Shown: positions 1 to 64,000 of the stretch, piece after piece | Layout of the letters: each line of letters starts with the position of its first letter | Position numbering within the stretch: the stretch's first letter is position 1 | From: Saccharicrinis aurantiacus | GTDB lineage: Bacteria > Bacteroidota > Bacteroidia > Bacteroidales > Marinilabiliaceae | Direction: 5' to 3' | Length of the DNA stretch: 64,000 bases | Assembly: GCF_001660705.2 (NCBI RefSeq) | Contig: NZ_LYBV02000007.1 | Coordinates: 310,001-374,000, forward strand | Notes under the pieces: model-generated | Told to the model about the DNA's origin: nothing | Databases searched by the model: none | The model's input: only the letters and a program-made list of their open reading frames with translations | Translations under genes and position numbers: made by a program

Positions 1-1127
1 CAGGAACTAATGGTAAAACTACTATTGCTACTTTGTTGTATCAATTGTTTGCACACCTAGGGTATGAAAGTGGTCTGTTGGGAACGGTAGCAAATTATAT
101 AGGTTCAAAGAAATTAAGTTCTACGCATACTACTCCCGATCCAGTAACATTAAATGCGTTGCTACGCGATATGGTTGATGCTGGTTGTGAGTTCTGCTTT
201 ATGGAGGTGAGTTCTCATGCTATCCATCAAAATAGAATTGCAGGAGTCAATTTTAAGGGTGGAGTATTTACCAATATAACACATGATCATTTAGATTATC
301 ACAAAACTTTTTCTGCTTACATAGCGGCTAAAAAGGCCTTCTTCGATAGCTTGCCAAAAAATGCATTTGCCATTACTAACGCCGATGATAAGAATGGGAT
401 GATAATGATGCAAAATTGCAAAGCTCAAGTTAAAACATATTCTATTCGTGCCATGGCCGATTTCAAGGCTAAGATTATTGAGAGTATGATTGAAGGAATG
501 CAACTGCAGATTAATAATAAGGAGTTATGGACTCCATTCGTGGGTAAGTTTAATGCGCAAAATTTACTAGCAGTATATGGCGTAGCATTGAGTCTAAATC
601 AGGAAGAGGATGAAGTATTACTGGCCATAAGTAAATTAAATGCTGTTGATGGCCGATTTCAAACTATCCGATCAAATAATGGAATCACTGCTGTAGTTGA
701 TTATGCGCATACACCAGATGCATTAATTAACGTAGTAGAAACCATTAATCAGATTAGGAATACTGAGCAAAACTTAATTACAGTAGTTGGAGCAGGCGGA
801 GACAGAGATGCTACCAAACGACCAGAAATGGCTAAAGCAGCTGTTTCGGGGAGTGATAAAGTAGTGCTTACTTCGGATAATCCACGATCAGAGGATCCTC
901 AGGCAATCATTAATGATATGATGAAAGGTGTTGATGGGGCAGATGGATTAAGGGTATTATCAATTGCTGATAGAAAGGAAGCCATAAAAACGGCATGTAT
1001 ACTTGCAAGGCCAGGTGATATAATTTTAGTGGCAGGTAAAGGTCACGAGGATTACCAAGAAATCAAAGGGGTAAAGTATCCTTTTGATGATAGAGAAATT
1101 ATTAAGGAAATATTTGAACTGATATAA
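1..1127 (+). CDS. murE: UDP-N-acetylmuramoyl-tripeptide synthetase MurE, 5' end outside the window
   Basis: Cytoplasmic Mur ligase that adds the third amino acid to UDP-MurNAc-L-Ala-D-Glu. The first complete codon is at position 3 and already encodes the ATP-binding P-loop GTNGKTT, so roughly the first 110 residues (UDP-MurNAc-binding domain) lie before the window. The gene is cut by the window edge, not broken. The central ligase domain and the C-terminal domain are intact to the stop at 1125-1127. The motif DNPR at 876-887 is the one associated with meso-diaminopimelate rather than lysine as substrate, so a DAP-type peptidoglycan is inferred. mraY follows 10 bp later in the same operon. Confidence 0.97.
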
Positions 1128-1137
1128 TTACAACAAT

Positions 1138-2370
1138 ATGTTATACTACTTATTTGAGTTTTTCAATGAACTTGACGTACCTGGAGCAGGTATATTTAAA
1201 TATATTTCTTTCCGTTCAGGATTGGCTGTAATTACATCATTGTTAATAAGTACTTTCTTTGGCAAGTATATTATTCAATTATTGCAAAAAAAGCAAATTG
1301 GCGAAATAGTAAGAGATCTTAATTTGGAAGGTCAGTTTGCAAAAAAAGGAACTCCAACAATGGGTGGCCTAATTATAATTGCCTCTATTTTGGTTCCAAC
1401 TTTATTGTTTTGTAAACTCGATAATGTATATGTAATACTAATGATAGTATCTACACTATGGTTAGGTACAATTGGCTTTTTAGATGATTACATTAAAGTA
1501 TTTAAAAAAGATAAAGAAGGATTAGCTGGTAGATATAAAATTGTGGGACAAGTAGGTTTAGGCTTAATTGTTGGCTTAACACTATCTTTTAGCGATTCGG
1601 TTGTGGTACGCGAAAATGTGGTTGGCGAAACTATTCAAGTTCAGTTAGAAGATGGAACAAGTATTGAAAAGCAAGTTACCAGAGATGTGAAATCAACTGC
1701 AACAAGCATTCCTTTCTTGAAAAATAATAGATTTGATTATGCCTGGTTCGTCTCTTTTTTAGGCGATAAGGCAGCCTCATGGGCATGGATTGTTTTTGTA
1801 ATTGCGGTAATCTTCATTACCACAGCAGTATCTAATGGGGCCAATATGACTGATGGCTTGGATGGCCTGGCAACAGGGACATCGGCAATTATTGGTACTA
1901 CTCTTGGTATATTAGCTTATGTATCCTCAAGTGCTTTATGGTCCGATTATTTAAACATCATGTTTATACCACACTCTGAAGAATTGGTGGTTTTTATGAG
2001 TGCATTTATAGGAGCAACCATTGGCTTTTTGTGGTATAATTCATTTCCTGCTCAAGTTTTTATGGGAGATACTGGTAGTTTAACTTTTGGAGGATTAATT
2101 GCAGTATTTGCTATTACAATTCGTACAGAGTTACTAATCCCAATTCTTTGCGGAATTTTTATGGTGGAGAATTTATCAGTTATGATACAAGTGTTTTGGT
2201 TTAAATACACCAAAAAGAAATATGGCGAAGGCAGAAGAGTTTTCTTAATGGCGCCTTTGCATCATCATTATCAGAAGAAAGGATATACGGAATCTAAAAT
2301 TGTTACTAGATTTTGGATTGTGGGTATTATGTTGGCAGTATTAACCATTGTTACGCTTAAAGTTCGATAA
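1138..2370 (+). CDS. mraY: Phospho-N-acetylmuramoyl-pentapeptide transferase MraY
   Basis: Integral membrane enzyme that transfers phospho-MurNAc-pentapeptide to undecaprenyl phosphate, making lipid I. Family motifs visible are the acidic motif [10 protein letters not shown], the FMGDTGSL segment and the C-terminal histidine motif [11 protein letters not shown]. At 410 residues it is about 50 longer than the E. coli enzyme. The extra length lies mostly in a hydrophilic insert near residues 165-205, a form I associate with Bacteroidota homologues. It sits between murE and murD with 10 and 5 bp gaps, so co-translation in the division operon is likely. Confidence 0.97.
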
Positions 2371-2375
2371 ACTAT

Positions 2376-3716
2376 ATGGGAGTTGATGTTGTAATATTAG
2401 GTGCTGGAGAAAGTGGAGTTGGGGCTGCATTGTTAGCTCAAAAACTGCAGCTGTCAGTTTTTGTTTCTGATTTGTCTGAAATCAAAAGCAACTACAAAGC
2501 TGAGCTAGATGAGGCATCAATTGCTTACGAGGAAAAGAAGCACTCTCAGGATATTATATTATCAGCCAAAACTGTAGTTAAGAGTCCTGGTATTCCTGAT
2601 ACTGCACCATTAATAGTGGAGCTAACAAAAAAAGGGATTCCTGTTATTTCAGAAATTGAATTTGCTGTAAAGTACACATCATCAAAGTTTATTTGTATTA
2701 CCGGAAGTAATGGTAAAACCACTACGACTTTGTTAATTCATAATTTGTTAAAGAATGCCGGGATTAATGTTGGGCTAGCCGGAAATATTGGACAAAGTTT
2801 AGCCCGTCAGGTGGCATTAGGAAATAAGGTGGATTGGTACGTGCTTGAGTTAAGCAGTTTTCAATTAGATGGAATGTATCGGTTTAAAGCTGATGTTGCT
2901 GTGTTATTAAATATTACTCCTGATCATTTAGATAGATATAATTATGAGATGAAGAATTATGTGGATTCTAAATTTCGAATTATTCAAAATCAAACCGATA
3001 AAGATTATTTTATCTATTGTTCAGATGATGAAACCATAACTCAAAAATTGGAGGAGATTGAATGTAAACCTCAAAAGTTAGCCTTCTCTGCTAATCAATT
3101 AGAGGGTGATGGTGGCGTTTATAAAAATGATACCCTTATAGCTCAGTTAAATGGTAAAGCTTTAGAAATACCATTCGAGGGATTACAAATTAAGGGGGTG
3201 CACAATGCATATAATGCACTAGCAGCTAGTTTAGTATCATTAATATTAGAATTAAAGAATCAAGATATACAAGATGGATTATGCAGTTTTTCTGCAGTAG
3301 AACATCGATTAGAGGAAGTGAGAATTGTTAACAAGGTTGTTTTTATCAATGATTCAAAAGCAACTAATGTGGATAGTGCATGGTATGCTTTAGAAAGTAT
3401 AAATACCCCAATTATATGGATAGCAGGTGGTGTTGATAAAGGCAACGACTATTCGCAATTGAAACATTTGGCTTCGGAAAAAATAAAAGCTTTGGTTTGT
3501 TTAGGAACCAATAATGAAAAGTTAACATCAGGTTTTAAGGATTTTATTGAAACGATAGTAGAAACCGATAATATTGAGGAAGCAGTTAAGCTTGCATCCG
3601 ATTTAGCTGTTGAAAACGAGACTGTTTTGTTGTCGCCAGCTTGTGCTAGCTTCGATTTATTCACGAGTTACGAGCAGAGAGGAAATCTTTTTAAAGAGTA
3701 TGTGCGAAAGTTATAA
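2376..3716 (+). CDS. murD: UDP-N-acetylmuramoyl-L-alanine--D-glutamate ligase MurD
   Basis: Cytoplasmic Mur ligase that adds D-glutamate to UDP-MurNAc-L-Ala. The N-terminal Rossmann-like segment begins VVILGAGESGVGAA. The ATP-binding loop GSNGKTTTT lies near residues 109-117, the central-domain motif is DHLDRY, and the segment leading into the C-terminal domain is HRLEEV. Length 446 is normal for the family. It starts 5 bp after mraY and ends 9 bp before ftsW, fitting one polycistronic unit. Confidence 0.97.
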   Translation: MGVDVVILGAGESGVGAALLAQKLQLSVFVSDLSEIKSNYKAELDEASIAYEEKKHSQDIILSAKTVVKSPGIPDTAPLIVELTKKGIPVISEIEFAVKYTSSKFICITGSNGKTTTTLLIHNLLKNAGINVGLAGNIGQSLARQVALGNKVDWYVLELSSFQLDGMYRFKADVAVLLNITPDHLDRYNYEMKNYVDSKFRIIQNQTDKDYFIYCSDDETITQKLEEIECKPQKLAFSANQLEGDGGVYKNDTLIAQLNGKALEIPFEGLQIKGVHNAYNALAASLVSLILELKNQDIQDGLCSFSAVEHRLEEVRIVNKVVFINDSKATNVDSAWYALESINTPIIWIAGGVDKGNDYSQLKHLASEKIKALVCLGTNNEKLTSGFKDFIETIVETDNIEEAVKLASDLAVENETVLLSPACASFDLFTSYEQRGNLFKEYVRKL

Positions 3717-3725
3717 GTTGTAGTA

Positions 3726-4904
3726 ATGGGAATAAAAGCAAATTTACAAAAGTACTTTAAGGGCGATCCTATTTTGTGGGGCGTTATTGCTATTCTTGCG
3801 GCATTTTCATTGTTAGCAGTTTATAGTGCTACAGGCTCTCTTGCTTATAAATATCAAGAAGGTAACACCTACCACTACATGTTCAAGCATTTGGCATTTT
3901 TAGTTGGAGGTGGGGTTATTATATATACAATTCACCTTATGGATTACCGAATATTTGCAAAGTTTGCAACGGTATTTCTTTGGGTATCTATCACACTTCT
4001 GTTTATCACATTATTGGTTGGTTCTAATTTAAACCAAGCATCACGATGGTTAACCGTTCCTGGAATAGGAATCTCCTTTCAGCCTTCAGAGTTAGCAAAG
4101 CTTGCGTTAATTACATTTATAGCACGCACCCTTGCTAGATATCAAGATGAAGATGGCGCTATAGATGCATTTAAGCCCATTATGGTTTATGTGATGATAG
4201 TTTGTGGTTTAATTGTAAAAGAGAATTTGTCCACAGCAATGTTGATTTTTCTAATCAGTTTTATTATGATGTTTATTGGTCGCGTACCAATTAAAAAATT
4301 ATCATACGTGATGTTGGCGGGTTTCGGAATTGTGGCTTTTATGTTGTTTTTAGCACCTAAATTGCCCTTCTTTCATCGTGCTAAAACATGGAGTGCAAGG
4401 GTTGAAAGGTTTATGAGCGATGATGATACGCAATCCGAAGGTAATTATCAATCGCAACAAGCACAAATGGCTGTTGCAACAGGAGGATTGTTTGGTAAAG
4501 GGCCGGGTAATAGTCAACAACGAAACTTTCTACCACACCCTTATAGCGATTTTATTTTTGCCATTATAGTTGAAGAGTTTGGTTCTTTTGGGGCCTTAAT
4601 TATTATAATGTGTTACATGGTATTCTTGTATCGTGCAGGAGTTATTGTTAGGGCAAGTTCCCGAACCTTCCCAGCATTTTTAGCCATCGGACTATCTTAC
4701 TTATTGGTATTTCAGGGCTTTATAAATATGGGAGTGGCAGTTGGTATATTGCCAGTAACAGGACAAACGCTACCGTTGGTAAGTATGGGGGGAACCTCCA
4801 TTTTGTTTACATGTGTGGCTTTGGGAGCTATTTTAAGTGTGAGCAGAAATAATATTGAAGAAGCAGAAGAATTAAAAGCAGAAAGCGTAAAGCAAACCGT
4901 ATAG
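3726..4904 (+). CDS. ftsW: Septal peptidoglycan glycosyltransferase FtsW (SEDS family)
   Basis: SEDS-family polytopic membrane protein that polymerises lipid II at the division septum with its partner transpeptidase FtsI. About ten hydrophobic segments are visible. Conserved SEDS features are RWLTVPG followed by FQPSELAKLALI, and the later GKGPGNSQQRNFLPHPYSDFIF region. The hydrophilic stretch near residues 225-260 is the large extracytoplasmic loop. Position between murD and murG is the standard division-cluster order and favours FtsW over the paralogue RodA. Confidence 0.95.
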   Translation: MGIKANLQKYFKGDPILWGVIAILAAFSLLAVYSATGSLAYKYQEGNTYHYMFKHLAFLVGGGVIIYTIHLMDYRIFAKFATVFLWVSITLLFITLLVGSNLNQASRWLTVPGIGISFQPSELAKLALITFIARTLARYQDEDGAIDAFKPIMVYVMIVCGLIVKENLSTAMLIFLISFIMMFIGRVPIKKLSYVMLAGFGIVAFMLFLAPKLPFFHRAKTWSARVERFMSDDDTQSEGNYQSQQAQMAVATGGLFGKGPGNSQQRNFLPHPYSDFIFAIIVEEFGSFGALIIIMCYMVFLYRAGVIVRASSRTFPAFLAIGLSYLLVFQGFINMGVAVGILPVTGQTLPLVSMGGTSILFTCVALGAILSVSRNNIEEAEELKAESVKQTV

Positions 4905-4914
4905 TTACTTTTTT

Positions 4915-6024
4915 ATGACAAAAGATAATTCGCAAATACGAGCAATTATAAGTGGAGGTGGAACAGGGGGACATATTTTTCCGGCTATTTCTATTGCCAA
5001 TGAATTAAAGAAACAAATCTCAAATATTGAGATTCTGTTCGTTGGTGCTGAAGGTAAAATGGAAATGGAGAAAGTACCTGCAGCTGGTTATAAAATTGTA
5101 GGGCTTCCGGTTGCTGGTTTTCAACGTCGCTTAACGCTTAAAAACATAACCTTCTTCTATAAGCTTTTTGCAAGTATGCTAAAGGCCAAAAAGGTTACAA
5201 GAGAATTTAAACCAAATGTGGTAATTGGAGTTGGAGGTTATGCAAGTGGTCCTGTATTAAGGGTAGCTACAAATAAAAATATTCCTACTTTAATTCAAGA
5301 ACAGAATTCTTTCCCAGGAGTTACCAATCGTATTTTATCAAAAAAAGTTAGTAAGATTTGTGTGGCTTATCCTAGCATGGAGAAATTTTTCCCTCAAGAA
5401 AAGATTGTTTATACAGGTAACCCGATTCGCCAGAGTTTGCTCGAAGGAATTACACGCGAACGAGCGGCTCGTTATTTTAATTTAGACCCAAATAAGAAAG
5501 TTGTTTTTGTTACAGGCGGTAGTCTTGGGGCGCGAACAATTAATGAAGGAATAAAAAAGTATATAGATCAGTTTACACAGAATGATATTCAGTTAATATG
5601 GCAAACGGGTAAATATTATTACAAAAGCATCATGGAGGAAGTATCAGAAACTGAATCCATTAAAATTATGGCATTTGTTGATAATATGGAAGCTGCATTT
5701 GCTTTGGCAGATGTTGTGGTTTCAAGAGCAGGGGCTTCTTCAATTTCAGAAATGTCGGCGCTGCAAAAGGCTGTGGTATTTGTACCGTCACCAAATGTAT
5801 CCGAAGATCATCAAACAAAAAATGCGAAAGCCTTGGTTGATAAGAATGCAGCATTGATGATTGCGGATAAAGATGCGGTTGAAGTTCTAGTTCCAGATGT
5901 GATAAAGTTAGTTGAGGATACAAAAAAACTATCCGAATTAAAAAACAATATAGCTCAATTTGCAATGCGTAACGCGTCAAGTTTAATTGTAGATGAAGTG
6001 TTAGCCCTAGTAAAAAAGAAGTAA
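4915..6024 (+). CDS. murG: Lipid II synthase MurG
   Basis: Peripheral membrane GT28 enzyme that adds GlcNAc to lipid I to make lipid II. The N-terminal glycine-rich motif is GGGTGGHIFPA near residues 14-24. The C-terminal nucleotide-sugar site shows GGSLGA, SRAGASSISE and the HQTKNA loop. Length 369 is typical. Its stop overlaps the murC start in the sequence TAATG at 6022-6026, which suggests translational coupling. Confidence 0.97.
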   Translation: MTKDNSQIRAIISGGGTGGHIFPAISIANELKKQISNIEILFVGAEGKMEMEKVPAAGYKIVGLPVAGFQRRLTLKNITFFYKLFASMLKAKKVTREFKPNVVIGVGGYASGPVLRVATNKNIPTLIQEQNSFPGVTNRILSKKVSKICVAYPSMEKFFPQEKIVYTGNPIRQSLLEGITRERAARYFNLDPNKKVVFVTGGSLGARTINEGIKKYIDQFTQNDIQLIWQTGKYYYKSIMEEVSETESIKIMAFVDNMEAAFALADVVVSRAGASSISEMSALQKAVVFVPSPNVSEDHQTKNAKALVDKNAALMIADKDAVEVLVPDVIKLVEDTKKLSELKNNIAQFAMRNASSLIVDEVLALVKKK

Positions 6025-7403
6025 TGAATTTAGAAAAAGTAAAAAGTGTTTTCTTTATTGGTATTGGTGGTATTGGCATGAGTGCCTTAGCACGCTATTT
6101 CCATGCCAATGGTTTTATTGTATCTGGTTATGATAAAACAGAAACAGTTTTAACTTCAGAACTAATCACTGAGGGAATTGCGATTAAGTTTAATGATGCA
6201 ATTGAGGAAATTGCTCCTGAATTTTTAAACTCTGCTACAACACTAGTGGTTTATACTCCAGCTATTCCCAAAGAACATAAGCAGCTAAATTATTTTGTTG
6301 ATAATGGTTTCCAAGTAAAGAAGCGTTCGCAAGTATTAGGGATGCTTACCGCTGCGCATAAAGGCATTTGTGTTGCCGGAACGCATGGTAAAACCACGGT
6401 ATCAACCATGATCGCACATTTATTAAAACAATCAAAAGTAGATTGTAGTGCTTTTTTAGGAGGCGTATCTCAAAACTATAAAACCAATTTATTGCTTTCA
6501 GATACATCCGACTATGTTGTTTTAGAAGCAGATGAATACGATAGATCATTTTTGCAATTACAGCCGTATTTTGCATTGGTAACTTCCATGGATGCTGATC
6601 ATTTAGATATTTATGGAACGGATTTAGAGATTAAAAAATCATTTCAAGATTTCGCATCTTTAGTTAGAGATGGTGGTGTTTTATTAGTTAGTCACAAGCT
6701 AAATAACTCAATAAATTCAAATAAAGGAGTTCAAAAATTAACCTACTCTTTAGATGATGAAGAAGCCAATTTTTATGCTTCGCATATTGAACTCAAGAAT
6801 GGTAAATACTGTTTTGATTTAAATACGCCAGAGGGATTATTCAAGCAGTTAACTCTTGGGATTCCAGGATTACTTAATGTTGAAAATGCAATAGGCGCTT
6901 TGGCATTAGCTGTTTTAGCAGGAGCACAGCATCAAGAATTGCAGGATGCCTTACTGAATTTTAAAGGAATAAGAAGACGGTTTGATTACCAGATTAATAC
7001 CGATGATTTAGTGTTGATTGATGATTATGCACATCATCCTGAAGAAATTAATTTAACATTAAATTCGGTTAGAGCACTTTATCCTAATAGAAAAATAACG
7101 GGTGTATTTCAGCCGCACTTGTATAGTAGGACAAAAGATTTTTATAAAGAGTTTGCTAAAAGTCTTAGTCAGCTTGATGAACTAGTGATGCTTGATATAT
7201 ATCCAGCACGTGAATTACCTATCGAAGGTGTCAATTCAGAAATGATTTTAGATCTGGTTCAGCTCGATAAAAAAATGGTGAGTACAAAAGACGATTTATA
7301 TGATCATATCAAGGCTTTAAATCCGCAAGTTATATTAGCTATGGGGGCTGGCGACATTGATAAGGAAATACAAAAGTTAGTAAGTAAGTTTAAGGAAAAC
7401 TGA
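6024..7403 (+). CDS. murC: UDP-N-acetylmuramate--L-alanine ligase MurC
   Basis: Cytoplasmic Mur ligase that adds the first amino acid, L-alanine, to UDP-MurNAc. It shows the Rossmann motif GIGGIGMSALA, the ATP loop GTHGKTT, the acidic ADEYDRSFL segment and the C-terminal motif DDYAHHPEE. Its 459 residues match the family length. The start overlaps the murG stop by one base. The 102-bp gap to ftsQ is the largest between murE and ftsQ and contains no clear hairpin. Confidence 0.97.
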   Translation: MNLEKVKSVFFIGIGGIGMSALARYFHANGFIVSGYDKTETVLTSELITEGIAIKFNDAIEEIAPEFLNSATTLVVYTPAIPKEHKQLNYFVDNGFQVKKRSQVLGMLTAAHKGICVAGTHGKTTVSTMIAHLLKQSKVDCSAFLGGVSQNYKTNLLLSDTSDYVVLEADEYDRSFLQLQPYFALVTSMDADHLDIYGTDLEIKKSFQDFASLVRDGGVLLVSHKLNNSINSNKGVQKLTYSLDDEEANFYASHIELKNGKYCFDLNTPEGLFKQLTLGIPGLLNVENAIGALALAVLAGAQHQELQDALLNFKGIRRRFDYQINTDDLVLIDDYAHHPEEINLTLNSVRALYPNRKITGVFQPHLYSRTKDFYKEFAKSLSQLDELVMLDIYPARELPIEGVNSEMILDLVQLDKKMVSTKDDLYDHIKALNPQVILAMGAGDIDKEIQKLVSKFKEN

Positions 7404-7505
7404 AATAGCAGTAATTAAAAAATAACATATAGAATAGTACCTTAATTATAAGGGTGATAAGAAGTTAATTTTTATATTTAAAATGTCTAAAGGAATTGGT
7501 TATTA

Positions 7506-8237
7506 ATGGTTGCAAAAATTAAAAATATTATTTTGTGGGTGGTGGTAATTGCTTACTTCCCAATTTTATTTGCATTTATTTCGGTAACAAAATCTAAACA
7601 AGTTTGTACAGGAGTAAGTGTGGCTGTTGTTGATAGTACTAATGCCGCATTTGTAAACTCTAACCAAATTAGTGAAGTAATTCTTAAAAAATACCCCAAT
7701 TTATTGGGAGGAAACACTAAGTCGATTAATTGTGAAGATATTGAATCATTTTTAATCAAACATGAAGCCATTAAAAGCTGTGAAACATACAGGACTATTG
7801 AAGGTAGGTTAAATGTATTTATTGAACAACGAAAGCCTTTGTTAAGAGTATTTTCGGGTTATAAGTCGTATTATATTGATGAATTTGGTAAATCAATGCC
7901 ACTGTTTGACCAATATACGGCTAGAGTTTTGGTTTTAAGTGGTCATGTGAATAATTTAGACAGCTTAACAGAAGTAATAGAATTTGCTCAGTTTATTTCA
8001 AATGATACGTTTTGGAATGCACAAATTGAACAAATATATGTTGAAAAGAATGGAGAGTTTTCTCTTGCTCCGAGAGTAGGAGATCAAAATATATATTTAG
8101 GATCTTTAGAAAACTATCCTATCAAAATGAGAAATTTATACGCTTTATATACCAAAGGTTTACACCCTAGAGAATGGAATAATTATAAGAGTATAAATTT
8201 ACAATACGAAGGTCAAATCATTTGTACAAAACGCTAA
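7506..8237 (+). CDS. ftsQ: Cell division protein FtsQ
   Basis: Bitopic inner-membrane division protein that links early and late divisome proteins. One hydrophobic segment lies near residues 9-27, preceded by a short basic cytoplasmic tail. A POTRA-like region follows (around residues 35-110) and then a beta domain. Sequence conservation in this family is low, so the call rests on topology, size (243 residues) and position between murC and ftsA. Only 4 bp separate it from ftsA. Confidence 0.9.
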   Translation: MVAKIKNIILWVVVIAYFPILFAFISVTKSKQVCTGVSVAVVDSTNAAFVNSNQISEVILKKYPNLLGGNTKSINCEDIESFLIKHEAIKSCETYRTIEGRLNVFIEQRKPLLRVFSGYKSYYIDEFGKSMPLFDQYTARVLVLSGHVNNLDSLTEVIEFAQFISNDTFWNAQIEQIYVEKNGEFSLAPRVGDQNIYLGSLENYPIKMRNLYALYTKGLHPREWNNYKSINLQYEGQIICTKR

Positions 8238-8241
8238 TATT

Positions 8242-9573
8242 ATGAGTAATTCGTCCAATTTAATTGCAGCAGTAGATATAGGTACCACAAAGATTGTAGT
8301 TGTAGTTGGAAACGCTGAACCCAATGGTAAGATAAATATTATTGGAGTTGAAAAGGTGCCATCAACAGGTGTGAAACGTGGGGTTGTATTAAATATAGAT
8401 CAAACAGTTAGTGCGATCAAAGATGTTATTTCCATAATCGAAAATAAATACGAACTTACCCTAAGTGATATTTATGTTGGGATTGCGGGTCAGCATATCC
8501 GAAGTTGTCAGAATAAGGGGTATAAGTACATCGATAACAATCATGAGATTACACAACTAGATGTTGATTCTTTATTTCATGAAAATTATAAGATTCCGTT
8601 AAATCCAGGTGAAAATATACTTCATGTAATAGCCCAGGATTATGTTGTGGATAATGAACCAGGTGTTCGTAATCCAATCGGAATGTCGTGTCGAAAGCTA
8701 GAGGCAAATTATCATATTGTAATTGGACGAAAAGCATCTGTTAATAATATTGAAAAGTGTATTAACAGAGTTGGCTTAAAAATTAACGATATCATTTTAG
8801 AGCCTATAGCATCTGCTACAGCAGTATTAACTGAAGAGGAAAAAGAAGCAGGTGTTGTGCTTGTTGATATTGGTGGTGGTACCACGGATGTTGCCGTTTA
8901 TGTAGATGGTTTAATTCGTCATACTGCAGTAATTCCATTAGGCGGACAGGTGGTTACTTCTGATATAAAAGAGGGTTGCGCTGTGCTTCTGAAGCAAGCG
9001 GAAGCCTTAAAGGTACAATATGGTAGTGCATTAGGTGATCAGGAGCGTGAAGATATGGTGGTTACTATTCCTGGAATTGAAGGATGGGAATCGAAGGAAA
9101 TTTCCTTCAAATCTCTGGCTTATATTATTCAAGCACGTATGGAAGAAATTATTGATTATGTGATTCAGCAAATCGAAATTTCAGGAATGTATGATAAATT
9201 GGGTGCTGGTATTGTAATTACCGGAGGAGGTTCTCTTTTAAAGAATCTATCTCATTTGGTAAAGTACCGAACAGGTTTAGAAGTGAGAGTTGGCTTACCT
9301 AATAAGTTTATTCAAAATCAGACTGACGATTTTGCAAAAATACCAATGTATTCAACTAGTATAGGGATATTATTGTCTGCGGTAGAAAACCCGGTAAAAC
9401 AGGTGGTAGAGCAGGAATTATTTCCGGATATTGAGGTTGAACAGAAACCTATTACAACTGCCCCTCGTAGGGAGAAAAAGAAAAGAGAGAAGATTGAAAC
9501 AACAGGAAGTCTTTTCGGAACACTTAAGAATCAAATAGCAGGTATATTTGATGAGAAAGACATGGAAATGTAA
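8242..9573 (+). CDS. ftsA: Cell division protein FtsA
   Basis: Actin-like ATPase that tethers FtsZ to the membrane and recruits later divisome proteins. Actin-fold motifs are visible: VDIGTTKIVVVVG near residue 11, VDIGGGTTDVAVY in the second phosphate-binding loop and ITGGGSLLKN in the adenosine motif. The C-terminal tail SLFGTLKNQIAGIF, followed by acidic residues, fits the amphipathic membrane-targeting helix of FtsA. A basic stretch rich in R and K precedes it. ftsZ begins 62 bp later. Confidence 0.97.
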   Translation: MSNSSNLIAAVDIGTTKIVVVVGNAEPNGKINIIGVEKVPSTGVKRGVVLNIDQTVSAIKDVISIIENKYELTLSDIYVGIAGQHIRSCQNKGYKYIDNNHEITQLDVDSLFHENYKIPLNPGENILHVIAQDYVVDNEPGVRNPIGMSCRKLEANYHIVIGRKASVNNIEKCINRVGLKINDIILEPIASATAVLTEEEKEAGVVLVDIGGGTTDVAVYVDGLIRHTAVIPLGGQVVTSDIKEGCAVLLKQAEALKVQYGSALGDQEREDMVVTIPGIEGWESKEISFKSLAYIIQARMEEIIDYVIQQIEISGMYDKLGAGIVITGGGSLLKNLSHLVKYRTGLEVRVGLPNKFIQNQTDDFAKIPMYSTSIGILLSAVENPVKQVVEQELFPDIEVEQKPITTAPRREKKKREKIETTGSLFGTLKNQIAGIFDEKDMEM

Positions 9574-9635
9574 GTTTGTCTGATAGGTGTGATTTTGTAT
9601 TATTTGTGAAATAGAGAGTTTGAAAATTAAGCGAT

Positions 9636-11090
9636 ATGAGTGAGGACATAATGAACTTTGAGTTAGCTCAAAATGAAGACTGTATCATTAAGGTTATCGG
9701 AGTTGGAGGTGGAGGAAGTAATGCTGTAAACCACATGTTTAGTCAAGGGATTAAAGATGTGAGCTTTGTGGTTTGTAACACCGATTATCAAGCATTGGTA
9801 AATAGTCCTGTGCCTATTAAGATACAACTTGGAGAGTCGCTTACAGAAGGAAGAGGTGCTGGAAATAAACCGGATAAAGGTAGAGAGTCAGCCATCGAAA
9901 ATATTGGTGATATTGAAAAGGTATTAAAGGATAATACCCGAATGGTATTTATCACCGCAGGTATGGGTGGAGGAACAGGAACTGGAGCTGCACCTATTAT
10001 TGCTAAAACAGCACGCGAACTTGGAATACTTACAGTAGGAATTGTAACTATTCCTTTTCGTTTTGAAGGAAAATTAAGAATAACACAAGCTCTGGATGGT
10101 ATTGCTGAAATGGAGCGCAATGTGGATTCATTATTAGTAATTAATAATGAGAAGTTGCGTGGCATGTACGGCGATTTAAAACTATCGAATGCCTTTGCTA
10201 AAGCCGATGATGTGTTATCAACAGCAGCAAAAGGAATTGCTGAAATTATTACCGTTCATGGGTATATAAACGTGGATTTTGCAGATGTTGAAACTGTAAT
10301 GCGCGAAAGTGGTGTTGCCATTATGGGTAGTGCCAATGCTGATGGTCCTAATAGAGCCATTGATGCCATAACTAAGGCCTTAGAATCGCCGCTGTTGAAT
10401 AGTAACGATATTAGAGGAGCTAAAAATATACTATTGAATATTACTTCTGGCGAAGAGGAAATTACCATGGATGAGGTTGGTGAAATTACCGATTTTGTTC
10501 AAGAAACCGTGGGAGCTTCAGCTTCAATTATATGGGGTACTGGAACTGATGCTGATTTAGACCATCAGGTAAATGTAACCATTATAGCCACTGGTTTTGA
10601 TACAAGAAGTATTGCTGAATTTTCTCAACGTAATGAACCCAAAATAAAGAAGTTTACTTTGGAAGGTAGTAGTGGGGAGGAAGCCCGAGTTGAAAACAAT
10701 ACCGAGGAAGTAATTGATTTAAATGTGGGAGAGGTTCCTGAGGAGAATGAGGAATTAGATGCCGATAAGCGAATCAATCTTTTTTATAATACAGCCACAC
10801 GCAAGCCAGCTAAAGAAACAAAGGGAGAACAGGAATTAGCCTTTGAAGCAGATGCTATAAAAACTGGAGTTAGTGAGCGTTTTGAGCTTTCGCAAGAAGA
10901 TATGGAAGATGATAGGTATATTGAGCGAATAGAAAATATACCAGCATATAAACGTAAGCGTGTAAAACTTCAAAGTACCGAAGCTGAAGAGGAAGACTTT
11001 AAAGTTTCAAGGTTTACGATTTCTGAAGATAAAAGTGGCAAGACGAAAATAGTAAGAGATAACCCTTACTTACATGATAATGTAGATTAG
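9636..11090 (+). CDS. ftsZ: Cell division GTPase FtsZ
   Basis: Tubulin-like GTPase that forms the division ring. The GTP-binding signature GGGTGTGAAP lies near residues 112-121 and the N-terminal motif GVGGGGSNAVN near residue 22. The globular part ends near residue 330. A variable acidic linker of about 120 residues follows, then the conserved C-terminal peptide ending PYLHDNVD, which binds FtsA. Length 484 is long mainly because of the linker, as in other Bacteroidota. Start at 9636 gives the MSEDIMNFE N-terminus. Confidence 0.98.
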   Translation: MSEDIMNFELAQNEDCIIKVIGVGGGGSNAVNHMFSQGIKDVSFVVCNTDYQALVNSPVPIKIQLGESLTEGRGAGNKPDKGRESAIENIGDIEKVLKDNTRMVFITAGMGGGTGTGAAPIIAKTARELGILTVGIVTIPFRFEGKLRITQALDGIAEMERNVDSLLVINNEKLRGMYGDLKLSNAFAKADDVLSTAAKGIAEIITVHGYINVDFADVETVMRESGVAIMGSANADGPNRAIDAITKALESPLLNSNDIRGAKNILLNITSGEEEITMDEVGEITDFVQETVGASASIIWGTGTDADLDHQVNVTIIATGFDTRSIAEFSQRNEPKIKKFTLEGSSGEEARVENNTEEVIDLNVGEVPEENEELDADKRINLFYNTATRKPAKETKGEQELAFEADAIKTGVSERFELSQEDMEDDRYIERIENIPAYKRKRVKLQSTEAEEEDFKVSRFTISEDKSGKTKIVRDNPYLHDNVD

Positions 11091-11110
11091 ACTTAAGAAA
11101 AAATATAATA

Positions 11111-11560
11111 ATGGCAATAGTAGAAGAAGTAAATAGCGGTATCAAAGAAGCCATGAAGGCTAAGGATAAAGTAAGGCTTGGTGCTTTACGAGGCGTAAAA
11201 AAGGAATTAATTGAAGCTAAAGCGGCGAAAGGCGTAGATGCTGAGATTACAGATGATGAGGCGATTAAAATTATCACTAAGATGGTAAAACAGCGCAAGG
11301 ATTCTATTTCTATTTATAATGAACAAGGCAGAGCAGATCTTGCAGAGACTGAGGTTGCTGAGGTTGAAGTGTTATCGGTATTTTTACCAGAACAGTTAAC
11401 AGGAGAAAAGCTTGAAGAAGCAGTAAAAGCAGTTATCGAAAAAGTGGGTGCTTCATCTATGAAGGAAATGGGTAAAGTAATGGGTGTTGCTAGCAAAGAA
11501 TTAGCTGGTAAGGCCGATGGTAAAGAAATATCGGAATTAGTAAAAAAGTTATTGGCTTAA
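11111..11560 (+). CDS. GatB/YqeY domain protein
   Basis: Small helical protein of 149 residues matching the YqeY family, which shares the C-terminal helical domain of the GatB amidotransferase subunit. It shows the family pattern of a KDKVRLGALRGVKKEL helix, the MVKQRKDSI segment and the FLPEQL motif. Its function is unknown; a role in tRNA amidation has been suggested only from the domain. It begins 20 bp after ftsZ and ends just before a strong terminator, so it is probably the last gene of the division transcription unit. Confidence 0.92.
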   Translation: MAIVEEVNSGIKEAMKAKDKVRLGALRGVKKELIEAKAAKGVDAEITDDEAIKIITKMVKQRKDSISIYNEQGRADLAETEVAEVEVLSVFLPEQLTGEKLEEAVKAVIEKVGASSMKEMGKVMGVASKELAGKADGKEISELVKKLLA

Positions 11561-11587
11561 GATTCAGTTAATAATCTAGATATTATG

Positions 11588-11616
11588 AGGGAGTCCTGTT
11601 CGGACTCCCTTTTTTT
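11588..11616. terminator. Bidirectional intrinsic terminator
   Basis: Perfect 9-bp stem (11588-11596 with 11602-11610), a five-base loop and a run of T on the plus strand to 11616. It lies between the convergent yqeY-like gene and nhaA, so it can serve both strands. Confidence 0.9.
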
Positions 11617-11619
11617 GTA

Positions 11620-12978
11620 TTATAATTTTTTTCCTTGCATTACTTCTTCATCTCGCTTAAGCGAATATTTGAGTAAGAAGAAACCACAAAGTCCGGCTAT
11701 TATTGATCCAATAAAAATACCAATCTTAGCTTGGTTAAGTAGGTCGCCACTATAGGCCAAACTGGCGATAAAAATACTCATGGTAAAACCAATACCACCG
11801 AGTAAAGCCAAGCCTGCAAATGATAACCACGAAGATCCTTTGGGTTTAATGGCAATGCCTAATCGTACGGCTAGCCATGAGAATAAAGTAATCCCTATCA
11901 GCTTACCAAATATTAAACTAACCGCAATAGCTATTGATACTGAAGTGAGGATAGGAGCACCCTCGTGTCCGCCGCTAAGCATAACACCTGCATTGGCTAA
12001 TGCAAAAATAGGAAGCACAAAAATACTGATGAAACCGTGGAATTGGTGTTCGATATATTGTAATGGGCTACGTACTTTAGATACTGCATATTCCATTTCA
12101 TCAACTGCTTCTAACTGTTCATCACTTAGCACAATCTCATGCGCGTTTTTGGGGATGTTTAAAAAGGTTGAAATACCACGTTGCATACGCGGTACAAATT
12201 TGTCGATATGAACTTTTGGTCGTGCTGGAATTGTGAAGGCAATAAGCACTCCTGCTATGGTGGCATGTAAACCGCTACCAGGTCCTTCTGTACCCGACAT
12301 AAGCACCAAATACCAAATAATGAAACCAAGGAATGTGTAAATTTTTAGATCTTGAACATTTCTTAGGTTTGCTACGGTTAAAATAAGTAATAGAACGCCG
12401 GCAATCATAAGGTATGTCCAGTTTAAATCGCCACCATAAAATAAGGCAATTACTAAAACAGCACCTAAGTCATCAACAATGGCCAATGCCGTTAAAAATA
12501 CCTTTAAACTTAGTGGTACTCTTTTTCCTAGCATACCTAAAATACCTAACGAGAAGGCAATATCAGTAGCCATTGGTATTCCCCAACCATCAGCAGCATC
12601 TCCAGAGATACCAAAGCTTACAAAAAATAAGATAGGAACAATCATACCTCCAATAGCACCAAAAATTGGTAAAGCAGCTTGTTTAAACGAACTTAATTCA
12701 CCGGCTAAGAATTCGCGTTTAATCTCTAAACCAACTACAAAAAAGAAGATGGCCATTAAACCATCGTTGATCCAATGGTGCCAGGTCATGTTAATTGCAA
12801 ACATCTCCACTTCAATTGCAAACATATCATGCCAAAGGTGCTCGTAGCCATGGTGTGCAACGTTAGCCCAAACTACCGCGGCAAAGGTAGCAAGCATCAA
12901 TAGCACACTTCCATTGCTTATAGCTTTAAAGAAGTTCCGGAATATATTCTCATCCTTAGTATTAGTTACACTTGTCAT
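11620..12978 (-). CDS. nhaA: Na+/H+ antiporter NhaA
   Basis: Inner-membrane antiporter that expels sodium in exchange for protons. It shows the conserved FFVVGLEIKREF helix and the paired aspartates in AIVDDLGAVLVIALF that bind the ion, plus the GGIGFTMSIFIASLA helix near the C-terminus. Length 452 is longer than E. coli NhaA (388). The extra residues form a cytoplasmic insert around residues 258-310 and a long tail. The start ATG at 12976-12978 is 26 bp after the end of the upstream nucleotidyltransferase gene, so the two may share a transcript. Confidence 0.95.
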   Translation of the reverse strand: MTSVTNTKDENIFRNFFKAISNGSVLLMLATFAAVVWANVAHHGYEHLWHDMFAIEVEMFAINMTWHHWINDGLMAIFFFVVGLEIKREFLAGELSSFKQAALPIFGAIGGMIVPILFFVSFGISGDAADGWGIPMATDIAFSLGILGMLGKRVPLSLKVFLTALAIVDDLGAVLVIALFYGGDLNWTYLMIAGVLLLILTVANLRNVQDLKIYTFLGFIIWYLVLMSGTEGPGSGLHATIAGVLIAFTIPARPKVHIDKFVPRMQRGISTFLNIPKNAHEIVLSDEQLEAVDEMEYAVSKVRSPLQYIEHQFHGFISIFVLPIFALANAGVMLSGGHEGAPILTSVSIAIAVSLIFGKLIGITLFSWLAVRLGIAIKPKGSSWLSFAGLALLGGIGFTMSIFIASLAYSGDLLNQAKIGIFIGSIIAGLCGFFLLKYSLKRDEEVMQGKKL

Positions 12979-13004
12979 TTTTTTTTCAGTTATTGATTAT
13001 GAGT

Positions 13005-13727
13005 TTATTGTTTTTTCATAAAATCATTGGCTTTTTCCCACTTTTCAGGTGTTCCAATATCAAACCAATAATTATTTAAGCATTTCCATGCAAAAATAGA
13101 ATGTTCTTTTGATAAATCAAGATATCCATTTGTAATTGAGAATTTTCTGACATCGCCAAGCAAATTTAATATCGAATAATCTACAATATGAACACCCGAG
13201 AAAGCAAGTGACTCATAACTTTCAGCTTTTCGTGTATATATAAATTCGTTGGTATTGATGTTTTTCCATCCCGAAAGCTTCATATCCTTATTAAATAAGA
13301 AGTAGCGCGATGTTTCTCTATCCTTAACCATTAATGTGGCAATGCCTTTTTTCTGCTTATGATACGCAATCATCTCAGCAAGGTTTGCAGAAGTAATAAT
13401 ATCTGCATTATATAATATAATGGCTTTGTTAGGAATAAATAAATCCTTAGCAAATAAGAGGCCTCCACCTGTTTCTAAGAGTTCTTCCGACTCATCGGAA
13501 ATACAAATATCAACACCCGTAAAATGAAGCGTAGCAATGTAGTCTTTAATCATATCGGCATGGTGGTGCACATTTACAACAATATTGGTTGCACCTGCTG
13601 CAGATAGCTTTTCGATAGCATGCAGCAGCATAGGTTTACCAGCCACTTCGACCAATGCTTTGGGTTTATTTTTTGAGATACTTCCGAGTCGCGTGCCCAA
13701 TCCGGCGGCAAAAATTAGTGCATTCAT
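13005..13727 (-). CDS. Nucleotidyltransferase of the sugar-phosphate NTP-transferase family (MurU/RmlA-like)
   Basis: Predicted enzyme that couples an NTP to a sugar 1-phosphate. The N-terminal signature AAGLGTRLGSISKNKPKAL carries the phosphate-binding glycines and the catalytic lysine, and YNADII contains the metal-binding aspartate. Length 240 fits the small MurU (MurNAc-1-phosphate uridylyltransferase) or mannose-1-phosphate guanylyltransferase type. MurU is usually beside a sugar kinase (AmgK). No kinase is next to it here, so the substrate stays open. Confidence 0.85.
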   Translation of the reverse strand: MNALIFAAGLGTRLGSISKNKPKALVEVAGKPMLLHAIEKLSAAGATNIVVNVHHHADMIKDYIATLHFTGVDICISDESEELLETGGGLLFAKDLFIPNKAIILYNADIITSANLAEMIAYHKQKKGIATLMVKDRETSRYFLFNKDMKLSGWKNINTNEFIYTRKAESYESLAFSGVHIVDYSILNLLGDVRKFSITNGYLDLSKEHSIFAWKCLNNYWFDIGTPEKWEKANDFMKKQ

Positions 13728-13824
13728 AGAAAATTATTTAGAACCGCAGGCAATAATAAATAATTTTAGCACCATTTGCCAATTCAGTATCGCCTAATCA
13801 CTCTAATAGGGGCTTTATGGCGAA

Positions 13825-14121
13825 TTAAAAGTTTACAAAATTACCAGAATCTTCAAAATGTTTCTGATCCACATTATAGTTACCTGTGAATGTTCCTTTT
13901 TCCTCAGTTTTATTACCTAGCACATCCACTAGTTTGCAGTTGAAATCGGCAATTACTTCAATAAAGCCATTTACTTCATCTTTATAGTACACATTACTAC
14001 CGTAGATGCGATTGAGCGATGTGCCTATTAATTCGCAATTGAGCTCAACACTATGTGTTACAATTCTATCATGAAGTATTTCTTCAATTTTCTGCTTTAT
14101 ATCGTACTCAATATATTCCAT
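13825..14121 (-). CDS. Hypothetical 98-residue protein
   Basis: I do not recognise this protein. It is a soluble, acidic 98-residue sequence without signal peptide or membrane segment. It begins MEYIEYDIKQKIEEIL and appears to be mostly beta-strand after an N-terminal helix. The reading frame is undisturbed, the codon use resembles its neighbours, and no better frame covers the stretch. The gap to the nucleotidyltransferase downstream is 97 bp. Confidence 0.65.
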   Translation of the reverse strand: MEYIEYDIKQKIEEILHDRIVTHSVELNCELIGTSLNRIYGSNVYYKDEVNGFIEVIADFNCKLVDVLGNKTEEKGTFTGNYNVDQKHFEDSGNFVNF

Positions 14122-14343
14122 GTGTGGTATTTCTTTAGCTTGGGTATTTAATTAGATGTTTAGTTTGAAGATAGAAGACTGTAGAGTTTTTGATAAGACT
14201 AGATGTTAATCCCTTATATCAATACATCACAGGGTTTTATCGAACTGTTGCGTATTGATTGCTAGTCCTATTTTAAGATTATATAGTCAGTACATTGTAT
14301 TTTCACAACTGTCTACAGTCTAAAAACTAACTTACTATGCTTA

Positions 14344-14544
14344 TTAGTCCTCCTCGATAATTTCTTGCACTCTGCCCACATCGCCATCTTCAAGTCTAAC
14401 TTTAATTCCATGGGGATGAAAAGCGCTTTTAGTCAGAATATCTTTTACAAAACCATGAGTTAATTCGCCCGTACGTTGGTGTTGCTTTAATACAATGTTA
14501 ACCTCGGTACCAATACTTATATCTTTTCTGTTTTTTCCGTTCAT
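14344..14544 (-). CDS. YwbE family protein (DUF2196)
   Basis: Small 66-residue protein matching the YwbE family of unknown function. The conserved core runs from MNGKNRKDI through VLKQHQRTGELTHG, AFHPHGIKVRLEDG and VGRVQEI. A longer reading frame extends upstream to 14592, but family members begin at MNGxNRKDI, so I place the start at 14544. The fold is probably a small beta-barrel of KOW/SH3 type, inferred from the glycine pattern. Confidence 0.85.
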   Translation of the reverse strand: MNGKNRKDISIGTEVNIVLKQHQRTGELTHGFVKDILTKSAFHPHGIKVRLEDGDVGRVQEIIEED

Positions 14545-14687
14545 GAGTGCAAAATTAAGCTTTAGAATACGTATAAAAAAGGATTCGGCCAATAGCGTCC
14601 TAAATGATTCGTAACTTTAATTCTAAGTTGTTATTATTTAGTTTGTTATTATATTGTTCTTTTTCACAGCTTTGTATTTAAGCGCCT

Positions 14688-14747
14688 CGTCATGGCGAGA
14701 AACAAAAGGTAAAATGCCTTAAGATTGCTTCGTTCCTCGCAACGACG
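14688..14747. repeat. REP-like intergenic inverted repeat
   Basis: Twelve-base arms CGTCATGGCGAG (14688-14699) and CTCGCAACGACG (14736-14747) form an imperfect inverted repeat around a segment containing ATTGCTTCGTTCC. This resembles a dispersed intergenic repeat I know from many bacterial genomes (GTCATTGCGAGG...AAGCAATC type). It lies in the 346-bp gap 14545-14890. Apart from it and a short stretch near 14839-14862 I see nothing in that gap. Confidence 0.6.
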
Positions 14748-14890
14748 TAATACCGTAGAAAGCTACAAAGCCTTTTGTAACTTAGCATTAATCTTTCCTG
14801 CAGATAGCAGAAAATCATACTGAATAGTTCCATTTTTTACTACTGGCTACTGCCTAAAAACTGTAGAACTATTCATATAATATGCTTCAA

Positions 14891-16105
14891 TTAATTGAGC
14901 TGCCCAGCCACGTATCCGGTAGTCCAAGCAGCCTGTAAATTATATCCGCCAGTAATGGCATCAATATCTAAAACCTCGCCAGCAAAATATAAGTTATCAA
15001 CAACCTTACTTTGCATAGTTTTGGTATCCATACTTTTGATGCTCACACCACCGCAGGTTACAAACTCATCTCGGAATTTCGAAGCCCCTTCTACCTGATA
15101 ATCATCGTTGGTGAGTATATTGCTCAGTTTATTAATGCCTTTTTTGCCCAATTCGCTCCATTTTTTTGTTTGCGGAATGTCGCATTTCTCTAGTAAGAAC
15201 AACCACAAACGTTCTGATAAACCATAGGGTTTTACATTCTGAACAATTTTGTTTTTATTCTCATTGGCCAATTCTTTTAGGTGCGCATTTACGGCTTCGG
15301 TGTTGATGGTATTGCACCAGTTAACGGCAACCTTAAAATTGTAATTGCTCTCGTTGGCCAGGCGAGCTCCAAAGGCCGAAAGCTTTAATATGGCTGGTCC
15401 GCTCATGCCCCAATGGGTGATTAATAAAGGACCGTTGGCTTTTAATTTGGTGCCTTGTATGCTCACCAAAGCATCTTCAACCACCACGCCCATTAGCTTT
15501 TTTACTTTTTCGTTGGGCATGTTAAAGGTGAATAGTGATGGCACTGGTGCTTCAATTTCATGACCTATATTTTTGAGCCAATCTAAACCTTTTTCTTGTG
15601 GCGATCCGCCAGTGGTAACAATCACCTTATCGAATAAGCGCGGAGGCATTTTATCATCTAAAAAACAAAGCTGCAAGCCTTGCTTTGTTTCGTTAATAGC
15701 ACTAACGGCAAGTCCGGTTTTAATGCTTACACCCAATTGCTTGCACTGCTTTAAAAAGCAATCGATAATACTTTGCGAATCCTGCGAAACAGGAAATACA
15801 CAATTATCGTCTTGTGTGGTTAGGGGAACACCGCGCTCCTCAAACCATTGCATGGCATGTTTGGTGTTAAAAGTATGGAATAACTTTTTTAGTGTTTTGG
15901 CACCGCGAGGATAGGCCTTGCAAAGCTCGCTTATTGAAGTGCAGCCATTGGTAACATTACAGCGTCCGCCGCCCGATATTTTAACCTTGGCCAATACCTT
16001 GCTCGATTTCTCGAGAATGGTCACTTCTGCTTCGGGGTATTTTTCTTTGGCAGTAATTGCCGAAAAAAAACCTGCTGCTCCACCTCCTATAATTCCAACT
16101 TTCAT
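14891..16105 (-). CDS. NAD(P)/FAD-dependent oxidoreductase, HI0933 (YhiN) family
   Basis: Flavoprotein of 404 residues. The N-terminal dinucleotide-binding motif is GIIGGGAAGFFSA, followed by the family signature SGGGRCNVTN near residues 44-53. The C-terminal FAD-contact segment is NLYFAGEVLDIDAITGGYNLQ. These three mark the HI0933 family, whose physiological substrate is unknown. The start ATG at 16103-16105 places the Rossmann motif at residues 4-16, as expected. It stands alone on the minus strand. Confidence 0.93.
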   Translation of the reverse strand: MKVGIIGGGAAGFFSAITAKEKYPEAEVTILEKSSKVLAKVKISGGGRCNVTNGCTSISELCKAYPRGAKTLKKLFHTFNTKHAMQWFEERGVPLTTQDDNCVFPVSQDSQSIIDCFLKQCKQLGVSIKTGLAVSAINETKQGLQLCFLDDKMPPRLFDKVIVTTGGSPQEKGLDWLKNIGHEIEAPVPSLFTFNMPNEKVKKLMGVVVEDALVSIQGTKLKANGPLLITHWGMSGPAILKLSAFGARLANESNYNFKVAVNWCNTINTEAVNAHLKELANENKNKIVQNVKPYGLSERLWLFLLEKCDIPQTKKWSELGKKGINKLSNILTNDDYQVEGASKFRDEFVTCGGVSIKSMDTKTMQSKVVDNLYFAGEVLDIDAITGGYNLQAAWTTGYVAGQLN

Positions 16106-16221
16106 AGCTGCAAAAGTAAGACTTTTTATACCTTACTCATATAACAAAAGGCAAAAGTATTGCTAGTTTGTGCCATTGATATTTAGTGATAATAGGCGAA
16201 AAGCTTAAAGCTAGCGATAGT

Positions 16222-16389
16222 ATGATTATTAGAGATCAGATGTATACTTTGCTAAAAAGATATGTAGACGAAATACGTAGCTGTGGCAAGTATTTATTTT
16301 GGCGCAACAGCGATCGCTTACGCGGATACAGTAGCGAATACAAACGCAAACAATACTTACGCAATAAAAAGAAGGAAACCGTAAGTTAG
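16222..16389 (+). CDS. Small, very basic hypothetical protein
   Basis: A 55-residue reading frame from ATG 16222, or 67 residues from GTG 16186, rich in arginine, lysine and tyrosine (for example RNSDRLRGYSSEYKRKQYL). No family recognised. An intrinsic terminator follows 34 bp after the stop, which supports a real short gene. Its charge would suit nucleic-acid binding, but that is a guess. Confidence 0.45.
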   Translation: MIIRDQMYTLLKRYVDEIRSCGKYLFWRNSDRLRGYSSEYKRKQYLRNKKKETVS

Positions 16390-16423
16390 TTAAGGATTAT
16401 GCCTTGTAGGTATAAGTACGAAG

Positions 16424-16452
16424 AAGGTTGCCAACTACGGCAGCCTTTTTTT
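16424..16452 (+). terminator. Intrinsic terminator after the small basic ORF
   Basis: Stem AAGGTTGCC (16424-16432) with GGCAGCCTT (16439-16447), one G-T pair, six-base loop, followed by a T run to 16452. Confidence 0.8.
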
Positions 16453-16470
16453 ATTTAAAATAAGCGCTGT

Positions 16471-16700
16471 ATCCCGCTAGGGGACTATGCAAACCTCTAG
16501 GGGGCGACAAGAAAATATGGGGGAGTGCCATATCCTCTAGGTGAGCATGTCATTAGTCTAGGTGACGGACTAAACCTTTAGTAGCTTGCCCTCAACTCGC
16601 TAGGGGACGCCTTAAATATTTAGTAGTTTATTGCCATTCCCTCGGGGGGATGCCCATAGGTGCAGGGGATACTGTAAAAGTATTAGTGGGCGTATCATAT
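16471..16700. repeat. Degenerate G-rich array, about 11 units at 20-22 bp spacing
   Basis: The core CTAGGGG or a variant recurs with the four-base CTAG-equivalent at 16477, 16497, 16517, 16537, 16558, 16578, 16600, 16620, 16641, 16662 and 16683. Spacings are 20, 20, 20, 21, 20, 22, 20, 21, 21 and 21. The best units read CCGCTAGGGGACTATGC, CCTCTAGGGGGCG and TCGCTAGGGGACGCC; weaker ones read TTTAGTAG. The period is not a multiple of three and stops interrupt all frames, so it is not coding. It fills much of the gene-free stretch 16390-16935. Confidence 0.75.
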
Positions 16701-16852
16701 TGTATCGTTATCATTAAATACCTCTCAATTTTAATAACAAATGATTGTTACCTTATTTAATTTGAGTAAAAATTGAGCCTATAAAACAAAATAAACTAGA
16801 ATTTTCGCTAGTTTCATGAGCAAAATAAGCACTAGCTATAAACTTATATTGG

Positions 16853-16892
16853 CACATTGGGGGAGTATGTAGAATATATGGTGGGGTGTAGG
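16853..16892. repeat. Two outlying units related to the G-rich array
   Basis: CATTGGGGGAGTATGTAG and ATATGGTGGGGTGTAG have cores at 16857 and 16878, again 21 bp apart, and resemble the third unit of the array upstream. They lie about 60 bp before the next gene. The AT-rich stretch between them and the main array shows no units. Confidence 0.5.
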
Positions 16893-16935
16893 TTAGTTAA
16901 GAAATATAATATATTGACCTAAATTAAGTTACTAT

Positions 16936-17439
16936 ATGAAAAGAGAGAGCAAATTAATGTATTATCTATCTATAGCAATTTTAATATTCTGTTTTACGGT
17001 TAATGCTCAAGAAAAGGATTCTTTAAAAGTAGTTTCTTTAGTAAAACAAACAATGGAATTGTTGGAAAAGAAAGAATATGAAAAAAGCAGAGATACTGCT
17101 GATAGAATATTGAAAATTGATAATTCCTGTAGTCTTGCGTACATCCTTTTAGGAAATATTTATGCTAAATATGCATGGGAATGTTCTACAAATATTAGTG
17201 AATTTAATGTTATGGAATGGAGTTTAATTTATTGCTTATCTTTTGATATGTTTGAAAAGGCAAAACAATTAGATGTTTCAAGAACTAAAAATGTAGATAA
17301 TACAATTCGAATTTACTTGAACTATTTGCCTACAGAAGAAGAGTTGTTTATACCTAATGATTTACATGGTAAAGAATTGCGTATAGATGGTTGGGTAGAC
17401 CGAAAAACTAAATTTCGTAGAAGGTCAGAAACAGAGTGA
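16936..17439 (+). CDS. Secreted TPR-like hypothetical protein
   Basis: A 167-residue protein with an N-terminal signal peptide (hydrophobic residues 8-22, cleavage probably after VNA). A helix-turn-helix region around residues 33-115 resembles tetratricopeptide repeats, for example KKEYEKSRDTADRILKID followed by CSLAYILLGNIYAKYA. The end, after DGW, is strongly basic (RKTKFRRRSE) and lies in DNA with inverted repeats that continue past the stop. The native C-terminus may therefore have been altered. Probably periplasmic; function unknown. Confidence 0.7.
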   Translation: MKRESKLMYYLSIAILIFCFTVNAQEKDSLKVVSLVKQTMELLEKKEYEKSRDTADRILKIDNSCSLAYILLGNIYAKYAWECSTNISEFNVMEWSLIYCLSFDMFEKAKQLDVSRTKNVDNTIRIYLNYLPTEEELFIPNDLHGKELRIDGWVDRKTKFRRRSETE

Positions 17440-17583
17440 AAATGACGTTTGTCATCAAAAACTAATGGTCATAGGCAGACAGTATCAAACTGGACATTTT
17501 GGGCATACAATAATTTCTGCTCTGTTGGTTTTTGTAGATTTGGTTTTCAAATCAGCCAATGTCCTTAATTAAAACCGTTGGGT
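17390..17583. other. Intergenic inverted-repeat region after the TPR-like gene
   Basis: Several small stems are visible: ATGAC with GTCAT around 17442-17455, GATTTG with CAAATC around 17540-17556, and GGACATT with AATGTCC around 17498-17570. The first part overlaps the last codons of the TPR-like gene. No protein is encoded in the rest. It may be a folded repeat or the trace of a past insertion. Confidence 0.35.
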
Positions 17584-17625
17584 ATAATTTGCAATCATGA
17601 TGGGCAAATCAAATAATTAGAAAAT

Positions 17626-18168
17626 ATGAAACCAATTATATTGTTTTTAATAGTTACATTAATTTTTAGCTGCAGTAACGAAACTGAGGAATCAGGTCAG
17701 GTAGATGAGAATATTAATCTTATTGATTTATCAACTTTTATTGGGAAATCTTATTCTGAAATTTACAATTTGAAAAGCGAATATTGGCAATATCCCAACT
17801 TTCTTTTGATTCCAACAATTGAAGGTGAGTACCAAATTACTATTGATTTTAATAATTATGATGATATTGAATCCGCTGATATTACTGGACTTTGGGGGCA
17901 ATTATCAAATCAAGTATATGGAACTTTCGTTGACCTAAATATAGTTGAGAAATTAATTAATTATAATTTTAATGAACCCCCAACATATATTTATAAGGTT
18001 AGTATTTATGATGCAAATAAAAAAGAGACTTACATAAATGTAGAAGATTTATTTTCTAATATTTCAAATTTTGAAAATGACTATAGCTATTATGTTATAT
18101 GGGAATTAAATAATTTAAGTTATTCAATTTATATTGAAGGAGGTAAACTACAATTCAGTATTTACTGA
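17626..18168 (+). CDS. Hypothetical lipoprotein
   Basis: A 180-residue protein with a lipoprotein signal: hydrophobic residues 4-15 and cysteine in LIFSC at residue 16, followed by S and N. The mature part is acidic, with alternating aromatic and hydrophobic residues that suggest a beta-rich fold. No known domain recognised. It lies alone between repeat-containing gaps, which suggests a recently acquired or lineage-specific gene. Confidence 0.7.
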   Translation: MKPIILFLIVTLIFSCSNETEESGQVDENINLIDLSTFIGKSYSEIYNLKSEYWQYPNFLLIPTIEGEYQITIDFNNYDDIESADITGLWGQLSNQVYGTFVDLNIVEKLINYNFNEPPTYIYKVSIYDANKKETYINVEDLFSNISNFENDYSYYVIWELNNLSYSIYIEGGKLQFSIY

Positions 18169-18190
18169 GATGAAAGCAATGAATACGATA

Positions 18191-18220
18191 CTCCGCTGGC
18201 GCACGTGTTTCCACGTGTGG
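18191..18220. repeat. Intergenic hairpin with paired CACGTG sites
   Basis: CACGTG occurs at 18202-18207 and 18212-18217, separated by TTTC, inside a GC-rich island (18191-18220) in an otherwise AT-rich gap. Each hexamer is a palindrome, so the pair can form one hairpin. The composition differs sharply from its surroundings and suggests a dispersed repeat. Confidence 0.5.
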
Positions 18221-18344
18221 TTATACATAGCATAAGTAAACTATGAGACTCGTGTGATCTGCAGGGATAGCCTATATTCCCCTAATCTTTAATTTCGGTT
18301 AGGTCAAAATAAATAATTGTAAAGCTAAATAAAACCATATTTAT

Positions 18345-18956
18345 ATGATAGATACCTTATTAACATCGTTTATTACTTTTTTTACCGTAATTGATCCAAT
18401 CGGTACTATACCTGTTTTTATAGCAGTAACAGCATCTGTCAATAATAATGATAAAAAGAAGATTGCAATTAAAGCTGCAGCAACTGCCGCAGGAGTATTG
18501 TTGTTTTTTATAGTATTAGGGGAGATAATTATTAATGCAATTGATATTCCCTTGCCCACGTTTCAGATTGCTGGTGGCATTGTACTATTTCTTTTTGCCC
18601 TTACCATGATTTTTGGAGAAAGTAAACCTGAAGAAGAACTATCTCATCTTGATAAAAAAGAAGATAAAGCCATATTCCCTTTGGCCATGCCATCTTTGGC
18701 CAGTCCAGGGGCAATACTTGCAGCCATTCTACTAACCGAAAATAGCAAGTACAGCATTGTTGATCAATCGTTAACTGCATTAATGATGTTGGCTGTAATT
18801 TTTATCGCATTGATATTTATGCTTCTATCAGCAAAAATATTTAAATACATAGGTAATAGTGGTGCTGCAATAATCAGCAGGGTTATGGGCCTTATTCTTT
18901 CATCAGTGGCTGTGGCTAATGTACTACAAGGTATTAAGATATACTTTGACCTTTAA
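18345..18956 (+). CDS. MarC family integral membrane protein
   Basis: A 203-residue inner-membrane protein with six predicted membrane segments, matching the MarC/UPF0056 family. Family features are FFTVIDPIGTIPVF at the N-terminus and the second-half segment FPLAMPSLASPGAILAAI, an internal repeat related to the first. The transport substrate is unknown, and a once-proposed role in antibiotic resistance was not confirmed. It starts a plus-strand run with the acetyltransferase 42 bp downstream. Confidence 0.93.
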   Translation: MIDTLLTSFITFFTVIDPIGTIPVFIAVTASVNNNDKKKIAIKAAATAAGVLLFFIVLGEIIINAIDIPLPTFQIAGGIVLFLFALTMIFGESKPEEELSHLDKKEDKAIFPLAMPSLASPGAILAAILLTENSKYSIVDQSLTALMMLAVIFIALIFMLLSAKIFKYIGNSGAAIISRVMGLILSSVAVANVLQGIKIYFDL

Positions 18957-18998
18957 TAATTAAATAAACAACTTACTCTAAGCTATAAAAAGTACAGT

Positions 18999-19532
18999 AT
19001 GAAAACCCATTTAGAATTAAGAACAGAGCGTTTACTTCTTAGGCCCATAAAAGCAAGTGATGCAGCGGAAATATTTACCTATCGATCAGACGCTGAAACA
19101 AATAAATATCAAGGCTGGATTCCTGAAACTATTGAAGATGTAGGCTCCTTTGTAGCTAAAGTTTCTACCGAGATTAACATTTCAGATACCTGGTTTCAGT
19201 TTGTAATTATCGATATAAAAACATCTACAATAATTGGTGATGTAGGCATTCATTTTATTGATGCAGCGCAGGCAGAAATTGGCTGTACCTTGGCAAAGAA
19301 TCAGCATGGTAAAGGTTATGCAAGCGAAGCACTAAAAGCTGTGATTGACTATTTGTTTCACACGCTAAACAAGCATCGAATCATTGCCTCAATAGACCCA
19401 CTTAATATGAGTTCCATTAGCTTAGTTGAAAGATTAAACTTTAGGAAAGAAGCCCACTTTAAAGAAAGCTTGTTTATTAATGGCGAATGGGTAGATGATA
19501 TTGTATATGCCATCCTGAAAAAGGAATGGTAG
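18999..19532 (+). CDS. GNAT family N-acetyltransferase (RimJ/RimL-like)
   Basis: A 177-residue acetyl-CoA-dependent acetyltransferase of the RimJ/RimL type. It begins LELRTERLLLRPIKASDA, a typical start for the group. The acetyl-CoA pyrophosphate loop is KNQHGKGYASEA, followed by the helix ALKAVIDYLF. The substrate cannot be told from sequence; ribosomal protein N-termini, antibiotics and small metabolites are all possible. It overlaps or abuts the next gene. Confidence 0.92.
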   Translation: MKTHLELRTERLLLRPIKASDAAEIFTYRSDAETNKYQGWIPETIEDVGSFVAKVSTEINISDTWFQFVIIDIKTSTIIGDVGIHFIDAAQAEIGCTLAKNQHGKGYASEALKAVIDYLFHTLNKHRIIASIDPLNMSSISLVERLNFRKEAHFKESLFINGEWVDDIVYAILKKEW

Positions 19533-19543
19533 AATATTTTGCT

Positions 19544-20119
19544 ATGAAAAACATTGAAGATTATACTCCCAAAAACAAAAGCGATTGGAGAAAATGGCTC
19601 GAATTAAACCACAATAAAAAGGAGGCGGTTTGGCTTGTTTTCTACAAAAAGAACTCACCCCAGTATAATTTAAGTTGGAGTGAGTCCGTTGATGAAGCGC
19701 TTTGCTTCGGATGGATTGATAGTACAAAAAGAACCATCGATAATAATAGCTACAAACAGTATTTTACCAAGCGTAAGGCTAAAAGTAATTGGTCGAGAAT
19801 TAATAAGGATAAGGTAGATATCTTAATTGCCCAAGGCCTTATGCAAGCAAGCGGTTATAAAAGTATTGCGCTTGCCAAAGAAAATGGATCTTGGATACTG
19901 TTGGATTCGGTGGAGGCACTAATAGTTCCGCAGGATTTAGAAGAAGCATTGGCAAAGTACAATGGCTCAAAAACAAACTTTAATAAGCTAAGCAAGTCTG
20001 AAAAAAAGATTTTGCTGTATTGGATAGTTTCGGCTAAACGCGATGAAACCCGAAAGAAAAGGATTTTAGAGATAGCAGTGAATGCCAGCCAAAATCAGAA
20101 ACCCAAACCGTTTAGGTAG
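19544..20119 (+). CDS. YdeI/OmpD-associated family protein
   Basis: A 191-residue cytoplasmic protein of the YdeI/OmpD-associated family. The N-terminal part carries WRKWLELNH, VWLVFYKK and EALCFGWIDS. The C-terminal helical part carries the SKSEKKILLYWI segment. I chose ATG 19544 because the alternative at 19526 would overlap the preceding gene by 7 bp and adds six residues not typical of the family. Some members are linked to bacteriocin or peptide tolerance, but the biochemical role is unknown. Confidence 0.9.
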   Translation: MKNIEDYTPKNKSDWRKWLELNHNKKEAVWLVFYKKNSPQYNLSWSESVDEALCFGWIDSTKRTIDNNSYKQYFTKRKAKSNWSRINKDKVDILIAQGLMQASGYKSIALAKENGSWILLDSVEALIVPQDLEEALAKYNGSKTNFNKLSKSEKKILLYWIVSAKRDETRKKRILEIAVNASQNQKPKPFR

Positions 20120-20170
20120 AGTATAGCTTACTCCATTTAAGTATTATTGGGTGGTAAAATACTTATAATT

Positions 20171-20201
20171 ATTCATCGAAACTCAACTACCATTCGTCGA
20201 T
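20171..20201. promoter_or_regulatory. Candidate LytTR-type operator upstream of the receiver gene
   Basis: Two 9-bp direct half-sites, ATTCATCGA (20171-20179) and ATTCGTCGA (20192-20200), start 21 bp apart, with TACC just before the second. Two imperfect 9-bp repeats about two helical turns apart is the known geometry of LytTR sites. The element aligns with 23 of 31 identical bases to 37255-37285. It lies 89 bp before the receiver start. Confidence 0.55.
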
Positions 20202-20289
20202 ACTTAAATGCATTTTAACGATAGTTAGAGACGTAATCCCTCAAATATTTGAATATTTGTTACACTATAAACTATATAATGTAAGCCGT

Positions 20290-20691
20290 ATGAATATTTT
20301 ATTTATAGAAGACGATGCCATTGAGACTATGAAGCTTCACAGAGCTGTGAAGAAGTTAAATTGTAACCATAATATTGCTGAGGCTAAAAATGGCGAAGAG
20401 GCCTTAGAGTACCTTAATTCCTATCAGGTTAAACCCGATATTATACTGCTTGACTTAAACATGCCGCGTATGAGTGGTATTGATTTTCTGAAAATCTTAA
20501 AGGCTGATGAGGTCTTAAAATATTTGCCCACAATAGTTTTAACAACCTCAGAGAATAGAATAGATTTACTCGAGTGTTACAAAATTGGTATTGCAGGCTA
20601 TGTAGTAAAACCTCTACGCTATGCAGATTATGAAGAAAATTTGGATAAGATCTTTAAGTATTGGGAAATTAATTCATTAGTTAAGCCATAA
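20290..20691 (+). CDS. Single-domain response regulator (CheY-like receiver)
   Basis: A 133-residue stand-alone receiver. Acidic residues E7, D8 and D9 and phospho-acceptor D55 in LLDLNMP are present. The switch threonine in VLTTSEN and the lysine in VVKPL complete the active site. There is no output domain. A longer frame begins with TTG at 20257, but ATG 20290 gives the usual MNILFIEDD start. It precedes the H-NOX operon by 246 bp and could act as the Spo0F-like carrier between the kinase, which lacks a receiver, and the stand-alone Hpt protein (inference). Confidence 0.93.
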   Translation: MNILFIEDDAIETMKLHRAVKKLNCNHNIAEAKNGEEALEYLNSYQVKPDIILLDLNMPRMSGIDFLKILKADEVLKYLPTIVLTTSENRIDLLECYKIGIAGYVVKPLRYADYEENLDKIFKYWEINSLVKP

Positions 20692-20764
20692 AAATAGCAA
20701 AGTCTCTTCATGTTGCCGATGTTAATAATTATATTTAGGTGTAGTTAAGGGTCTTAAGGAAAGT

Positions 20765-20794
20765 TTTGAGATTGGTAATTTGATTTATATTGGC
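20765..20794 (+). promoter_or_regulatory. Possible promoter of the H-NOX operon
   Basis: TTTTG at 20765-20769 and TATATTGG at 20787-20794, spaced 17 bp, approximate the Bacteroidota -33 TTTG and -7 TAnnTTTG boxes. One base of the -7 box differs from consensus. Confidence 0.35.
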
Positions 20795-20807
20795 AAAGTT
20801 TATTTTT

Positions 20808-20828
20808 TATCAGATAGTAACTGATAAA
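20808..20828. promoter_or_regulatory. Perfect inverted repeat near the predicted H-NOX start of transcription
   Basis: TTATCAG (20808-20814) and CTGATAA (20822-20828) are perfect 7-bp arms around a 7-bp spacer. The position, just after the candidate -7 box, suits an operator for a dimeric regulator. Confidence 0.45.
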
Positions 20829-20937
20829 GAATAAAAATATGCTGAAGCCAATGAAATCAAGGTTCTAATTTAGATATTCAATCCACTTTGCGCTACATTT
20901 TATAATAATTACAAGCTTAATCTTAAACATTCAAATT

Positions 20938-21480
20938 ATGAAGGGTATTGTATTTACAGAATTCCTCGAAATGGTGGAGGAAACTTTTGGTCTTGAAGTA
21001 GTTGATCAGATTATTGAAGAAGCAAATTTAGAATCAGAAGGAATATACACTTCTGTGGGCACTTATGAATTTTCTGAAATGCTCACTCTAATATCAAACT
21101 TAAGCGATAAAGTAAAAATATCAATTAATGATTTATTGTATGAGTTTGGTAAGTTTCTGTTTAATAGTTTAGGGCAAGCACATCCTGAAGTGATAAAAAG
21201 TTATACAGATCCTATTAATATGATACAATCCATCGAAGATCATATTCATGTGCACGTAAAAAAACTATATCCCGATGCCGAATTGCCAACGTTTAATGTA
21301 TTGGAGAAAACAGATACTTCTATTATTACAATATATGAATCCAGTAGAGGTTTATATGCACTAGCTCATGGTTTGATGGAACAAGCTTTTCGTCACTTTG
21401 GTAAAGATGTATCAATCACTTATACATTATTGCAAGAAGATGGAACTAAGGTGAAATTTGAAGCGAAACAGAATGTCTAA
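20938..21480 (+). CDS. H-NOX heme nitric oxide/oxygen sensor protein
   Basis: A 180-residue stand-alone heme sensor. The start MKGIVFTEFLEMVEETFG is diagnostic of the family. The YxSxR motif that holds the heme propionates is Y133-E-S-S-R137. The proximal heme ligand fits H104, within HIHVHV, and the conserved proline is P117; this spacing matches the H102/P115/Y131 pattern of characterised members. No distal-pocket tyrosine is obvious, which would favour NO over O2, but this needs a structural alignment. It overlaps the kinase gene, as in known H-NOX/kinase pairs where NO-bound H-NOX alters kinase autophosphorylation. Confidence 0.95.
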   Translation: MKGIVFTEFLEMVEETFGLEVVDQIIEEANLESEGIYTSVGTYEFSEMLTLISNLSDKVKISINDLLYEFGKFLFNSLGQAHPEVIKSYTDPINMIQSIEDHIHVHVKKLYPDAELPTFNVLEKTDTSIITIYESSRGLYALAHGLMEQAFRHFGKDVSITYTLLQEDGTKVKFEAKQNV

Positions 21481-23833
21481 TAATGAGATAGATATATTAA
21501 AACGAAGCATAGAGCGCCAAAAGAAAGCTAGAAAGCAGGCTGAACGAATCTTAGAAGAGAAGTCGAAAGATTTATACGACCTTACATTGCAGCTGAGAGA
21601 AACCAATGAGCGACTTGAAAATCTATTGTCTGAAAAAACATCTGAATTAGAAGGGGTCTTTATAAATATTATCGATCCATACATTGTTATGGATCCTGGT
21701 GGCAAGGTGATAAAGATGAACCAGGCTGCCATATCGTTATTAGGATATAATTTTAAAGATGAGGATTTTAATTTAAAGAGTATTATACACCCAGATTATC
21801 TCGAACAATCCAAAAAATCATTTGAACAGTTATATGAAGTTGGGACTATAAAAAACTTCAAAACAAAGATTATTGCCAATGATAAATCAGAGATACTTGT
21901 TCAGCTTAATGCTAGCGTTATTTACGATAAGCACAAAAAAGCCATTGCAGCACAAGGCATATTACGAGATATTACTAGAGAAGAAGAAGTAAAACAATTA
22001 CTTGCAGTACAAAAACGACAATTGGATATTATTGTTGAAAACTCACCTCTTGGAATTGTTTTAACAGATAAAGGTGAGATAATAAAATCAAACCAAGCTT
22101 TTCAAAATTACCTAGGTTATTCGAAGTCTGAAATTGAAGGAATGATTGTGAAAGAAATTTCTTCACCTGAAGACATAGATGAATCCCTTCGTTTAATGGA
22201 AAAAATGGAAGAAGGTGATATTGATAAGTTTACTCTCATAAAGCGTTATACTAAGAAAGATGGATCCCAATTTTTGGCACGTACTTCGGTTAGTGCGGTA
22301 AGAGATAGTATAGGTATCATGGAATATCAAGTGGCTATCGTTGAAGATATCACTAAAGAGCGTGAAGCGGCTGATTTATTAAAAGAATCTGAGAGTCGTT
22401 TATCATCGCTTATTTCTAATTTACATTTGGGGGTATTACTTGAGGATAAGAAGCAAAATATTGTTCTTAGTAATCAAATGTTCTGTAAGTTATTCAGTAT
22501 AGGAAAATCACCTGACGAGCTCTTAGGTAAACACGTGTCTTCTGTTTCAGATCTAGTGGATTCGTGGATTGTAGATTTACCTTCATTTAAAAAACTTACT
22601 CAAACTTTACTTAAGGAGAAAAAAACAGTACTTGGTAAAATTATAGAATTGCATGGGGGCCAGATTATTGAAATAGATTATATACCTATTTATAGTAATG
22701 GATTATATACTGGGCATTTATGGATTTTTAATGATGTAACGGTAAGAAATAATTACCGACGTAATCTCGAAATTCAAAAAGAGAAATATAGTAGTATTAT
22801 AGCCAATATGAATTTAGGCCTTATTGAGGTTAATAATGATGATATTATACTTTTGGCTAATCAAAGTTTTTGCCAAATGAGTGGCTATTCAGAGGCAGAA
22901 CTACTAGGTGAAAAAGGAGCGGATATATTATCGGTAAAAAATAAAGAACTTCTCTTAAGTAAAAGCAAAGAACGACTGAAACATCATTCTGATTCATACG
23001 AAGTACAGGTGAAAAATAAAGATGGGGAATGGCGTTATTGGCTCATTAGTGGTGCTCCGAGATATGATGAGACAGGAAAAGTTGTAGGAACCATAGGTAT
23101 TCATTTAGATGTAACAGAACAAAAACAACTTGAGCTTCAAAAGGAACAATTACTCAATCAACTAGAATCGAGTAATGTTGCTTTAAAAGAGTATGCTCAT
23201 ATTGTATCACATGATTTAAAATCTCCTTTACGTAGTTTAAATGCCCTTTTAACTTGGATGAAGGAAGATTACGGAGATGTGCTTGATGATGCTGGAATCC
23301 AAAACCTAAACCTTATGGAAGATAAGTTAGAGGCTATGGATAACCTTATAAATGGGATATTACAATATTCAAGTATTCAGGATGATGTCTCAAAAAATAC
23401 TAGTGTTGATGTTAACGAGGTGGTTAAGGAGATTGAAGAAATTATATATATACCACCGCATGTTAAAATTAATATAGTTAATACTTTACCAACAATTATT
23501 GCTGATAAAACAAAAATTCATCAGTTGCTACAAAATATATTAACTAACGCAGTAGCTCATATTGAATGTGAAGAAGGCCTTGTAGAAATTGGGAGTAGGG
23601 ATAGTGGAGATTGTTGGACCTTTAGGATTAAAGATAACGGCACTGGTATCCCACCAGAATATCATGAAAAGATTTTTGATATATTTCAGACTATTGGAAA
23701 TAAAGAAGGATCAACTGGTATTGGTTTATCAATTGTTAAAAAGATTATTGAAATTTATAACGGTGAAATTTGCCTAGACTCGGCTAAAGGCAAAGGAACT
23801 GAGTTTTATTTTACATTAGCCAAAAATAAATAA
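21473..23833 (+). CDS. Four-PAS sensor histidine kinase paired with H-NOX
   Basis: A 786-residue cytoplasmic kinase without membrane segments. A coiled coil (about residues 5-58) leads into four PAS-like domains at about 60-175, 180-300, 305-432 and 436-552. The phospho-acceptor is H580 in the HisKA motif VSHDLKSPLR. The ATPase domain has the N box NILTNAVAH, the G1 box DNGTG and the G2 box GSTGIGL. There is no receiver domain. ATG 21473 overlaps the H-NOX stop by 8 bp; an in-frame ATG at 21458 adds five residues. The cytoplasmic location and overlap suggest that H-NOX controls this kinase. The other PAS ligands are unknown. Confidence 0.94.
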   Translation: MSNNEIDILKRSIERQKKARKQAERILEEKSKDLYDLTLQLRETNERLENLLSEKTSELEGVFINIIDPYIVMDPGGKVIKMNQAAISLLGYNFKDEDFNLKSIIHPDYLEQSKKSFEQLYEVGTIKNFKTKIIANDKSEILVQLNASVIYDKHKKAIAAQGILRDITREEEVKQLLAVQKRQLDIIVENSPLGIVLTDKGEIIKSNQAFQNYLGYSKSEIEGMIVKEISSPEDIDESLRLMEKMEEGDIDKFTLIKRYTKKDGSQFLARTSVSAVRDSIGIMEYQVAIVEDITKEREAADLLKESESRLSSLISNLHLGVLLEDKKQNIVLSNQMFCKLFSIGKSPDELLGKHVSSVSDLVDSWIVDLPSFKKLTQTLLKEKKTVLGKIIELHGGQIIEIDYIPIYSNGLYTGHLWIFNDVTVRNNYRRNLEIQKEKYSSIIANMNLGLIEVNNDDIILLANQSFCQMSGYSEAELLGEKGADILSVKNKELLLSKSKERLKHHSDSYEVQVKNKDGEWRYWLISGAPRYDETGKVVGTIGIHLDVTEQKQLELQKEQLLNQLESSNVALKEYAHIVSHDLKSPLRSLNALLTWMKEDYGDVLDDAGIQNLNLMEDKLEAMDNLINGILQYSSIQDDVSKNTSVDVNEVVKEIEEIIYIPPHVKINIVNTLPTIIADKTKIHQLLQNILTNAVAHIECEEGLVEIGSRDSGDCWTFRIKDNGTGIPPEYHEKIFDIFQTIGNKEGSTGIGLSIVKKIIEIYNGEICLDSAKGKGTEFYFTLAKNK

Positions 23834-23836
23834 GCC

Positions 23837-24154
23837 ATGGAACAACCTAATTTATTGTACTTAGAAGAATTAGCAGATGGAGATAAGGAATTTGAAAAAC
23901 ATTTTATAAGTGTTTTAAAATCTGAGTTTCCACAAGAAAGAGATGAATACCTAGCACACCTAAAAAAAGAAGAACTCTTAGAGGCAGGTTTAGTAGTTCA
24001 TAAACTAAAAAATAAGATTAATATTTTAGGCTTATTAGAAGGATATAATGTAGCCATTACACATGAAGAATATTTGAAAGTAGGTAACGTTTCGTTAGTA
24101 CAAGATTTTTTTATTACTTTAGATACTATTGAAACCTATCTTAAAGACATATAA
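23837..24154 (+). CDS. Stand-alone Hpt phosphotransfer protein
   Basis: A 105-residue helical protein with an Hpt core. The phospho-acceptor is H55 in HKLKNKINILG, equivalent to the usual HxLKG motif but with N in place of G. An acidic first helix (LEELADGDKEFEKHF) is typical of the family. It lies 3 bp after the kinase and directly touches the LytTR regulator gene. Together with a kinase lacking a receiver and a separate receiver upstream, it completes a possible four-step phosphorelay. Confidence is limited by the short, divergent sequence. Confidence 0.8.
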   Translation: MEQPNLLYLEELADGDKEFEKHFISVLKSEFPQERDEYLAHLKKEELLEAGLVVHKLKNKINILGLLEGYNVAITHEEYLKVGNVSLVQDFFITLDTIETYLKDI

Positions 24155-24874
24155 ATGAATTGTATAATTATTGATGACGAATCATTAGCTCGATTGGTTA
24201 TAAGTAAACATTGTAGCAAGTTTCCTAATTTAGATGTTATAGAAGAATTTTCAAACGCTATTGATGCAATTAAATTCTTAAATAAGGAAACTGTTGATAT
24301 TATTTTTCTAGATATTCACATGCCTGGTTTTACAGGATTTGATTTTTTACAAACATTAAGGTACGATCCTTATATAGTTTTAACAACATCGGATAAATCT
24401 TTTGCTTCAGATGCTTATGAGTACGAAATTGTAATTGATTACCTTGTTAAGCCAGTTACAATTGATCGCTTTGAAAAAACTATAAAAAAGATTGAAAAAG
24501 CCAAAAGTTCTTTGACAACGACAGTTACTTCTCCAGTAAATAATAGTGATGAGTCTGAAGTAGGAGACGAGTTATTTATAAATATTGACAGACGCTTAAT
24601 CAAAATAAAATATCGTGATATTTTATTCGTTGAAGCTAAAGGGGATTATATTGAAGTTAAAACAAATACAGAGCTTTATCGCGTTCACTCTACCTTAAAG
24701 AAAATAAAAGAAAAATTACCTGAACAGTTATTTCAACAAGTGCATAGATCGTATATTATCAATTTTTCTAAAATTGTAGATATTGAAGATAATAGTATAC
24801 TAATTGAAAAATCTGTGATACCAATAAGTAGGGCAAACAGACCAGAAATTATGCGTAGGTTAAATCTTCTGTAA
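24155..24874 (+). CDS. LytTR family response regulator
   Basis: A 239-residue DNA-binding regulator. The receiver (residues 1-120) has D7, D8 and phospho-acceptor D53 in FLDIHMP, a threonine in VLTTSDK and the lysine in LVKPVT. A serine/threonine-rich linker follows, then a LytTR domain (about 140-239) with ILFVEAKGDYIEV, the HSTLKKIKEKL helix and the VHRSYIIN motif. LytTR proteins bind paired direct repeats about two helical turns apart; such pairs occur at 20171 and 37255. Its stop codon is 2 bp from the end of the convergent TPR-barrel gene. Confidence 0.95.
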   Translation: MNCIIIDDESLARLVISKHCSKFPNLDVIEEFSNAIDAIKFLNKETVDIIFLDIHMPGFTGFDFLQTLRYDPYIVLTTSDKSFASDAYEYEIVIDYLVKPVTIDRFEKTIKKIEKAKSSLTTTVTSPVNNSDESEVGDELFINIDRRLIKIKYRDILFVEAKGDYIEVKTNTELYRVHSTLKKIKEKLPEQLFQQVHRSYIINFSKIVDIEDNSILIEKSVIPISRANRPEIMRRLNLL

Positions 24875-24876
24875 TA

Positions 24877-26949
24877 TTATTGTTTATCTAATTTGTTATA
24901 AAATAATGGCAGCTTAGTAAGTTGCCATTTTATTTTTAAACCAAACTCAACATATTCAAATCCAGCTGCAGTTGCCGACGCAACATTGCTATAAAGCCCA
25001 TATATATTTACTGATAATCGCGAGCTTATTTCTTGAGTTAAGCCTACCTCAGCTCTAAATAAGGTGCTCAGGTCATCATCTTCAACTTTTTGTTGTCCTA
25101 GGGCAAAATTACTTATATAGCTGGTGTTTTTAAATAATTTTCCTCGAGAATCAACAAACCACTCTAAGGCATGGTATTGTTCCGGACTAAAATATACGGC
25201 TGGTAGCTGGTCTTTAAAACTCATATACTGATAATTAATACCTGTCTTAAGTAATGGTTTTCTCAGTAGGTTATAATAAACCGAGGTGAATAATAGATTT
25301 CTACTATTTTGATCAGTTTGTATAGTATACATCATTTGCGTATACCAACCTAGGTTTATATTTGTACCTAGATTATAGGTCATACTGAGGTGTTGCATTA
25401 CAATTTCTTGAGCAATTAGTTCAGCATTGAAATTTTGCATTTCCCTTTTATACCCAATCGATAAATCATGCAAGGGAAAAGGTTTAATAGCCATTGTTAA
25501 TTCAATGGTTGGTTGCATGTAATCTAACGAATCAGCATTTGCTTTATTTATACCAATTTGACCATTAAGTTTTATTTTACTGTTTATTACATACGAAGCT
25601 CCTGCCCCAATAGTATTAGATTCTGCATTATAAAGGGTACTTCTATTTTGAGTTTTACGGTATTTATACCATGCAAAAGTTGTTAGTTTCTCATTAATTG
25701 GAATGTAAAGGCTAGTGTTGCTCCATAATGCACTATTATCTCCATTATCGAATGTAAATGCCAATTGTTCGTGCACGTAGGGGCTATATTGCTTATTTAA
25801 TTTGGCTATAAATGCCAAAGCATCTTTTTGTTGGTCGTAATATTTTAAAGTAGTGAAAGCCGATTTATAGGCTTTGTTTATTTGGCTCGATGCAAAGTGG
25901 GCATTCGCTTTTCCTAAGTTACCATCAAATGATGCACTATCAATATCTAATATTTTATTATAAGCATCAATGCTTTTATCATACTCACTTTTGTACATGC
26001 CTAATGTGGCCACAAGCGCTAAATACCATTTCTTATTTTTGTGTTCATATGATAGACTATCCAATTGGGTTTCGGCCAGTTTAAATTTTCTATTCCAAAT
26101 TAAAGCTTGGGTAAACCTTTCATTAGCCAGTATATTTGAAATAGAATCATTAATACTTAAGCTTTTTGTTTTGGCTTTGGTAGCATAGCTTAATGCTATT
26201 TTATCTTTTTCAGCAATGTGGTACACTAAGCTTATTCCTGCAAGTGATTTAATAGAATCAATTTTTGAGATTGCCATTTTACCGTATACATCAATCGCTT
26301 TATCTTTATTAGAAGAAACTAAATACAGGTTAGCTAAATTTAAGAGTATATCTTTATCGTCTGGGAAATCATCGAATATTGATAGTAACATTTCTTCAGC
26401 CTTTGCATATTGTTTTTGTGTGCTATACGCATTGGCATATCCTAACTTAATATACTTGCGTGATACCTTTGCATTCGCATTTTGAGGTTTTAATTCTAAT
26501 GCCTTATTAATCCACAAAAGTGCGGCTTCATATTCTTTTAAATTACTCAGTGTATTTGCGTAGCCTAGATTCGCAGTGAAGTTGCTTGGGTAGTCACTTA
26601 CTAATTTTTTATACAGAGGTAAGGCCTCTTCAAATTTTTTTGCCCATAAGTAGGATTCGTAATAATTTAGAGTTATTTCTAAATCTTTTGGGTAGATCAA
26701 TAATAAATCTTGAAATAGGCTAATTGCTTTTTCAGGATCTCCATTTAAACCAACAGCTCTTCCGTAACAGAGTTGGGCTGTTTTATTGTTAGGGTAATTA
26801 TTGAGAACCTCGGCAAAATATGACTCCGCTTTTGCAAAAGACCCTTTTTCTAGATAATCAAATCCTTCTTTCATGTTAAGCTGAGCTCTGCTTAGAACTG
26901 AAATGCAACAAAGAAAACTTAAGGCTAGAATTTTGACTATCATATTCAT
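24877..26949 (-). CDS. TPR and outer-membrane beta-barrel protein, likely polysaccharide export
   Basis: A 690-residue exported protein. Signal peptide residues 1-22 end at SRAQ. About eight to ten tetratricopeptide repeats cover residues 25-400, with motifs such as AEVLNNYPNNKTAQLCYGRA. The remainder is a series of alternating aromatic/hydrophobic strands (for example AEVGLTQEISSRLSVNIYGLY) ending FGLKIKWQL, as in outer-membrane barrels. This order is that of PgaA, BcsC and PelB, which bring exopolysaccharide across the outer membrane. It is divergent from the flippase gene 160 bp away, which supports an export role. No sequence-level match to PelB is claimed. Confidence 0.75.
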   Translation of the reverse strand: MNMIVKILALSFLCCISVLSRAQLNMKEGFDYLEKGSFAKAESYFAEVLNNYPNNKTAQLCYGRAVGLNGDPEKAISLFQDLLLIYPKDLEITLNYYESYLWAKKFEEALPLYKKLVSDYPSNFTANLGYANTLSNLKEYEAALLWINKALELKPQNANAKVSRKYIKLGYANAYSTQKQYAKAEEMLLSIFDDFPDDKDILLNLANLYLVSSNKDKAIDVYGKMAISKIDSIKSLAGISLVYHIAEKDKIALSYATKAKTKSLSINDSISNILANERFTQALIWNRKFKLAETQLDSLSYEHKNKKWYLALVATLGMYKSEYDKSIDAYNKILDIDSASFDGNLGKANAHFASSQINKAYKSAFTTLKYYDQQKDALAFIAKLNKQYSPYVHEQLAFTFDNGDNSALWSNTSLYIPINEKLTTFAWYKYRKTQNRSTLYNAESNTIGAGASYVINSKIKLNGQIGINKANADSLDYMQPTIELTMAIKPFPLHDLSIGYKREMQNFNAELIAQEIVMQHLSMTYNLGTNINLGWYTQMMYTIQTDQNSRNLLFTSVYYNLLRKPLLKTGINYQYMSFKDQLPAVYFSPEQYHALEWFVDSRGKLFKNTSYISNFALGQQKVEDDDLSTLFRAEVGLTQEISSRLSVNIYGLYSNVASATAAGFEYVEFGLKIKWQLTKLPLFYNKLDKQ

Positions 26950-27109
26950 GTTCTTCTAAATTATGATGATTAAAGAATAATTGGCTCAATTAAAGTTACA
27001 TTAAGCTAGTTAACAACCAAATACATATGGCAATATTTTTTTTACATATCAGCATATTTATTTTTTTATGTTCGTGTTTTTGTGTAATTTAAAATAAGTT
27101 TAACGCCTA

Positions 27110-28369
27110 ATGCCCAATATGATACAGCTAAGTTTAAAAAGGATTAGTGAGGAACAAATATTTATGGCAAGTGTAATACTTGTTAATGGAGGTAATTATC
27201 TCTATAATCTATTGCTAGGTAGGATATTAGGTCCTGCTGAATTTGCGAACGCTGCCTTACAGATTACCTTGTTATTAATTCTTTCCTTTTTAGGTATGAC
27301 CTTTCAGTTAACAACTGCTCGATTTGCCGTAGAACAGGAAAATAAGAATTGGATTGCACAACGTCATTTTTTAATTGTAGTATCTTCAATAGCCGGTATT
27401 ATTATTGGTGTTTTATTAATTATATTCTCTTCCCTGCTTCAAACAACATTTCATACCCAAACCAAATTAGTATTTATATTGCTTGGTATTGGTGTGCCAT
27501 TATATTTCATAATGAGTGTAATAAGGGGTACCTATCAAGGAAAACAGGCATTTAAGAAACTATCTATTTCGTATCAATCAGAAATGCTGAGTAGGCTTGT
27601 TATCACTCTTTCTTTCCTTTATTTAACGGGTATAGAATCATCAGTAATCGTTGCTATAGGTATTCTTCTATCATTTGTATTTGGTTTGTACCCATCAAAG
27701 CTAAAAAATTATAAAAGTGTTACTAAGTCAGAGATTAGGAATATAAATACTAGACCTATATATAGGTTTATGATGGTAACTGCGGGGTATGAACTTAGCC
27801 AGATCATTATTAATAATAGTGATGTGTTACTCGTTAAGCATTATTTTAATGACACGGAGGCTGGACTTTATTCTGCTTTGGCCTTAATAGGGAGAGTTGT
27901 ATATTTCGTGGCTTGGATGTTTGTAATGTTACTACTCCCTAAAGTTGTTCAAAAAAATAAAAATAATGAAAAAACAAAACCATTACTTTTTAAGTACATG
28001 TCAATGATAGCAGTACTATCTTTTGTTATTGTATGTACTTGTTATTTTGCCCCAAACCTTATTATTACTCTTATGTTTGGTTCTGCATATCTAAGCATGG
28101 CTCCGCTACTTTGGCAATATGCAGTAGCTACTTCCTTATTTGCTTTGGCTAATATTTTTGCCTATTACTTTTTATCACTCGATCAATATTTACCAGTTGT
28201 TCTGTCTGGTTTGTTTGGTTTGTTACAAGTTTTTTTAGTGGTGTTTTTTCATAATACTTTATATGAAGTTGTACATGTGCAAATTATAGCCATGGCTATT
28301 CTTTTATTTGCACAATTGGCTTTTTTTTTATTGACTATAAATGGATCAAAATCTAAAGGTTTAAGATAA
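27110..28369 (+). CDS. Oligosaccharide flippase family protein (Wzx/PelG-like)
   Basis: A 419-residue polytopic inner-membrane protein with about twelve hydrophobic helices and short polar loops, matching the polysaccharide-biosynthesis flippases of the MOP superfamily. The N-terminal half shows VNGGNYLYNLLLGRILGPAEF, a family-typical start. The central YRFMMVTAGYELSQIIINNSDVLLVKHYF segment begins the second half. It probably translocates a lipid-linked glycan or supports a synthase complex. The GT4 gene lies 101 bp downstream. The TTG start at 27110 region is replaced here by ATG, giving MPNMIQL; an ATG three residues later is also possible. Confidence 0.9.
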   Translation: MPNMIQLSLKRISEEQIFMASVILVNGGNYLYNLLLGRILGPAEFANAALQITLLLILSFLGMTFQLTTARFAVEQENKNWIAQRHFLIVVSSIAGIIIGVLLIIFSSLLQTTFHTQTKLVFILLGIGVPLYFIMSVIRGTYQGKQAFKKLSISYQSEMLSRLVITLSFLYLTGIESSVIVAIGILLSFVFGLYPSKLKNYKSVTKSEIRNINTRPIYRFMMVTAGYELSQIIINNSDVLLVKHYFNDTEAGLYSALALIGRVVYFVAWMFVMLLLPKVVQKNKNNEKTKPLLFKYMSMIAVLSFVIVCTCYFAPNLIITLMFGSAYLSMAPLLWQYAVATSLFALANIFAYYFLSLDQYLPVVLSGLFGLLQVFLVVFFHNTLYEVVHVQIIAMAILLFAQLAFFLLTINGSKSKGLR

Positions 28370-28470
28370 ACCAAATAGAAAGGACGAATATAATCTTATA
28401 ACGAGTAGCCATTTAGGTACTCATAGTATTTAATAATAAAAGATTAAGTATCAACGTAAAACTGACAGCT

Positions 28471-29691
28471 ATGAAATTAGGAATTGTTACAGCTTATCCA
28501 CCAAGTAAGGTTACTTTAAATGAATATGGGTATCATTTGTTACAGCACTTTAAAATGCAAAAAGGTATTACCGAGATTATCTTATTATGTGATAAAACTC
28601 AAGACGAAAAAGTTAATGTGCATTCTTCTGATGGGTGTAAAATAACCATTAAGGAATGTTGGGAATTCAATAGTTATAATAATCTTTTTAGTATTTCTAA
28701 GGCAATAAAAGAATCTAAGGCTGATTGTGTTTTTATTAACCTACAGTTTTTAAAATTTGGTGATAAAAAAATACCTGCAGCCTTGGGCTTAATGCTACCT
28801 CTTGTTAATAAAATTAAAGGAATACCAACTATTTCTCTGTTGCATAATATTCTTGAACAGGTGGATTTAGAAAGTGCTGGATTTACTAAAAATCCAATAC
28901 TTAAGAGACTTTATAGAGGGGTAGGGAATATGCTTACGCGATTTATTTTAAGTTCAGATATTGTAGCTGTAACCATTAGTAAATACGTAACTGTATTGAG
29001 TGAGAAATATAAAACAAAAAAAGTAAAGTTAGTACCACATGGCTCCTTCGAAACGCCTCCCGAACCTAGTTATGACCTTCCAAACGGGCCTAAACAAGTA
29101 ATGTCATTTGGTAAATTTGGAACTTATAAGAAAGTAGAAGCTATGATAGAGGCTGTTGAGAAAGTACGCCAACGTACCTCCGAGGATATTGAAATTGTTA
29201 TTGCCGGAACTGATAGTCCAAATACTCCTGGTTATTTAGATGGTGTTGCTAAAAAATATAGTGATATTGAAAAAATTCGTTTTACTGGCTATGTTGCTGA
29301 AGAAGATGTACCTGTCATTTTTAGTGAAGCCGCGATAGCCGTTTTTCCTTATACCTCTACCACCGGAAGTTCTGGTGTTTTGCATCAAGCAGGGAGTTAT
29401 GGAAAGGCTGTTGCTATGCCAGATTTAGGAGACTTGAGTATTTTAGTTAAAGAAGAAGGGTATCAGGGTGAGTTTTTTATTCCTGAGGATGTTGATTCAA
29501 TGTCGGAGGCAATTGAAAAGGTACTTGTAAATGATCAATATAGAATAGACCTTGGCGTAGCCAATTATGAAGCTGCCTGTTCCATACCAATGTCTAGAAT
29601 TGCAGAAATATATGTAGAAGAATTTAATAAACTTCTTGCATTAAAAGATAAAAGTAATCGTGTAGGGAAAGTTAAATCACAAACTGCATAG
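28471..29691 (+). CDS. Glycosyltransferase, GT4-like
   Basis: A 406-residue GT-B fold glycosyltransferase. The N-terminal acceptor domain begins KLGIVTAYPPSKVTLNEYG. The C-terminal donor domain shows MSFGKFGTYKKVEAMIEAV, IEIVIAGTD, IRFTGYVAEEDVP and YTSTTGSSGVLHQAGSYGKA, the usual GT4 nucleotide-sugar region. The usual first glutamate of the EX7E motif is not obvious in that last segment. It is probably cytoplasmic, adding a sugar to the polymer that the neighbouring flippase handles. The gene converges on the glycoside hydrolase gene. Confidence 0.9.
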   Translation: MKLGIVTAYPPSKVTLNEYGYHLLQHFKMQKGITEIILLCDKTQDEKVNVHSSDGCKITIKECWEFNSYNNLFSISKAIKESKADCVFINLQFLKFGDKKIPAALGLMLPLVNKIKGIPTISLLHNILEQVDLESAGFTKNPILKRLYRGVGNMLTRFILSSDIVAVTISKYVTVLSEKYKTKKVKLVPHGSFETPPEPSYDLPNGPKQVMSFGKFGTYKKVEAMIEAVEKVRQRTSEDIEIVIAGTDSPNTPGYLDGVAKKYSDIEKIRFTGYVAEEDVPVIFSEAAIAVFPYTSTTGSSGVLHQAGSYGKAVAMPDLGDLSILVKEEGYQGEFFIPEDVDSMSEAIEKVLVNDQYRIDLGVANYEAACSIPMSRIAEIYVEEFNKLLALKDKSNRVGKVKSQTA

Positions 29692-29716
29692 ATTTAACTA
29701 ATTGTTATTTTATTGG

Positions 29717-29762
29717 CCCTTTGTTTGATGGGTAAGGTTTTTATTGACCATCAAATAAAGGG
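29717..29762. terminator. Long hairpin between convergent GT4 and glycoside hydrolase genes
   Basis: Arms CCCTTTGTTTGATGG (29717-29731) and CCATCAAATAAAGGG (29748-29762) pair with one mismatch. The right arm overlaps the last codons of the hydrolase. No T run follows on either strand, so termination is inferred from the position only. Confidence 0.4.
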
Positions 29763-31276
29763 AAAGCTTCTTTTCTATTACCATTCTTATCAATAATACC
29801 AAAACTGCTTTGTTTGCTTTTGTGCCATGGTTTATAACCAACTACACTATTGGGTATGTGATTAAAATCGTAAAGAGTCCAAAAAACAAAACCAAGGTTT
29901 AATTTATCAATTTGTTTTTGCATTAGATTGTAATATTCTCTTTGTTTTTGTTGAGAACTAGAAAAGGCATTCCAAATACCTGAATACGAACTATACCCAT
30001 ACTCTTGTAGCATGATAGCTTTGTTGTTTATACTATTACTTAGTTTAGCTACTCTTTCGTTAAAAGTTTGTGGGTCGAGATAATCATGAAAAGACACAAA
30101 GTGTAGATGTGAGGCTAATAATTCAGCAGATTCTGTATTTGACCATCCTATTGTAATAGGATGGTTTGTATCCCAAATTTGCATATTTCTAATCATTTCG
30201 TTTAGCCACAAAATAACATTAGCTCTTCCTCTTGTTTCGAAGTCTAAATCAGGTTCATTTTTTATATCCCATGCAAATAGGGCAGGTTCTTCTTTTATAC
30301 TATTAATTATAGAATGTGCATGTTTTAGTGTTGGAGCTATATCTTTGACATCATAATTCCCGTAAAAATCGAATAAAGTAACAATCACCTTTAGTTCATT
30401 ATTATCCGCTAAAGTGAGTGTTTTTTTTAATTTCTTAATTTTTTCTTGATCAACATTTTCTTTACCAAACTCTTCGTACTGAACAAATATTCGTACAGTA
30501 TTTAATCCCATAGTTTTTAGTAAAGCAAAATCTTCAGCTATTATTTTTGGATCAAATTCTTCTCCAAACATTTTCCAAGGTGCAGATTGTGGATAATAAT
30601 TAAGACCTTTAATTTCTGCTATTTGCTTTAATAGCACACTATCATTAGTTAGGGTAGGTAATTCGTCACGCTTATTAATTTTCTCAAGTTTTAAATGTCT
30701 TATTCTCCAATAACCATCCTCAAAAAGTAGCATTGCTCTATAATCACAAATATTTTGTGTTGTAGCAATGGTGTTGCCATTATTAATATAATGAGAGGCT
30801 AACTCAATATTTTTATCTTCTAATATTACTATATGTCCATCTGCACTATAAAACTTCACATCGATATTATGAGTTAAAGCAGCTGATTGAACTTCAACTT
30901 TCTTTTTTTTATTAGAAAGTATAGTCCTTTTAATATTTTGGTATGCACTATCTGTATAGTAGTTTTTTATGCCGTATAAATTATTATCTCTGAGTGCATT
31001 GTGTTTTAATTGCCAAGCTTGAAGATAATCCTTTTCAATATTTAAGATAGTTTGTTTTTCTATTGTCCGCCCTATACAGTTGGCCGTTTCCCAATTGATC
31101 TTTATTGAATTGCTTAATTGTTGCGGCGTTGCTATATTTAATATTTTAGAGCGATCAGCTCCTGTATTCATATATGCTATTGCAGAACTAATCCCAAAAA
31201 TTATGATTCCATTGACTAGTAAAAAAGAAATAATAACAAGTACTCTGTAAAGGTTTTTATTAATAGACATCATCAT
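29741..31276 (-). CDS. Membrane-anchored glycoside hydrolase (GH5/clan A-like) with NTF2-like domain
   Basis: A 511-residue protein held by one N-terminal membrane helix (about residues 10-34), with the rest outside the cytoplasm. Residues about 80-195 look like an NTF2-type cone domain. A TIM-barrel follows (about 220-505). Predicted acid/base E341 lies in WDIKNEPD and nucleophile E425 in MLQEYGY, both at strand ends as in clan A hydrolases. It resembles the hydrolases kept in exopolysaccharide loci to trim or release polymer. The start overlaps the end of the lipoprotein gene by 17 bp; three consecutive ATG codons make the exact start uncertain. Confidence 0.85.
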   Translation of the reverse strand: MMMSINKNLYRVLVIISFLLVNGIIIFGISSAIAYMNTGADRSKILNIATPQQLSNSIKINWETANCIGRTIEKQTILNIEKDYLQAWQLKHNALRDNNLYGIKNYYTDSAYQNIKRTILSNKKKKVEVQSAALTHNIDVKFYSADGHIVILEDKNIELASHYINNGNTIATTQNICDYRAMLLFEDGYWRIRHLKLEKINKRDELPTLTNDSVLLKQIAEIKGLNYYPQSAPWKMFGEEFDPKIIAEDFALLKTMGLNTVRIFVQYEEFGKENVDQEKIKKLKKTLTLADNNELKVIVTLFDFYGNYDVKDIAPTLKHAHSIINSIKEEPALFAWDIKNEPDLDFETRGRANVILWLNEMIRNMQIWDTNHPITIGWSNTESAELLASHLHFVSFHDYLDPQTFNERVAKLSNSINNKAIMLQEYGYSSYSGIWNAFSSSQQKQREYYNLMQKQIDKLNLGFVFWTLYDFNHIPNSVVGYKPWHKSKQSSFGIIDKNGNRKEAFPLFDGQ

Positions 31277-32504
31277 AAATTTCTATTTGAATAGTTTTTT
31301 TAATTCCCATTAGAATTATTTCAGCAACATAAACATCTGCATCAAAGAAATGAGTAGAAAGATCAATAAAAGCTGTGCCACCTTGGGTATCAACTTCTGT
31401 TTCGTAGGTTACATTACCTTGTTTATTTATTATTCTGCATTCCACTATGTTACCATCAGGTAGTTTCTGACCCATATAACTTAAGATAGAGTGTATTTTT
31501 AGAATTCTCTGAGTAGTATCATAAGATAATTGGTAATTCAAGGTAGATTGTTTAAAATTTACCTTAATAGTGTTACTGCTTGAAGCTCCATCTACATAAG
31601 CTTTTATTTTCCAATATTGAGCTTCGGATGGATGCAAGAATTTAACATTTGCTTTCCCATTAATAGTGGTTCCACTGGCAGAAAAGAATTGATCTTTATT
31701 TGAATGAATAGTAAAGTTTATAATGGTTCCATCGCTAATTATATTGTTATAAATGTCTTTAATCTGACTGGTGTATATTTCCATTAATTGATTGCCATCT
31801 GCATAATTATGATTACACTTGCTGTAGATATTAAAGTTGTCTGGTATGGCAGGTGTAACGCTGCTTTCCATTTCCTTACTCTCACCATTTGTTGTTGCTG
31901 CAGCTATATAAAAAGGACCTGTCTGTTTTGTAGAAAAAATATTATGATGGACCAAGAAATCATTTGTTTTGAGTGCTATCTTATTTCTTTTGTTTTTAAA
32001 TTGTTCACTTACAATTATTGAACTGCCATTTATTAATGGGTTATCATAGATATCAGTTGGCACAACAACTAACATCGAAAAATCATGACCTCCAGCTACA
32101 ATACTGCGAGGTCCAAGGTAACTTTCTAGATTGTTATGTGATTGGTTTAGAGGTAATATGTTAATTATACCAGATTCTAAACTAATACCATTATGTACAA
32201 GTTGCCATTCGCATAATCCTGCTTTTTTGATTATACGATCATCCACGTTGAAAATTAGTGTGTCCTCTTTTATTAAAGGTTTTTGAATAGTTTGAACATA
32301 GGAATTACTTATAATTAAATGTAGTGCACTATCTCCTTTATAACTAAAACGCAGGTCAACAGGCTTGCCCGCATAAATATCTGTAATTGTATCTAGGTAG
32401 CTTACATATGAGATTGCACTACTCTCAACCTTGTTAGCTTTGGTACAAGCTATTAATATTATTAAGCACGCAAAATATATAATTTTAGTATTCCATTTTA
32501 TCAT
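31260..32504 (-). CDS. Lipoprotein with Ig-like beta domains
   Basis: A 414-residue lipoprotein. The signal peptide ends in the lipobox LIAC (cysteine near residue 20). The mature part has no recognised enzyme motif and reads as three or four beta-sandwich segments with repeated patterns such as VPTDIYDNPLINGSSIIV and SQIKDIYNNIISDGTIINF, typical of bacterial Ig-like domains. It lies between the GT-C-like gene (19 bp upstream) and the hydrolase (overlapping), so it is probably a periplasmic partner of the polysaccharide machinery. Confidence 0.8.
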   Translation of the reverse strand: MIKWNTKIIYFACLIILIACTKANKVESSAISYVSYLDTITDIYAGKPVDLRFSYKGDSALHLIISNSYVQTIQKPLIKEDTLIFNVDDRIIKKAGLCEWQLVHNGISLESGIINILPLNQSHNNLESYLGPRSIVAGGHDFSMLVVVPTDIYDNPLINGSSIIVSEQFKNKRNKIALKTNDFLVHHNIFSTKQTGPFYIAAATTNGESKEMESSVTPAIPDNFNIYSKCNHNYADGNQLMEIYTSQIKDIYNNIISDGTIINFTIHSNKDQFFSASGTTINGKANVKFLHPSEAQYWKIKAYVDGASSSNTIKVNFKQSTLNYQLSYDTTQRILKIHSILSYMGQKLPDGNIVECRIINKQGNVTYETEVDTQGGTAFIDLSTHFFDADVYVAEIILMGIKKTIQIEIYDDVY

Positions 32505-32523
32505 AAAAACACATGTTTTTATT

Positions 32524-35500
32524 TTACCTAGGATTCCCTATGTAACTATTAGTCTCAAATTTTAAATATGCCGATTTATCATTTTTATAAGATAATAACT
32601 GATTCTCTTTATTGTCGTTATTTCTGTAGGGAAATAATATCTTACCAATTGTTTTGTTAGATAAACCATTCACAAAACAATTACTAATATCGCTACTAAT
32701 TATCTGTAAATTAGATAAGTCTACTGGTTTGTATTTAAAAGTTTGTGGACGATGAATTCGTGCACTTTCAGTAATGAATATATTGTCAATCCAAATTAGT
32801 TCTTTCCCTGTATTATAGTAAGATACGATTACTTGGGGAACAGTTGTTTCCTGAAGTCCGCTGTTAAAAACAGAGCCATAGTATACGCTATCAATAAATT
32901 GGATCCCTTGTAAATTTAAACTTTTATATAAATCGGTTATGGCAATATTTCCTTCGCATTGGATGTTAAATTTTTGTGGTTTATCCAGCCAGTCGACACT
33001 GGTAAACTCGTCGGGATTAAAAACTGTGGGTTTAGTATCTGAATTTCCCGACCAAGCTATGCCCTCAAAATCTACTCTAAATACGCTTGTTTCTTTGGGC
33101 ATTAGTTTATGCTTAATCATATATTTTGAATTGTACGAAGCAAGTTTTTGATCGTTTTGATTATAAAGGGAAACCTTAATGTTTACATCGGCAGGAACAT
33201 TATCTACATTTTGAATTTCACCAACAATTGCATAAACACTATCTAACTGGACTAATTTAGCTGAAAGAATTTCTATAACTGGCTGTTTTAGAGCATCCTC
33301 GTGATTGGTTTGTTGGGTTGTAATGCGTCTGCGGCCATGGTTATAATATTCGTTTTTATTGCCGGAGTAAAATTGGTTTGGAGGTATGTAGTTTCCATAT
33401 TTTAAAGGCTTTATGTACCACTTTGCATTGTGCTTTACAACTTCTCTCCGGTAAGTTCTTTGAATAACTTCTAAAGGAGTAACCCATTTTGCAACAACCT
33501 TAATAATTGCCTTATTATCTTTTTCATCAATTATAGTTGTTCCTATTGAGTCTAACTTAGCGTATGAGCTTAATAATCCATCAGTAACAGCAATTTTTTG
33601 CATATACATATCCATTTCCTCTCCAGAGTCGGGGTCTAAATAACTAAAGGCTCGTTCAAACTCTTTAAAATCAAGGGCATCGTAATATGCGTTTACAATA
33701 TTCTCAGGACTAACGTGAGAAGTATTTCTCATGTAGTAATAGTGAATACCAAAAGCCAAACATACGATAACCATAAAAGCCCAAACATGATTAAAATATG
33801 CTAGTTTGCCTGGGAACCTTTCATACTTTGTTGTAAATTTTAAATAATCAGGACACCCTTTCTTCTTAGGATTTATTTGTAAATACCAACGTCTTAGTAT
33901 ACTTATTATAAAAGCAAGAATTAGTGTAAGTATGGGATTAATTCCCCACATCAGGTTTATATACTTTGATGATTCATCTTTTGGTAGAATTTTGGATAAT
34001 GGGGGTACCCCCAACTTCTCCCATACTTGAATGCCATTTTCTAATCTACTTAATCGCTGCCAACCACAGAAGTAAAGTAATGGATCGTAAAACTTATCGT
34101 TAGAAAAAATATATTTCAGATTATACTTTTCAGGGACAACTAAAAACTGTTGCAACGAACCGATTCCTTCAATACCTCTAAATTTTGAATTCTCAAGTCG
34201 TTCCACTGCCCTTGTTGTTAATTCTGGTAATCGTCGTGCAGAATGGTAGTTTCCATCCACAGTTAATGCTGATGTTTGTGCAGACAACCAGGCCATTTGA
34301 TCTCCAAACCCTAAAGTTAGGTAGCGCCAATGGTAGTGTTGATCTTGATGCAGAAAGTTTATAATGGGAAGCATATTAATCTTCTCGGGTTGCGATGGTC
34401 TAAAGTAACTTAGACTTACAGTAAATACCACCATAAACAATAAACCTACCGCCATAAATCCACCAATAAGCCTGTGGTAAATTGAGCTAAAGTATTTTGT
34501 GAAAAATGCTTTTAAATCGCCTTCTGCTAATCGGTAAACAAGCTCTCCAAATATGGGTAAGGCCAAAATGGTAGCCCATAATGTAAATCTGTCTAATGTA
34601 AGTATATTGAAAGCAGTTTCTCCTAACATCATTCTTGGCAAAGGTGTTGTACCTCCAGTACCTAACAGACTTAATAGGGCTAAAGACAAACCGAAGAAAA
34701 CATAGCGTTTACTAAAGAAGCGGTAAAAAAGATAGGGCATAATAAAAAGCATTACTCCCCATGGAATTAGAAAAAATACTAAGCCAGAAGATCCTACTTC
34801 AATAAAATTATCACGCGACCCATGTGGAATAGCAACTTGCGTTATGGGGTTCTTTTTTGAATTAATCCAATACGGAAGAATGCAAAATATAATTAAAAAT
34901 AAAGAACAACCACCAAATACAACAATGCGCCAAAATGCTTGTTTAAAAGCGATCCAAAAGTGGAGAAGGCGTATTGCTTTAAAGGAGTCTACTTGCTCTC
35001 TAGCCAAGTCCATAACAGCCATACCTATAAGTGGAAAAATGAAGAATACCATACCAAAAATTGGTGTAACATGATGTGATGTAACTGTTAAGGCAATTAA
35101 AGATAACCCTTTAACGAGTTCTACCCTTTTTCCAGTCTTAATCCATAAATATATTTTAGGTAGCGAATGTAATAATACAGAAACACCCACGATGCTAGGT
35201 AATTGCCCAAAAAGGTGAAGCGTTTCTATAAAGGTTGTTGAAAAACAAGCTAATATAGCTGTGTAACCAGCAACACTGTAGTTGCCAGTTAACATTAAAG
35301 CAAATCGATATATGCCTGTAATGAATAAGATAATACCACAAAAAGCAACGGTAAATAATCCAAATTTTAGTCCGGCAATATAAGAAAGTAGAGCAATACT
35401 CTGATGAACTAGTGGTGGGTAGGATTGCACAGTAAATCCTGTATACCATCTGTATTCCCAAGGATCAAACCAGCTATTTGCATAATGGTCGGCAAAGAAC

Positions 35501-35610
35501 AAATGAATTAGTGCATCATATGTACTTTCTAATGTGAAAAATAAAGTAGACCCATGAAATGCCAATGCTGTTATAAGTGCAATATATAATAAAGAGTTTT
35601 TTGTATTCAT
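32524..35610 (-). CDS. Large GT-C-like membrane protein (PTPS-related type) with extracytoplasmic C-terminal domains
   Basis: A 1028-residue protein. Residues about 1-620 contain roughly twelve membrane helices. The first loop carries STYDALIHLFFADHYANSW and then YPPLVHQ, acidic and aromatic features of GT-C transferases using lipid-linked donors; the 6-pyruvoyl-tetrahydropterin-synthase-related membrane family is the closest match from memory. A further helix (about 615-640) leads to an NTF2-like region beginning ENIVNAYYDALDFKEFERAF and then two beta domains to the end. First gene of a minus-strand operon with the lipoprotein and hydrolase. It may transfer or polymerise sugars outside the membrane (inference). 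Confidence 0.75.
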   Translation of the reverse strand: MNTKNSLLYIALITALAFHGSTLFFTLESTYDALIHLFFADHYANSWFDPWEYRWYTGFTVQSYPPLVHQSIALLSYIAGLKFGLFTVAFCGIILFITGIYRFALMLTGNYSVAGYTAILACFSTTFIETLHLFGQLPSIVGVSVLLHSLPKIYLWIKTGKRVELVKGLSLIALTVTSHHVTPIFGMVFFIFPLIGMAVMDLAREQVDSFKAIRLLHFWIAFKQAFWRIVVFGGCSLFLIIFCILPYWINSKKNPITQVAIPHGSRDNFIEVGSSGLVFFLIPWGVMLFIMPYLFYRFFSKRYVFFGLSLALLSLLGTGGTTPLPRMMLGETAFNILTLDRFTLWATILALPIFGELVYRLAEGDLKAFFTKYFSSIYHRLIGGFMAVGLLFMVVFTVSLSYFRPSQPEKINMLPIINFLHQDQHYHWRYLTLGFGDQMAWLSAQTSALTVDGNYHSARRLPELTTRAVERLENSKFRGIEGIGSLQQFLVVPEKYNLKYIFSNDKFYDPLLYFCGWQRLSRLENGIQVWEKLGVPPLSKILPKDESSKYINLMWGINPILTLILAFIISILRRWYLQINPKKKGCPDYLKFTTKYERFPGKLAYFNHVWAFMVIVCLAFGIHYYYMRNTSHVSPENIVNAYYDALDFKEFERAFSYLDPDSGEEMDMYMQKIAVTDGLLSSYAKLDSIGTTIIDEKDNKAIIKVVAKWVTPLEVIQRTYRREVVKHNAKWYIKPLKYGNYIPPNQFYSGNKNEYYNHGRRRITTQQTNHEDALKQPVIEILSAKLVQLDSVYAIVGEIQNVDNVPADVNIKVSLYNQNDQKLASYNSKYMIKHKLMPKETSVFRVDFEGIAWSGNSDTKPTVFNPDEFTSVDWLDKPQKFNIQCEGNIAITDLYKSLNLQGIQFIDSVYYGSVFNSGLQETTVPQVIVSYYNTGKELIWIDNIFITESARIHRPQTFKYKPVDLSNLQIISSDISNCFVNGLSNKTIGKILFPYRNNDNKENQLLSYKNDKSAYLKFETNSYIGNPR

Positions 35611-35918
35611 TGACTAGTAACTTTTTTTAAGTAGGTATTCAATAAAGTTTTATAAGCATCCGAATTACACTTTCATATATAAATATAGAGTATTTAATAT
35701 AATTATTTGCATTAATCTTAGTATTCATAAGGGAATTAACGATTTATATGCTGTTTATTAAAATATAAGGAACTACAAATATGTTTAGAAAAGTTGTTTG
35801 CTTAATTGATTTATTATAAATTAGATAGCGAAAGGCACGTTAGATAAACTCACATATACATGGAACACTTACTTATCATATAACAAAACGTATAATCCAT
35901 TAATCAAAATTTTAACTT
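35611..35918. other. Divergent intergenic region, GT-C-like operon versus receiver-GT2 gene
   Basis: This 308-bp AT-rich gap separates two divergent transcription units. I see no exact TAnnTTTG box, no terminator and no LytTR-type paired site. The nearest -7 candidates differ from consensus. Confidence 0.6.
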
Positions 35919-37064
35919 ATGAAAATATTAGCAATTGATGACCAGAATCTCATTCTAATGTCAATCCAAAAAAGATTTTCACAATTGGGGTATGAAGTAT
36001 TTACAGCACAATCAGGATCAGAGGGAATAAAACTATTCGAAAAGGAAGATCCAAATTTGGTTATTGTAGATATTAACATGGAGGGTATGTCAGGTTTAGA
36101 GGTGGTAAAATACCTTAGAAATGAAAAAGAGTCTAACGTGCCAATACTTGTTCTCTCAGGAAACCAAGAGGAAGAGATTATTATGGATGGTTTTGAATTA
36201 GGGATTAATGACTATATGAAGAAACCCGTTAGCTTAAGAGAGGTAACAGCTAGGGTAAAGCGAATATTTAATAATCAACCCCATCCAGCATCTCTCAATT
36301 TGGAGGTTGATGAAGTAACTATGTTACAAAAAAACTGTATAGGTGTTGTGGTGCCTTGTTATAATGAAGCAGAACGGTTATTAGGAGGGGAATTTGCTGA
36401 CTTTGGCAAGTATAATACTGGATATCATATTTGTTTTGTAAATGATGGTAGTACAGATAATACTTTGGAACTTCTTGAAGATTTACAAAGAAAGAATAAG
36501 GATATTATAAGTGTTCTAAACTTAACGAAAAATGGAGGGAAAGCTGAAGCAGTTAGACAGGGTATACTTCATTTAGCTAAAGATCTTGAATTAGATTATC
36601 TTGGTTTTTTAGATGCTGATCTATCAACTAATTTTGAGGATTTTAAAGATTTAGTAGATACCATACAGCACTCTAATTATAAAATTGTGAGTGGCTCCAG
36701 AATTGATAGAATGGGAGCAAACATATCTAAAGAGTCTTCTCGGGCTTTAATCAGTTTAACAATCAATGCAATTATTCAAGCTATTTTAGGTATGAAATTT
36801 AAGGATACCCAATGTGGAGCAAAAGTAATGGATAGAGAGGTAGCTACAAATATGTTTAAAACAGTTTTTATTACTCGTTGGCTATTTGATGTTGAGATAT
36901 TTATGAGGATGAAATTATTTTATGGTGCAGATAGAGCCAAAAAAATGATATGCGAGCAGCCTCTAAAAAGATGGGAGCATATGGATGGTTCAAAATTATC
37001 AATGAAAGACTCCATAAAAATAGTTGGGCAACTAGCAAAAATTGCTACTCATTATAGATCCTAA
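35919..37064 (+). CDS. Receiver domain fused to GT2 glycosyltransferase (copy 1)
   Basis: A 381-residue cytoplasmic protein with two domains. Residues 1-120 are a complete receiver: D7, D8, phospho-acceptor D51 in VIVDINM, S80 in LVLSGN and K102 in MKKPVS. Residues about 138-375 are a GT2 domain of the DPM1/dolichyl-phosphate-sugar synthase type, with VVVPCYNEAERL, FVNDGSTDNT, the NGGKAEAVRQG loop, the metal motif FLDADLSTN and SGSRIDR followed by KDTQCGAK. No membrane helix is present. A receiver normally switches transcription or motility; here the only output is a glycosyltransferase, suggesting phosphorylation-controlled sugar transfer (inference). Confidence 0.95.
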   Translation: MKILAIDDQNLILMSIQKRFSQLGYEVFTAQSGSEGIKLFEKEDPNLVIVDINMEGMSGLEVVKYLRNEKESNVPILVLSGNQEEEIIMDGFELGINDYMKKPVSLREVTARVKRIFNNQPHPASLNLEVDEVTMLQKNCIGVVVPCYNEAERLLGGEFADFGKYNTGYHICFVNDGSTDNTLELLEDLQRKNKDIISVLNLTKNGGKAEAVRQGILHLAKDLELDYLGFLDADLSTNFEDFKDLVDTIQHSNYKIVSGSRIDRMGANISKESSRALISLTINAIIQAILGMKFKDTQCGAKVMDREVATNMFKTVFITRWLFDVEIFMRMKLFYGADRAKKMICEQPLKRWEHMDGSKLSMKDSIKIVGQLAKIATHYRS

Positions 37065-37103
37065 TAATTCAAGTAGACGCATTTTTAACAAGTTTAAAAA
37101 ATA

Positions 37104-37134
37104 ATAAAGCATCCCTAAAACAGGGATGCTTTAT
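37104..37134 (+). terminator. Intrinsic terminator after receiver-GT2 copy 1
   Basis: Perfect 13-bp stem (37104-37116 with 37122-37134), five-base loop, followed by TTATTTT. It separates the two tandem copies, so copy 2 needs its own promoter. Confidence 0.8.
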
Positions 37135-37254
37135 TATTTTGCCTTGGAAACTAAATTTCCTTATAAATGGATACCATTCTGTTTTAACTCCTTTAAAAAA
37201 GAAATTTTCATATTTAAATATATTACCAAGATGAATTAACTGCTAATATATTAT

Positions 37255-37285
37255 ATCTATCGATACAATAGTACCATTCGTCTAT
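37255..37285. promoter_or_regulatory. Candidate LytTR-type operator upstream of receiver-GT2 copy 2
   Basis: Half-sites ATCTATCGA (37255-37263) and ATTCGTCTA (37276-37284) start 21 bp apart, with TACC before the second, as at 20171-20201. The downstream half-site is centred about 35 bp before the candidate -7 box, a position suited to activation. Confidence 0.55.
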
Positions 37286-37314
37286 GCAGCTCTTATAGGG
37301 CTAGCTCAAAGTGC

Positions 37315-37322
37315 TAGTTTTG
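37315..37322 (+). promoter_or_regulatory. Candidate -7 box of receiver-GT2 copy 2
   Basis: TAGTTTTG matches TAnnTTTG exactly and lies 25 bp before the ATG. No TTTG -33 box is present at the usual distance; the LytTR-type half-site ends about 30 bp upstream instead. Confidence 0.45.
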
Positions 37323-37346
37323 ACATGTAAACAAAAACTTTGAGTC

Positions 37347-38492
37347 ATGAAAATTTTAGCCATAGATGATCAGAATTTGATTCTAATGTCAATTAGTAAG
37401 AGGTTTAGACAATTAGGTTACGAAGTAATTAGGGCTATATCAGGTATGCATGGGATAGCAAATTTTGATAAGTATAATCCTGATTTGGTAATAGTGGATA
37501 TTAACATGGAAGGTCTTTCAGGACTAGAAGTGGTAAAGTACATTCGTAATAAAAAGAAGTCTGACACGCCAATTTTAGTTTTATCGGGTAATATGGATGA
37601 AAATACCATTACGGAAGCATTTAACCTTGGTATTAATGATTACATGAAGAAACCTGTAAGTTTAAAAGAAATAGGAGCGCGAGTTAAAAGAATTTTCAAC
37701 AACGAGGGACACCCAAATTCTGTGAATATAAAAACAAAGCAGTCTACTATAATTCATAAACATTGTGTGGGGGTAATTGTACCCTGTTACAATGAGGCAG
37801 ATCGCCTAGATAGTGAAGCTTTTGAAAACTTTGTTCGCCGTAATCCAGGTTATCATTTATGTTTTGTAAATGATGGTAGTACTGACCATACATTAGGGGT
37901 TATTGAGGAATTAAGAGACAATAATTTAAATACAATTAGTGTATTAGATCTAGAAGAAAATGGAGGCAAAGCAGAGGCTGTTCGTCAAGGTGTATTGCAC
38001 TTGAGTAAAAACTCGCAGCTCGACTTTATTGGATTTTTAGATGCCGATTTATCTACTAATTTTGAAGATTTTAAAGATTTAGCTTATACCATCGAGCATT
38101 CTAATTATCAAATAGTAAGTGGGTCTAGGATTGATAGAATGGGAGCAACTATTGCTAAAGAATCATCGCGTAAGATTATCAGTTTAAGCATAAATACGAT
38201 CATTCAAAACATATTAGGAATGGGGTTTAAGGATACTCAATGTGGCGCTAAAATTATGACCAAGGAGATAGCTCAAAATATGTTTAATAAAAGATTTGTT
38301 ACCCAATGGCTATTTGATGTTGAGATTTTTATGCGAATGAAAAGTTTTTATGGTAAAGAAAGGGTGAAAGATTTAATTTGTGAGCAGCCACTAAAAAGGT
38401 GGGAACATATGGATGGTTCAAAATTATCGATGAAAGACTCACTAAAAATTGTAGGACAGTTAACCAAAATAGCAACACACTATAGCGCCTAA
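37347..38492 (+). CDS. Receiver domain fused to GT2 glycosyltransferase (copy 2)
   Basis: Same length (381) and architecture as the preceding copy, with both domains closely similar, so it arose by tandem duplication. The receiver keeps D7, D8, D51, S80 and K102. The GT2 part keeps VIVPCYNEADRL, FVNDGSTDHT, FLDADLSTN, SGSRIDR and KDTQCGAK. Differences concentrate in receiver helix alpha-2, in the interdomain linker (about 118-138) and in the early GT2 acceptor region, as expected if the copies differ in partner or acceptor. It has its own candidate operator and -7 box and its own terminator. Confidence 0.95.
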   Translation: MKILAIDDQNLILMSISKRFRQLGYEVIRAISGMHGIANFDKYNPDLVIVDINMEGLSGLEVVKYIRNKKKSDTPILVLSGNMDENTITEAFNLGINDYMKKPVSLKEIGARVKRIFNNEGHPNSVNIKTKQSTIIHKHCVGVIVPCYNEADRLDSEAFENFVRRNPGYHLCFVNDGSTDHTLGVIEELRDNNLNTISVLDLEENGGKAEAVRQGVLHLSKNSQLDFIGFLDADLSTNFEDFKDLAYTIEHSNYQIVSGSRIDRMGATIAKESSRKIISLSINTIIQNILGMGFKDTQCGAKIMTKEIAQNMFNKRFVTQWLFDVEIFMRMKSFYGKERVKDLICEQPLKRWEHMDGSKLSMKDSLKIVGQLTKIATHYSA

Positions 38493-38567
38493 GGTTTAGG
38501 ATGAGTTATATGTATTAAAATAGTTGATTATTAAAAAAAAATTTAATTTAGTTTTTGTTTTTACGTT

Positions 38568-38598
38568 AGCATCAGGATTTATTTCTGGTGCTTTTTTT
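38568..38598 (+). terminator. Intrinsic terminator after receiver-GT2 copy 2
   Basis: AGCATCAG (38568-38575) pairs with CTGGTGCT (38585-38592), one G-T pair, followed by a T run to 38598. Confidence 0.75.
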
Positions 38599-38608
38599 GT
38601 AATATTTT

Positions 38609-38658
38609 GCACATAAAAAAAGGGATATCAACCGTTGGTGAATCCCTTTCTTTTAACC
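38609..38658. repeat. 50-bp direct repeat copy A, also a bidirectional terminator hairpin
   Basis: It is identical at 48 of 50 positions to 43054-43103, in the same orientation. The core AAAGGGAT...ATCCCTTT (38619-38626 with 38642-38649) forms a hairpin flanked by T runs on both strands. Here it lies where the receiver-GT2 gene and the SusD-like gene converge, a proper place for a terminator. Confidence 0.85.
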
Positions 38659-38710
38659 GCCAATTGATGGTTTTTAATTGGGCGATTTTTAAATTTTTAA
38701 TTTAAAATAA

Positions 38711-41700
38711 TCAAGGCATTGGACGCTCTTCAAGTATTTTTAGACTAAAATTGTCAAAGTAAGCAACAGCCTCATTTGTAGAATTACCACCGTTGCCAAA
38801 TCTTAACATGATATATCCAAAATTATCAGTTGTTTTATTCCAAACAAATTTAACACTATTAGTTACCCAATTATCTTTAGTTTCTAACAAAATTTCTTCT
38901 TGTGCAGGACTTCCCCAAGGCGCAACACTATACCATAAACTGGGCACGGCAACTGTTTCTTCAGAAGGAACATAATAATCAAAATCAAACTGATAACTTT
39001 TACCCTCAACCAACTTTATATTTCGCGGTGTTTCAACCCAACACCATTTTCCCATAACTGCCCCTGTTGAAGCTAATCGCATTGCAAATGTACCTTCACT
39101 AGTATTAGTTGTAGAAACAGCTATAGTGCCATCACTAGGAGGATTACTAGCATTTATATGATTCCAAGAATAGTTCCATGCATCATCACCTTCATAGCTA
39201 TATGTATAAATTATTCCACTCTCAAAACCATAAATATTTTGATCTTCACACAAGTCAATTACTTCATTTTTTACCGAAACCTCTGTAAATGTTTCTAATG
39301 TTCTTTCATCAAGCGAAATTAAACTTGAACCAGTGTAAGATAATATAATATCATCATTGGTATAAATTGGCTCTGCTAAAGTTAATTCTAAAATAAAACT
39401 CATGTCGTTGTAAAAATCAAGTTCAGAAACCGCTATATTCTTATTACTAACACCAGCATCCGCATTATTTATAGATACAGCAAATGATGAAGAAATATCG
39501 CCTACAATATCCTGAGCAGAGGAAGATAAATAAATTTGAATCTTATTCAAATTCTCTCTGTGAGCAGATATCATTGTAAATGGTTTTGTTGTTGGTATAA
39601 CTTTAACTTTTAGTGGTACCTCAACAGAAGCATATATTTTACCATTAGGGTTAAATGTATTTCTTTCAGAAATCAGTCTTCCTATCATAAATGGATCATT
39701 TACCAATTTTTTAGGTATATAAATAATTTCTTGGGATTGGCTATGACCTGTAGTTACAAGTTCACTATCAACATACCAATTTCTTTCGTTTGGTTCTCCT
39801 ACCGTGGTTGCATCAACAATTTTTAGTTTTTCGTCAAACTTTAATTCTAATATTGGCCAATTTTCTGAATCGTCAATAACATCATCACTAGATACTTCTA
39901 ATTCAAGAGTTTCGGTGTCACCTGAAACTCTATAAACTTTAACCAAGGGTTTTATATCCTCTTTTGTTGCATCTGATACCCTAATTAATAGTTTCTGGTT
40001 TGCTGATTTATAAGCATATGGTCCATTATTTAAACGTAATGAACCTAATGATACGAGATAAGTACCTTCATTATTAAATGTATATATTGTAGCTTCATTA
40101 GCCTCTTCAATTAAAACACTATTGCGATATGAAAGCTCAACAATATCCCAATTACGCGAATCTGGTTTACCAATAGTAGAATTGTCTACGAGTTTTATAC
40201 TCTCACCTGTATTTAACTCTATAGTTTGTGTTTCTAATACCTGAGGATGATCCCAGTAATCCCAATCAACTATACCACTTTGTTCATAAACTAATTCATC
40301 GTGCCCTGTCTCACTGTTTATGACATATAATGCTGTTTCAGGTACTATTTGATCAAATATTTCCTTTACAGTATTAGCGTTCTCAAATTCTGCTATTGGC
40401 ATTGGCCACCAACCTTTAGTATTATCTGAATAATTAATTGCAGCTTGTTCAAAATCTATAAATGGAGAGCCGTAGTTATCTGGGGCTTCTCCTTTTTGTA
40501 AAATACTTCCCCACCTGGTACCCATACTTCCATCAGGTTTTGTGTAATGGTAATGTGTTCCATGATAAACCAACTGTGATAAGTCGAAAAAACGCTGAGT
40601 GGCAATTCCCCAGCGACGCATATCAATTTGGCGCTCGTTGTAACCCGTTAAGCATAGTTCCAATGGGCGCTCAATATACATCAATTGGTTAATCACATCA
40701 GTTCCGGTATAATCCTGATTATCGTATGTTGAATTGGTGAACTCCGCAGTTGAACCTAATAACTCCAATGCGGACCTATGCCTTACTCTATTAACATACA
40801 GTAGAGATTCATTTACCTTACCTGTTTTTGCTAAGCACTCTGCATACATTAAGTAAACATCAGTGAGATTAAATAAACGATAGTTTGGTAAATCAGAACC
40901 TTCTACAATTGAGTTCTCCGTTGTTGTTATATCCCAATTGGTTAACTTTCTATAATAAGCTACCCCCTGGCTATATTGATAATTTGTATTTATTGCAGGT
41001 TTACTACCATAATAAACTAATGAATCATCGGGCAGAGCAATAGAGTGCGATGCTCTTAAAGAATATGGGCGTGTAATACTTTGTTGAATTCCATTCTCAT
41101 CAGTATAGTAAAATTTATTTCGAGCATCAGTTGCATCTAGTTTATCATTTTTATAAGCCATAATTAACCAGCAACTTGGTATTAATGATTTATACCCTCC
41201 ATGAGCTGAAATGTACTTAGCTATATGATTATATGTGCTATGATTGTCGAAAGTGCATACAATCTCTAATAACGATTCGCTATTAAGCTCACCCTTTGTA
41301 GTCATATTTTCATCTACATTGGCCAAGGTATATGCGTCATTATTAATAATCGTTTCTAAATAAGATATAGCAGTTATAAAATCTTCTTGATACAAATAGT
41401 ATTTACCCAGTACTGTTGCCGCAGTTGCTTTTACAGGGCGTGATGCAAACTGATCATCTTCTTCAGTCTCTGCTTCCTTAAGTTTTGCAGTAGTACCTAA
41501 GTTGTTATAAGCATATTCCAAATCAGCAATAAAAAAGGCTCTTATTTTAGCTTCACCTTGTAACTCAACAGCATATTCGTCTGGCGCTTTAGGAGCATCT
41601 TCGAATAAATAAACACTTCCTTTATTGAAGTTAGAGTGTAGCCAAAAGTAAAATAAGCCTCTATAAAATCGTGCTTCTCCCATTAGTAAGTTCCATTTAT

Positions 41701-42727
41701 CCTTATCCTCTGGGGTATTTAATAATGCTTCAATATTCAGTAAACCTTCGATTACCCTGTTGGCTTTAAATATTGCCAAATAATGATTTATCCATTGTCG
41801 ATTAGGTGCATCTGACGCATTTGTAAACAATTGATTATATATTTCTGCATTACTAGCATTTGTTGGAGCAGGGCGCCCTATACCAGGGTATGCTAAATCA
41901 CTCCTCAAAGTATTTTGTATAAGACTGGTACAGCTTAGATCTCTCAACTTTTTATATACACCTATCAAGCCTGTTTCACAATCGGCAAGTGAAGTCCAAT
42001 ATTGTTGATCTTGATAATGAAAATTAAAGGAAACCTTTTTATGAGAATCAATAATTACATTACTAACGGTAGCGTATACATTATTTTGTTTGGCCTCAAA
42101 TGTAAATGTCTCATCTAAATTATATGCTACCTCAATTCTGTTTTCTTCTGGTTCTGATTTAAGTTTTGGTTGCTTATTAACATCATTGCTAACTTGCCAT
42201 TGTTCGGTAGTATTAGATGCATAAACTAAACTTGGATTACCACTACCCATGTTTTTTGAAACAAGTTTTACAGTAGCATTTAATTGTGATGATGTTACAC
42301 GTACAAAGTAGAGTCCCTGACTTAATCCTGATAGAGTATACTTGTGCGTTCCTTTATCCAGGTTGTTAAGGGCATTAGCTACAACTCTACCTTGTAAATC
42401 GTAAATAGATACCATAGTTTTTGCTTTAACAGAAGTACTAAATTCAATGTTAGTGTTACCTACCATTGGGTTAGGGTAAACTTTTAGTGGAGATTCTGTA
42501 AATGCATCCTTATCAATATTTGTAGCATTATCTGCAACAAAATATATCAGATCGTTACCATTAACATCGTATGTGGCACCAGTTGTGGTATTGATTATAG
42601 TAACTTCTTCAGGATAAATATTCTCTGTTACTACGTTAAAATTAACTCTGTATTCTTGTGCAATTATTGAAGAGCAGGTTAAAAAAAGGGACAGTAAAAC
42701 ACTAGTGAGTTTTTGCGTAAATTTCAT
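38711..42727 (-). CDS. Chimeric SusD-like protein with N-terminal sorting-like domain and C-terminal beta modules
   Basis: A 1338-residue exported protein, over twice the usual SusD length. The signal peptide (1-24, ending IIAQ) shows no good lipobox, unlike typical SusD lipoproteins. Residues 80-158 (PLKVYPNP to KLVSK) look like a T9SS type A sorting domain but sit near the N-terminus. Residues about 240-830 are a SusD/RagB fold, with WTSLADCETGLIGVYKKLRD, GEARFYRGLFYFWL and YLMYAECLAKTGK. Two related segments (GKPDSRNW, GEPNERNW) and a jelly-roll region with YFDNFSLKI follow. No SusC partner is adjacent. It may bind glycans at the surface (inference). Confidence 0.88.
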   Translation of the reverse strand: MKFTQKLTSVLLSLFLTCSSIIAQEYRVNFNVVTENIYPEEVTIINTTTGATYDVNGNDLIYFVADNATNIDKDAFTESPLKVYPNPMVGNTNIEFSTSVKAKTMVSIYDLQGRVVANALNNLDKGTHKYTLSGLSQGLYFVRVTSSQLNATVKLVSKNMGSGNPSLVYASNTTEQWQVSNDVNKQPKLKSEPEENRIEVAYNLDETFTFEAKQNNVYATVSNVIIDSHKKVSFNFHYQDQQYWTSLADCETGLIGVYKKLRDLSCTSLIQNTLRSDLAYPGIGRPAPTNASNAEIYNQLFTNASDAPNRQWINHYLAIFKANRVIEGLLNIEALLNTPEDKDKWNLLMGEARFYRGLFYFWLHSNFNKGSVYLFEDAPKAPDEYAVELQGEAKIRAFFIADLEYAYNNLGTTAKLKEAETEEDDQFASRPVKATAATVLGKYYLYQEDFITAISYLETIINNDAYTLANVDENMTTKGELNSESLLEIVCTFDNHSTYNHIAKYISAHGGYKSLIPSCWLIMAYKNDKLDATDARNKFYYTDENGIQQSITRPYSLRASHSIALPDDSLVYYGSKPAINTNYQYSQGVAYYRKLTNWDITTTENSIVEGSDLPNYRLFNLTDVYLMYAECLAKTGKVNESLLYVNRVRHRSALELLGSTAEFTNSTYDNQDYTGTDVINQLMYIERPLELCLTGYNERQIDMRRWGIATQRFFDLSQLVYHGTHYHYTKPDGSMGTRWGSILQKGEAPDNYGSPFIDFEQAAINYSDNTKGWWPMPIAEFENANTVKEIFDQIVPETALYVINSETGHDELVYEQSGIVDWDYWDHPQVLETQTIELNTGESIKLVDNSTIGKPDSRNWDIVELSYRNSVLIEEANEATIYTFNNEGTYLVSLGSLRLNNGPYAYKSANQKLLIRVSDATKEDIKPLVKVYRVSGDTETLELEVSSDDVIDDSENWPILELKFDEKLKIVDATTVGEPNERNWYVDSELVTTGHSQSQEIIYIPKKLVNDPFMIGRLISERNTFNPNGKIYASVEVPLKVKVIPTTKPFTMISAHRENLNKIQIYLSSSAQDIVGDISSSFAVSINNADAGVSNKNIAVSELDFYNDMSFILELTLAEPIYTNDDIILSYTGSSLISLDERTLETFTEVSVKNEVIDLCEDQNIYGFESGIIYTYSYEGDDAWNYSWNHINASNPPSDGTIAVSTTNTSEGTFAMRLASTGAVMGKWCWVETPRNIKLVEGKSYQFDFDYYVPSEETVAVPSLWYSVAPWGSPAQEEILLETKDNWVTNSVKFVWNKTTDNFGYIMLRFGNGGNSTNEAVAYFDNFSLKILEERPMP

Positions 42728-42830
42728 GCAAGGGTATATTAATTATTAAGTGATTTTTTTAGGCTCAAAATATCCTACACAATAATATATAACAATATAC
42801 TCAAGGTTTAGGCTATGTATGAGGGGGTAG

Positions 42831-42838
42831 CAAAGATA
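42831..42838 (-). promoter_or_regulatory. Candidate -7 box for the SusD-like gene
   Basis: Read on the minus strand this is TATCTTTG, an exact TAnnTTTG match, about 93 bp upstream of the ATG. No well-spaced -33 TTTG was found. Confidence 0.35.
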
Positions 42839-43053
42839 ATGTTTTGATATATACAAAAGAGTGGTAATTTATGCCAATATGGGTGGTGCTTCAAATATTT
42901 TTCAACTTAATTATGATTACTTCATGATAATTCTTCAAAGTATATACTGAGACTGTAATATAAACTTAGCCCAGAACTAATATTGAAACGAGACGTAACT
43001 CCTTTGTAGAGGGTTGGTTATTGGTGTTGCGACTTGATTTTGCGTATCATTTA

Positions 43054-43103
43054 GCGCATAAAAAAAGGGATATCAACCGTTGTTGAATCCCTTTCTTTTA
43101 ACC
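43054..43103. repeat. 50-bp direct repeat copy B, hairpin in a divergent promoter region
   Basis: Matches copy A at 38609-38658 with two differences. The hairpin is more complete here: TCAAC (43073-43077) also pairs with GTTGA (43082-43086) inside the AAAGGGAT/ATCCCTTT stem (43064-43071 with 43087-43094). No gene ends here, because the flanking genes diverge. Confidence 0.85.
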
Positions 43104-43225
43104 TAAACCCTAATCTATGAAAAAAAACTTCTTATGTCTGTTTAATGTGGGTGCTTCTAAAAAATTGGAAGGCTTTGCAACCTTCCAATTTATAACCTAA
43201 ACCCTAACCTAATCTATGAAAAACT
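43101..43225 (+). repeat. Two tandem leader-like modules with aborted starts
   Basis: ACCTAAACCCTAATCTATG (ATG 43117) follows hairpin copy B. A second hairpin (43162-43172 with 43181-43191, 11-bp perfect stem) is followed by ACCTAAACCCTAACCTAATC and ATG 43216. Both ATGs continue with AAAAA but the frames end after about 27 and 9 codons. The pattern looks like the 5' leader of a Bacteroidota membrane-protein gene, repeated without its gene. It fills part of the gene-free stretch 42728-43444; the rest shows only the candidate promoter boxes. Confidence 0.5.
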
Positions 43226-43346
43226 CTCTTGCTCTTCGTTTTTAGTTTATTCAAACACTATGCCAAAAATTGCCAGAGAACTATTTTTTGGCTGTTAAAG
43301 TGTTGCTATTTCTACGTTTTAATTCTCTCAGTAAAAAACGATGCTT

Positions 43347-43354
43347 TATATTTG
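43347..43354 (+). promoter_or_regulatory. Candidate -7 box for the metallo-hydrolase gene
   Basis: TATATTTG is an exact TAnnTTTG match, 91 bp before the chosen ATG at 43445. No clear -33 TTTG precedes it. Confidence 0.4.
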
Positions 43355-43444
43355 TGTTTAAGCGATTGATATTACGAAGCATAATGTGTTATGGCAGAGT
43401 GTAATTCGAGTAGGGATAGATCAAATAATATTAAAATTGATAAT

Positions 43445-44803
43445 ATGATTAAATATAAAATTATACTAACCATTCTTGTGGGAGCTTTATGGCTTGGTTC
43501 GTGCAGCCAGCAAACTTCTCAAAAAGAGGAGGTAGAACACCCAAATCTCACAAAGCTTAAAAATCAAACTGCTGAATTTAGACCTGAGATTATTAAAATG
43601 AATGAGCAGGTGTATGTTGCGGTGGGATATGACGGTTCAAATTCTGCCATGATTATAGGTGATGATGGTGTTATAATTATTGATGCTTTAAGATCGTTAG
43701 GCGCTGCAGAGAAAGTTGAGGAAGCATTTAAGCAAATATGTGATAAGCCCGTTGTAGCTTTAATTTACACCCACGGTCATCAAGATCATACCGGAGGTAC
43801 ATCCGCTTTTGTTGGTGCAAATAAAGCTGTACAAATTATCGCCCGCGAGGGTTTTAAAGAGGAATTGCAAGAGCACTCCCCTGTGGAAAAGATTTTAGCA
43901 AAAAGAAATGCACGTCAGTTCGGTCGTAACTTACCCGATAGTGAGATTATTAATAGGGGAGTAACAGCGGGTAGAACACCAACAGATAGAGTAGGGAAGG
44001 GTTACATAGCTCCGAATAGAACTTTTAGCGATTCACTAGTTATTACTATTGCAGGAATTGACCTAGAGTTATATGCTGTAAATGCTGAAACAAACGATCA
44101 TTTATTTGTTTGGACACCAAGTTTAAAGGCATTATTTACTGGTGATAATTATTACAAAGCATTTCCAAACTTATATGCCATTAGAGGTTCGCGCTATAGA
44201 GATGTTAAATCTTGGGGCGAAGTTGTAAAAACCATGAGTACTTTCCCTGTTGAACACCTAGTTCCAGGACATACCCGCCCATTAACTGGAGCTGCGAATG
44301 TTCATCAGAATCTTACAAACTATGCATCTGCTATTTTAAGTGTTTACGAGCAAACTATTGCTTGCATGAATAAAGGTTATACCGTACAACAAGCCGTAGA
44401 GAGTGTAAAACTACCGGCTGATTTGCGCGAGCAAGATAACTTACAAGAGTTTTATGGTTCAGTAGCTTGGGGAGTTCGGTCTATTTTTGCGTTTTATGTG
44501 GGATGGTTCGATGGTAATCCTACCCACCTTTATCCATTAGAATTAGTTAATGAGGCAGCGCACATTGTAAAAATGGCCGGTGGAGAAGAAAAAGTATTGG
44601 CGCATTTAAATAGTGCCTTTGAAGATGGCGATTATCAATGGGGACTGCAATTGTCTGATTATTTGTTGCAGCTTAATTACAAAACAAGTGAGGTTACTGG
44701 ATTAAAGATTGCCTTGTTACGAAAGTTGGCTGCTCAACAAATTAATGCGCCTGCTCGTAATTACTACTTGTCGTTTGCCAACGAATTAGAAGCCGAATTG
44801 TAA
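43445..44803 (+). CDS. Metallo-beta-lactamase-fold lipoprotein, alkyl sulfatase (SdsA/BDS1)-like
   Basis: A 452-residue lipoprotein. The frame is open from 43391, but ATG 43445 gives a clean signal peptide ending LGSC with C20, so I use it. The zinc motif H110-G-H112-Q-D114-H115 is in TLIYTHGHQDHTGG-like context. Later residues include AETNDHLFVW, LFTGDNYYKAFPN and LVPGHTRPL, in the alkyl-sulfatase order. The C-terminal helical region (about 330-450) matches the sulfatase dimerisation domain, with QEFYGSVAWGVRSIF. It probably cleaves sulfate esters in the periplasm or at the surface. A single-gene unit. Confidence 0.88.
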   Translation: MIKYKIILTILVGALWLGSCSQQTSQKEEVEHPNLTKLKNQTAEFRPEIIKMNEQVYVAVGYDGSNSAMIIGDDGVIIIDALRSLGAAEKVEEAFKQICDKPVVALIYTHGHQDHTGGTSAFVGANKAVQIIAREGFKEELQEHSPVEKILAKRNARQFGRNLPDSEIINRGVTAGRTPTDRVGKGYIAPNRTFSDSLVITIAGIDLELYAVNAETNDHLFVWTPSLKALFTGDNYYKAFPNLYAIRGSRYRDVKSWGEVVKTMSTFPVEHLVPGHTRPLTGAANVHQNLTNYASAILSVYEQTIACMNKGYTVQQAVESVKLPADLREQDNLQEFYGSVAWGVRSIFAFYVGWFDGNPTHLYPLELVNEAAHIVKMAGGEEKVLAHLNSAFEDGDYQWGLQLSDYLLQLNYKTSEVTGLKIALLRKLAAQQINAPARNYYLSFANELEAEL

Positions 44804-44827
44804 TAATTTACAGGGATTCTAAAAAAA

Positions 44828-44852
44828 AGGTTCGGTGAATTTCACCGAACCT
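44828..44852. terminator. Bidirectional terminator hairpin
   Basis: AGGTTCGGTGAA (44828-44839) pairs perfectly with TTCACCGAACCT (44841-44852). It lies between convergent genes; an A run precedes it, giving a T run for the minus-strand gene. Confidence 0.8.
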
Positions 44853-44875
44853 AAATAAGAACTAATCCCGAATTC

Positions 44876-47320
44876 TTATTTGCTCACCATAAATCTGCCC
44901 CTCTCACTCTCACTACCCTCTTCTTTAATTACATAAACATATAGCCCATTCTGCAGTGTTGAATTGGTATATAGTATTCTATTACTTGCTGAAACAACAC
45001 TTAATTTTTGTTGATCCACTAATTTACCAGCTACATTGTACACACTAATAATTGGAGCACTCATGTTAAATGAAATTTTAATGGTAGTTTGGTCAGTAAA
45101 TGGGTTAGGAAAAACTGTGTTGTTCGATGTATCATCAGCCTCTTCCTCAATAATATTAGTGCTTATTGCTGATTTAGTAGTGAAGTTTACATCATCAATA
45201 CTTAACTCAAAATCTTCGAAAGTCTCTCCATTACCGTTTAACGAGAATACAATTCGTTTTACATCTTCAATATTCGCACTATTGCCGTTGTTATCCACAA
45301 AATCATTAAAATTAATACTGTACGTTTCTGCATTTGTATTTGCCGGAAGTATGTAGCGGAATCGGTTTTCCCAATTATTAATGCTTTCGTGCATCAATAC
45401 CAATTCGATAGGATGTGTACTTTGACTAGTAAATTCAATAGTATTAAAATCGGTTACATTTAGAGTTTGATCACCGGGTAATACTTGTCGGAATACATTA
45501 AAAGTGTTTTTAATCTTGCCCGAAGTATATAAATTACGTTCCACAAAATGTCTGTCTTCAGCAGCTTCTGTTGTACTTCTCGAAATATCATAGAAACTTA
45601 CTTCAGCGCTTGATTTTAAATAATCAACTCCCCAAGGGCCATCGGCCAAGTATAGCGCATCCATTTGTTCAGTAGCATCTGATTTAAGTGAGATACCAGC
45701 ATCAAATAAACTTCCAGTTTCTACAATAACAGTTTCATATCTATTACCCGATAATGCCACGGCTTTACTCATATTTTGGTTTGAAGAATGTTCGGTTTCT
45801 TTATAATTGGCATTGAAGTTTACACTTTTACTGGCATCGTTATTTATCAGCTCTAAATGTATTTTCCCGTTTTGATAGAATCCTGATTTAACAAAGACAC
45901 TAGGTATTTTCTCAACATTAACATCGCTGATTACATTCTTTTCTGATTTAAATTGGTCGATAATTTGATTGGCAATGGCAAATACCTGAGCATTGTTACC
46001 ACCCCATATCTGAAAATTATAATAGCTTCCTTCAGGGTATTGGTCGATATTCCAATAGCTAAAAAGCTCGTAATTGTTACCATTTTCTTTAATAGAGAAA
46101 CTTAAGGTATTTTCTACTTGGCCAGTGGCGCGTAGTAGTTTAGAATGAATAATTTGATGTCCGCGTACCTGAACTAAACGCACATCTTGTAAGCTTGAGT
46201 TATTTAAGCGGTCGCAGATGGCTTTTGAATGATCGTATACCGCATTGGGAGTATAGGTTGCTAAAGTTACTGCAATACGTTTATCATTTTTGTAATAATC
46301 AACAGAGAATACTTCAGTGGCATTGGTAATCTCCACCAAGTCCTCAGGGCTCGATACATAAGCCGTTTCTGTGCCAAACATACCTGTTGAAGGAATATAA
46401 GTTTGTAGTTTAGATGTCGATGAGGATTTTAAACTTTGATGCGCTGCCATACTGATCTGAGCAGATTTAGTATTCGTAAAATTTTGCTTTACACCTCGTG
46501 AGAAATTACGTTTTGCAATTTTTTCAGCTAGAGTACCGTTGCTTTCTAATCCCCCGTTATTACCCGATGTAACATCAGTTGCTGTTGAAACATCTGTAAT
46601 GTTTTCGGTTGTAATAGCGTCGTAAGGATTTGCAGTTACGTAAAAAATGGCATCGTTAAAATCTTGATCACACGAGGCATAATCTCTTCTGATATCTTCA
46701 AAACCTAATATGATTCTTTCGTTTTCAGGGTCTGCTAATAGTACGTTGTGTTGACGTAAGTTGCTATCTGCTTCAGGATTGTAGTTTGTGTTTGAATATA
46801 CCTGCCAATGCCCGTCAGTAACGGCACCATTTTTCCAGCCATTGGCTAATAGTACCCAACCAATGCTGGTTCCTGCTTTAAAGTTCCCAATTTTCACTTT
46901 ATTACCGGTAAGAAGTCCGCCACCACTATAAAGCGCGGATACATTAGGGAAGATTATAGTAATATCTTCTTTACTTGGTGCATCTTCAGGTGCTTGACCG
47001 CTTGGGTAAGTGTAAAAACCCAATACATTTTTATAACCAGCGCCCTCACCAACAAAGGTTACAAACACCTCTGCATTGTCATTTAAATGAATATCTGTTT
47101 CATATCCGGAACTTATATAATGCGGATTATAATCAGGAACTGGATACCCTTCGGGTAAAGCGTTGGCAATCATATCTAAAGTTTCCTGACTTACATTGTC
47201 AGAAGGATCTAGTAAATACTCAGGTGTTCCGTTGCTGGTGTAGGTGCCTAAGTAATTATAGTTTTGAGCTTGTATACTTAAGGCAATTAAGGTGATTGAT
47301 AAAAGTAAAATATGTTTCAT
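44876..47320 (-). CDS. DUF4114 protein with C-terminal T9SS sorting domain
   Basis: An 814-residue secreted protein. The signal peptide begins MKHILLLS and ends at IQAQ. The frame opens at a TTG (47341), but that codon lies in a -7 box, so ATG 47320 is chosen. Residues about 90-235 form a DUF4114-like domain with GWVLLANGW and IILGFEDIRRDYASCDQDFNDAIFY in its calcium-binding-like end. The central part (LruC-like beta domains) is not recognised with certainty. The last 80 residues, from VFPNPFTDQTTI to GLYVYVIKEEG, are a type A sorting domain for T9SS export. Probably a cell-surface adhesin-like protein. Confidence 0.85.
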   Translation of the reverse strand: MKHILLLSITLIALSIQAQNYNYLGTYTSNGTPEYLLDPSDNVSQETLDMIANALPEGYPVPDYNPHYISSGYETDIHLNDNAEVFVTFVGEGAGYKNVLGFYTYPSGQAPEDAPSKEDITIIFPNVSALYSGGGLLTGNKVKIGNFKAGTSIGWVLLANGWKNGAVTDGHWQVYSNTNYNPEADSNLRQHNVLLADPENERIILGFEDIRRDYASCDQDFNDAIFYVTANPYDAITTENITDVSTATDVTSGNNGGLESNGTLAEKIAKRNFSRGVKQNFTNTKSAQISMAAHQSLKSSSTSKLQTYIPSTGMFGTETAYVSSPEDLVEITNATEVFSVDYYKNDKRIAVTLATYTPNAVYDHSKAICDRLNNSSLQDVRLVQVRGHQIIHSKLLRATGQVENTLSFSIKENGNNYELFSYWNIDQYPEGSYYNFQIWGGNNAQVFAIANQIIDQFKSEKNVISDVNVEKIPSVFVKSGFYQNGKIHLELINNDASKSVNFNANYKETEHSSNQNMSKAVALSGNRYETVIVETGSLFDAGISLKSDATEQMDALYLADGPWGVDYLKSSAEVSFYDISRSTTEAAEDRHFVERNLYTSGKIKNTFNVFRQVLPGDQTLNVTDFNTIEFTSQSTHPIELVLMHESINNWENRFRYILPANTNAETYSINFNDFVDNNGNSANIEDVKRIVFSLNGNGETFEDFELSIDDVNFTTKSAISTNIIEEEADDTSNNTVFPNPFTDQTTIKISFNMSAPIISVYNVAGKLVDQQKLSVVSASNRILYTNSTLQNGLYVYVIKEEGSESERGRFMVSK

Positions 47321-47338
47321 GACTCTCTGTTTTTTCTT

Positions 47339-47346
47339 CAAATATA
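47339..47346 (-). promoter_or_regulatory. -7 box of the DUF4114 gene
   Basis: Minus-strand TATATTTG matches TAnnTTTG exactly and lies about 20 bp upstream of ATG 47320. It overlaps the alternative TTG start, which argues against that start. Confidence 0.5.
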
Positions 47347-47481
47347 TTGCATGAGAATAAACAGAATGGAGGTAAATCGGTGAGTGGTAAATATGTTTAG
47401 GCGAATGGAATGTATTGTAGTTGTGATGTGTTAAAGGTCTTATTTTGTTTATGTGGTAATCTTATGAGCAGGGGATACATC

Positions 47482-47516
47482 ACAATGGCATGTATTGTTT
47501 TATTACATGCCATTGT
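47482..47516. terminator. Hairpin downstream of the aldo/keto reductase gene
   Basis: ACAATGGCATGTA (47482-47494) pairs perfectly with TACATGCCATTGT (47504-47516). No T run follows on the minus strand, so its use as a terminator is uncertain. Confidence 0.45.
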
Positions 47517-47546
47517 ATTTAATTTATAAATATTCGCCAGGTTTAT

Positions 47547-49013
47547 TTAAGCTCTATTGCCTTGTTCATCTACAGTAAATACCTCAATTGATGAGGCATC
47601 TGTTAAATCAGTTTTAAAACTAAATGGTTTGTTTTTGCTGACTTGAGGTTGGTGTTTTACTTGGCCAATACTTTTGCCATTTTGCATTACCTCATAATAA
47701 GCTATGGGTACTTCGGCAGCAAAAGCGGTTTGCCATGTAATACGAGTTTTGTTATCCAAATTTGTAAATGTAATATCTCGCGGAGCCGAAAGGTTAACCT
47801 TGGGTAACTGAAAATAATTGGTTTGCCCATTGCGTACCTTGCTTGTTTTTTCTTCAATCTGCTTTTGTTCTTGTTCCGATAGGGTATTGGGTTTAATTTG
47901 CGCCGCATAAAAATTCTGCGTAAGCTGGCATTTTAGCGGGTCGTCGTCGATATTACCAATGCCAATAATTAGGGTATCTACATAGGGCGAGTTTAATACA
48001 TAAGCAATCAATTCGTTACTTGGTAGGGTTGGCGAGCCTACTTTACGATATACATCGGCAGGTGTGAGTGAAAAACGCGGTTCTTTATGGTACATAACTG
48101 CATCGGCAAAAACTTTCATGCCAATAACACCTAGGCCTTTGGCTTTGGCCAATGGAAGTACATTATTAAGCATATTAAAATACAATTTATCGTTGGCATT
48201 TACTGAAACCAACATGGCATCTAATATATCATATTCGTCGCGCTGTATCATATCTATCATGGCAGCGGGGTTATGATGGCCCGAGAAACCAATGTGCTTA
48301 ATTAACTTTTCGTGTTTAGGATTTGTGCCCGTATGGTTTGTGCCATCTCTATAATCGCGCAGAGCCACAAGTGCTCCAAAGTTGTCATTGGTATTTAAAG
48401 GCGTATCCAAACCCTTATACAGCACATCAACTTCCTCAATGCCTGTTATACTATGTACAAGCATAATATCTAGGTAAGCTCCATCGGGGTAAAACCCCTC
48501 ACCATCGCCAAAAACTTGGGATAAGGAACGCTTTAAGTCGCCAATGGCACAAGCCACATTTTCACCGTTCGATACATTTCGCACATGCTCACGTTCGGGC
48601 CATCCCGGTTTACCCCAGCGCATTAATGTTTTGCTGGTTAATTTAATGTTGCGGCGTAGTTTTTTATTGTAATTGCTTTTGCCAGGTATTAAATTGAGCG
48701 TGGTAAAAGCTTTGTGGTAATTTAATTGACTAGGCCCATATAGGTTAGAGGTGTCGAAGTAATTTACGCCCAAGTCAAATGCTTTTAATATGATTGCTTC
48801 GGGATTAACATCATCAGGTGTCCACTGCAAAGAAGCTTGTCCGCCAAGACCAAGGGTACTTACCTTAAAGTTGATTCCCCCGAAGTTTCTTTTTAAGGGG
48901 CTTGGTGCTTTATTGGTAAATGATGATGCGAATGGTACAATACTTACTCCGGCAGCGACTGCTGAAGATAAACGAATAAAATCGCGACGCGATATGGGAT
49001 ATTTGTTTTTCAT
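47547..49013 (-). CDS. Tat-exported aldo/keto reductase family protein
   Basis: A 488-residue exported oxidoreductase. The twin-arginine motif SRRDFIRLSS is followed by a hydrophobic stretch, as in Tat signal peptides that carry a folded enzyme. The reductase barrel begins VSTLGLGG, with the catalytic-aspartate strand LGVNYFDTSNLYG containing the active-site tyrosine, and later HIGFSGHHNPA. After about residue 400 a fibronectin-like beta domain follows. ATG 49013 is chosen over an upstream TTG at 49022. The substrate is unknown; a cofactor carried by Tat export would fit. Confidence 0.88.
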   Translation of the reverse strand: MKNKYPISRRDFIRLSSAVAAGVSIVPFASSFTNKAPSPLKRNFGGINFKVSTLGLGGQASLQWTPDDVNPEAIILKAFDLGVNYFDTSNLYGPSQLNYHKAFTTLNLIPGKSNYNKKLRRNIKLTSKTLMRWGKPGWPEREHVRNVSNGENVACAIGDLKRSLSQVFGDGEGFYPDGAYLDIMLVHSITGIEEVDVLYKGLDTPLNTNDNFGALVALRDYRDGTNHTGTNPKHEKLIKHIGFSGHHNPAAMIDMIQRDEYDILDAMLVSVNANDKLYFNMLNNVLPLAKAKGLGVIGMKVFADAVMYHKEPRFSLTPADVYRKVGSPTLPSNELIAYVLNSPYVDTLIIGIGNIDDDPLKCQLTQNFYAAQIKPNTLSEQEQKQIEEKTSKVRNGQTNYFQLPKVNLSAPRDITFTNLDNKTRITWQTAFAAEVPIAYYEVMQNGKSIGQVKHQPQVSKNKPFSFKTDLTDASSIEVFTVDEQGNRA

Positions 49014-49164
49014 AACATACAAGTTCTAAGTTTCTCTTTAAGCATCGATTAATTTAACTCAATTATAAGAGTTAATCAAGTATTGCGTTGATGTTATAGA
49101 GATTACTAGGACCTATTGAATCTTTCTTTAGGAGCTACATACATTCTTACTATTGAGCGGTAAA

Positions 49165-49192
49165 TGCCCTCTTCTATCTAAATAAAAGAGGG
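49165..49192 (-). terminator. Terminator-like hairpin after the ABC transporter operon
   Basis: GCCCTCTT (49165-49172) pairs perfectly with AAGAGGGC (49185-49192), 30 bp downstream of the EreA-like stop on the minus strand, followed there by ATTT. Confidence 0.55.
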
Positions 49193-49221
49193 CTAAATGG
49201 CGTCAATTATTAAATACACTA

Positions 49222-50460
49222 CTATTTTTTGTTTGCGCCAAATGGAGTAGAGGGTGCTGAGTTGCGCACCACAATTATGGATTGCATTAAGTCGGTGGTA
49301 TTGTATTGAATATTCAAAGACTTTAAGAGAATGGGCTGATGTGAGAATGGCGAGTTGGGTTTATCAATGTCAAAGCAAGTTATACTATTTTTATCAGTTG
49401 CTTTTTTAAGTACGTTTAAATAGACCTTTGTGCCTACTAGCCAACTATCTTGAACCCACGAATTGCTGTTTTGTAACTTAGTATTATAATACAATTTCTG
49501 TTTTGATTTAAATATTTTAAATACCCCTGGAAAAAAGTACTCGGGCGTCATACTTTTGCTGTTTAAATAGAAAATATTGTAGGTGTAAATGTTTTTATTT
49601 AAATCGTTTTTTAATTGTGATGCAAACCATTTTATACCATCCAACTCTGCTTGATTTGTATGTGCATAACCCCAAGTGCCAATCATTTTTTTGGTTTGTA
49701 GGTGTAAGTGCTTTTCCAAGGCTTTGTAGTTTTCAAAAATGCAAGAGTCTCGCACCTTATCCCAATTGTAATCGGCAGCACGTGCTAGCTCTCCATTAAT
49801 GATATTATTTAATGAGTACTTGTAAAAGAAAAGATCTTCGGACTTGAAGTTTTTATTTTCCGATGCAAGTAATAGTTCTTTAATGTGCGATAGTTCAGTA
49901 CTATCTAGGTTATATTTGCCTTCAATGTTTTTTAGTATAGGATCCTCTGCTTGGTATTTGGCCAGTATGTGTTGTATACATTTCGCTGTATAGGTATAGT
50001 TCCCGGAGGGTATATCCACCCCTATGTAGGTAATTTTATTTTGACTTTGCTTATTAAGCGCAATGATATTTTTATAAATCAGGTACTGCTCTTTACACCA
50101 AGCAAATGAACCTTTTACATCATTAAACATTTCCTTTATGCCAAGCGTGTCTTCATTTAAAATATGTTTATTTAGTTCTTCGGTGTATGCCCAATCTGTT
50201 TCGGCTAAAATGTAGGTAAAATCACAGGCCTGTTTATATTCATTTATAAGGCGATTGGTAATTTTATGGTTGGCATTGTATCCATGCGATTCGCCAATGA
50301 ATACAATATCGGCCTTATCAATAGCTTGTTGGTTTATTATTTTCTCCTCCTGATAGAAATCTATTTTTGAATGGAGTAGGTAGTCCACTATGGAATCTTG
50401 CGCAAAGCACGTGTTAGTTAAAAACACTAGGCTAAACAGAAATAAGGTTGTTGTTTTCAT
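49222..50460 (-). CDS. Secreted erythromycin-esterase (EreA)-like protein
   Basis: A 412-residue protein with signal peptide (1-20, ending CFAQ). The core resembles the EreA/ChaN-type fold: IVFIGESHGYNANH near residue 52 carries the conserved E and H, ILAETDW and YIGVDIPSG follow, and GTWGYAHTNQ supplies the later histidine. True macrolide esterases are cytoplasmic and share only the active-site pattern. This exported form probably acts on another ester or binds heme, so I do not assign antibiotic resistance. It is 10 bp after the fourth permease, making it the last gene of the ABC operon. Confidence 0.75.
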   Translation of the reverse strand: MKTTTLFLFSLVFLTNTCFAQDSIVDYLLHSKIDFYQEEKIINQQAIDKADIVFIGESHGYNANHKITNRLINEYKQACDFTYILAETDWAYTEELNKHILNEDTLGIKEMFNDVKGSFAWCKEQYLIYKNIIALNKQSQNKITYIGVDIPSGNYTYTAKCIQHILAKYQAEDPILKNIEGKYNLDSTELSHIKELLLASENKNFKSEDLFFYKYSLNNIINGELARAADYNWDKVRDSCIFENYKALEKHLHLQTKKMIGTWGYAHTNQAELDGIKWFASQLKNDLNKNIYTYNIFYLNSKSMTPEYFFPGVFKIFKSKQKLYYNTKLQNSNSWVQDSWLVGTKVYLNVLKKATDKNSITCFDIDKPNSPFSHQPILLKSLNIQYNTTDLMQSIIVVRNSAPSTPFGANKK

Positions 50461-50470
50461 ATAGTTTTTA

Positions 50471-52780
50471 TTATTCGTAACGTAAGGCTTTTATTGGGTT
50501 TTGTTTGGCGGCACGATAGGTTATTGTACTCACAGATATAAGGGATAGCGCCATTAGTATTATAAATGCGAAAATATAAACCAGCCAATTGACTGTAATT
50601 CTATATGCAAACTCTTGCAGCCATATATGCATAACTATAGCAACCACCGGACAAGCCACAGCAAAGGCTATGCTTACTTTGGTAATGAAATTAATATTTA
50701 GCATTTTCATGAGCTCAGCAATATTGGCACCATTAACTTTTCTAATGCCAATTTCTTTTGTTTTTTGCTCCACAATAAAAATAGTCATGCTTAAAAGGCC
50801 AATACTACTTATTAATAAAGTTAGTAAACCAAATCCGCCAAGAATATTTGCTTCGGCTTGCTCATTAACATATAAATTGGCGCTAGCTTCTTGCATGGTT
50901 TGTAGAATGTATGATTGAGGCGAAATATCTGATAATATTTTGTTGATATCTTTTATTGCAACAGCATTGTTGCCATTGGTTTTAATAAGTAAACATCCAC
51001 AATAATTTGAAGGCTCGCTGTATGTTATCACCAGTTGTCTTATGGGTGTATATAAATTTGCAATATTAAAGTTATCGCAAATGCCAATTACCTTGTACTT
51101 TTTATCGTTATGAATTAGTGGTGTGGTTAATGCTTTATCATACCCTCCTAAATCGAGTGCATATTTGGCATTAATAATTAAGGAATATTCTTCGTTAAAT
51201 TGTGTTGGATTAAAGGCTCTTCCTTTTAAAATTTTTATTCCTGTTGTTTTAAATAAATTACTACTTGTTCTAAAAATATAGCAATACTCATTTTCTTTTC
51301 CTTCAATAGAATAGCTGTTAATTGACGAAGAGAACTCTTGAAAGCTACCTTGATTAAAACTATAGGATAATATATTGGGATTTTGATTCAACTTTGCTGA
51401 AATAACATCAAAATTCTGATCAATGGGATAATTGTAAGTACTGATTTGAATTAAGTTTTTGTTGGAGTATCCTTTATCTGAATGAATAGCAAAACTAATT
51501 TGTTTTTGCATTATATAAGCACTTAAGGCTATAAATACTGCAATTGCAAATTGTGCTATAACCATTGAGGTATTAAATGTTTTTCCAAAGTTTTGCTTTT
51601 TATTGTAGGTGCTCTTTTTTGCGAAAGCATATAACAAATACTGATAACAAGCACAGATAATTATTGTGGTAATAGTGCAAACAGAAACTATTAAAAGTAG
51701 CTTTCCATAACCAATGGTATTGAAAAAATTCACATTCATTTTTTCAATAAAGAATGGAATGCAGAATATGCATATTATAAGGGCACATAAAGAGGATATA
51801 ATAACAACGATGGAAATATCGAGCCAATAATCTATTATAATTTGTCTATGTTTTGCCCCAAGAATACGTTTTAATTTAAACTTATTTTGCCCTTTGTAAA
51901 ACAAATTTGTGAGTAAGGAAAAGTAGTTGATTATAGATATCAAAAGTACAATTAGTCCGGCTAAACTAACCACTATAATATGGGTGGTTTTTGATACTTC
52001 AAATGGAGTTTCTAGGTGTAGCTTACTGTAAGGATAAAGTGAAACTTTTACATCAAGTTTTTCTACAGCCTTGTTCATATTTGCATTTAAGCGCTCCTCT
52101 AATTCTGTAACATTATTCGTATTTACTTTTGTAATGATGTAATCGCACCAATTGAACCAACCTTCGCAATTATTGGTGTAAAATTGCGATGTTTCAAAGT
52201 TTACAAAAGCCTGTTGCTTAAACGTTGTGTTTTCAGGGAAATCTTTATAAATGCCTTCAATGGTTAATAAGATGGAATCTTGCAAAATAATAGACTCTCC
52301 AAGCACCGAGGTAGAGCCAAATAGACGATTTGATTCCTTCTCAGAGATAATTATGCCACCTTTATTTTGTAATGGATTTTCAGTTTTCTGAATAAAGTGG
52401 AATGGTAGTATCTCTAAGAATTGATAATCGGCGATACAAATATCGAACTGATGCCAGTGTTTATTAATATTAACAGAAAAACTTTCGGGCCAGACGTTTA
52501 AGAGGGCGGTGTTTTCTAGTTCAGAAAAGTTATTACGCATATATTCAGCAGCCACTGTTGGAACTACAATATCGAGCTCATTATCAATAGTATCACTGAA
52601 AGCGAGCATATAAATATCATCAACATCATCGATATGTTTATCGAAAGACCAATGTACATAGGCCCATGTTGTTGCCAAAGTGCAACAGCTTATACCTATT
52701 GTAAGACCAATAATGCTTATGATAGCATGGTGTTTCATACTAATTACACTGCGTAAAGATTGCTTTATTTTGGCTATCAT
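50471..52780 (-). CDS. FtsX/MacB-like ABC transporter permease (fourth in operon)
   Basis: A 769-residue permease with the two-half architecture of Bacteroidota FtsX-like proteins. An N-terminal membrane helix is followed by a MacB-type periplasmic domain (to about 260) and three helices. A second periplasmic domain (about 430-640) and three C-terminal helices follow. The FtsX motif KEIGIRKVNGA precedes the second helix set, and the matching segment of the first set is reduced to KLKRILGAKH. The sequence ends NPIKALRYE. MacB-like permeases act as mechanical transducers for periplasmic substrates. Overlapping or short gaps place it in one operon with the ATPase. Confidence 0.92.
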   Translation of the reverse strand: MIAKIKQSLRSVISMKHHAIISIIGLTIGISCCTLATTWAYVHWSFDKHIDDVDDIYMLAFSDTIDNELDIVVPTVAAEYMRNNFSELENTALLNVWPESFSVNINKHWHQFDICIADYQFLEILPFHFIQKTENPLQNKGGIIISEKESNRLFGSTSVLGESIILQDSILLTIEGIYKDFPENTTFKQQAFVNFETSQFYTNNCEGWFNWCDYIITKVNTNNVTELEERLNANMNKAVEKLDVKVSLYPYSKLHLETPFEVSKTTHIIVVSLAGLIVLLISIINYFSLLTNLFYKGQNKFKLKRILGAKHRQIIIDYWLDISIVVIISSLCALIICIFCIPFFIEKMNVNFFNTIGYGKLLLIVSVCTITTIIICACYQYLLYAFAKKSTYNKKQNFGKTFNTSMVIAQFAIAVFIALSAYIMQKQISFAIHSDKGYSNKNLIQISTYNYPIDQNFDVISAKLNQNPNILSYSFNQGSFQEFSSSINSYSIEGKENEYCYIFRTSSNLFKTTGIKILKGRAFNPTQFNEEYSLIINAKYALDLGGYDKALTTPLIHNDKKYKVIGICDNFNIANLYTPIRQLVITYSEPSNYCGCLLIKTNGNNAVAIKDINKILSDISPQSYILQTMQEASANLYVNEQAEANILGGFGLLTLLISSIGLLSMTIFIVEQKTKEIGIRKVNGANIAELMKMLNINFITKVSIAFAVACPVVAIVMHIWLQEFAYRITVNWLVYIFAFIILMALSLISVSTITYRAAKQNPIKALRYE

Positions 52781-52804
52781 TATAAAAGAGATAATTTGTT
52801 GGTA

Positions 52805-55144
52805 TTACTCATAACGCAAGGCTTCAATAGGATTTTGCTTGGCTGATTTAATAGTATTTACTGAAACAGTTATGGCTACAATAATAGCGCAAAGTGCACC
52901 TCCAATTAAAAATGGCGTTGGAGACAGACTAATTCTGAATGCAAATTTTTCTAGCCACTGATTCATGCCCCAATAGGTAATTGGGGTGGCAATAATTAAT
53001 GATACTACTACCCATTTAAACAAACCTTGATTCAGCATTAAGCATATTTCGGTGATGGTTGCACCATTTACTTTACGTATACCAATTTCTTTAATACGTT
53101 TTTGCATAAAAAACACTGATATGGCAAATATCCCCATGGATGCAATGATGATGGTTAGGATGGTAAAATAATAGATAGCTTTAGCAGTAGAACGTTCTGT
53201 TGTATACCAATCGTTTATAATGGCATCCATAAAACGGTATTCCATGGCTTCAATTCCAGTAAAATTTTTGTACGTATCCAGAACCATTGTCATTGTTGCA
53301 TTTGGGTTTCCACTGCCTACCTCTACAAACATAGTCCATGCACCATCAGGGTTTTCAGCGCTTTCATTTCTTTGCCAAACTTTAGCCGGACCCATTTTCA
53401 TGTGCATTGGTCTGAAGGTGAAATCTTCAATAACACCAATAACATCAACCGCGTCTCCGTCTTCATACTGTTTAAATGAAGTAGGTAAATCATCCAACTC
53501 AAGTTCTTTAATGGCAGTTCTGTTTAAATAAATAGCATCTTTTGAGTAGGCAGTTCCTGTTGGTGTTATCTTAAATTGCATCATATCCATAAATGCTTTG
53601 TCAAAACCAAAGACCTGAAAACTTACAGGTTTGCCATTATATTCAAACGAGTTATTATTACCTCCATCCATCGGACTACCCGTAACAAAAGCTACGTTTT
53701 TCACATCCGGTATTTGTAACAATTGTTCTTTAAGGGCATTGTACTCTTTGGAATCCATATTTAATGGAAACTCGGCAATATTGCTAGTATTATAACCTAG
53801 GTTTTGATTTAGTAAGTAATCTGTTTGCTTCTGGATAAAAAGTGCCGATGTTATCAATACAATTACCACCACAAATTGGGTGCAAATAAAATATTGTAAT
53901 AAACTTACTTTTCCTTTCTTTTTTGTTTCACCTTTTAACAGTTGCAAAGCATTTTGTTTGGTAATAATTAAAGCTGGAATAATACCTGAAATCACGCCAA
54001 TACCAATAATAATACCCAATACTTGTAAAAGTAATTCAAGGCTAATTTCATTTGCTAAGTGAATGTTTGCCGACAGAATGTCGTTAATTAGAGGTTCGCA
54101 TGCGCTAGCCAGAATAAAAGAAAAAGCAGTGGCAATAAATAAAGTAATAGTAGTTTCTGTAATATGACTAAATACCAATTGTGTTCGAGTGCTTCCTACT
54201 AATTTTCGTATGGCCATGTTACGTACTCTTATTTCGGCTTGTGCAATGGCTAAATTAATGTAGTTGATAATGGCCAATACCAAAACTAATATTATCACTA
54301 ATGATAAAACCGAGAGTAAGCTTTTGTTTGATCTTCGAACACCATCACCTTGAATGCTGCTAAAGTATGTTTCAGATAAGGGTTCTAAACGGCATTGTTT
54401 AATATAGCCTTGTTTTATTAACCAAAAATCTTTTTCCTTAAGTGTATTGAATATCTTATTGTGTTGCGTTGGTAAATTTGAATTTTGCTTTTCGAATAAA
54501 AATAAAGAGAAGTTGTTGGTGCCCGGAGAATTTAAAAAGTCATTATATGGCCAGAAATGTTCAGTATCCATAAAGTTAAGAATCACATCAGCCTCAGCAA
54601 ATGATGAATCTTCCCAGTAGTTTTCGATAACACCAGTTACGGTGCAGCTATAATCATTTCTAAAACTGATGGTTTGTCCAATGGGAGATTTGTCACCAAA
54701 TACCCTAACTGCATATGCTTTGCTAATAATAACTTGGTTGCGATGTTGCAAAGCTGTTATCGAATTGCCTTCAATCAGATTAAATGAAAACATTTGCAGA
54801 AATGTAGAATCGGCAAATAATATATTGGTAATATGTTTTTGATTATCAAGACCAGTAACCACTGTTTCTGAAGTTCCAATACGACAACCTGATTCCACTT
54901 CAGGAACTTTCTCCGATATCCAATCAATAATTGGTGGAGCCCATCCTGCCCATTCCATATTATGAGTTAAACGATAAATTCGTTCGCTGTTTACCTGTTG
55001 TTTGTTTACAGAGAATTCTTGCTTAAGATAGATTCCTAGCAGCAAAGCAAAGGTAATGGCAGCCGAGAAGCCAAGGATGGTAATAACAGAGTAGGTACTG
55101 TTTTTTATAAGTCGGTTGAAGTATGTTCTGAAGAATGTTTTCAT
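52805..55144 (-). CDS. FtsX/MacB-like ABC transporter permease (third in operon)
   Basis: A 779-residue paralogue of the neighbouring permeases with the same double FtsX layout. Both FtsX motifs are well kept: RNMAIRKLVGS in the first half and KEIGIRKVNGA in the second. The MacB-like periplasmic domain carries IEGNSITALQHRNQVIISKAYA and FGDKSPIGQ. It ends NPIEALRYE. The second periplasmic domain (about 440-640) differs strongly from the other three, which suggests different partner or substrate contact. 24 bp separate it from the next gene. Confidence 0.92.
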   Translation of the reverse strand: MKTFFRTYFNRLIKNSTYSVITILGFSAAITFALLLGIYLKQEFSVNKQQVNSERIYRLTHNMEWAGWAPPIIDWISEKVPEVESGCRIGTSETVVTGLDNQKHITNILFADSTFLQMFSFNLIEGNSITALQHRNQVIISKAYAVRVFGDKSPIGQTISFRNDYSCTVTGVIENYWEDSSFAEADVILNFMDTEHFWPYNDFLNSPGTNNFSLFLFEKQNSNLPTQHNKIFNTLKEKDFWLIKQGYIKQCRLEPLSETYFSSIQGDGVRRSNKSLLSVLSLVIILVLVLAIINYINLAIAQAEIRVRNMAIRKLVGSTRTQLVFSHITETTITLFIATAFSFILASACEPLINDILSANIHLANEISLELLLQVLGIIIGIGVISGIIPALIITKQNALQLLKGETKKKGKVSLLQYFICTQFVVVIVLITSALFIQKQTDYLLNQNLGYNTSNIAEFPLNMDSKEYNALKEQLLQIPDVKNVAFVTGSPMDGGNNNSFEYNGKPVSFQVFGFDKAFMDMMQFKITPTGTAYSKDAIYLNRTAIKELELDDLPTSFKQYEDGDAVDVIGVIEDFTFRPMHMKMGPAKVWQRNESAENPDGAWTMFVEVGSGNPNATMTMVLDTYKNFTGIEAMEYRFMDAIINDWYTTERSTAKAIYYFTILTIIIASMGIFAISVFFMQKRIKEIGIRKVNGATITEICLMLNQGLFKWVVVSLIIATPITYWGMNQWLEKFAFRISLSPTPFLIGGALCAIIVAITVSVNTIKSAKQNPIEALRYE

Positions 55145-55169
55145 GATCTTTATCTGTATTAGGTTTTAT

Positions 55170-57509
55170 TTATTCGCAACGAAGTGCCAGAATAGGATTT
55201 TGTTTGGCTACTTTAATAATATGAGTACTTACCACTGCAATTGAAATTAAGAAAGTACTAATACTTGTAACTAGGTATACCCAAATACCTATATTAGTTC
55301 TATAGGTAAAATTACTGAGCCAGTGTTCCATTAAAATGTATGATATGGGTATGGCAATTAAAATGGATAGTGAAACAATTAAACCAAACTGCTTATTTAT
55401 TATTAGTAGAATATCGGCTACACTAGCTCCGTTTATTTTTCGTATTCCAATTTCTTTGGTTTTGTTCTGAGCCACTAATAATGTCATACTTAACATGCCA
55501 ATTAAAGCGATTATTATACACCAAATAGTTACACATTTGATAAATAGTACCATCCGTTCTTCTTGTGCATAGAGTTTGTTACTTGCTTCGTTTACAAATT
55601 CTATTTCCAGATTTGCTTGCGGATCAAATTCTTTTGCAACAGTATTAATCTCATTAAAAAGCGTTTTATAATTACAGGGTTTTACTCTTAGAAATAAGTA
55701 ATCAAAATCATCAGAATTATCACTTAAATATAGTTGCAGCGGGCCTGTTTCGCTGTATAGTGAATTAATTTGTATGTTATTCATAACACCAATAATTTCT
55801 CCATACCCTTTATCTCCAGTACTCATTGTTTTACCCAATGCTTCATCGGGCCAGTTTATTTCAGCCACTGCTTTTTTGTTAATAATTACCTTACCCAAAT
55901 CAGCATCATTCTCGGTCTGAAAAGCTCGTCCTTCTTCTATATTTATATTAAAAAAGTTTATAAACTCTTTAGAAACCACCCATGTTTTAAAATTAACAAG
56001 CTTATCGTTTATTCCGGTACCCATGCCGTTGTTTACTGCACTTGGCACTTGATCGGCCAATGCATAATCTGCACAGAGTGATTTTTGGGTAATTTTATTT
56101 GTGAAAGCCTCGTGTTGCGTTTTTAAGCTCGAAGGTAATTTGACTTGAACTACCTGATCTGTACTAATGCCCGTATCAAAATTATACCAAAAGTTAAGTT
56201 GTTTACTAATTACTAAAACAGATATGGTTAACGTAACAGCCACAGTAAACTGAGTAGTTAATAGAATGTTTCGTACCAAGTAAGTTTTATTTTTAGCCAA
56301 TATTTTTCCTTTAAGGCCATCTGATAGAGGAGTATTTTTAATTTGTTTACTAGCCCAGTAAGAACCTGCAATTCCAAAGCAAACAGCTCCCAATATAAAG
56401 TATATAATATAGATGAGACGATCGTTTATTTGTAGTCCCTCGATATTTAATGCGGTCTGTAATTTATTATAAAATAATTGGTGAATAAGCAGTGAGATAC
56501 ATAAAGATATAAGGCACCATATTATTGATTCTATGATATTAATAAATTGGCCTTTTCTTTTAGAGTTCCCAAAAAAATGAAGTAGCGAATAGGTTTGGGT
56601 TTGATAAGGAACTTGTTCTCCTTTAAAGTTTATGTAATTCATCAATCCCATAACTATTATCATAATAACAAAGACTAATAAAACACTATAAATTAGTGGA
56701 TTTGACGAGCTAAATACAGTGTTACTTGTATCGAAATGGATATTCTTAAAGGCGCTCAACTTAAATAAAGGATTATCCTCAACAACAGTAAGTAAAGATT
56801 TAAAGGGTTGTATATCTGCCAGAAGATGATCTATTTGTTTCGATGTTGCTGCGGGTTTTGCATCAGGCCTTAGCTGCAAAAAAGAAATAAATCCCCAAGC
56901 TTTCTCACCAGTGCGTTTACTTTCTTCTATTATAGGATGTATAGAAGTGATCATATCGAACTGTATGGTTGAGGTTTTCGGAACGTCGTATAATATGCCC
57001 GCAACAGTGTACTGCTTCTCTTTTATCCAGATGATTTTATTTATGGAGGCTTCATCTCCAAAGAATTTACGAGCACATTGTTTTGTTAACAATACTTGAT
57101 TTGGCTTATTAAATACTGCGTTTATGCTAGAGCTTGCAACCTCAAAGTTGAACATCTCTAAAAAATGCGCATCTGTATATATTAACTTCTGTTCTTGTTT
57201 AAATGATGTGTTGTCGTTATAATCTAAAGAAACTTCTTCATTCTTTATTCTTAACAGAGTAGCATTGCTTACATCTGTTAATTTCCCCTCAACTAATTCA
57301 ATAATATTAATGGGTAATGCATCCTGATAAAGCGTAGTTTTTAAATGGTAAATGTTGTTTTTATGTTGTTTATCAAAACTTAACTCATAATCAATAAATA
57401 GTGTTAAGGTTATAATTCCTACGAATGTAACTACAAGACTAATTAAGGTAAGTAGGTTTGCCTTTTTATTTGCAAGTATTTTTCGTAGTAAGAGTTTCTG
57501 AATGATCAT
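55170..57509 (-). CDS. FtsX/MacB-like ABC transporter permease (second in operon)
   Basis: A 779-residue member of the series. The C-terminal FtsX motif is KEIGIRKINGA, but the first-half equivalent has decayed to SLLHFFGNSK, so the N-terminal half may no longer contact an ATPase normally. The periplasmic region shows the usual pattern around CARKFFGDEAS. The end is NPILALRCE, with C in place of Y. 25 bp lie before the next permease and 21 bp after the first. Confidence 0.92.
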   Translation of the reverse strand: MIIQKLLLRKILANKKANLLTLISLVVTFVGIITLTLFIDYELSFDKQHKNNIYHLKTTLYQDALPINIIELVEGKLTDVSNATLLRIKNEEVSLDYNDNTSFKQEQKLIYTDAHFLEMFNFEVASSSINAVFNKPNQVLLTKQCARKFFGDEASINKIIWIKEKQYTVAGILYDVPKTSTIQFDMITSIHPIIEESKRTGEKAWGFISFLQLRPDAKPAATSKQIDHLLADIQPFKSLLTVVEDNPLFKLSAFKNIHFDTSNTVFSSSNPLIYSVLLVFVIMIIVMGLMNYINFKGEQVPYQTQTYSLLHFFGNSKRKGQFINIIESIIWCLISLCISLLIHQLFYNKLQTALNIEGLQINDRLIYIIYFILGAVCFGIAGSYWASKQIKNTPLSDGLKGKILAKNKTYLVRNILLTTQFTVAVTLTISVLVISKQLNFWYNFDTGISTDQVVQVKLPSSLKTQHEAFTNKITQKSLCADYALADQVPSAVNNGMGTGINDKLVNFKTWVVSKEFINFFNINIEEGRAFQTENDADLGKVIINKKAVAEINWPDEALGKTMSTGDKGYGEIIGVMNNIQINSLYSETGPLQLYLSDNSDDFDYLFLRVKPCNYKTLFNEINTVAKEFDPQANLEIEFVNEASNKLYAQEERMVLFIKCVTIWCIIIALIGMLSMTLLVAQNKTKEIGIRKINGASVADILLIINKQFGLIVSLSILIAIPISYILMEHWLSNFTYRTNIGIWVYLVTSISTFLISIAVVSTHIIKVAKQNPILALRCE

Positions 57510-57530
57510 TGTATCGTTTTTTTAGATTCG

Positions 57531-59882
57531 TTACTCGTAACGTAATGATTTAACCGGATTTTGCTTGGCAGTATACAATACTCTAATGGCTACAATGGTG
57601 CAGATTATAATCAGCGGAACCACAATAGACAAAATGTAGAAAAGCGGATTGATGCTTTCGTGTTTTGGGTAATTCTTGAAATACTCATGCATAATTATAG
57701 TACCTATTGGCAAAGCTATTAGTGCTGCAATAAGTAATTGCTTGATGTATTTTTTCAAGTACAATGTTTGTATTGCTTGCACCGAGGCACCCATGATTTT
57801 GCGAAGTGCCAATTCTTTTAAACGCTTTTGTAAGTTAAAAACGGTAATGGCATAAATTCCAATTAGGCAAATGAAGAGGGCAATCATGCCACTGTAAGCA
57901 ACGGTTTGGCGTATGCTTTCTTCTTGCACATACATTTCTCTAAATTTATCCTCGTTATACCAACTGTAGCCTTTAAATTGAGCATCGTAACATTTAAATA
58001 TTGTATCGATATTATCCTTAATGCTATTCACATTTGCATTAGGGGTATATCGCACACTCATGTGGTTCATGTTATTTCCTGTGTTCGATATGGCCATTGG
58101 TCTTACTTTGGTTGCATTTCCTTCGTAAAAGAAATCGGATACCACACCAATTACCTCAACATTCATTCTCCAATCGCCCATATCAATGGTTCGCGTGTCG
58201 TTTGGTTTAAGGCCTAGTTTATCGGCAGCTGTTTTGTTTAAAATCACCACTTTTTGATTTCCTTTGTCATTGGCATTATAGAAGCGGCCCCATTCAAGAT
58301 TCAGCTCAAATAGATCACAAAAATCTTCTCGAACCCTATATTCATTTAAATCTTTATACTTTTCGCCGCTACCATTTAAACGTAGCATCTGTCCGCTGTA
58401 ACCCCCACCCATAGAATGGTTAGAGAAAGCAACCTTTGAAATACCCGGGATATTTTCTACCTCTTGCTTAATGCTTTCTAATTGATCGTCTAAGGATGCA
58501 TGTATACCACTGTATACAATTACATTTGAAGGGTTAAGACCCAAATCGCTTTTTTGTAAAAAATGAAGGTGTTGGTTAATTCCTGATAAAGTAAATAACA
58601 TTAACACTGCAGCTGCTAATTGCGTAATAATCATGGCTTGCGATAGCCAACTAGAACTTGATTTGGTGTTTTTGCTTTCGCGGAATATAGCATTGGTATT
58701 GTGTTTTACTAATGTAATTACAGGATATACCCCAGCTAATAATGTTGACATAATAAATACGGATACAGCCATTGCAATGCCTTTAAAACTAAATAACGTA
58801 GTCAATGGGATATCTCTATTGACCAAATCAGAAAAGAAGGGCATTATTTCGGCGGCTAGAATAAACGAGGCTATTAAAGCTATGGCATTGATTAAGCCCG
58901 ATTCAGCAATTAATTGTTTGATGATAGATTTATTATCAGCACCAGAAACTTTGCGGATTCCTATTTCCTTTAAGCGTTTTTGTCCTGTGGCTAAAAATAA
59001 ATTGATGCTATTAAATAGGGCAGCCAATAGTATAACGAGAGCAATAACCCCCACCATTATTACTTGCTTAATGTTACCAATAGGTTCTAGGTCAAAATCG
59101 GCTACGGTGAACAGGTGCATGCCTTCTAAAGGTTCAGCCTTGCTTACCATTTTTATTCCGAATTGTGCACCCCATTTGTCAAGAGCAGCCTGATTTGCCT
59201 GTTCAATTTTAGCAATTGCGGTATTCATTTCAACACCTTCTTTAATCAGGTAATAGGTGTTGAATTCCAAACTTTGCCACTTGTTAACCCCATTAGGCAT
59301 GGGTACCATTATATCGGCCTTAAAGTGAGAGTTCTTTGGTATATCTGGGTACACTGCACTCACAAAAAAATCTTCACGATTCAGCTTCAGCGCTTCTCCA
59401 ATTACATCAATCCTTCCAAAAATTTTATGAGCCATCTCTTCCGATAGCATAATAGAATTTTCATTGGCAAAGGGTTGTTTCGAAGCCAATGTAGGTTCAA
59501 ACCCAAATACATGAAAGAAAGTACTATCTACTTTTATTAAAGTAAGGTCGCCATAATTTTCACCATCTTTTTCAATATTAGCTTCAGAATTTCTTAATAA
59601 CTGATAGGCACATTCAATTTCAGGTACTTTACTTGGCATCTCGGTAAATGCACTTCTACGGCAAATAGGGATATATTCCATGCCATCTTCCATTTGCCAG
59701 CCAATAAGCATGCGAACTATTCTATGGGAATTAGGAAAATGCTTGTCGTAGCTTAGTTCGTGGTTTACATATGAAAAAAGAAGTAAGCAAACAGTTAAAC
59801 CTAATGTTAAACCTATTGAGTTTACTGCGAAACTTAAACGGTTTCGGCTTATGATGCGGATGGTATGTTTTAAGGAAAGCAT
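57531..59882 (-). CDS. FtsX/MacB-like ABC transporter permease (first in operon)
   Basis: A 783-residue permease directly after the ATPase gene (55 bp). The first-half motif KEIGIRKVSGA is the best preserved of the four, while the second-half one reads KELALRKIMGA. The periplasmic MacB-like part contains NENSIMLSEEMAHKIFG and the second-half domain ILNKTAADKLGLKPND. It ends NPVKSLRYE. The N-terminus begins LKHTIRIISRNRLSF, a typical amphipathic start for these proteins. It is the most likely direct partner of the ATPase. Confidence 0.92.
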   Translation of the reverse strand: MLSLKHTIRIISRNRLSFAVNSIGLTLGLTVCLLLFSYVNHELSYDKHFPNSHRIVRMLIGWQMEDGMEYIPICRRSAFTEMPSKVPEIECAYQLLRNSEANIEKDGENYGDLTLIKVDSTFFHVFGFEPTLASKQPFANENSIMLSEEMAHKIFGRIDVIGEALKLNREDFFVSAVYPDIPKNSHFKADIMVPMPNGVNKWQSLEFNTYYLIKEGVEMNTAIAKIEQANQAALDKWGAQFGIKMVSKAEPLEGMHLFTVADFDLEPIGNIKQVIMVGVIALVILLAALFNSINLFLATGQKRLKEIGIRKVSGADNKSIIKQLIAESGLINAIALIASFILAAEIMPFFSDLVNRDIPLTTLFSFKGIAMAVSVFIMSTLLAGVYPVITLVKHNTNAIFRESKNTKSSSSWLSQAMIITQLAAAVLMLFTLSGINQHLHFLQKSDLGLNPSNVIVYSGIHASLDDQLESIKQEVENIPGISKVAFSNHSMGGGYSGQMLRLNGSGEKYKDLNEYRVREDFCDLFELNLEWGRFYNANDKGNQKVVILNKTAADKLGLKPNDTRTIDMGDWRMNVEVIGVVSDFFYEGNATKVRPMAISNTGNNMNHMSVRYTPNANVNSIKDNIDTIFKCYDAQFKGYSWYNEDKFREMYVQEESIRQTVAYSGMIALFICLIGIYAITVFNLQKRLKELALRKIMGASVQAIQTLYLKKYIKQLLIAALIALPIGTIIMHEYFKNYPKHESINPLFYILSIVVPLIIICTIVAIRVLYTAKQNPVKSLRYE

Positions 59883-59937
59883 AATATTGAGATATTTGAG
59901 ATGATAAATTAGGGATGCGTTGAAAGGAAGTATCTAT

Positions 59938-60639
59938 TTATACACTTTGTAATTCAGAAACCTCGGCATTGGCTTTTTCGGTAATTACTTCGCCATCGAA
60001 AAGGTTAATTACATTATGCGCAAAACCAGCGTCGCGGTCGGAGTGAGTTACCATAATAATGGTGGTACCTTCTTGGTTAAGCTGTTGTAATAATTCCATT
60101 ACCTCTAAACCATTTTTCGAATCTAAGTTTCCCGTAGGCTCATCGGCCAATAGTAACTTTGGGTTGGTGACTACTGCGCGGGCAATGGCTACACGTTGTT
60201 GCTGACCACCCGACAGTTGCTGTGGAAAGTGCTTGGCTCTGTGGCCGATGTTTAAACGCTCCAACACTTCTTCTACACGTTTTTTGCGCTCGTTACTTTT
60301 CATTTTAAGGTAGGTAAGCGGAAGCTCAACGTTTTCGAATACATTTAGCTCATCAATTAAGTTAAAGCTTTGAAAGATGAATCCGATATTTCCCTTGCGG
60401 AACTGTGTACGTTGCGACTCTTTAAAGCCAGCTACCTCGGTACCATTAAAATAGTATTTGCCATTGGATGGATTATCTAACAAACCAATAATATTAAGTA
60501 GGGTAGATTTACCACAACCCGATGGTCCCATAATGGCTGCAAATTCGCCTTCTTTTACATGTAATGAAACGCTGTTTAAAGCCGTTGTTTCTACATCTTC
60601 TGTTCTAAATACTTTTGATAATTGCTCGGTTTTAATCAT
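59938..60639 (-). CDS. MacB/LolD-type ABC transporter ATPase
   Basis: A 233-residue cytoplasmic ATPase that powers the permeases downstream. Walker A GPSGCGKST is at residues 38-46. The signature LSGGQQQRVAIARA, Walker B LLLADEPTGNLD and the H-loop MVTHSD are intact. The family is that of MacB, LolD and FtsE, which work by mechanotransmission. No membrane-fusion protein or TolC-like gene is in the window, so a complete tripartite pump is not shown. It is the first gene of the operon, with a 185-bp upstream gap holding a sigma-54-like promoter. Confidence 0.97.
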   Translation of the reverse strand: MIKTEQLSKVFRTEDVETTALNSVSLHVKEGEFAAIMGPSGCGKSTLLNIIGLLDNPSNGKYYFNGTEVAGFKESQRTQFRKGNIGFIFQSFNLIDELNVFENVELPLTYLKMKSNERKKRVEEVLERLNIGHRAKHFPQQLSGGQQQRVAIARAVVTNPKLLLADEPTGNLDSKNGLEVMELLQQLNQEGTTIIMVTHSDRDAGFAHNVINLFDGEVITEKANAEVSELQSV

Positions 60640-60699
60640 GATAGTTATTGTTTAATGTTGATGTTTAAATGTTTTGTTATTTATTCTGATAAAGTACTT

Positions 60700-60715
60700 T
60701 GCTTAAAATATGCCA
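60700..60715 (-). promoter_or_regulatory. Candidate sigma-54 promoter of the ABC operon
   Basis: Minus strand TGGCATATTTTAAGCA has the -24 GG and -12 GC exactly 12 bp apart, as in the consensus TGGCACG-N4-TTGCA. It lies about 60 bp upstream of the ATPase ATG. Confidence 0.55.
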
Positions 60716-60768
60716 AACTTGTAAGTGTTTGATATGTTGTACTTAGTGATTTTTGTTTATTTGCAATG

Positions 60769-60808
60769 TGTCTAATTTATAGACAAGTGGTGTAAAAATA
60801 TTTGATAG
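60769..60808 (-). promoter_or_regulatory. Candidate upstream activator element for the ABC operon
   Basis: TGTCTAATTTATAGACA (60769-60785) is a perfect palindrome with 6-bp arms. The following GTGTAAAAATATTTGATAG (60790-60808) recurs exactly at 62163-62181, at the same distance (76 bp) from the -24 element. Confidence 0.55.
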
Positions 60809-60824
60809 GCAATTGTTGAATTCC

Positions 60825-62033
60825 TTATCCATCAATGGTTTTTATAAAGTTGGTAAAACGTTCTTCGGATGTATTCCCTTCTATCTCAATACTCGGAATG
60901 GTACCTATTTCTTCGTTGGAGCTACCATCGGCATTTAGCCCCATTAGTCCGGGGTATCTAACTACAATTCCACTGATGGGAAGGGTAAATAAGAAGGGAT
61001 CAGAACCAACACCGTCACCACCTGTAGTTTCTCCAACCACTTTTGCAAAACCAGTGTTAATACAGAAGTTAGCAAATGCTTCTGAAGAGGAATATACATT
61101 GCGGTCGGTTAGTACATAAATTTTCCCCCTATAATGAATAGATTTTTTATTGGGATGTAAAGACCAACTTGATTTCTTAAACAGATAGTCATCTTCATAT
61201 AATTCTTCTGGCATGTTGTATAGAGGAACACTATCAATAGGCATTCCTTCTAATTGGCCAGCAAAGTTGTAAAATTCAGCATTATCTTTAAACGCTGTGT
61301 AAGATGAATAATTTAATGTTGTGTTAGAGATGTACGGTACAATATTTTGCTGCCAGTAACGCGTATCTCCGCCTCCGTTTCCTTGTATATCAATAATTAG
61401 GTTTTCGTAGTTATTTAGGTTTTCGTAAAACTTGAGTAAAGCTTTTTTGTCTGCTTTTACATGCTCATACGAAAACGATTTAATATGCATTACTGCCAAG
61501 CTTTGATCTTCATAAATTTCGAAAGTGAGATTTTCAGTAGCCTTTGTATTGTCTGTGGGTTTTTTACTTTTCTTACTGGGGTGCAATTCTTGGTATATGT
61601 GTGCCCAATATTGATTCTTTTGTTTGGCATCGTTTTTCTTTAATTCTTGTAGATGTCTTTTGTACGATTTATGAGTCCACGATATCATTCTATATCGTGT
61701 AAACATATAATTGTAATACACAGTTGGCAATAAATCAGCGTGACCGCAATTGAGCTCATCCATAATGGCATCAATTTCTGCCAAATATTGTTTGTTGTTT
61801 TGTGTTTGGCTAATCCTAGTTTTATAAGCCTCGTAATTACCCAACCAATCAACCTGGTTTAAACGTTTATTTACTTCGAAATAAGGGAATGCCCCCTTTA
61901 GTTGAAAATATAAACTATCAAAGTCGGCTACTTTTTGTTCGGTGCTTAATGGGTTAGGGTTTGTTGCATTAACATTTGGAGATAGCACTAGGGCAATAAT
62001 TGCGATAAATATAGTTCTACTGAATGATAACAT
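60825..62033 (-). CDS. S41 family peptidase (C-terminal processing protease-like)
   Basis: A 402-residue exported protein with signal peptide (1-23, ending NVNA). The tail-specific-protease core has LIIDIQGNGGG, then the catalytic-serine strand VYSSSEAFANF and GETTGGDGVGSD. A PDZ domain is not obvious; the N-terminal part (about 30-200) is helical, as in S41 subgroups lacking PDZ. The promoter region matches that of the ABC operon, so the two are probably expressed together, perhaps to handle peptides or damaged envelope proteins (inference). Confidence 0.9.
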   Translation of the reverse strand: MLSFSRTIFIAIIALVLSPNVNATNPNPLSTEQKVADFDSLYFQLKGAFPYFEVNKRLNQVDWLGNYEAYKTRISQTQNNKQYLAEIDAIMDELNCGHADLLPTVYYNYMFTRYRMISWTHKSYKRHLQELKKNDAKQKNQYWAHIYQELHPSKKSKKPTDNTKATENLTFEIYEDQSLAVMHIKSFSYEHVKADKKALLKFYENLNNYENLIIDIQGNGGGDTRYWQQNIVPYISNTTLNYSSYTAFKDNAEFYNFAGQLEGMPIDSVPLYNMPEELYEDDYLFKKSSWSLHPNKKSIHYRGKIYVLTDRNVYSSSEAFANFCINTGFAKVVGETTGGDGVGSDPFLFTLPISGIVVRYPGLMGLNADGSSNEEIGTIPSIEIEGNTSEERFTNFIKTIDG

Positions 62034-62072
62034 AATAAATTAGTTTAGAGTGTTTATTGTTATCAATGCTAT

Positions 62073-62088
62073 ATCTGAAAATGTGCCA
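62073..62088 (-). promoter_or_regulatory. Sigma-54-like promoter of the S41 peptidase gene
   Basis: Minus strand TGGCACATTTTCAGAT has a strong -24 element and correct spacing, but the -12 reads GA where GC is expected. It lies about 40 bp upstream of the ATG. Confidence 0.4.
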
Positions 62089-62140
62089 AATGTTTAATGT
62101 GTTGAAAATTAGGATATATGCTTTTGGGGATATTTGTACT

Positions 62141-62181
62141 GTGTCAATTTATTTAACACCTAGTGTAAAAATATTTGATAG
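62141..62181 (-). promoter_or_regulatory. Candidate upstream activator element for the S41 peptidase gene
   Basis: GTGT (62141-62144) and ACAC (62156-62159) form an inverted repeat, followed by the same 19-bp block found at 60790-60808. The gene-free stretch 62034-62336 holds this, the promoter and one hairpin. Confidence 0.5.
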
Positions 62182-62276
62182 CTATTGATTTGAGTGCTCC
62201 CAGTTTAAGCGAACTCAGCTTATTAAGTATGTGACGAATTTAATGTGTTAGGAGCTTGTAAGTAAAATTGTTTTTA

Positions 62277-62310
62277 TAGCCTGAGCTAATGATGTATTTA
62301 ACTCAGGCTA
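62277..62310. terminator. Hairpin downstream of the beta-helix gene
   Basis: TAGCCTGAG (62277-62285) pairs perfectly with CTCAGGCTA (62302-62310). It lies 27 bp after the minus-strand gene, but lacks a T run in that direction. Confidence 0.4.
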
Positions 62311-62336
62311 ATACCTTAATATTAAAAATGTAAAGT

Positions 62337-63893
62337 TTATTTCTTTATAAAACGTAGGGTCTTTTTATCGCCAAGTTCTATAAAATAGATGCCTTTTTCT
62401 AAATCGCTTATATCAACATTTGTGCTAACAGAATTAGACTGAACCGATTTTTTAAGTTTTCCCATTCCATCATAAAAATTCAATGTAAACTCATTGTCAC
62501 ATTTAGGAATGCTTACAGTAATAACATTTGTAGCAGGATTAGGGAAAACTTTATAATCATCGCAAGTAGTGCTAAACTCCTGTTCTGTTGCAGAGATTGA
62601 TTTTAAACCTGCGGTATATTCAAAAGCCCCAATATCAACATTTCCAACTCGTGCATTTCCATCATAATCAACAGTTGGTGCCCCCGACCAAGTACCGGCG
62701 TTAATTGCAGGAGAATTCCAATTTAACCTAAAGTTACCTCCATTGGCATTTTTAAATTGAGGATTAGTGTTAAATAAATTTTTTGTTGTAGAAACACTAC
62801 CTGCAATATTTTTATAATCAGAATTTGAACTCTCATAGCAGATGTTATTATTAAATTGAAGTCCCCATGCACCCGAGAAATTTACTAATATTCCGTATCT
62901 GCCATTTTTATACATTGTATTATTATTACAACTAATGTTATAAATCTTTCCTGATCCTGCCGGATGCTTATAATACATTATACCATCTTCGGTATTGGAG
63001 TAGAATAAGTTGTTGTATATAGATATGCCATACACATCACCATTGCCTTCAGTCATAATGGCCATACCAGCACCAACATTATTACGCGAAATATTGTTAT
63101 AAACCTTAATATTACTAATTGTAGGCTTTGCAAAATTGAGCAAACCTCCTGCATCTAAGTATATTCCTCTTCTCGAAAGGTTATGAATATTATTGTATGC
63201 AATAATTCCATTTTTTGCCCCTTCTTTAATGTCGATACCTTCGCCTCCATTAATGGGATTCCCTCCATCATAAATTTCGTTACCAGTTACTTCAAATCCA
63301 ACAACACCATTGGCAATGGTTATGCACTCGTTCCAACCACCATTACAGGCCTTTTGAACCTTATTATTTTTAATTTTTACATTTCTGATGTTATTATAGT
63401 TTCCAGGATTTTGTCCATAAGCAACACCCCAAACAATAATGCCTGAAGCAAATGTGTTATAGGTATGGTTGTTTGTAATCTCAATATGCTCACTAGGACC
63501 CTCTATATAAAAACCATGTTTTCCATTCTGAACTTTAATGCCAGAAATGGCGATATAACTTTTTTTAGAAATAATGAAATAAGCGTTGTTAAGTACCACT
63601 TGTTTTTCGTGTCCGGGGTATGCTTTAAATATGATCCAGTTTGAAGAAGTACCACTGTTTTTAATAACTACGTTATTGTAATAGGAGCCCTTTTTAATAT
63701 AGATCTGGTCTCCTGCTTTTGCAGTATTTGCAGCTTTCTGAATTGTTTTCCAAGGTTTTCCTTCACTGCCATTATTACTATCGTTACCCCAGGTTGCAAC
63801 GTAATAGTTTGTAGCATTAATTGATACATTTATAAGTATCATGGTAATAAAGCAGATGAAAACTACCTTATTACTGAATTTTGTTTTTTTCAT
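62337..63893 (-). CDS. Parallel beta-helix protein with T9SS sorting domain
   Basis: A 518-residue secreted protein. The signal peptide ends about residue 27 (INATNYYVA). Residues about 30-100 contain the DUF1565/PL9-like start ATWGNDSNNGSEGKPWKTI, then regular Asn-rich rungs (IEITNNHTYN, VKIKNNKVQ, FEVTGNEIYDGG) typical of a right-handed beta-helix to about 390. The end of the helix is a VDIGAFEY motif. A type A sorting domain (KVFPNPATN to FIKK) forms the C-terminus. The fold suits polysaccharide lyases or other glycan-binding enzymes; no catalytic set is certain. Confidence 0.88.
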   Translation of the reverse strand: MKKTKFSNKVVFICFITMILINVSINATNYYVATWGNDSNNGSEGKPWKTIQKAANTAKAGDQIYIKKGSYYNNVVIKNSGTSSNWIIFKAYPGHEKQVVLNNAYFIISKKSYIAISGIKVQNGKHGFYIEGPSEHIEITNNHTYNTFASGIIVWGVAYGQNPGNYNNIRNVKIKNNKVQKACNGGWNECITIANGVVGFEVTGNEIYDGGNPINGGEGIDIKEGAKNGIIAYNNIHNLSRRGIYLDAGGLLNFAKPTISNIKVYNNISRNNVGAGMAIMTEGNGDVYGISIYNNLFYSNTEDGIMYYKHPAGSGKIYNISCNNNTMYKNGRYGILVNFSGAWGLQFNNNICYESSNSDYKNIAGSVSTTKNLFNTNPQFKNANGGNFRLNWNSPAINAGTWSGAPTVDYDGNARVGNVDIGAFEYTAGLKSISATEQEFSTTCDDYKVFPNPATNVITVSIPKCDNEFTLNFYDGMGKLKKSVQSNSVSTNVDISDLEKGIYFIELGDKKTLRFIKK

Positions 63894-63894
63894 T

Positions 63895-63972
63895 GTAAGA
63901 TCTTTTTTGAAGGTTTTGACACCTTCGTTTTAAAAATTATTTTATGATATTAAGGTAGTGTCAAGATCTTAC
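63895..63972. promoter_or_regulatory. Nested inverted repeats upstream of the beta-helix gene
   Basis: GTAAGATCTT (63895-63904) and AAGATCTTAC (63963-63972) are perfect 10-bp arms. Inside them TTGACAC (63916-63922) pairs with GTGTCAA (63958-63964). The outer left arm begins 2 bp from the ATG, so the structure could sequester the leader. Confidence 0.45.
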
Positions 63973-64000
63973 CGTTTGTGTAGAGTTCAATTGTTATCAG

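Follow-up and report, generated by a model that had tools for sequence, protein, structure and literature searches.

A receiver-glycosyltransferase fusion in a conserved polysaccharide island linked to an H-NOX operon: a candidate response regulator with an enzyme output

The window analyzed here is a 64,000-nt stretch of Saccharicrinis aurantiacus DNA (contig NZ_LYBV02000007.1, positions 310,001 to 374,000, forward strand), and all coordinates are counted from its first nucleotide. Two adjacent genes within it encode proteins of identical length in which a receiver domain (REC) is joined to a GT2-type glycosyltransferase domain.

35919..37064, + strand: copy A of the REC-GT2 fusion, 381 aa; receiver at about residues 1-116 (35919-36266) and GT2 at about residues 139-381 (36333-37061)
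37347..38492, + strand: copy B of the REC-GT2 fusion, 381 aa; sister of copy A in the tree (100/99), with 71% identity to it
38568..38592, + strand: terminator-like stem-loop downstream of copy B; a consensus match only, with 1 found against 1.2 expected by chance

Both fusion ORFs begin with ATG. Pfam places Response_reg (PF00072) on residues 3-113 of each protein (2.7e-27 in copy A, 1.6e-24 in copy B) and Glycos_transf_2 on residues 143-309 of copy A (3.4e-23) and 143-311 of copy B (2.1e-21). The two adjacent 381-residue receiver-GT2 proteins of the original prediction are thereby borne out, and the receiver residues it listed as kept, D7, D8, D51, S80 and K102, are all found in both copies. 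PF00535 is the best glycosyltransferase family for the two proteins; PF13641 reaches 20 bits in copy A, under its cut-off of 27, and 28.6 in copy B, barely over it. No third protein combining a receiver with a GT2 domain was found in the S. aurantiacus genome, where the remaining matches are separate receivers or separate GT2s and the many further receiver matches include several in frames longer than 1300 aa.

The solved structures nearest to the GT2 part are GtrB (sll0501; profile E 7.9e-18) and ArnC (1.2e-17), and D232-A233-D234, unbroken in both copies, aligns with the DAD of these two enzymes. An earlier description of the domain as a DPM1-type GT2 with an intact DAD motif was therefore correct as to the motif and only roughly right as to the type, given that GtrB and ArnC are the nearest solved relatives. 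GtrB and ArnC are not known to carry a receiver and have membrane helices at the C-terminus, whereas the fusion carries a receiver and shows no clear transmembrane helix: the hydrophobicity profile of its GT2 part contains no strong one, with a single peak of 1.64 in copy A and none in copy B. The sequence relation to GtrB and ArnC and the aligned DxD-type metal motif suggest that the GT2 part probably charges polyprenyl phosphate with a sugar. A related island in Sediminibacterium, which shares genes with the window at only 27-43% identity, has ManC after the GT2 and also a GtrA/DPMS-TM protein, which by analogy hints at GDP-mannose and a lipid-linked sugar. A STAS domain on the GT2 of a Caulobacterales locus (L105) was apparent by eye only, and Pfam returned nothing for it.

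The genes lying between the fusion and the TPR gene at 24877 form, with that gene, a polysaccharide island, and one further gene of interest lies on the other side of the fusion.

32524..35610, - strand: large membrane protein serving as island marker, 1028 aa with 8 peaks of hydrophobicity; oriented divergently to copy A; no Pfam match of its own
31260..32504, - strand: lipoprotein-like secreted protein; Big_1 match under its cut-off
29741..31276, - strand: glycosidase-like TIM barrel, N-terminally anchored; Glyco_hydro_2_C, 21.3 bits against a cut-off of 21
28471..29691, + strand: GT4-type glycosyltransferase; Glycos_transf_1
27110..28369, + strand: Wzx-like flippase; Polysacc_synt
24877..26949, - strand: TPR protein with a hydrophobic N-terminus; OMP_b-brl only at E 0.28
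44876..47341, - strand: DUF4114 protein with a T9SS sorting tail; in several flavobacteria its homologues are found close to the H-NOX operon

A 395-genome sample of the phylum contains 11 fusion genomes besides S. aurantiacus. In every one of these, the membrane protein, the lipoprotein-like protein, the glycosidase-like protein and the GT4 enzyme have orthologues beside the fusion, and the flippase does so in 10 of the 11, the stretch from genome G335 ending before the flippase could be judged. That genome also encodes a second, more distant fusion away from the island. The membrane protein occurs in 12 of the 395 genomes (2 candidates scored per genome), and these are exactly the 12 fusion genomes. 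The TPR gene marks the far end of the island in most named loci whose length allows this to be judged. The fusion thus belongs to a conserved polysaccharide island. Attempts to name the 1028-aa membrane protein by sequence failed, with PTPS_related matching weakly in 3 of 13 homologues and no solved relative; we infer, strictly as a guess, that it might be the user of the lipid-linked sugar. The TPR protein is a candidate export channel by similar reasoning, and a C-terminal β-barrel in it would likewise be a guess from its sequence.

The GT2 part was used as query against the phylum sample at a threshold of 1e-30, with 6 candidates scored per genome. Matches were found in 16 of the 395 genomes, 12 of them with the fused form (S. 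aurantiacus included) and 4 with only GT2s of about 245-275 aa. The fusion is confined to S. aurantiacus among the 71 genomes of its own family, two others of which encode a GT2 about 250 aa long, 39-40% identical. A sample of 344 Flavobacteriaceae genomes (5 candidates scored per genome) gave 80 matches that cover receiver and GT2 together, distributed over 72 genomes; additional copies may be missed in these counts because so few candidates (6, 2 or 5) were scored per genome. Within the 72, the fusion is cut at a contig end in G588 and G544 and has a decayed GT2 in G595 and G599. A GT2 match lacking the receiver was found in 30 of the 344 genomes, 2 of which also have a fusion. Holders of the fusion among the matches listed (the best 80 of 520) include Zobellia, Maribacter, Algibacter, Zunongwangia, Lutibacter, Tenacibaculum, Croceitalea and Flavobacterium, and two Saprospiraceae bins have it too (54 and 58%). 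A frame artefact or local oddity, the outcome that would have undone the original prediction, is ruled out by this recurrence in 72 of 344 Flavobacteriaceae genomes, and the search across genomes near polysaccharide genes that it had proposed finds the fusion conserved both there and, with its island, in the phylum sample.

Trees place the window proteins inside the Flavobacteriaceae set, leaving their exact position open, and the G+C content is 31.1-33.0% at 20-40 kb of the window compared with 33.7-37.4% in the rest of it. Tree position and composition are both compatible with horizontal transfer of the fusion region into the S. aurantiacus lineage, while falling short of proof. A viral origin was rejected: among the 23 relatives from a viral scan (23-31% identity) there was no full-length match, and one covered residues 3-264 (L227). 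A defence role was also discarded, PADLOC having given only a weak match on the receiver domain (PD-T4-6, 1.2e-4 and 5.4e-4).

The TPR gene adjoins an operon (20257-24874) that encodes an H-NOX sensor protein and the components of a possible phosphorelay.

20257..20691, + strand: single-domain receiver REC1
20938..21480, + strand: H-NOX; HNOB, 4e-41
21458..23833, + strand: PAS-rich histidine kinase
23837..24154, + strand: Hpt-like phosphotransfer protein; Hpt at E 0.048 for the protein itself, and at the Pfam cut-off (3e-5) for its homologue in L193
24155..24874, + strand: LytTR response regulator

The H-NOX gene therefore stands beside a histidine kinase and receivers, the arrangement that defines an H-NOX/HK network. 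The full set of REC1, H-NOX, one or more kinases, the Hpt-like protein and LytTR is present in 15 of the 19 stretches taken around H-NOX in other genomes; in one of the 15, L191, H-NOX was placed by coordinates from a separate H-NOX search. The other four comprise L188, with kinase, Hpt-like and LytTR genes and an H-NOX placed only from the separate search; L185 and L186 (genomes G088 and G312), with REC1, H-NOX and kinase only; and L195 (Saprospiraceae), with H-NOX and kinase only. The TPR gene is present in 13 of the 19 stretches, namely 12 of the 15 complete ones and L188. A 376-397-aa gene lies between two kinases in 13 of the 19, and FIST (PF08495) was confirmed by Pfam in the one of these that was tested; the window has no such gene between the kinase and the Hpt-like gene. 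For single sequences, assignment to the Hpt family is weak.

H-NOX and the fusion co-occur strongly. In the phylum sample, H-NOX is found in 27 of 395 genomes, all 12 fusion genomes among them, and it is present in 18 of the 19 genomes of the named loci (13 with a fusion locus, 6 with a receiver-less locus), none having been found in F. hydatis. Among the Flavobacteriaceae it is present in 66 of 72 fusion genomes versus 59 of 272 others (Fisher p 1.6e-28, a value that overstates the evidence because the genomes are related); the others divide into 21 of 28 genomes with a receiver-less match only and 38 of 244 with neither kind of match. Physical linkage is independent of the Fisher value: 60 of the 66 genomes with both share a contig between fusion and H-NOX, 59 of them within 35 kb, and the median distance of the 60 is 18.5 kb. 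The six fusion genomes without H-NOX include four that are 73-84% complete and two at 99%. H-NOX lies on another contig than the island in G088, G312, G257 and G335, in the last of these on the contig that also holds the second fusion, and in G088 and G312 the surroundings of H-NOX showed neither an Hpt-like nor a LytTR gene. In Aquimarina, an Hpt-like gene directly adjoins the fusion gene. A c-di-GMP enzyme is the commonest published output of H-NOX/HK pairs, though not a strict requirement. GGDEF was looked for in the 12 fusion genomes and found in none, the control being positive in 8 of 14, and a c-di-GMP enzyme of the GGDEF type does not appear to be the output of the network here.

The model suggested by these data is of a response regulator with an enzyme output, in which an N-terminal receiver is mounted on a GtrB/ArnC-like GT2. 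The GT2 is predicted to load a sugar onto polyprenyl phosphate, and the lipid-linked sugar would in turn serve the island proteins for making or decorating a polysaccharide and for exporting it. The receiver would most likely be phosphorylated via the adjoining relay of H-NOX, histidine kinase and Hpt-like protein, and the phosphorylated receiver is proposed to gate the supply of lipid-linked sugar. The same relay may also serve the LytTR regulator, in which case a single signal, probably nitric oxide (NO), would act on both transcription and the enzyme. Linkage with the H-NOX operon is compatible with such phosphotransfer but does not prove it, and we regard the model in its entirety as evenly poised between right and wrong.

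The receiver could instead answer to an unlinked kinase and a signal other than NO, with the H-NOX operon controlling the island only transcriptionally through LytTR. The presence of H-NOX in those 21 of 28 receiver-less-only genomes means that LytTR alone could explain the linkage, and the S. aurantiacus genome is rich in other receivers, including those in frames of more than 1300 aa. Such a separation is harder to reconcile with H-NOX in 66 of 72 fusion genomes, with the Hpt-like gene directly beside the Aquimarina fusion, or with the precedent in Shewanella of several receivers under one H-NOX kinase, as given in the accessible part of PMC8738867, and we consider it unlikely.

Returning to the proposed enzyme-output regulator, conservation within the fusion was evaluated in a comparison of 44 proteins, which omits L076 (same contig as G257), L082 (interrupted), the partial ends in L072 and L080, the receiver-only paralogues and the receiver-less GT2s. 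The receiver quintet D, D, D, S/T, K is intact in 41 of the 44 (D,D,D,S,K in 40 and D,D,D,T,K in one); the exceptions are H for D8 in two proteins and N8 with L80 in a third, which has a decayed GT2. The full 25-residue GT2 core is found in 37 of the 44. Of the remaining seven, G559 has DAG for DAD, G335b keeps 23 of 25 residues, and five have clearly decayed, keeping 8-15 of 25. Eight pairs were compared, and in each of them pN is far under pS in both receiver and GT2 while the linker drifts, the ratios being rough because synonymous sites are near saturation. Receiver and GT2 are thus under purifying selection in these pairs, as the original prediction had argued for the phosphorylation site.

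Four of the five decayed copies keep an intact quintet. The receiver of each of the five is nearer than its GT2 to the closest intact protein, as compared with 32 of the 38 others, in which the GT2 is the nearer. Receiver-only paralogues of 123 aa adjoin the fusion in two Algibacter loci. Together, the decayed-GT2 copies with kept receivers and these paralogues indicate that the receiver seems to be valuable by itself in some copies; the plain alternative for the decayed copies is a slow decay caught midway. The fusions in G595 and G599 (37-38% identity) were considered as an independent second fusion event, and this was rejected on finding their GT2 decayed and their receiver 57-65% identical to known fusions.

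An intact receiver on a decayed enzyme would also suit an interaction role, in which the receiver steers the location or partners of the GT2 (dimerization, docking to a membrane complex) and not catalysis as such. The missing strong transmembrane helix makes recruitment a possible control point, and EpsW is proposed to promote an EpsZ dimer in the available text of PMC12802240. The full core in 37 of 44 fusion proteins implies that catalysis matters too, and we judge control restricted to place or partners to be quite unlikely. It is very improbable that the receiver is a leftover or a phosphate sink with no effect on the GT2, as the receiver-only Algibacter paralogues and the decayed copies might suggest, given that the fusion is kept in 72 Flavobacteriaceae genomes with both domains under purifying selection in 8 pairs.

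For the favored model of a receiver gating sugar-lipid synthesis, several precedents exist. Receivers on metabolic enzymes are described as a known trend in the accessible portion of PMC5847659, which includes the case of Methanobacteriaceae receivers joined to a BcsA-like glycosyltransferase. The MTH_548-type proteins resemble the fusion in joining one or more receivers to a glycosyltransferase domain with a predicted enzymatic output; a possible difference is that this domain is given there as PF13641, BcsA-like, and further ones are that they are reported only in three archaeal genera and that no linked NO relay is described in that portion (PMC5847659). In Myxococcus xanthus, phosphorylated EpsW stimulates in trans EpsZ, the lipid-carrier sugar transferase at the entry step of EPS synthesis; in that system the partners are separate proteins, the enzyme is a phosphoglycosyl transferase and not a GT2, and the kinase, DifE, belongs to a chemosensory system (PMC12802240, available sections). 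Small monoPGTs with fused receiver domains are mentioned in the same sections (PMC12802240). As mentioned there, such proteins hold a receiver in cis with a glycan-assembly transferase, as the fusion does, and belong to an unrelated enzyme family. We know of no experiment on receiver-fused monoPGTs.

H-NOX outputs are given in the accessible part of PMC8738867 as c-di-GMP enzymes, quorum sensing or gene expression, with FIST proteins (NosP kin) as known H-NOX neighbors. The Shewanella and Vibrio networks likewise pair H-NOX with a kinase, several receivers and FIST neighbors, but here the candidate output is a glycosyltransferase, and GGDEF is found in 0 of 12 fusion genomes (PMC8738867). Nothing bearing on the fusion appears in the available parts of PMC8195603, PMC13259868 and PMC11260094, and the literature search found neither a REC-GtrB-like GT2 fusion nor an H-NOX-linked polysaccharide cluster in Bacteroidota. 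A direct sugar-transfer output had been predicted to be unusual: the fusion is genuine, is conserved and goes with polysaccharide genes, but it is not without precedent, as PMC5847659 and PMC12802240 attest. Receiver control of a transferase is therefore of a known kind, while the literature searched gave no case in which a GtrB-like GT2 and an H-NOX relay are combined in the absence of GGDEF. The fusion is more interesting in its genomic context than alone.

To our knowledge, by what enzyme-level switch bacteria without c-di-GMP could control polysaccharide synthesis is an open question. The fusion and H-NOX operon may let such bacteria control a surface polysaccharide directly and, if so, H-NOX would gain a direct metabolic output. 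Sensor, relay and enzyme occur in one conserved linked set, also in named marine flavobacterial strains, so that the question becomes a defined biochemical test. A bolder version, in which NO sensing by H-NOX and a FIST/NosP-like protein is phosphorelayed straight to a lipid-linked sugar synthase in Bacteroidota without c-di-GMP, with the decayed-GT2 copies as its regulatory subunits, is conceivable, although we lean against it.

A receiver-less GT2 adjoins the membrane protein in Aquimarina (L084), 2-583A (L085) and R1Bin212 (L107), and in the tree the membrane proteins of the receiver-less islands nest among those of the fusion islands. The fusion is encoded elsewhere in the genome of Aquimarina and was looked for in 2-583A and R1Bin212, where none was found. 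The proposal that the receiver was gained only within Flavobacteriaceae was withdrawn, since Aquimarina and two Saprospiraceae with a receiver-less island GT2 encode the full fusion elsewhere. The 28 of 344 Flavobacteriaceae genomes with only a receiver-less GT2 have it in the island in all three neighborhoods seen (G541, G667 = L085 and G795 = L107); the polysaccharide pathway can thus run without a fused receiver, which speaks against the receiver being indispensable to it. Two Algibacter loci contain, beside the fusion, a decayed short GT2 whose best matches are the receiver-less island GT2s, and we read this as two alternative GT2s that may once have stood side by side before different losses. 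The receiver-less GT2s of some islands, the decayed-GT2 copies with a kept receiver and the linked H-NOX operon all lie outside the coordinates covered by the original prediction.

The window encodes proteins carrying type T9SS sorting tails on the minus strand, as follows.

38711-42727 (-), member of the SusD family bearing a T9SS sorting-tail domain
44876-47341 (-), DUF4114 protein with a T9SS tail

T9SS sorting tails are C-terminal as a rule; the sorting-tail domain of the SusD-family protein is positioned close to the N-terminus (residues 83-156), preceding the SusD part. Homologues of the DUF4114 protein are found close to the H-NOX operon in several flavobacteria, and this protein may be a cargo of that same pathway.

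The receiver-GT2 fusions of genomes G595 and G599 (loci L229 and L230) retain an intact receiver joined to a decayed GT2 domain, and the polysaccharide island is absent from the stretch fetched around each. The Flavobacterium covae record (L082) shows two interrupted genes, one for the fusion and one for the large membrane protein, each broken into pieces. Three consecutive GT2-type genes, two receiver-less and one a fusion in which the DAD motif is replaced by DAG, adjoin LytTR, Hpt-like, FIST-like and kinase genes in genome G559 (L232). A Caulobacterales contig (L105:293-1474) encodes a GT2 of the same family without a receiver, followed downstream by a flippase and the beginning of the gene for the large membrane protein; its C-terminal extension appeared STAS-like by eye, and a Pfam search of this extension gave no match. 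A viral contig (L227) matched the fusion at 25% identity over residues 3-264.

A tandem set of similar-sized ORFs is also present in the window.

50471-59882 (-), four ORFs in tandem, 769-783 aa each

The single ORF of the four that was compared with Pfam is a MacB/FtsX-type permease, and one more ORF follows the set at 59938.
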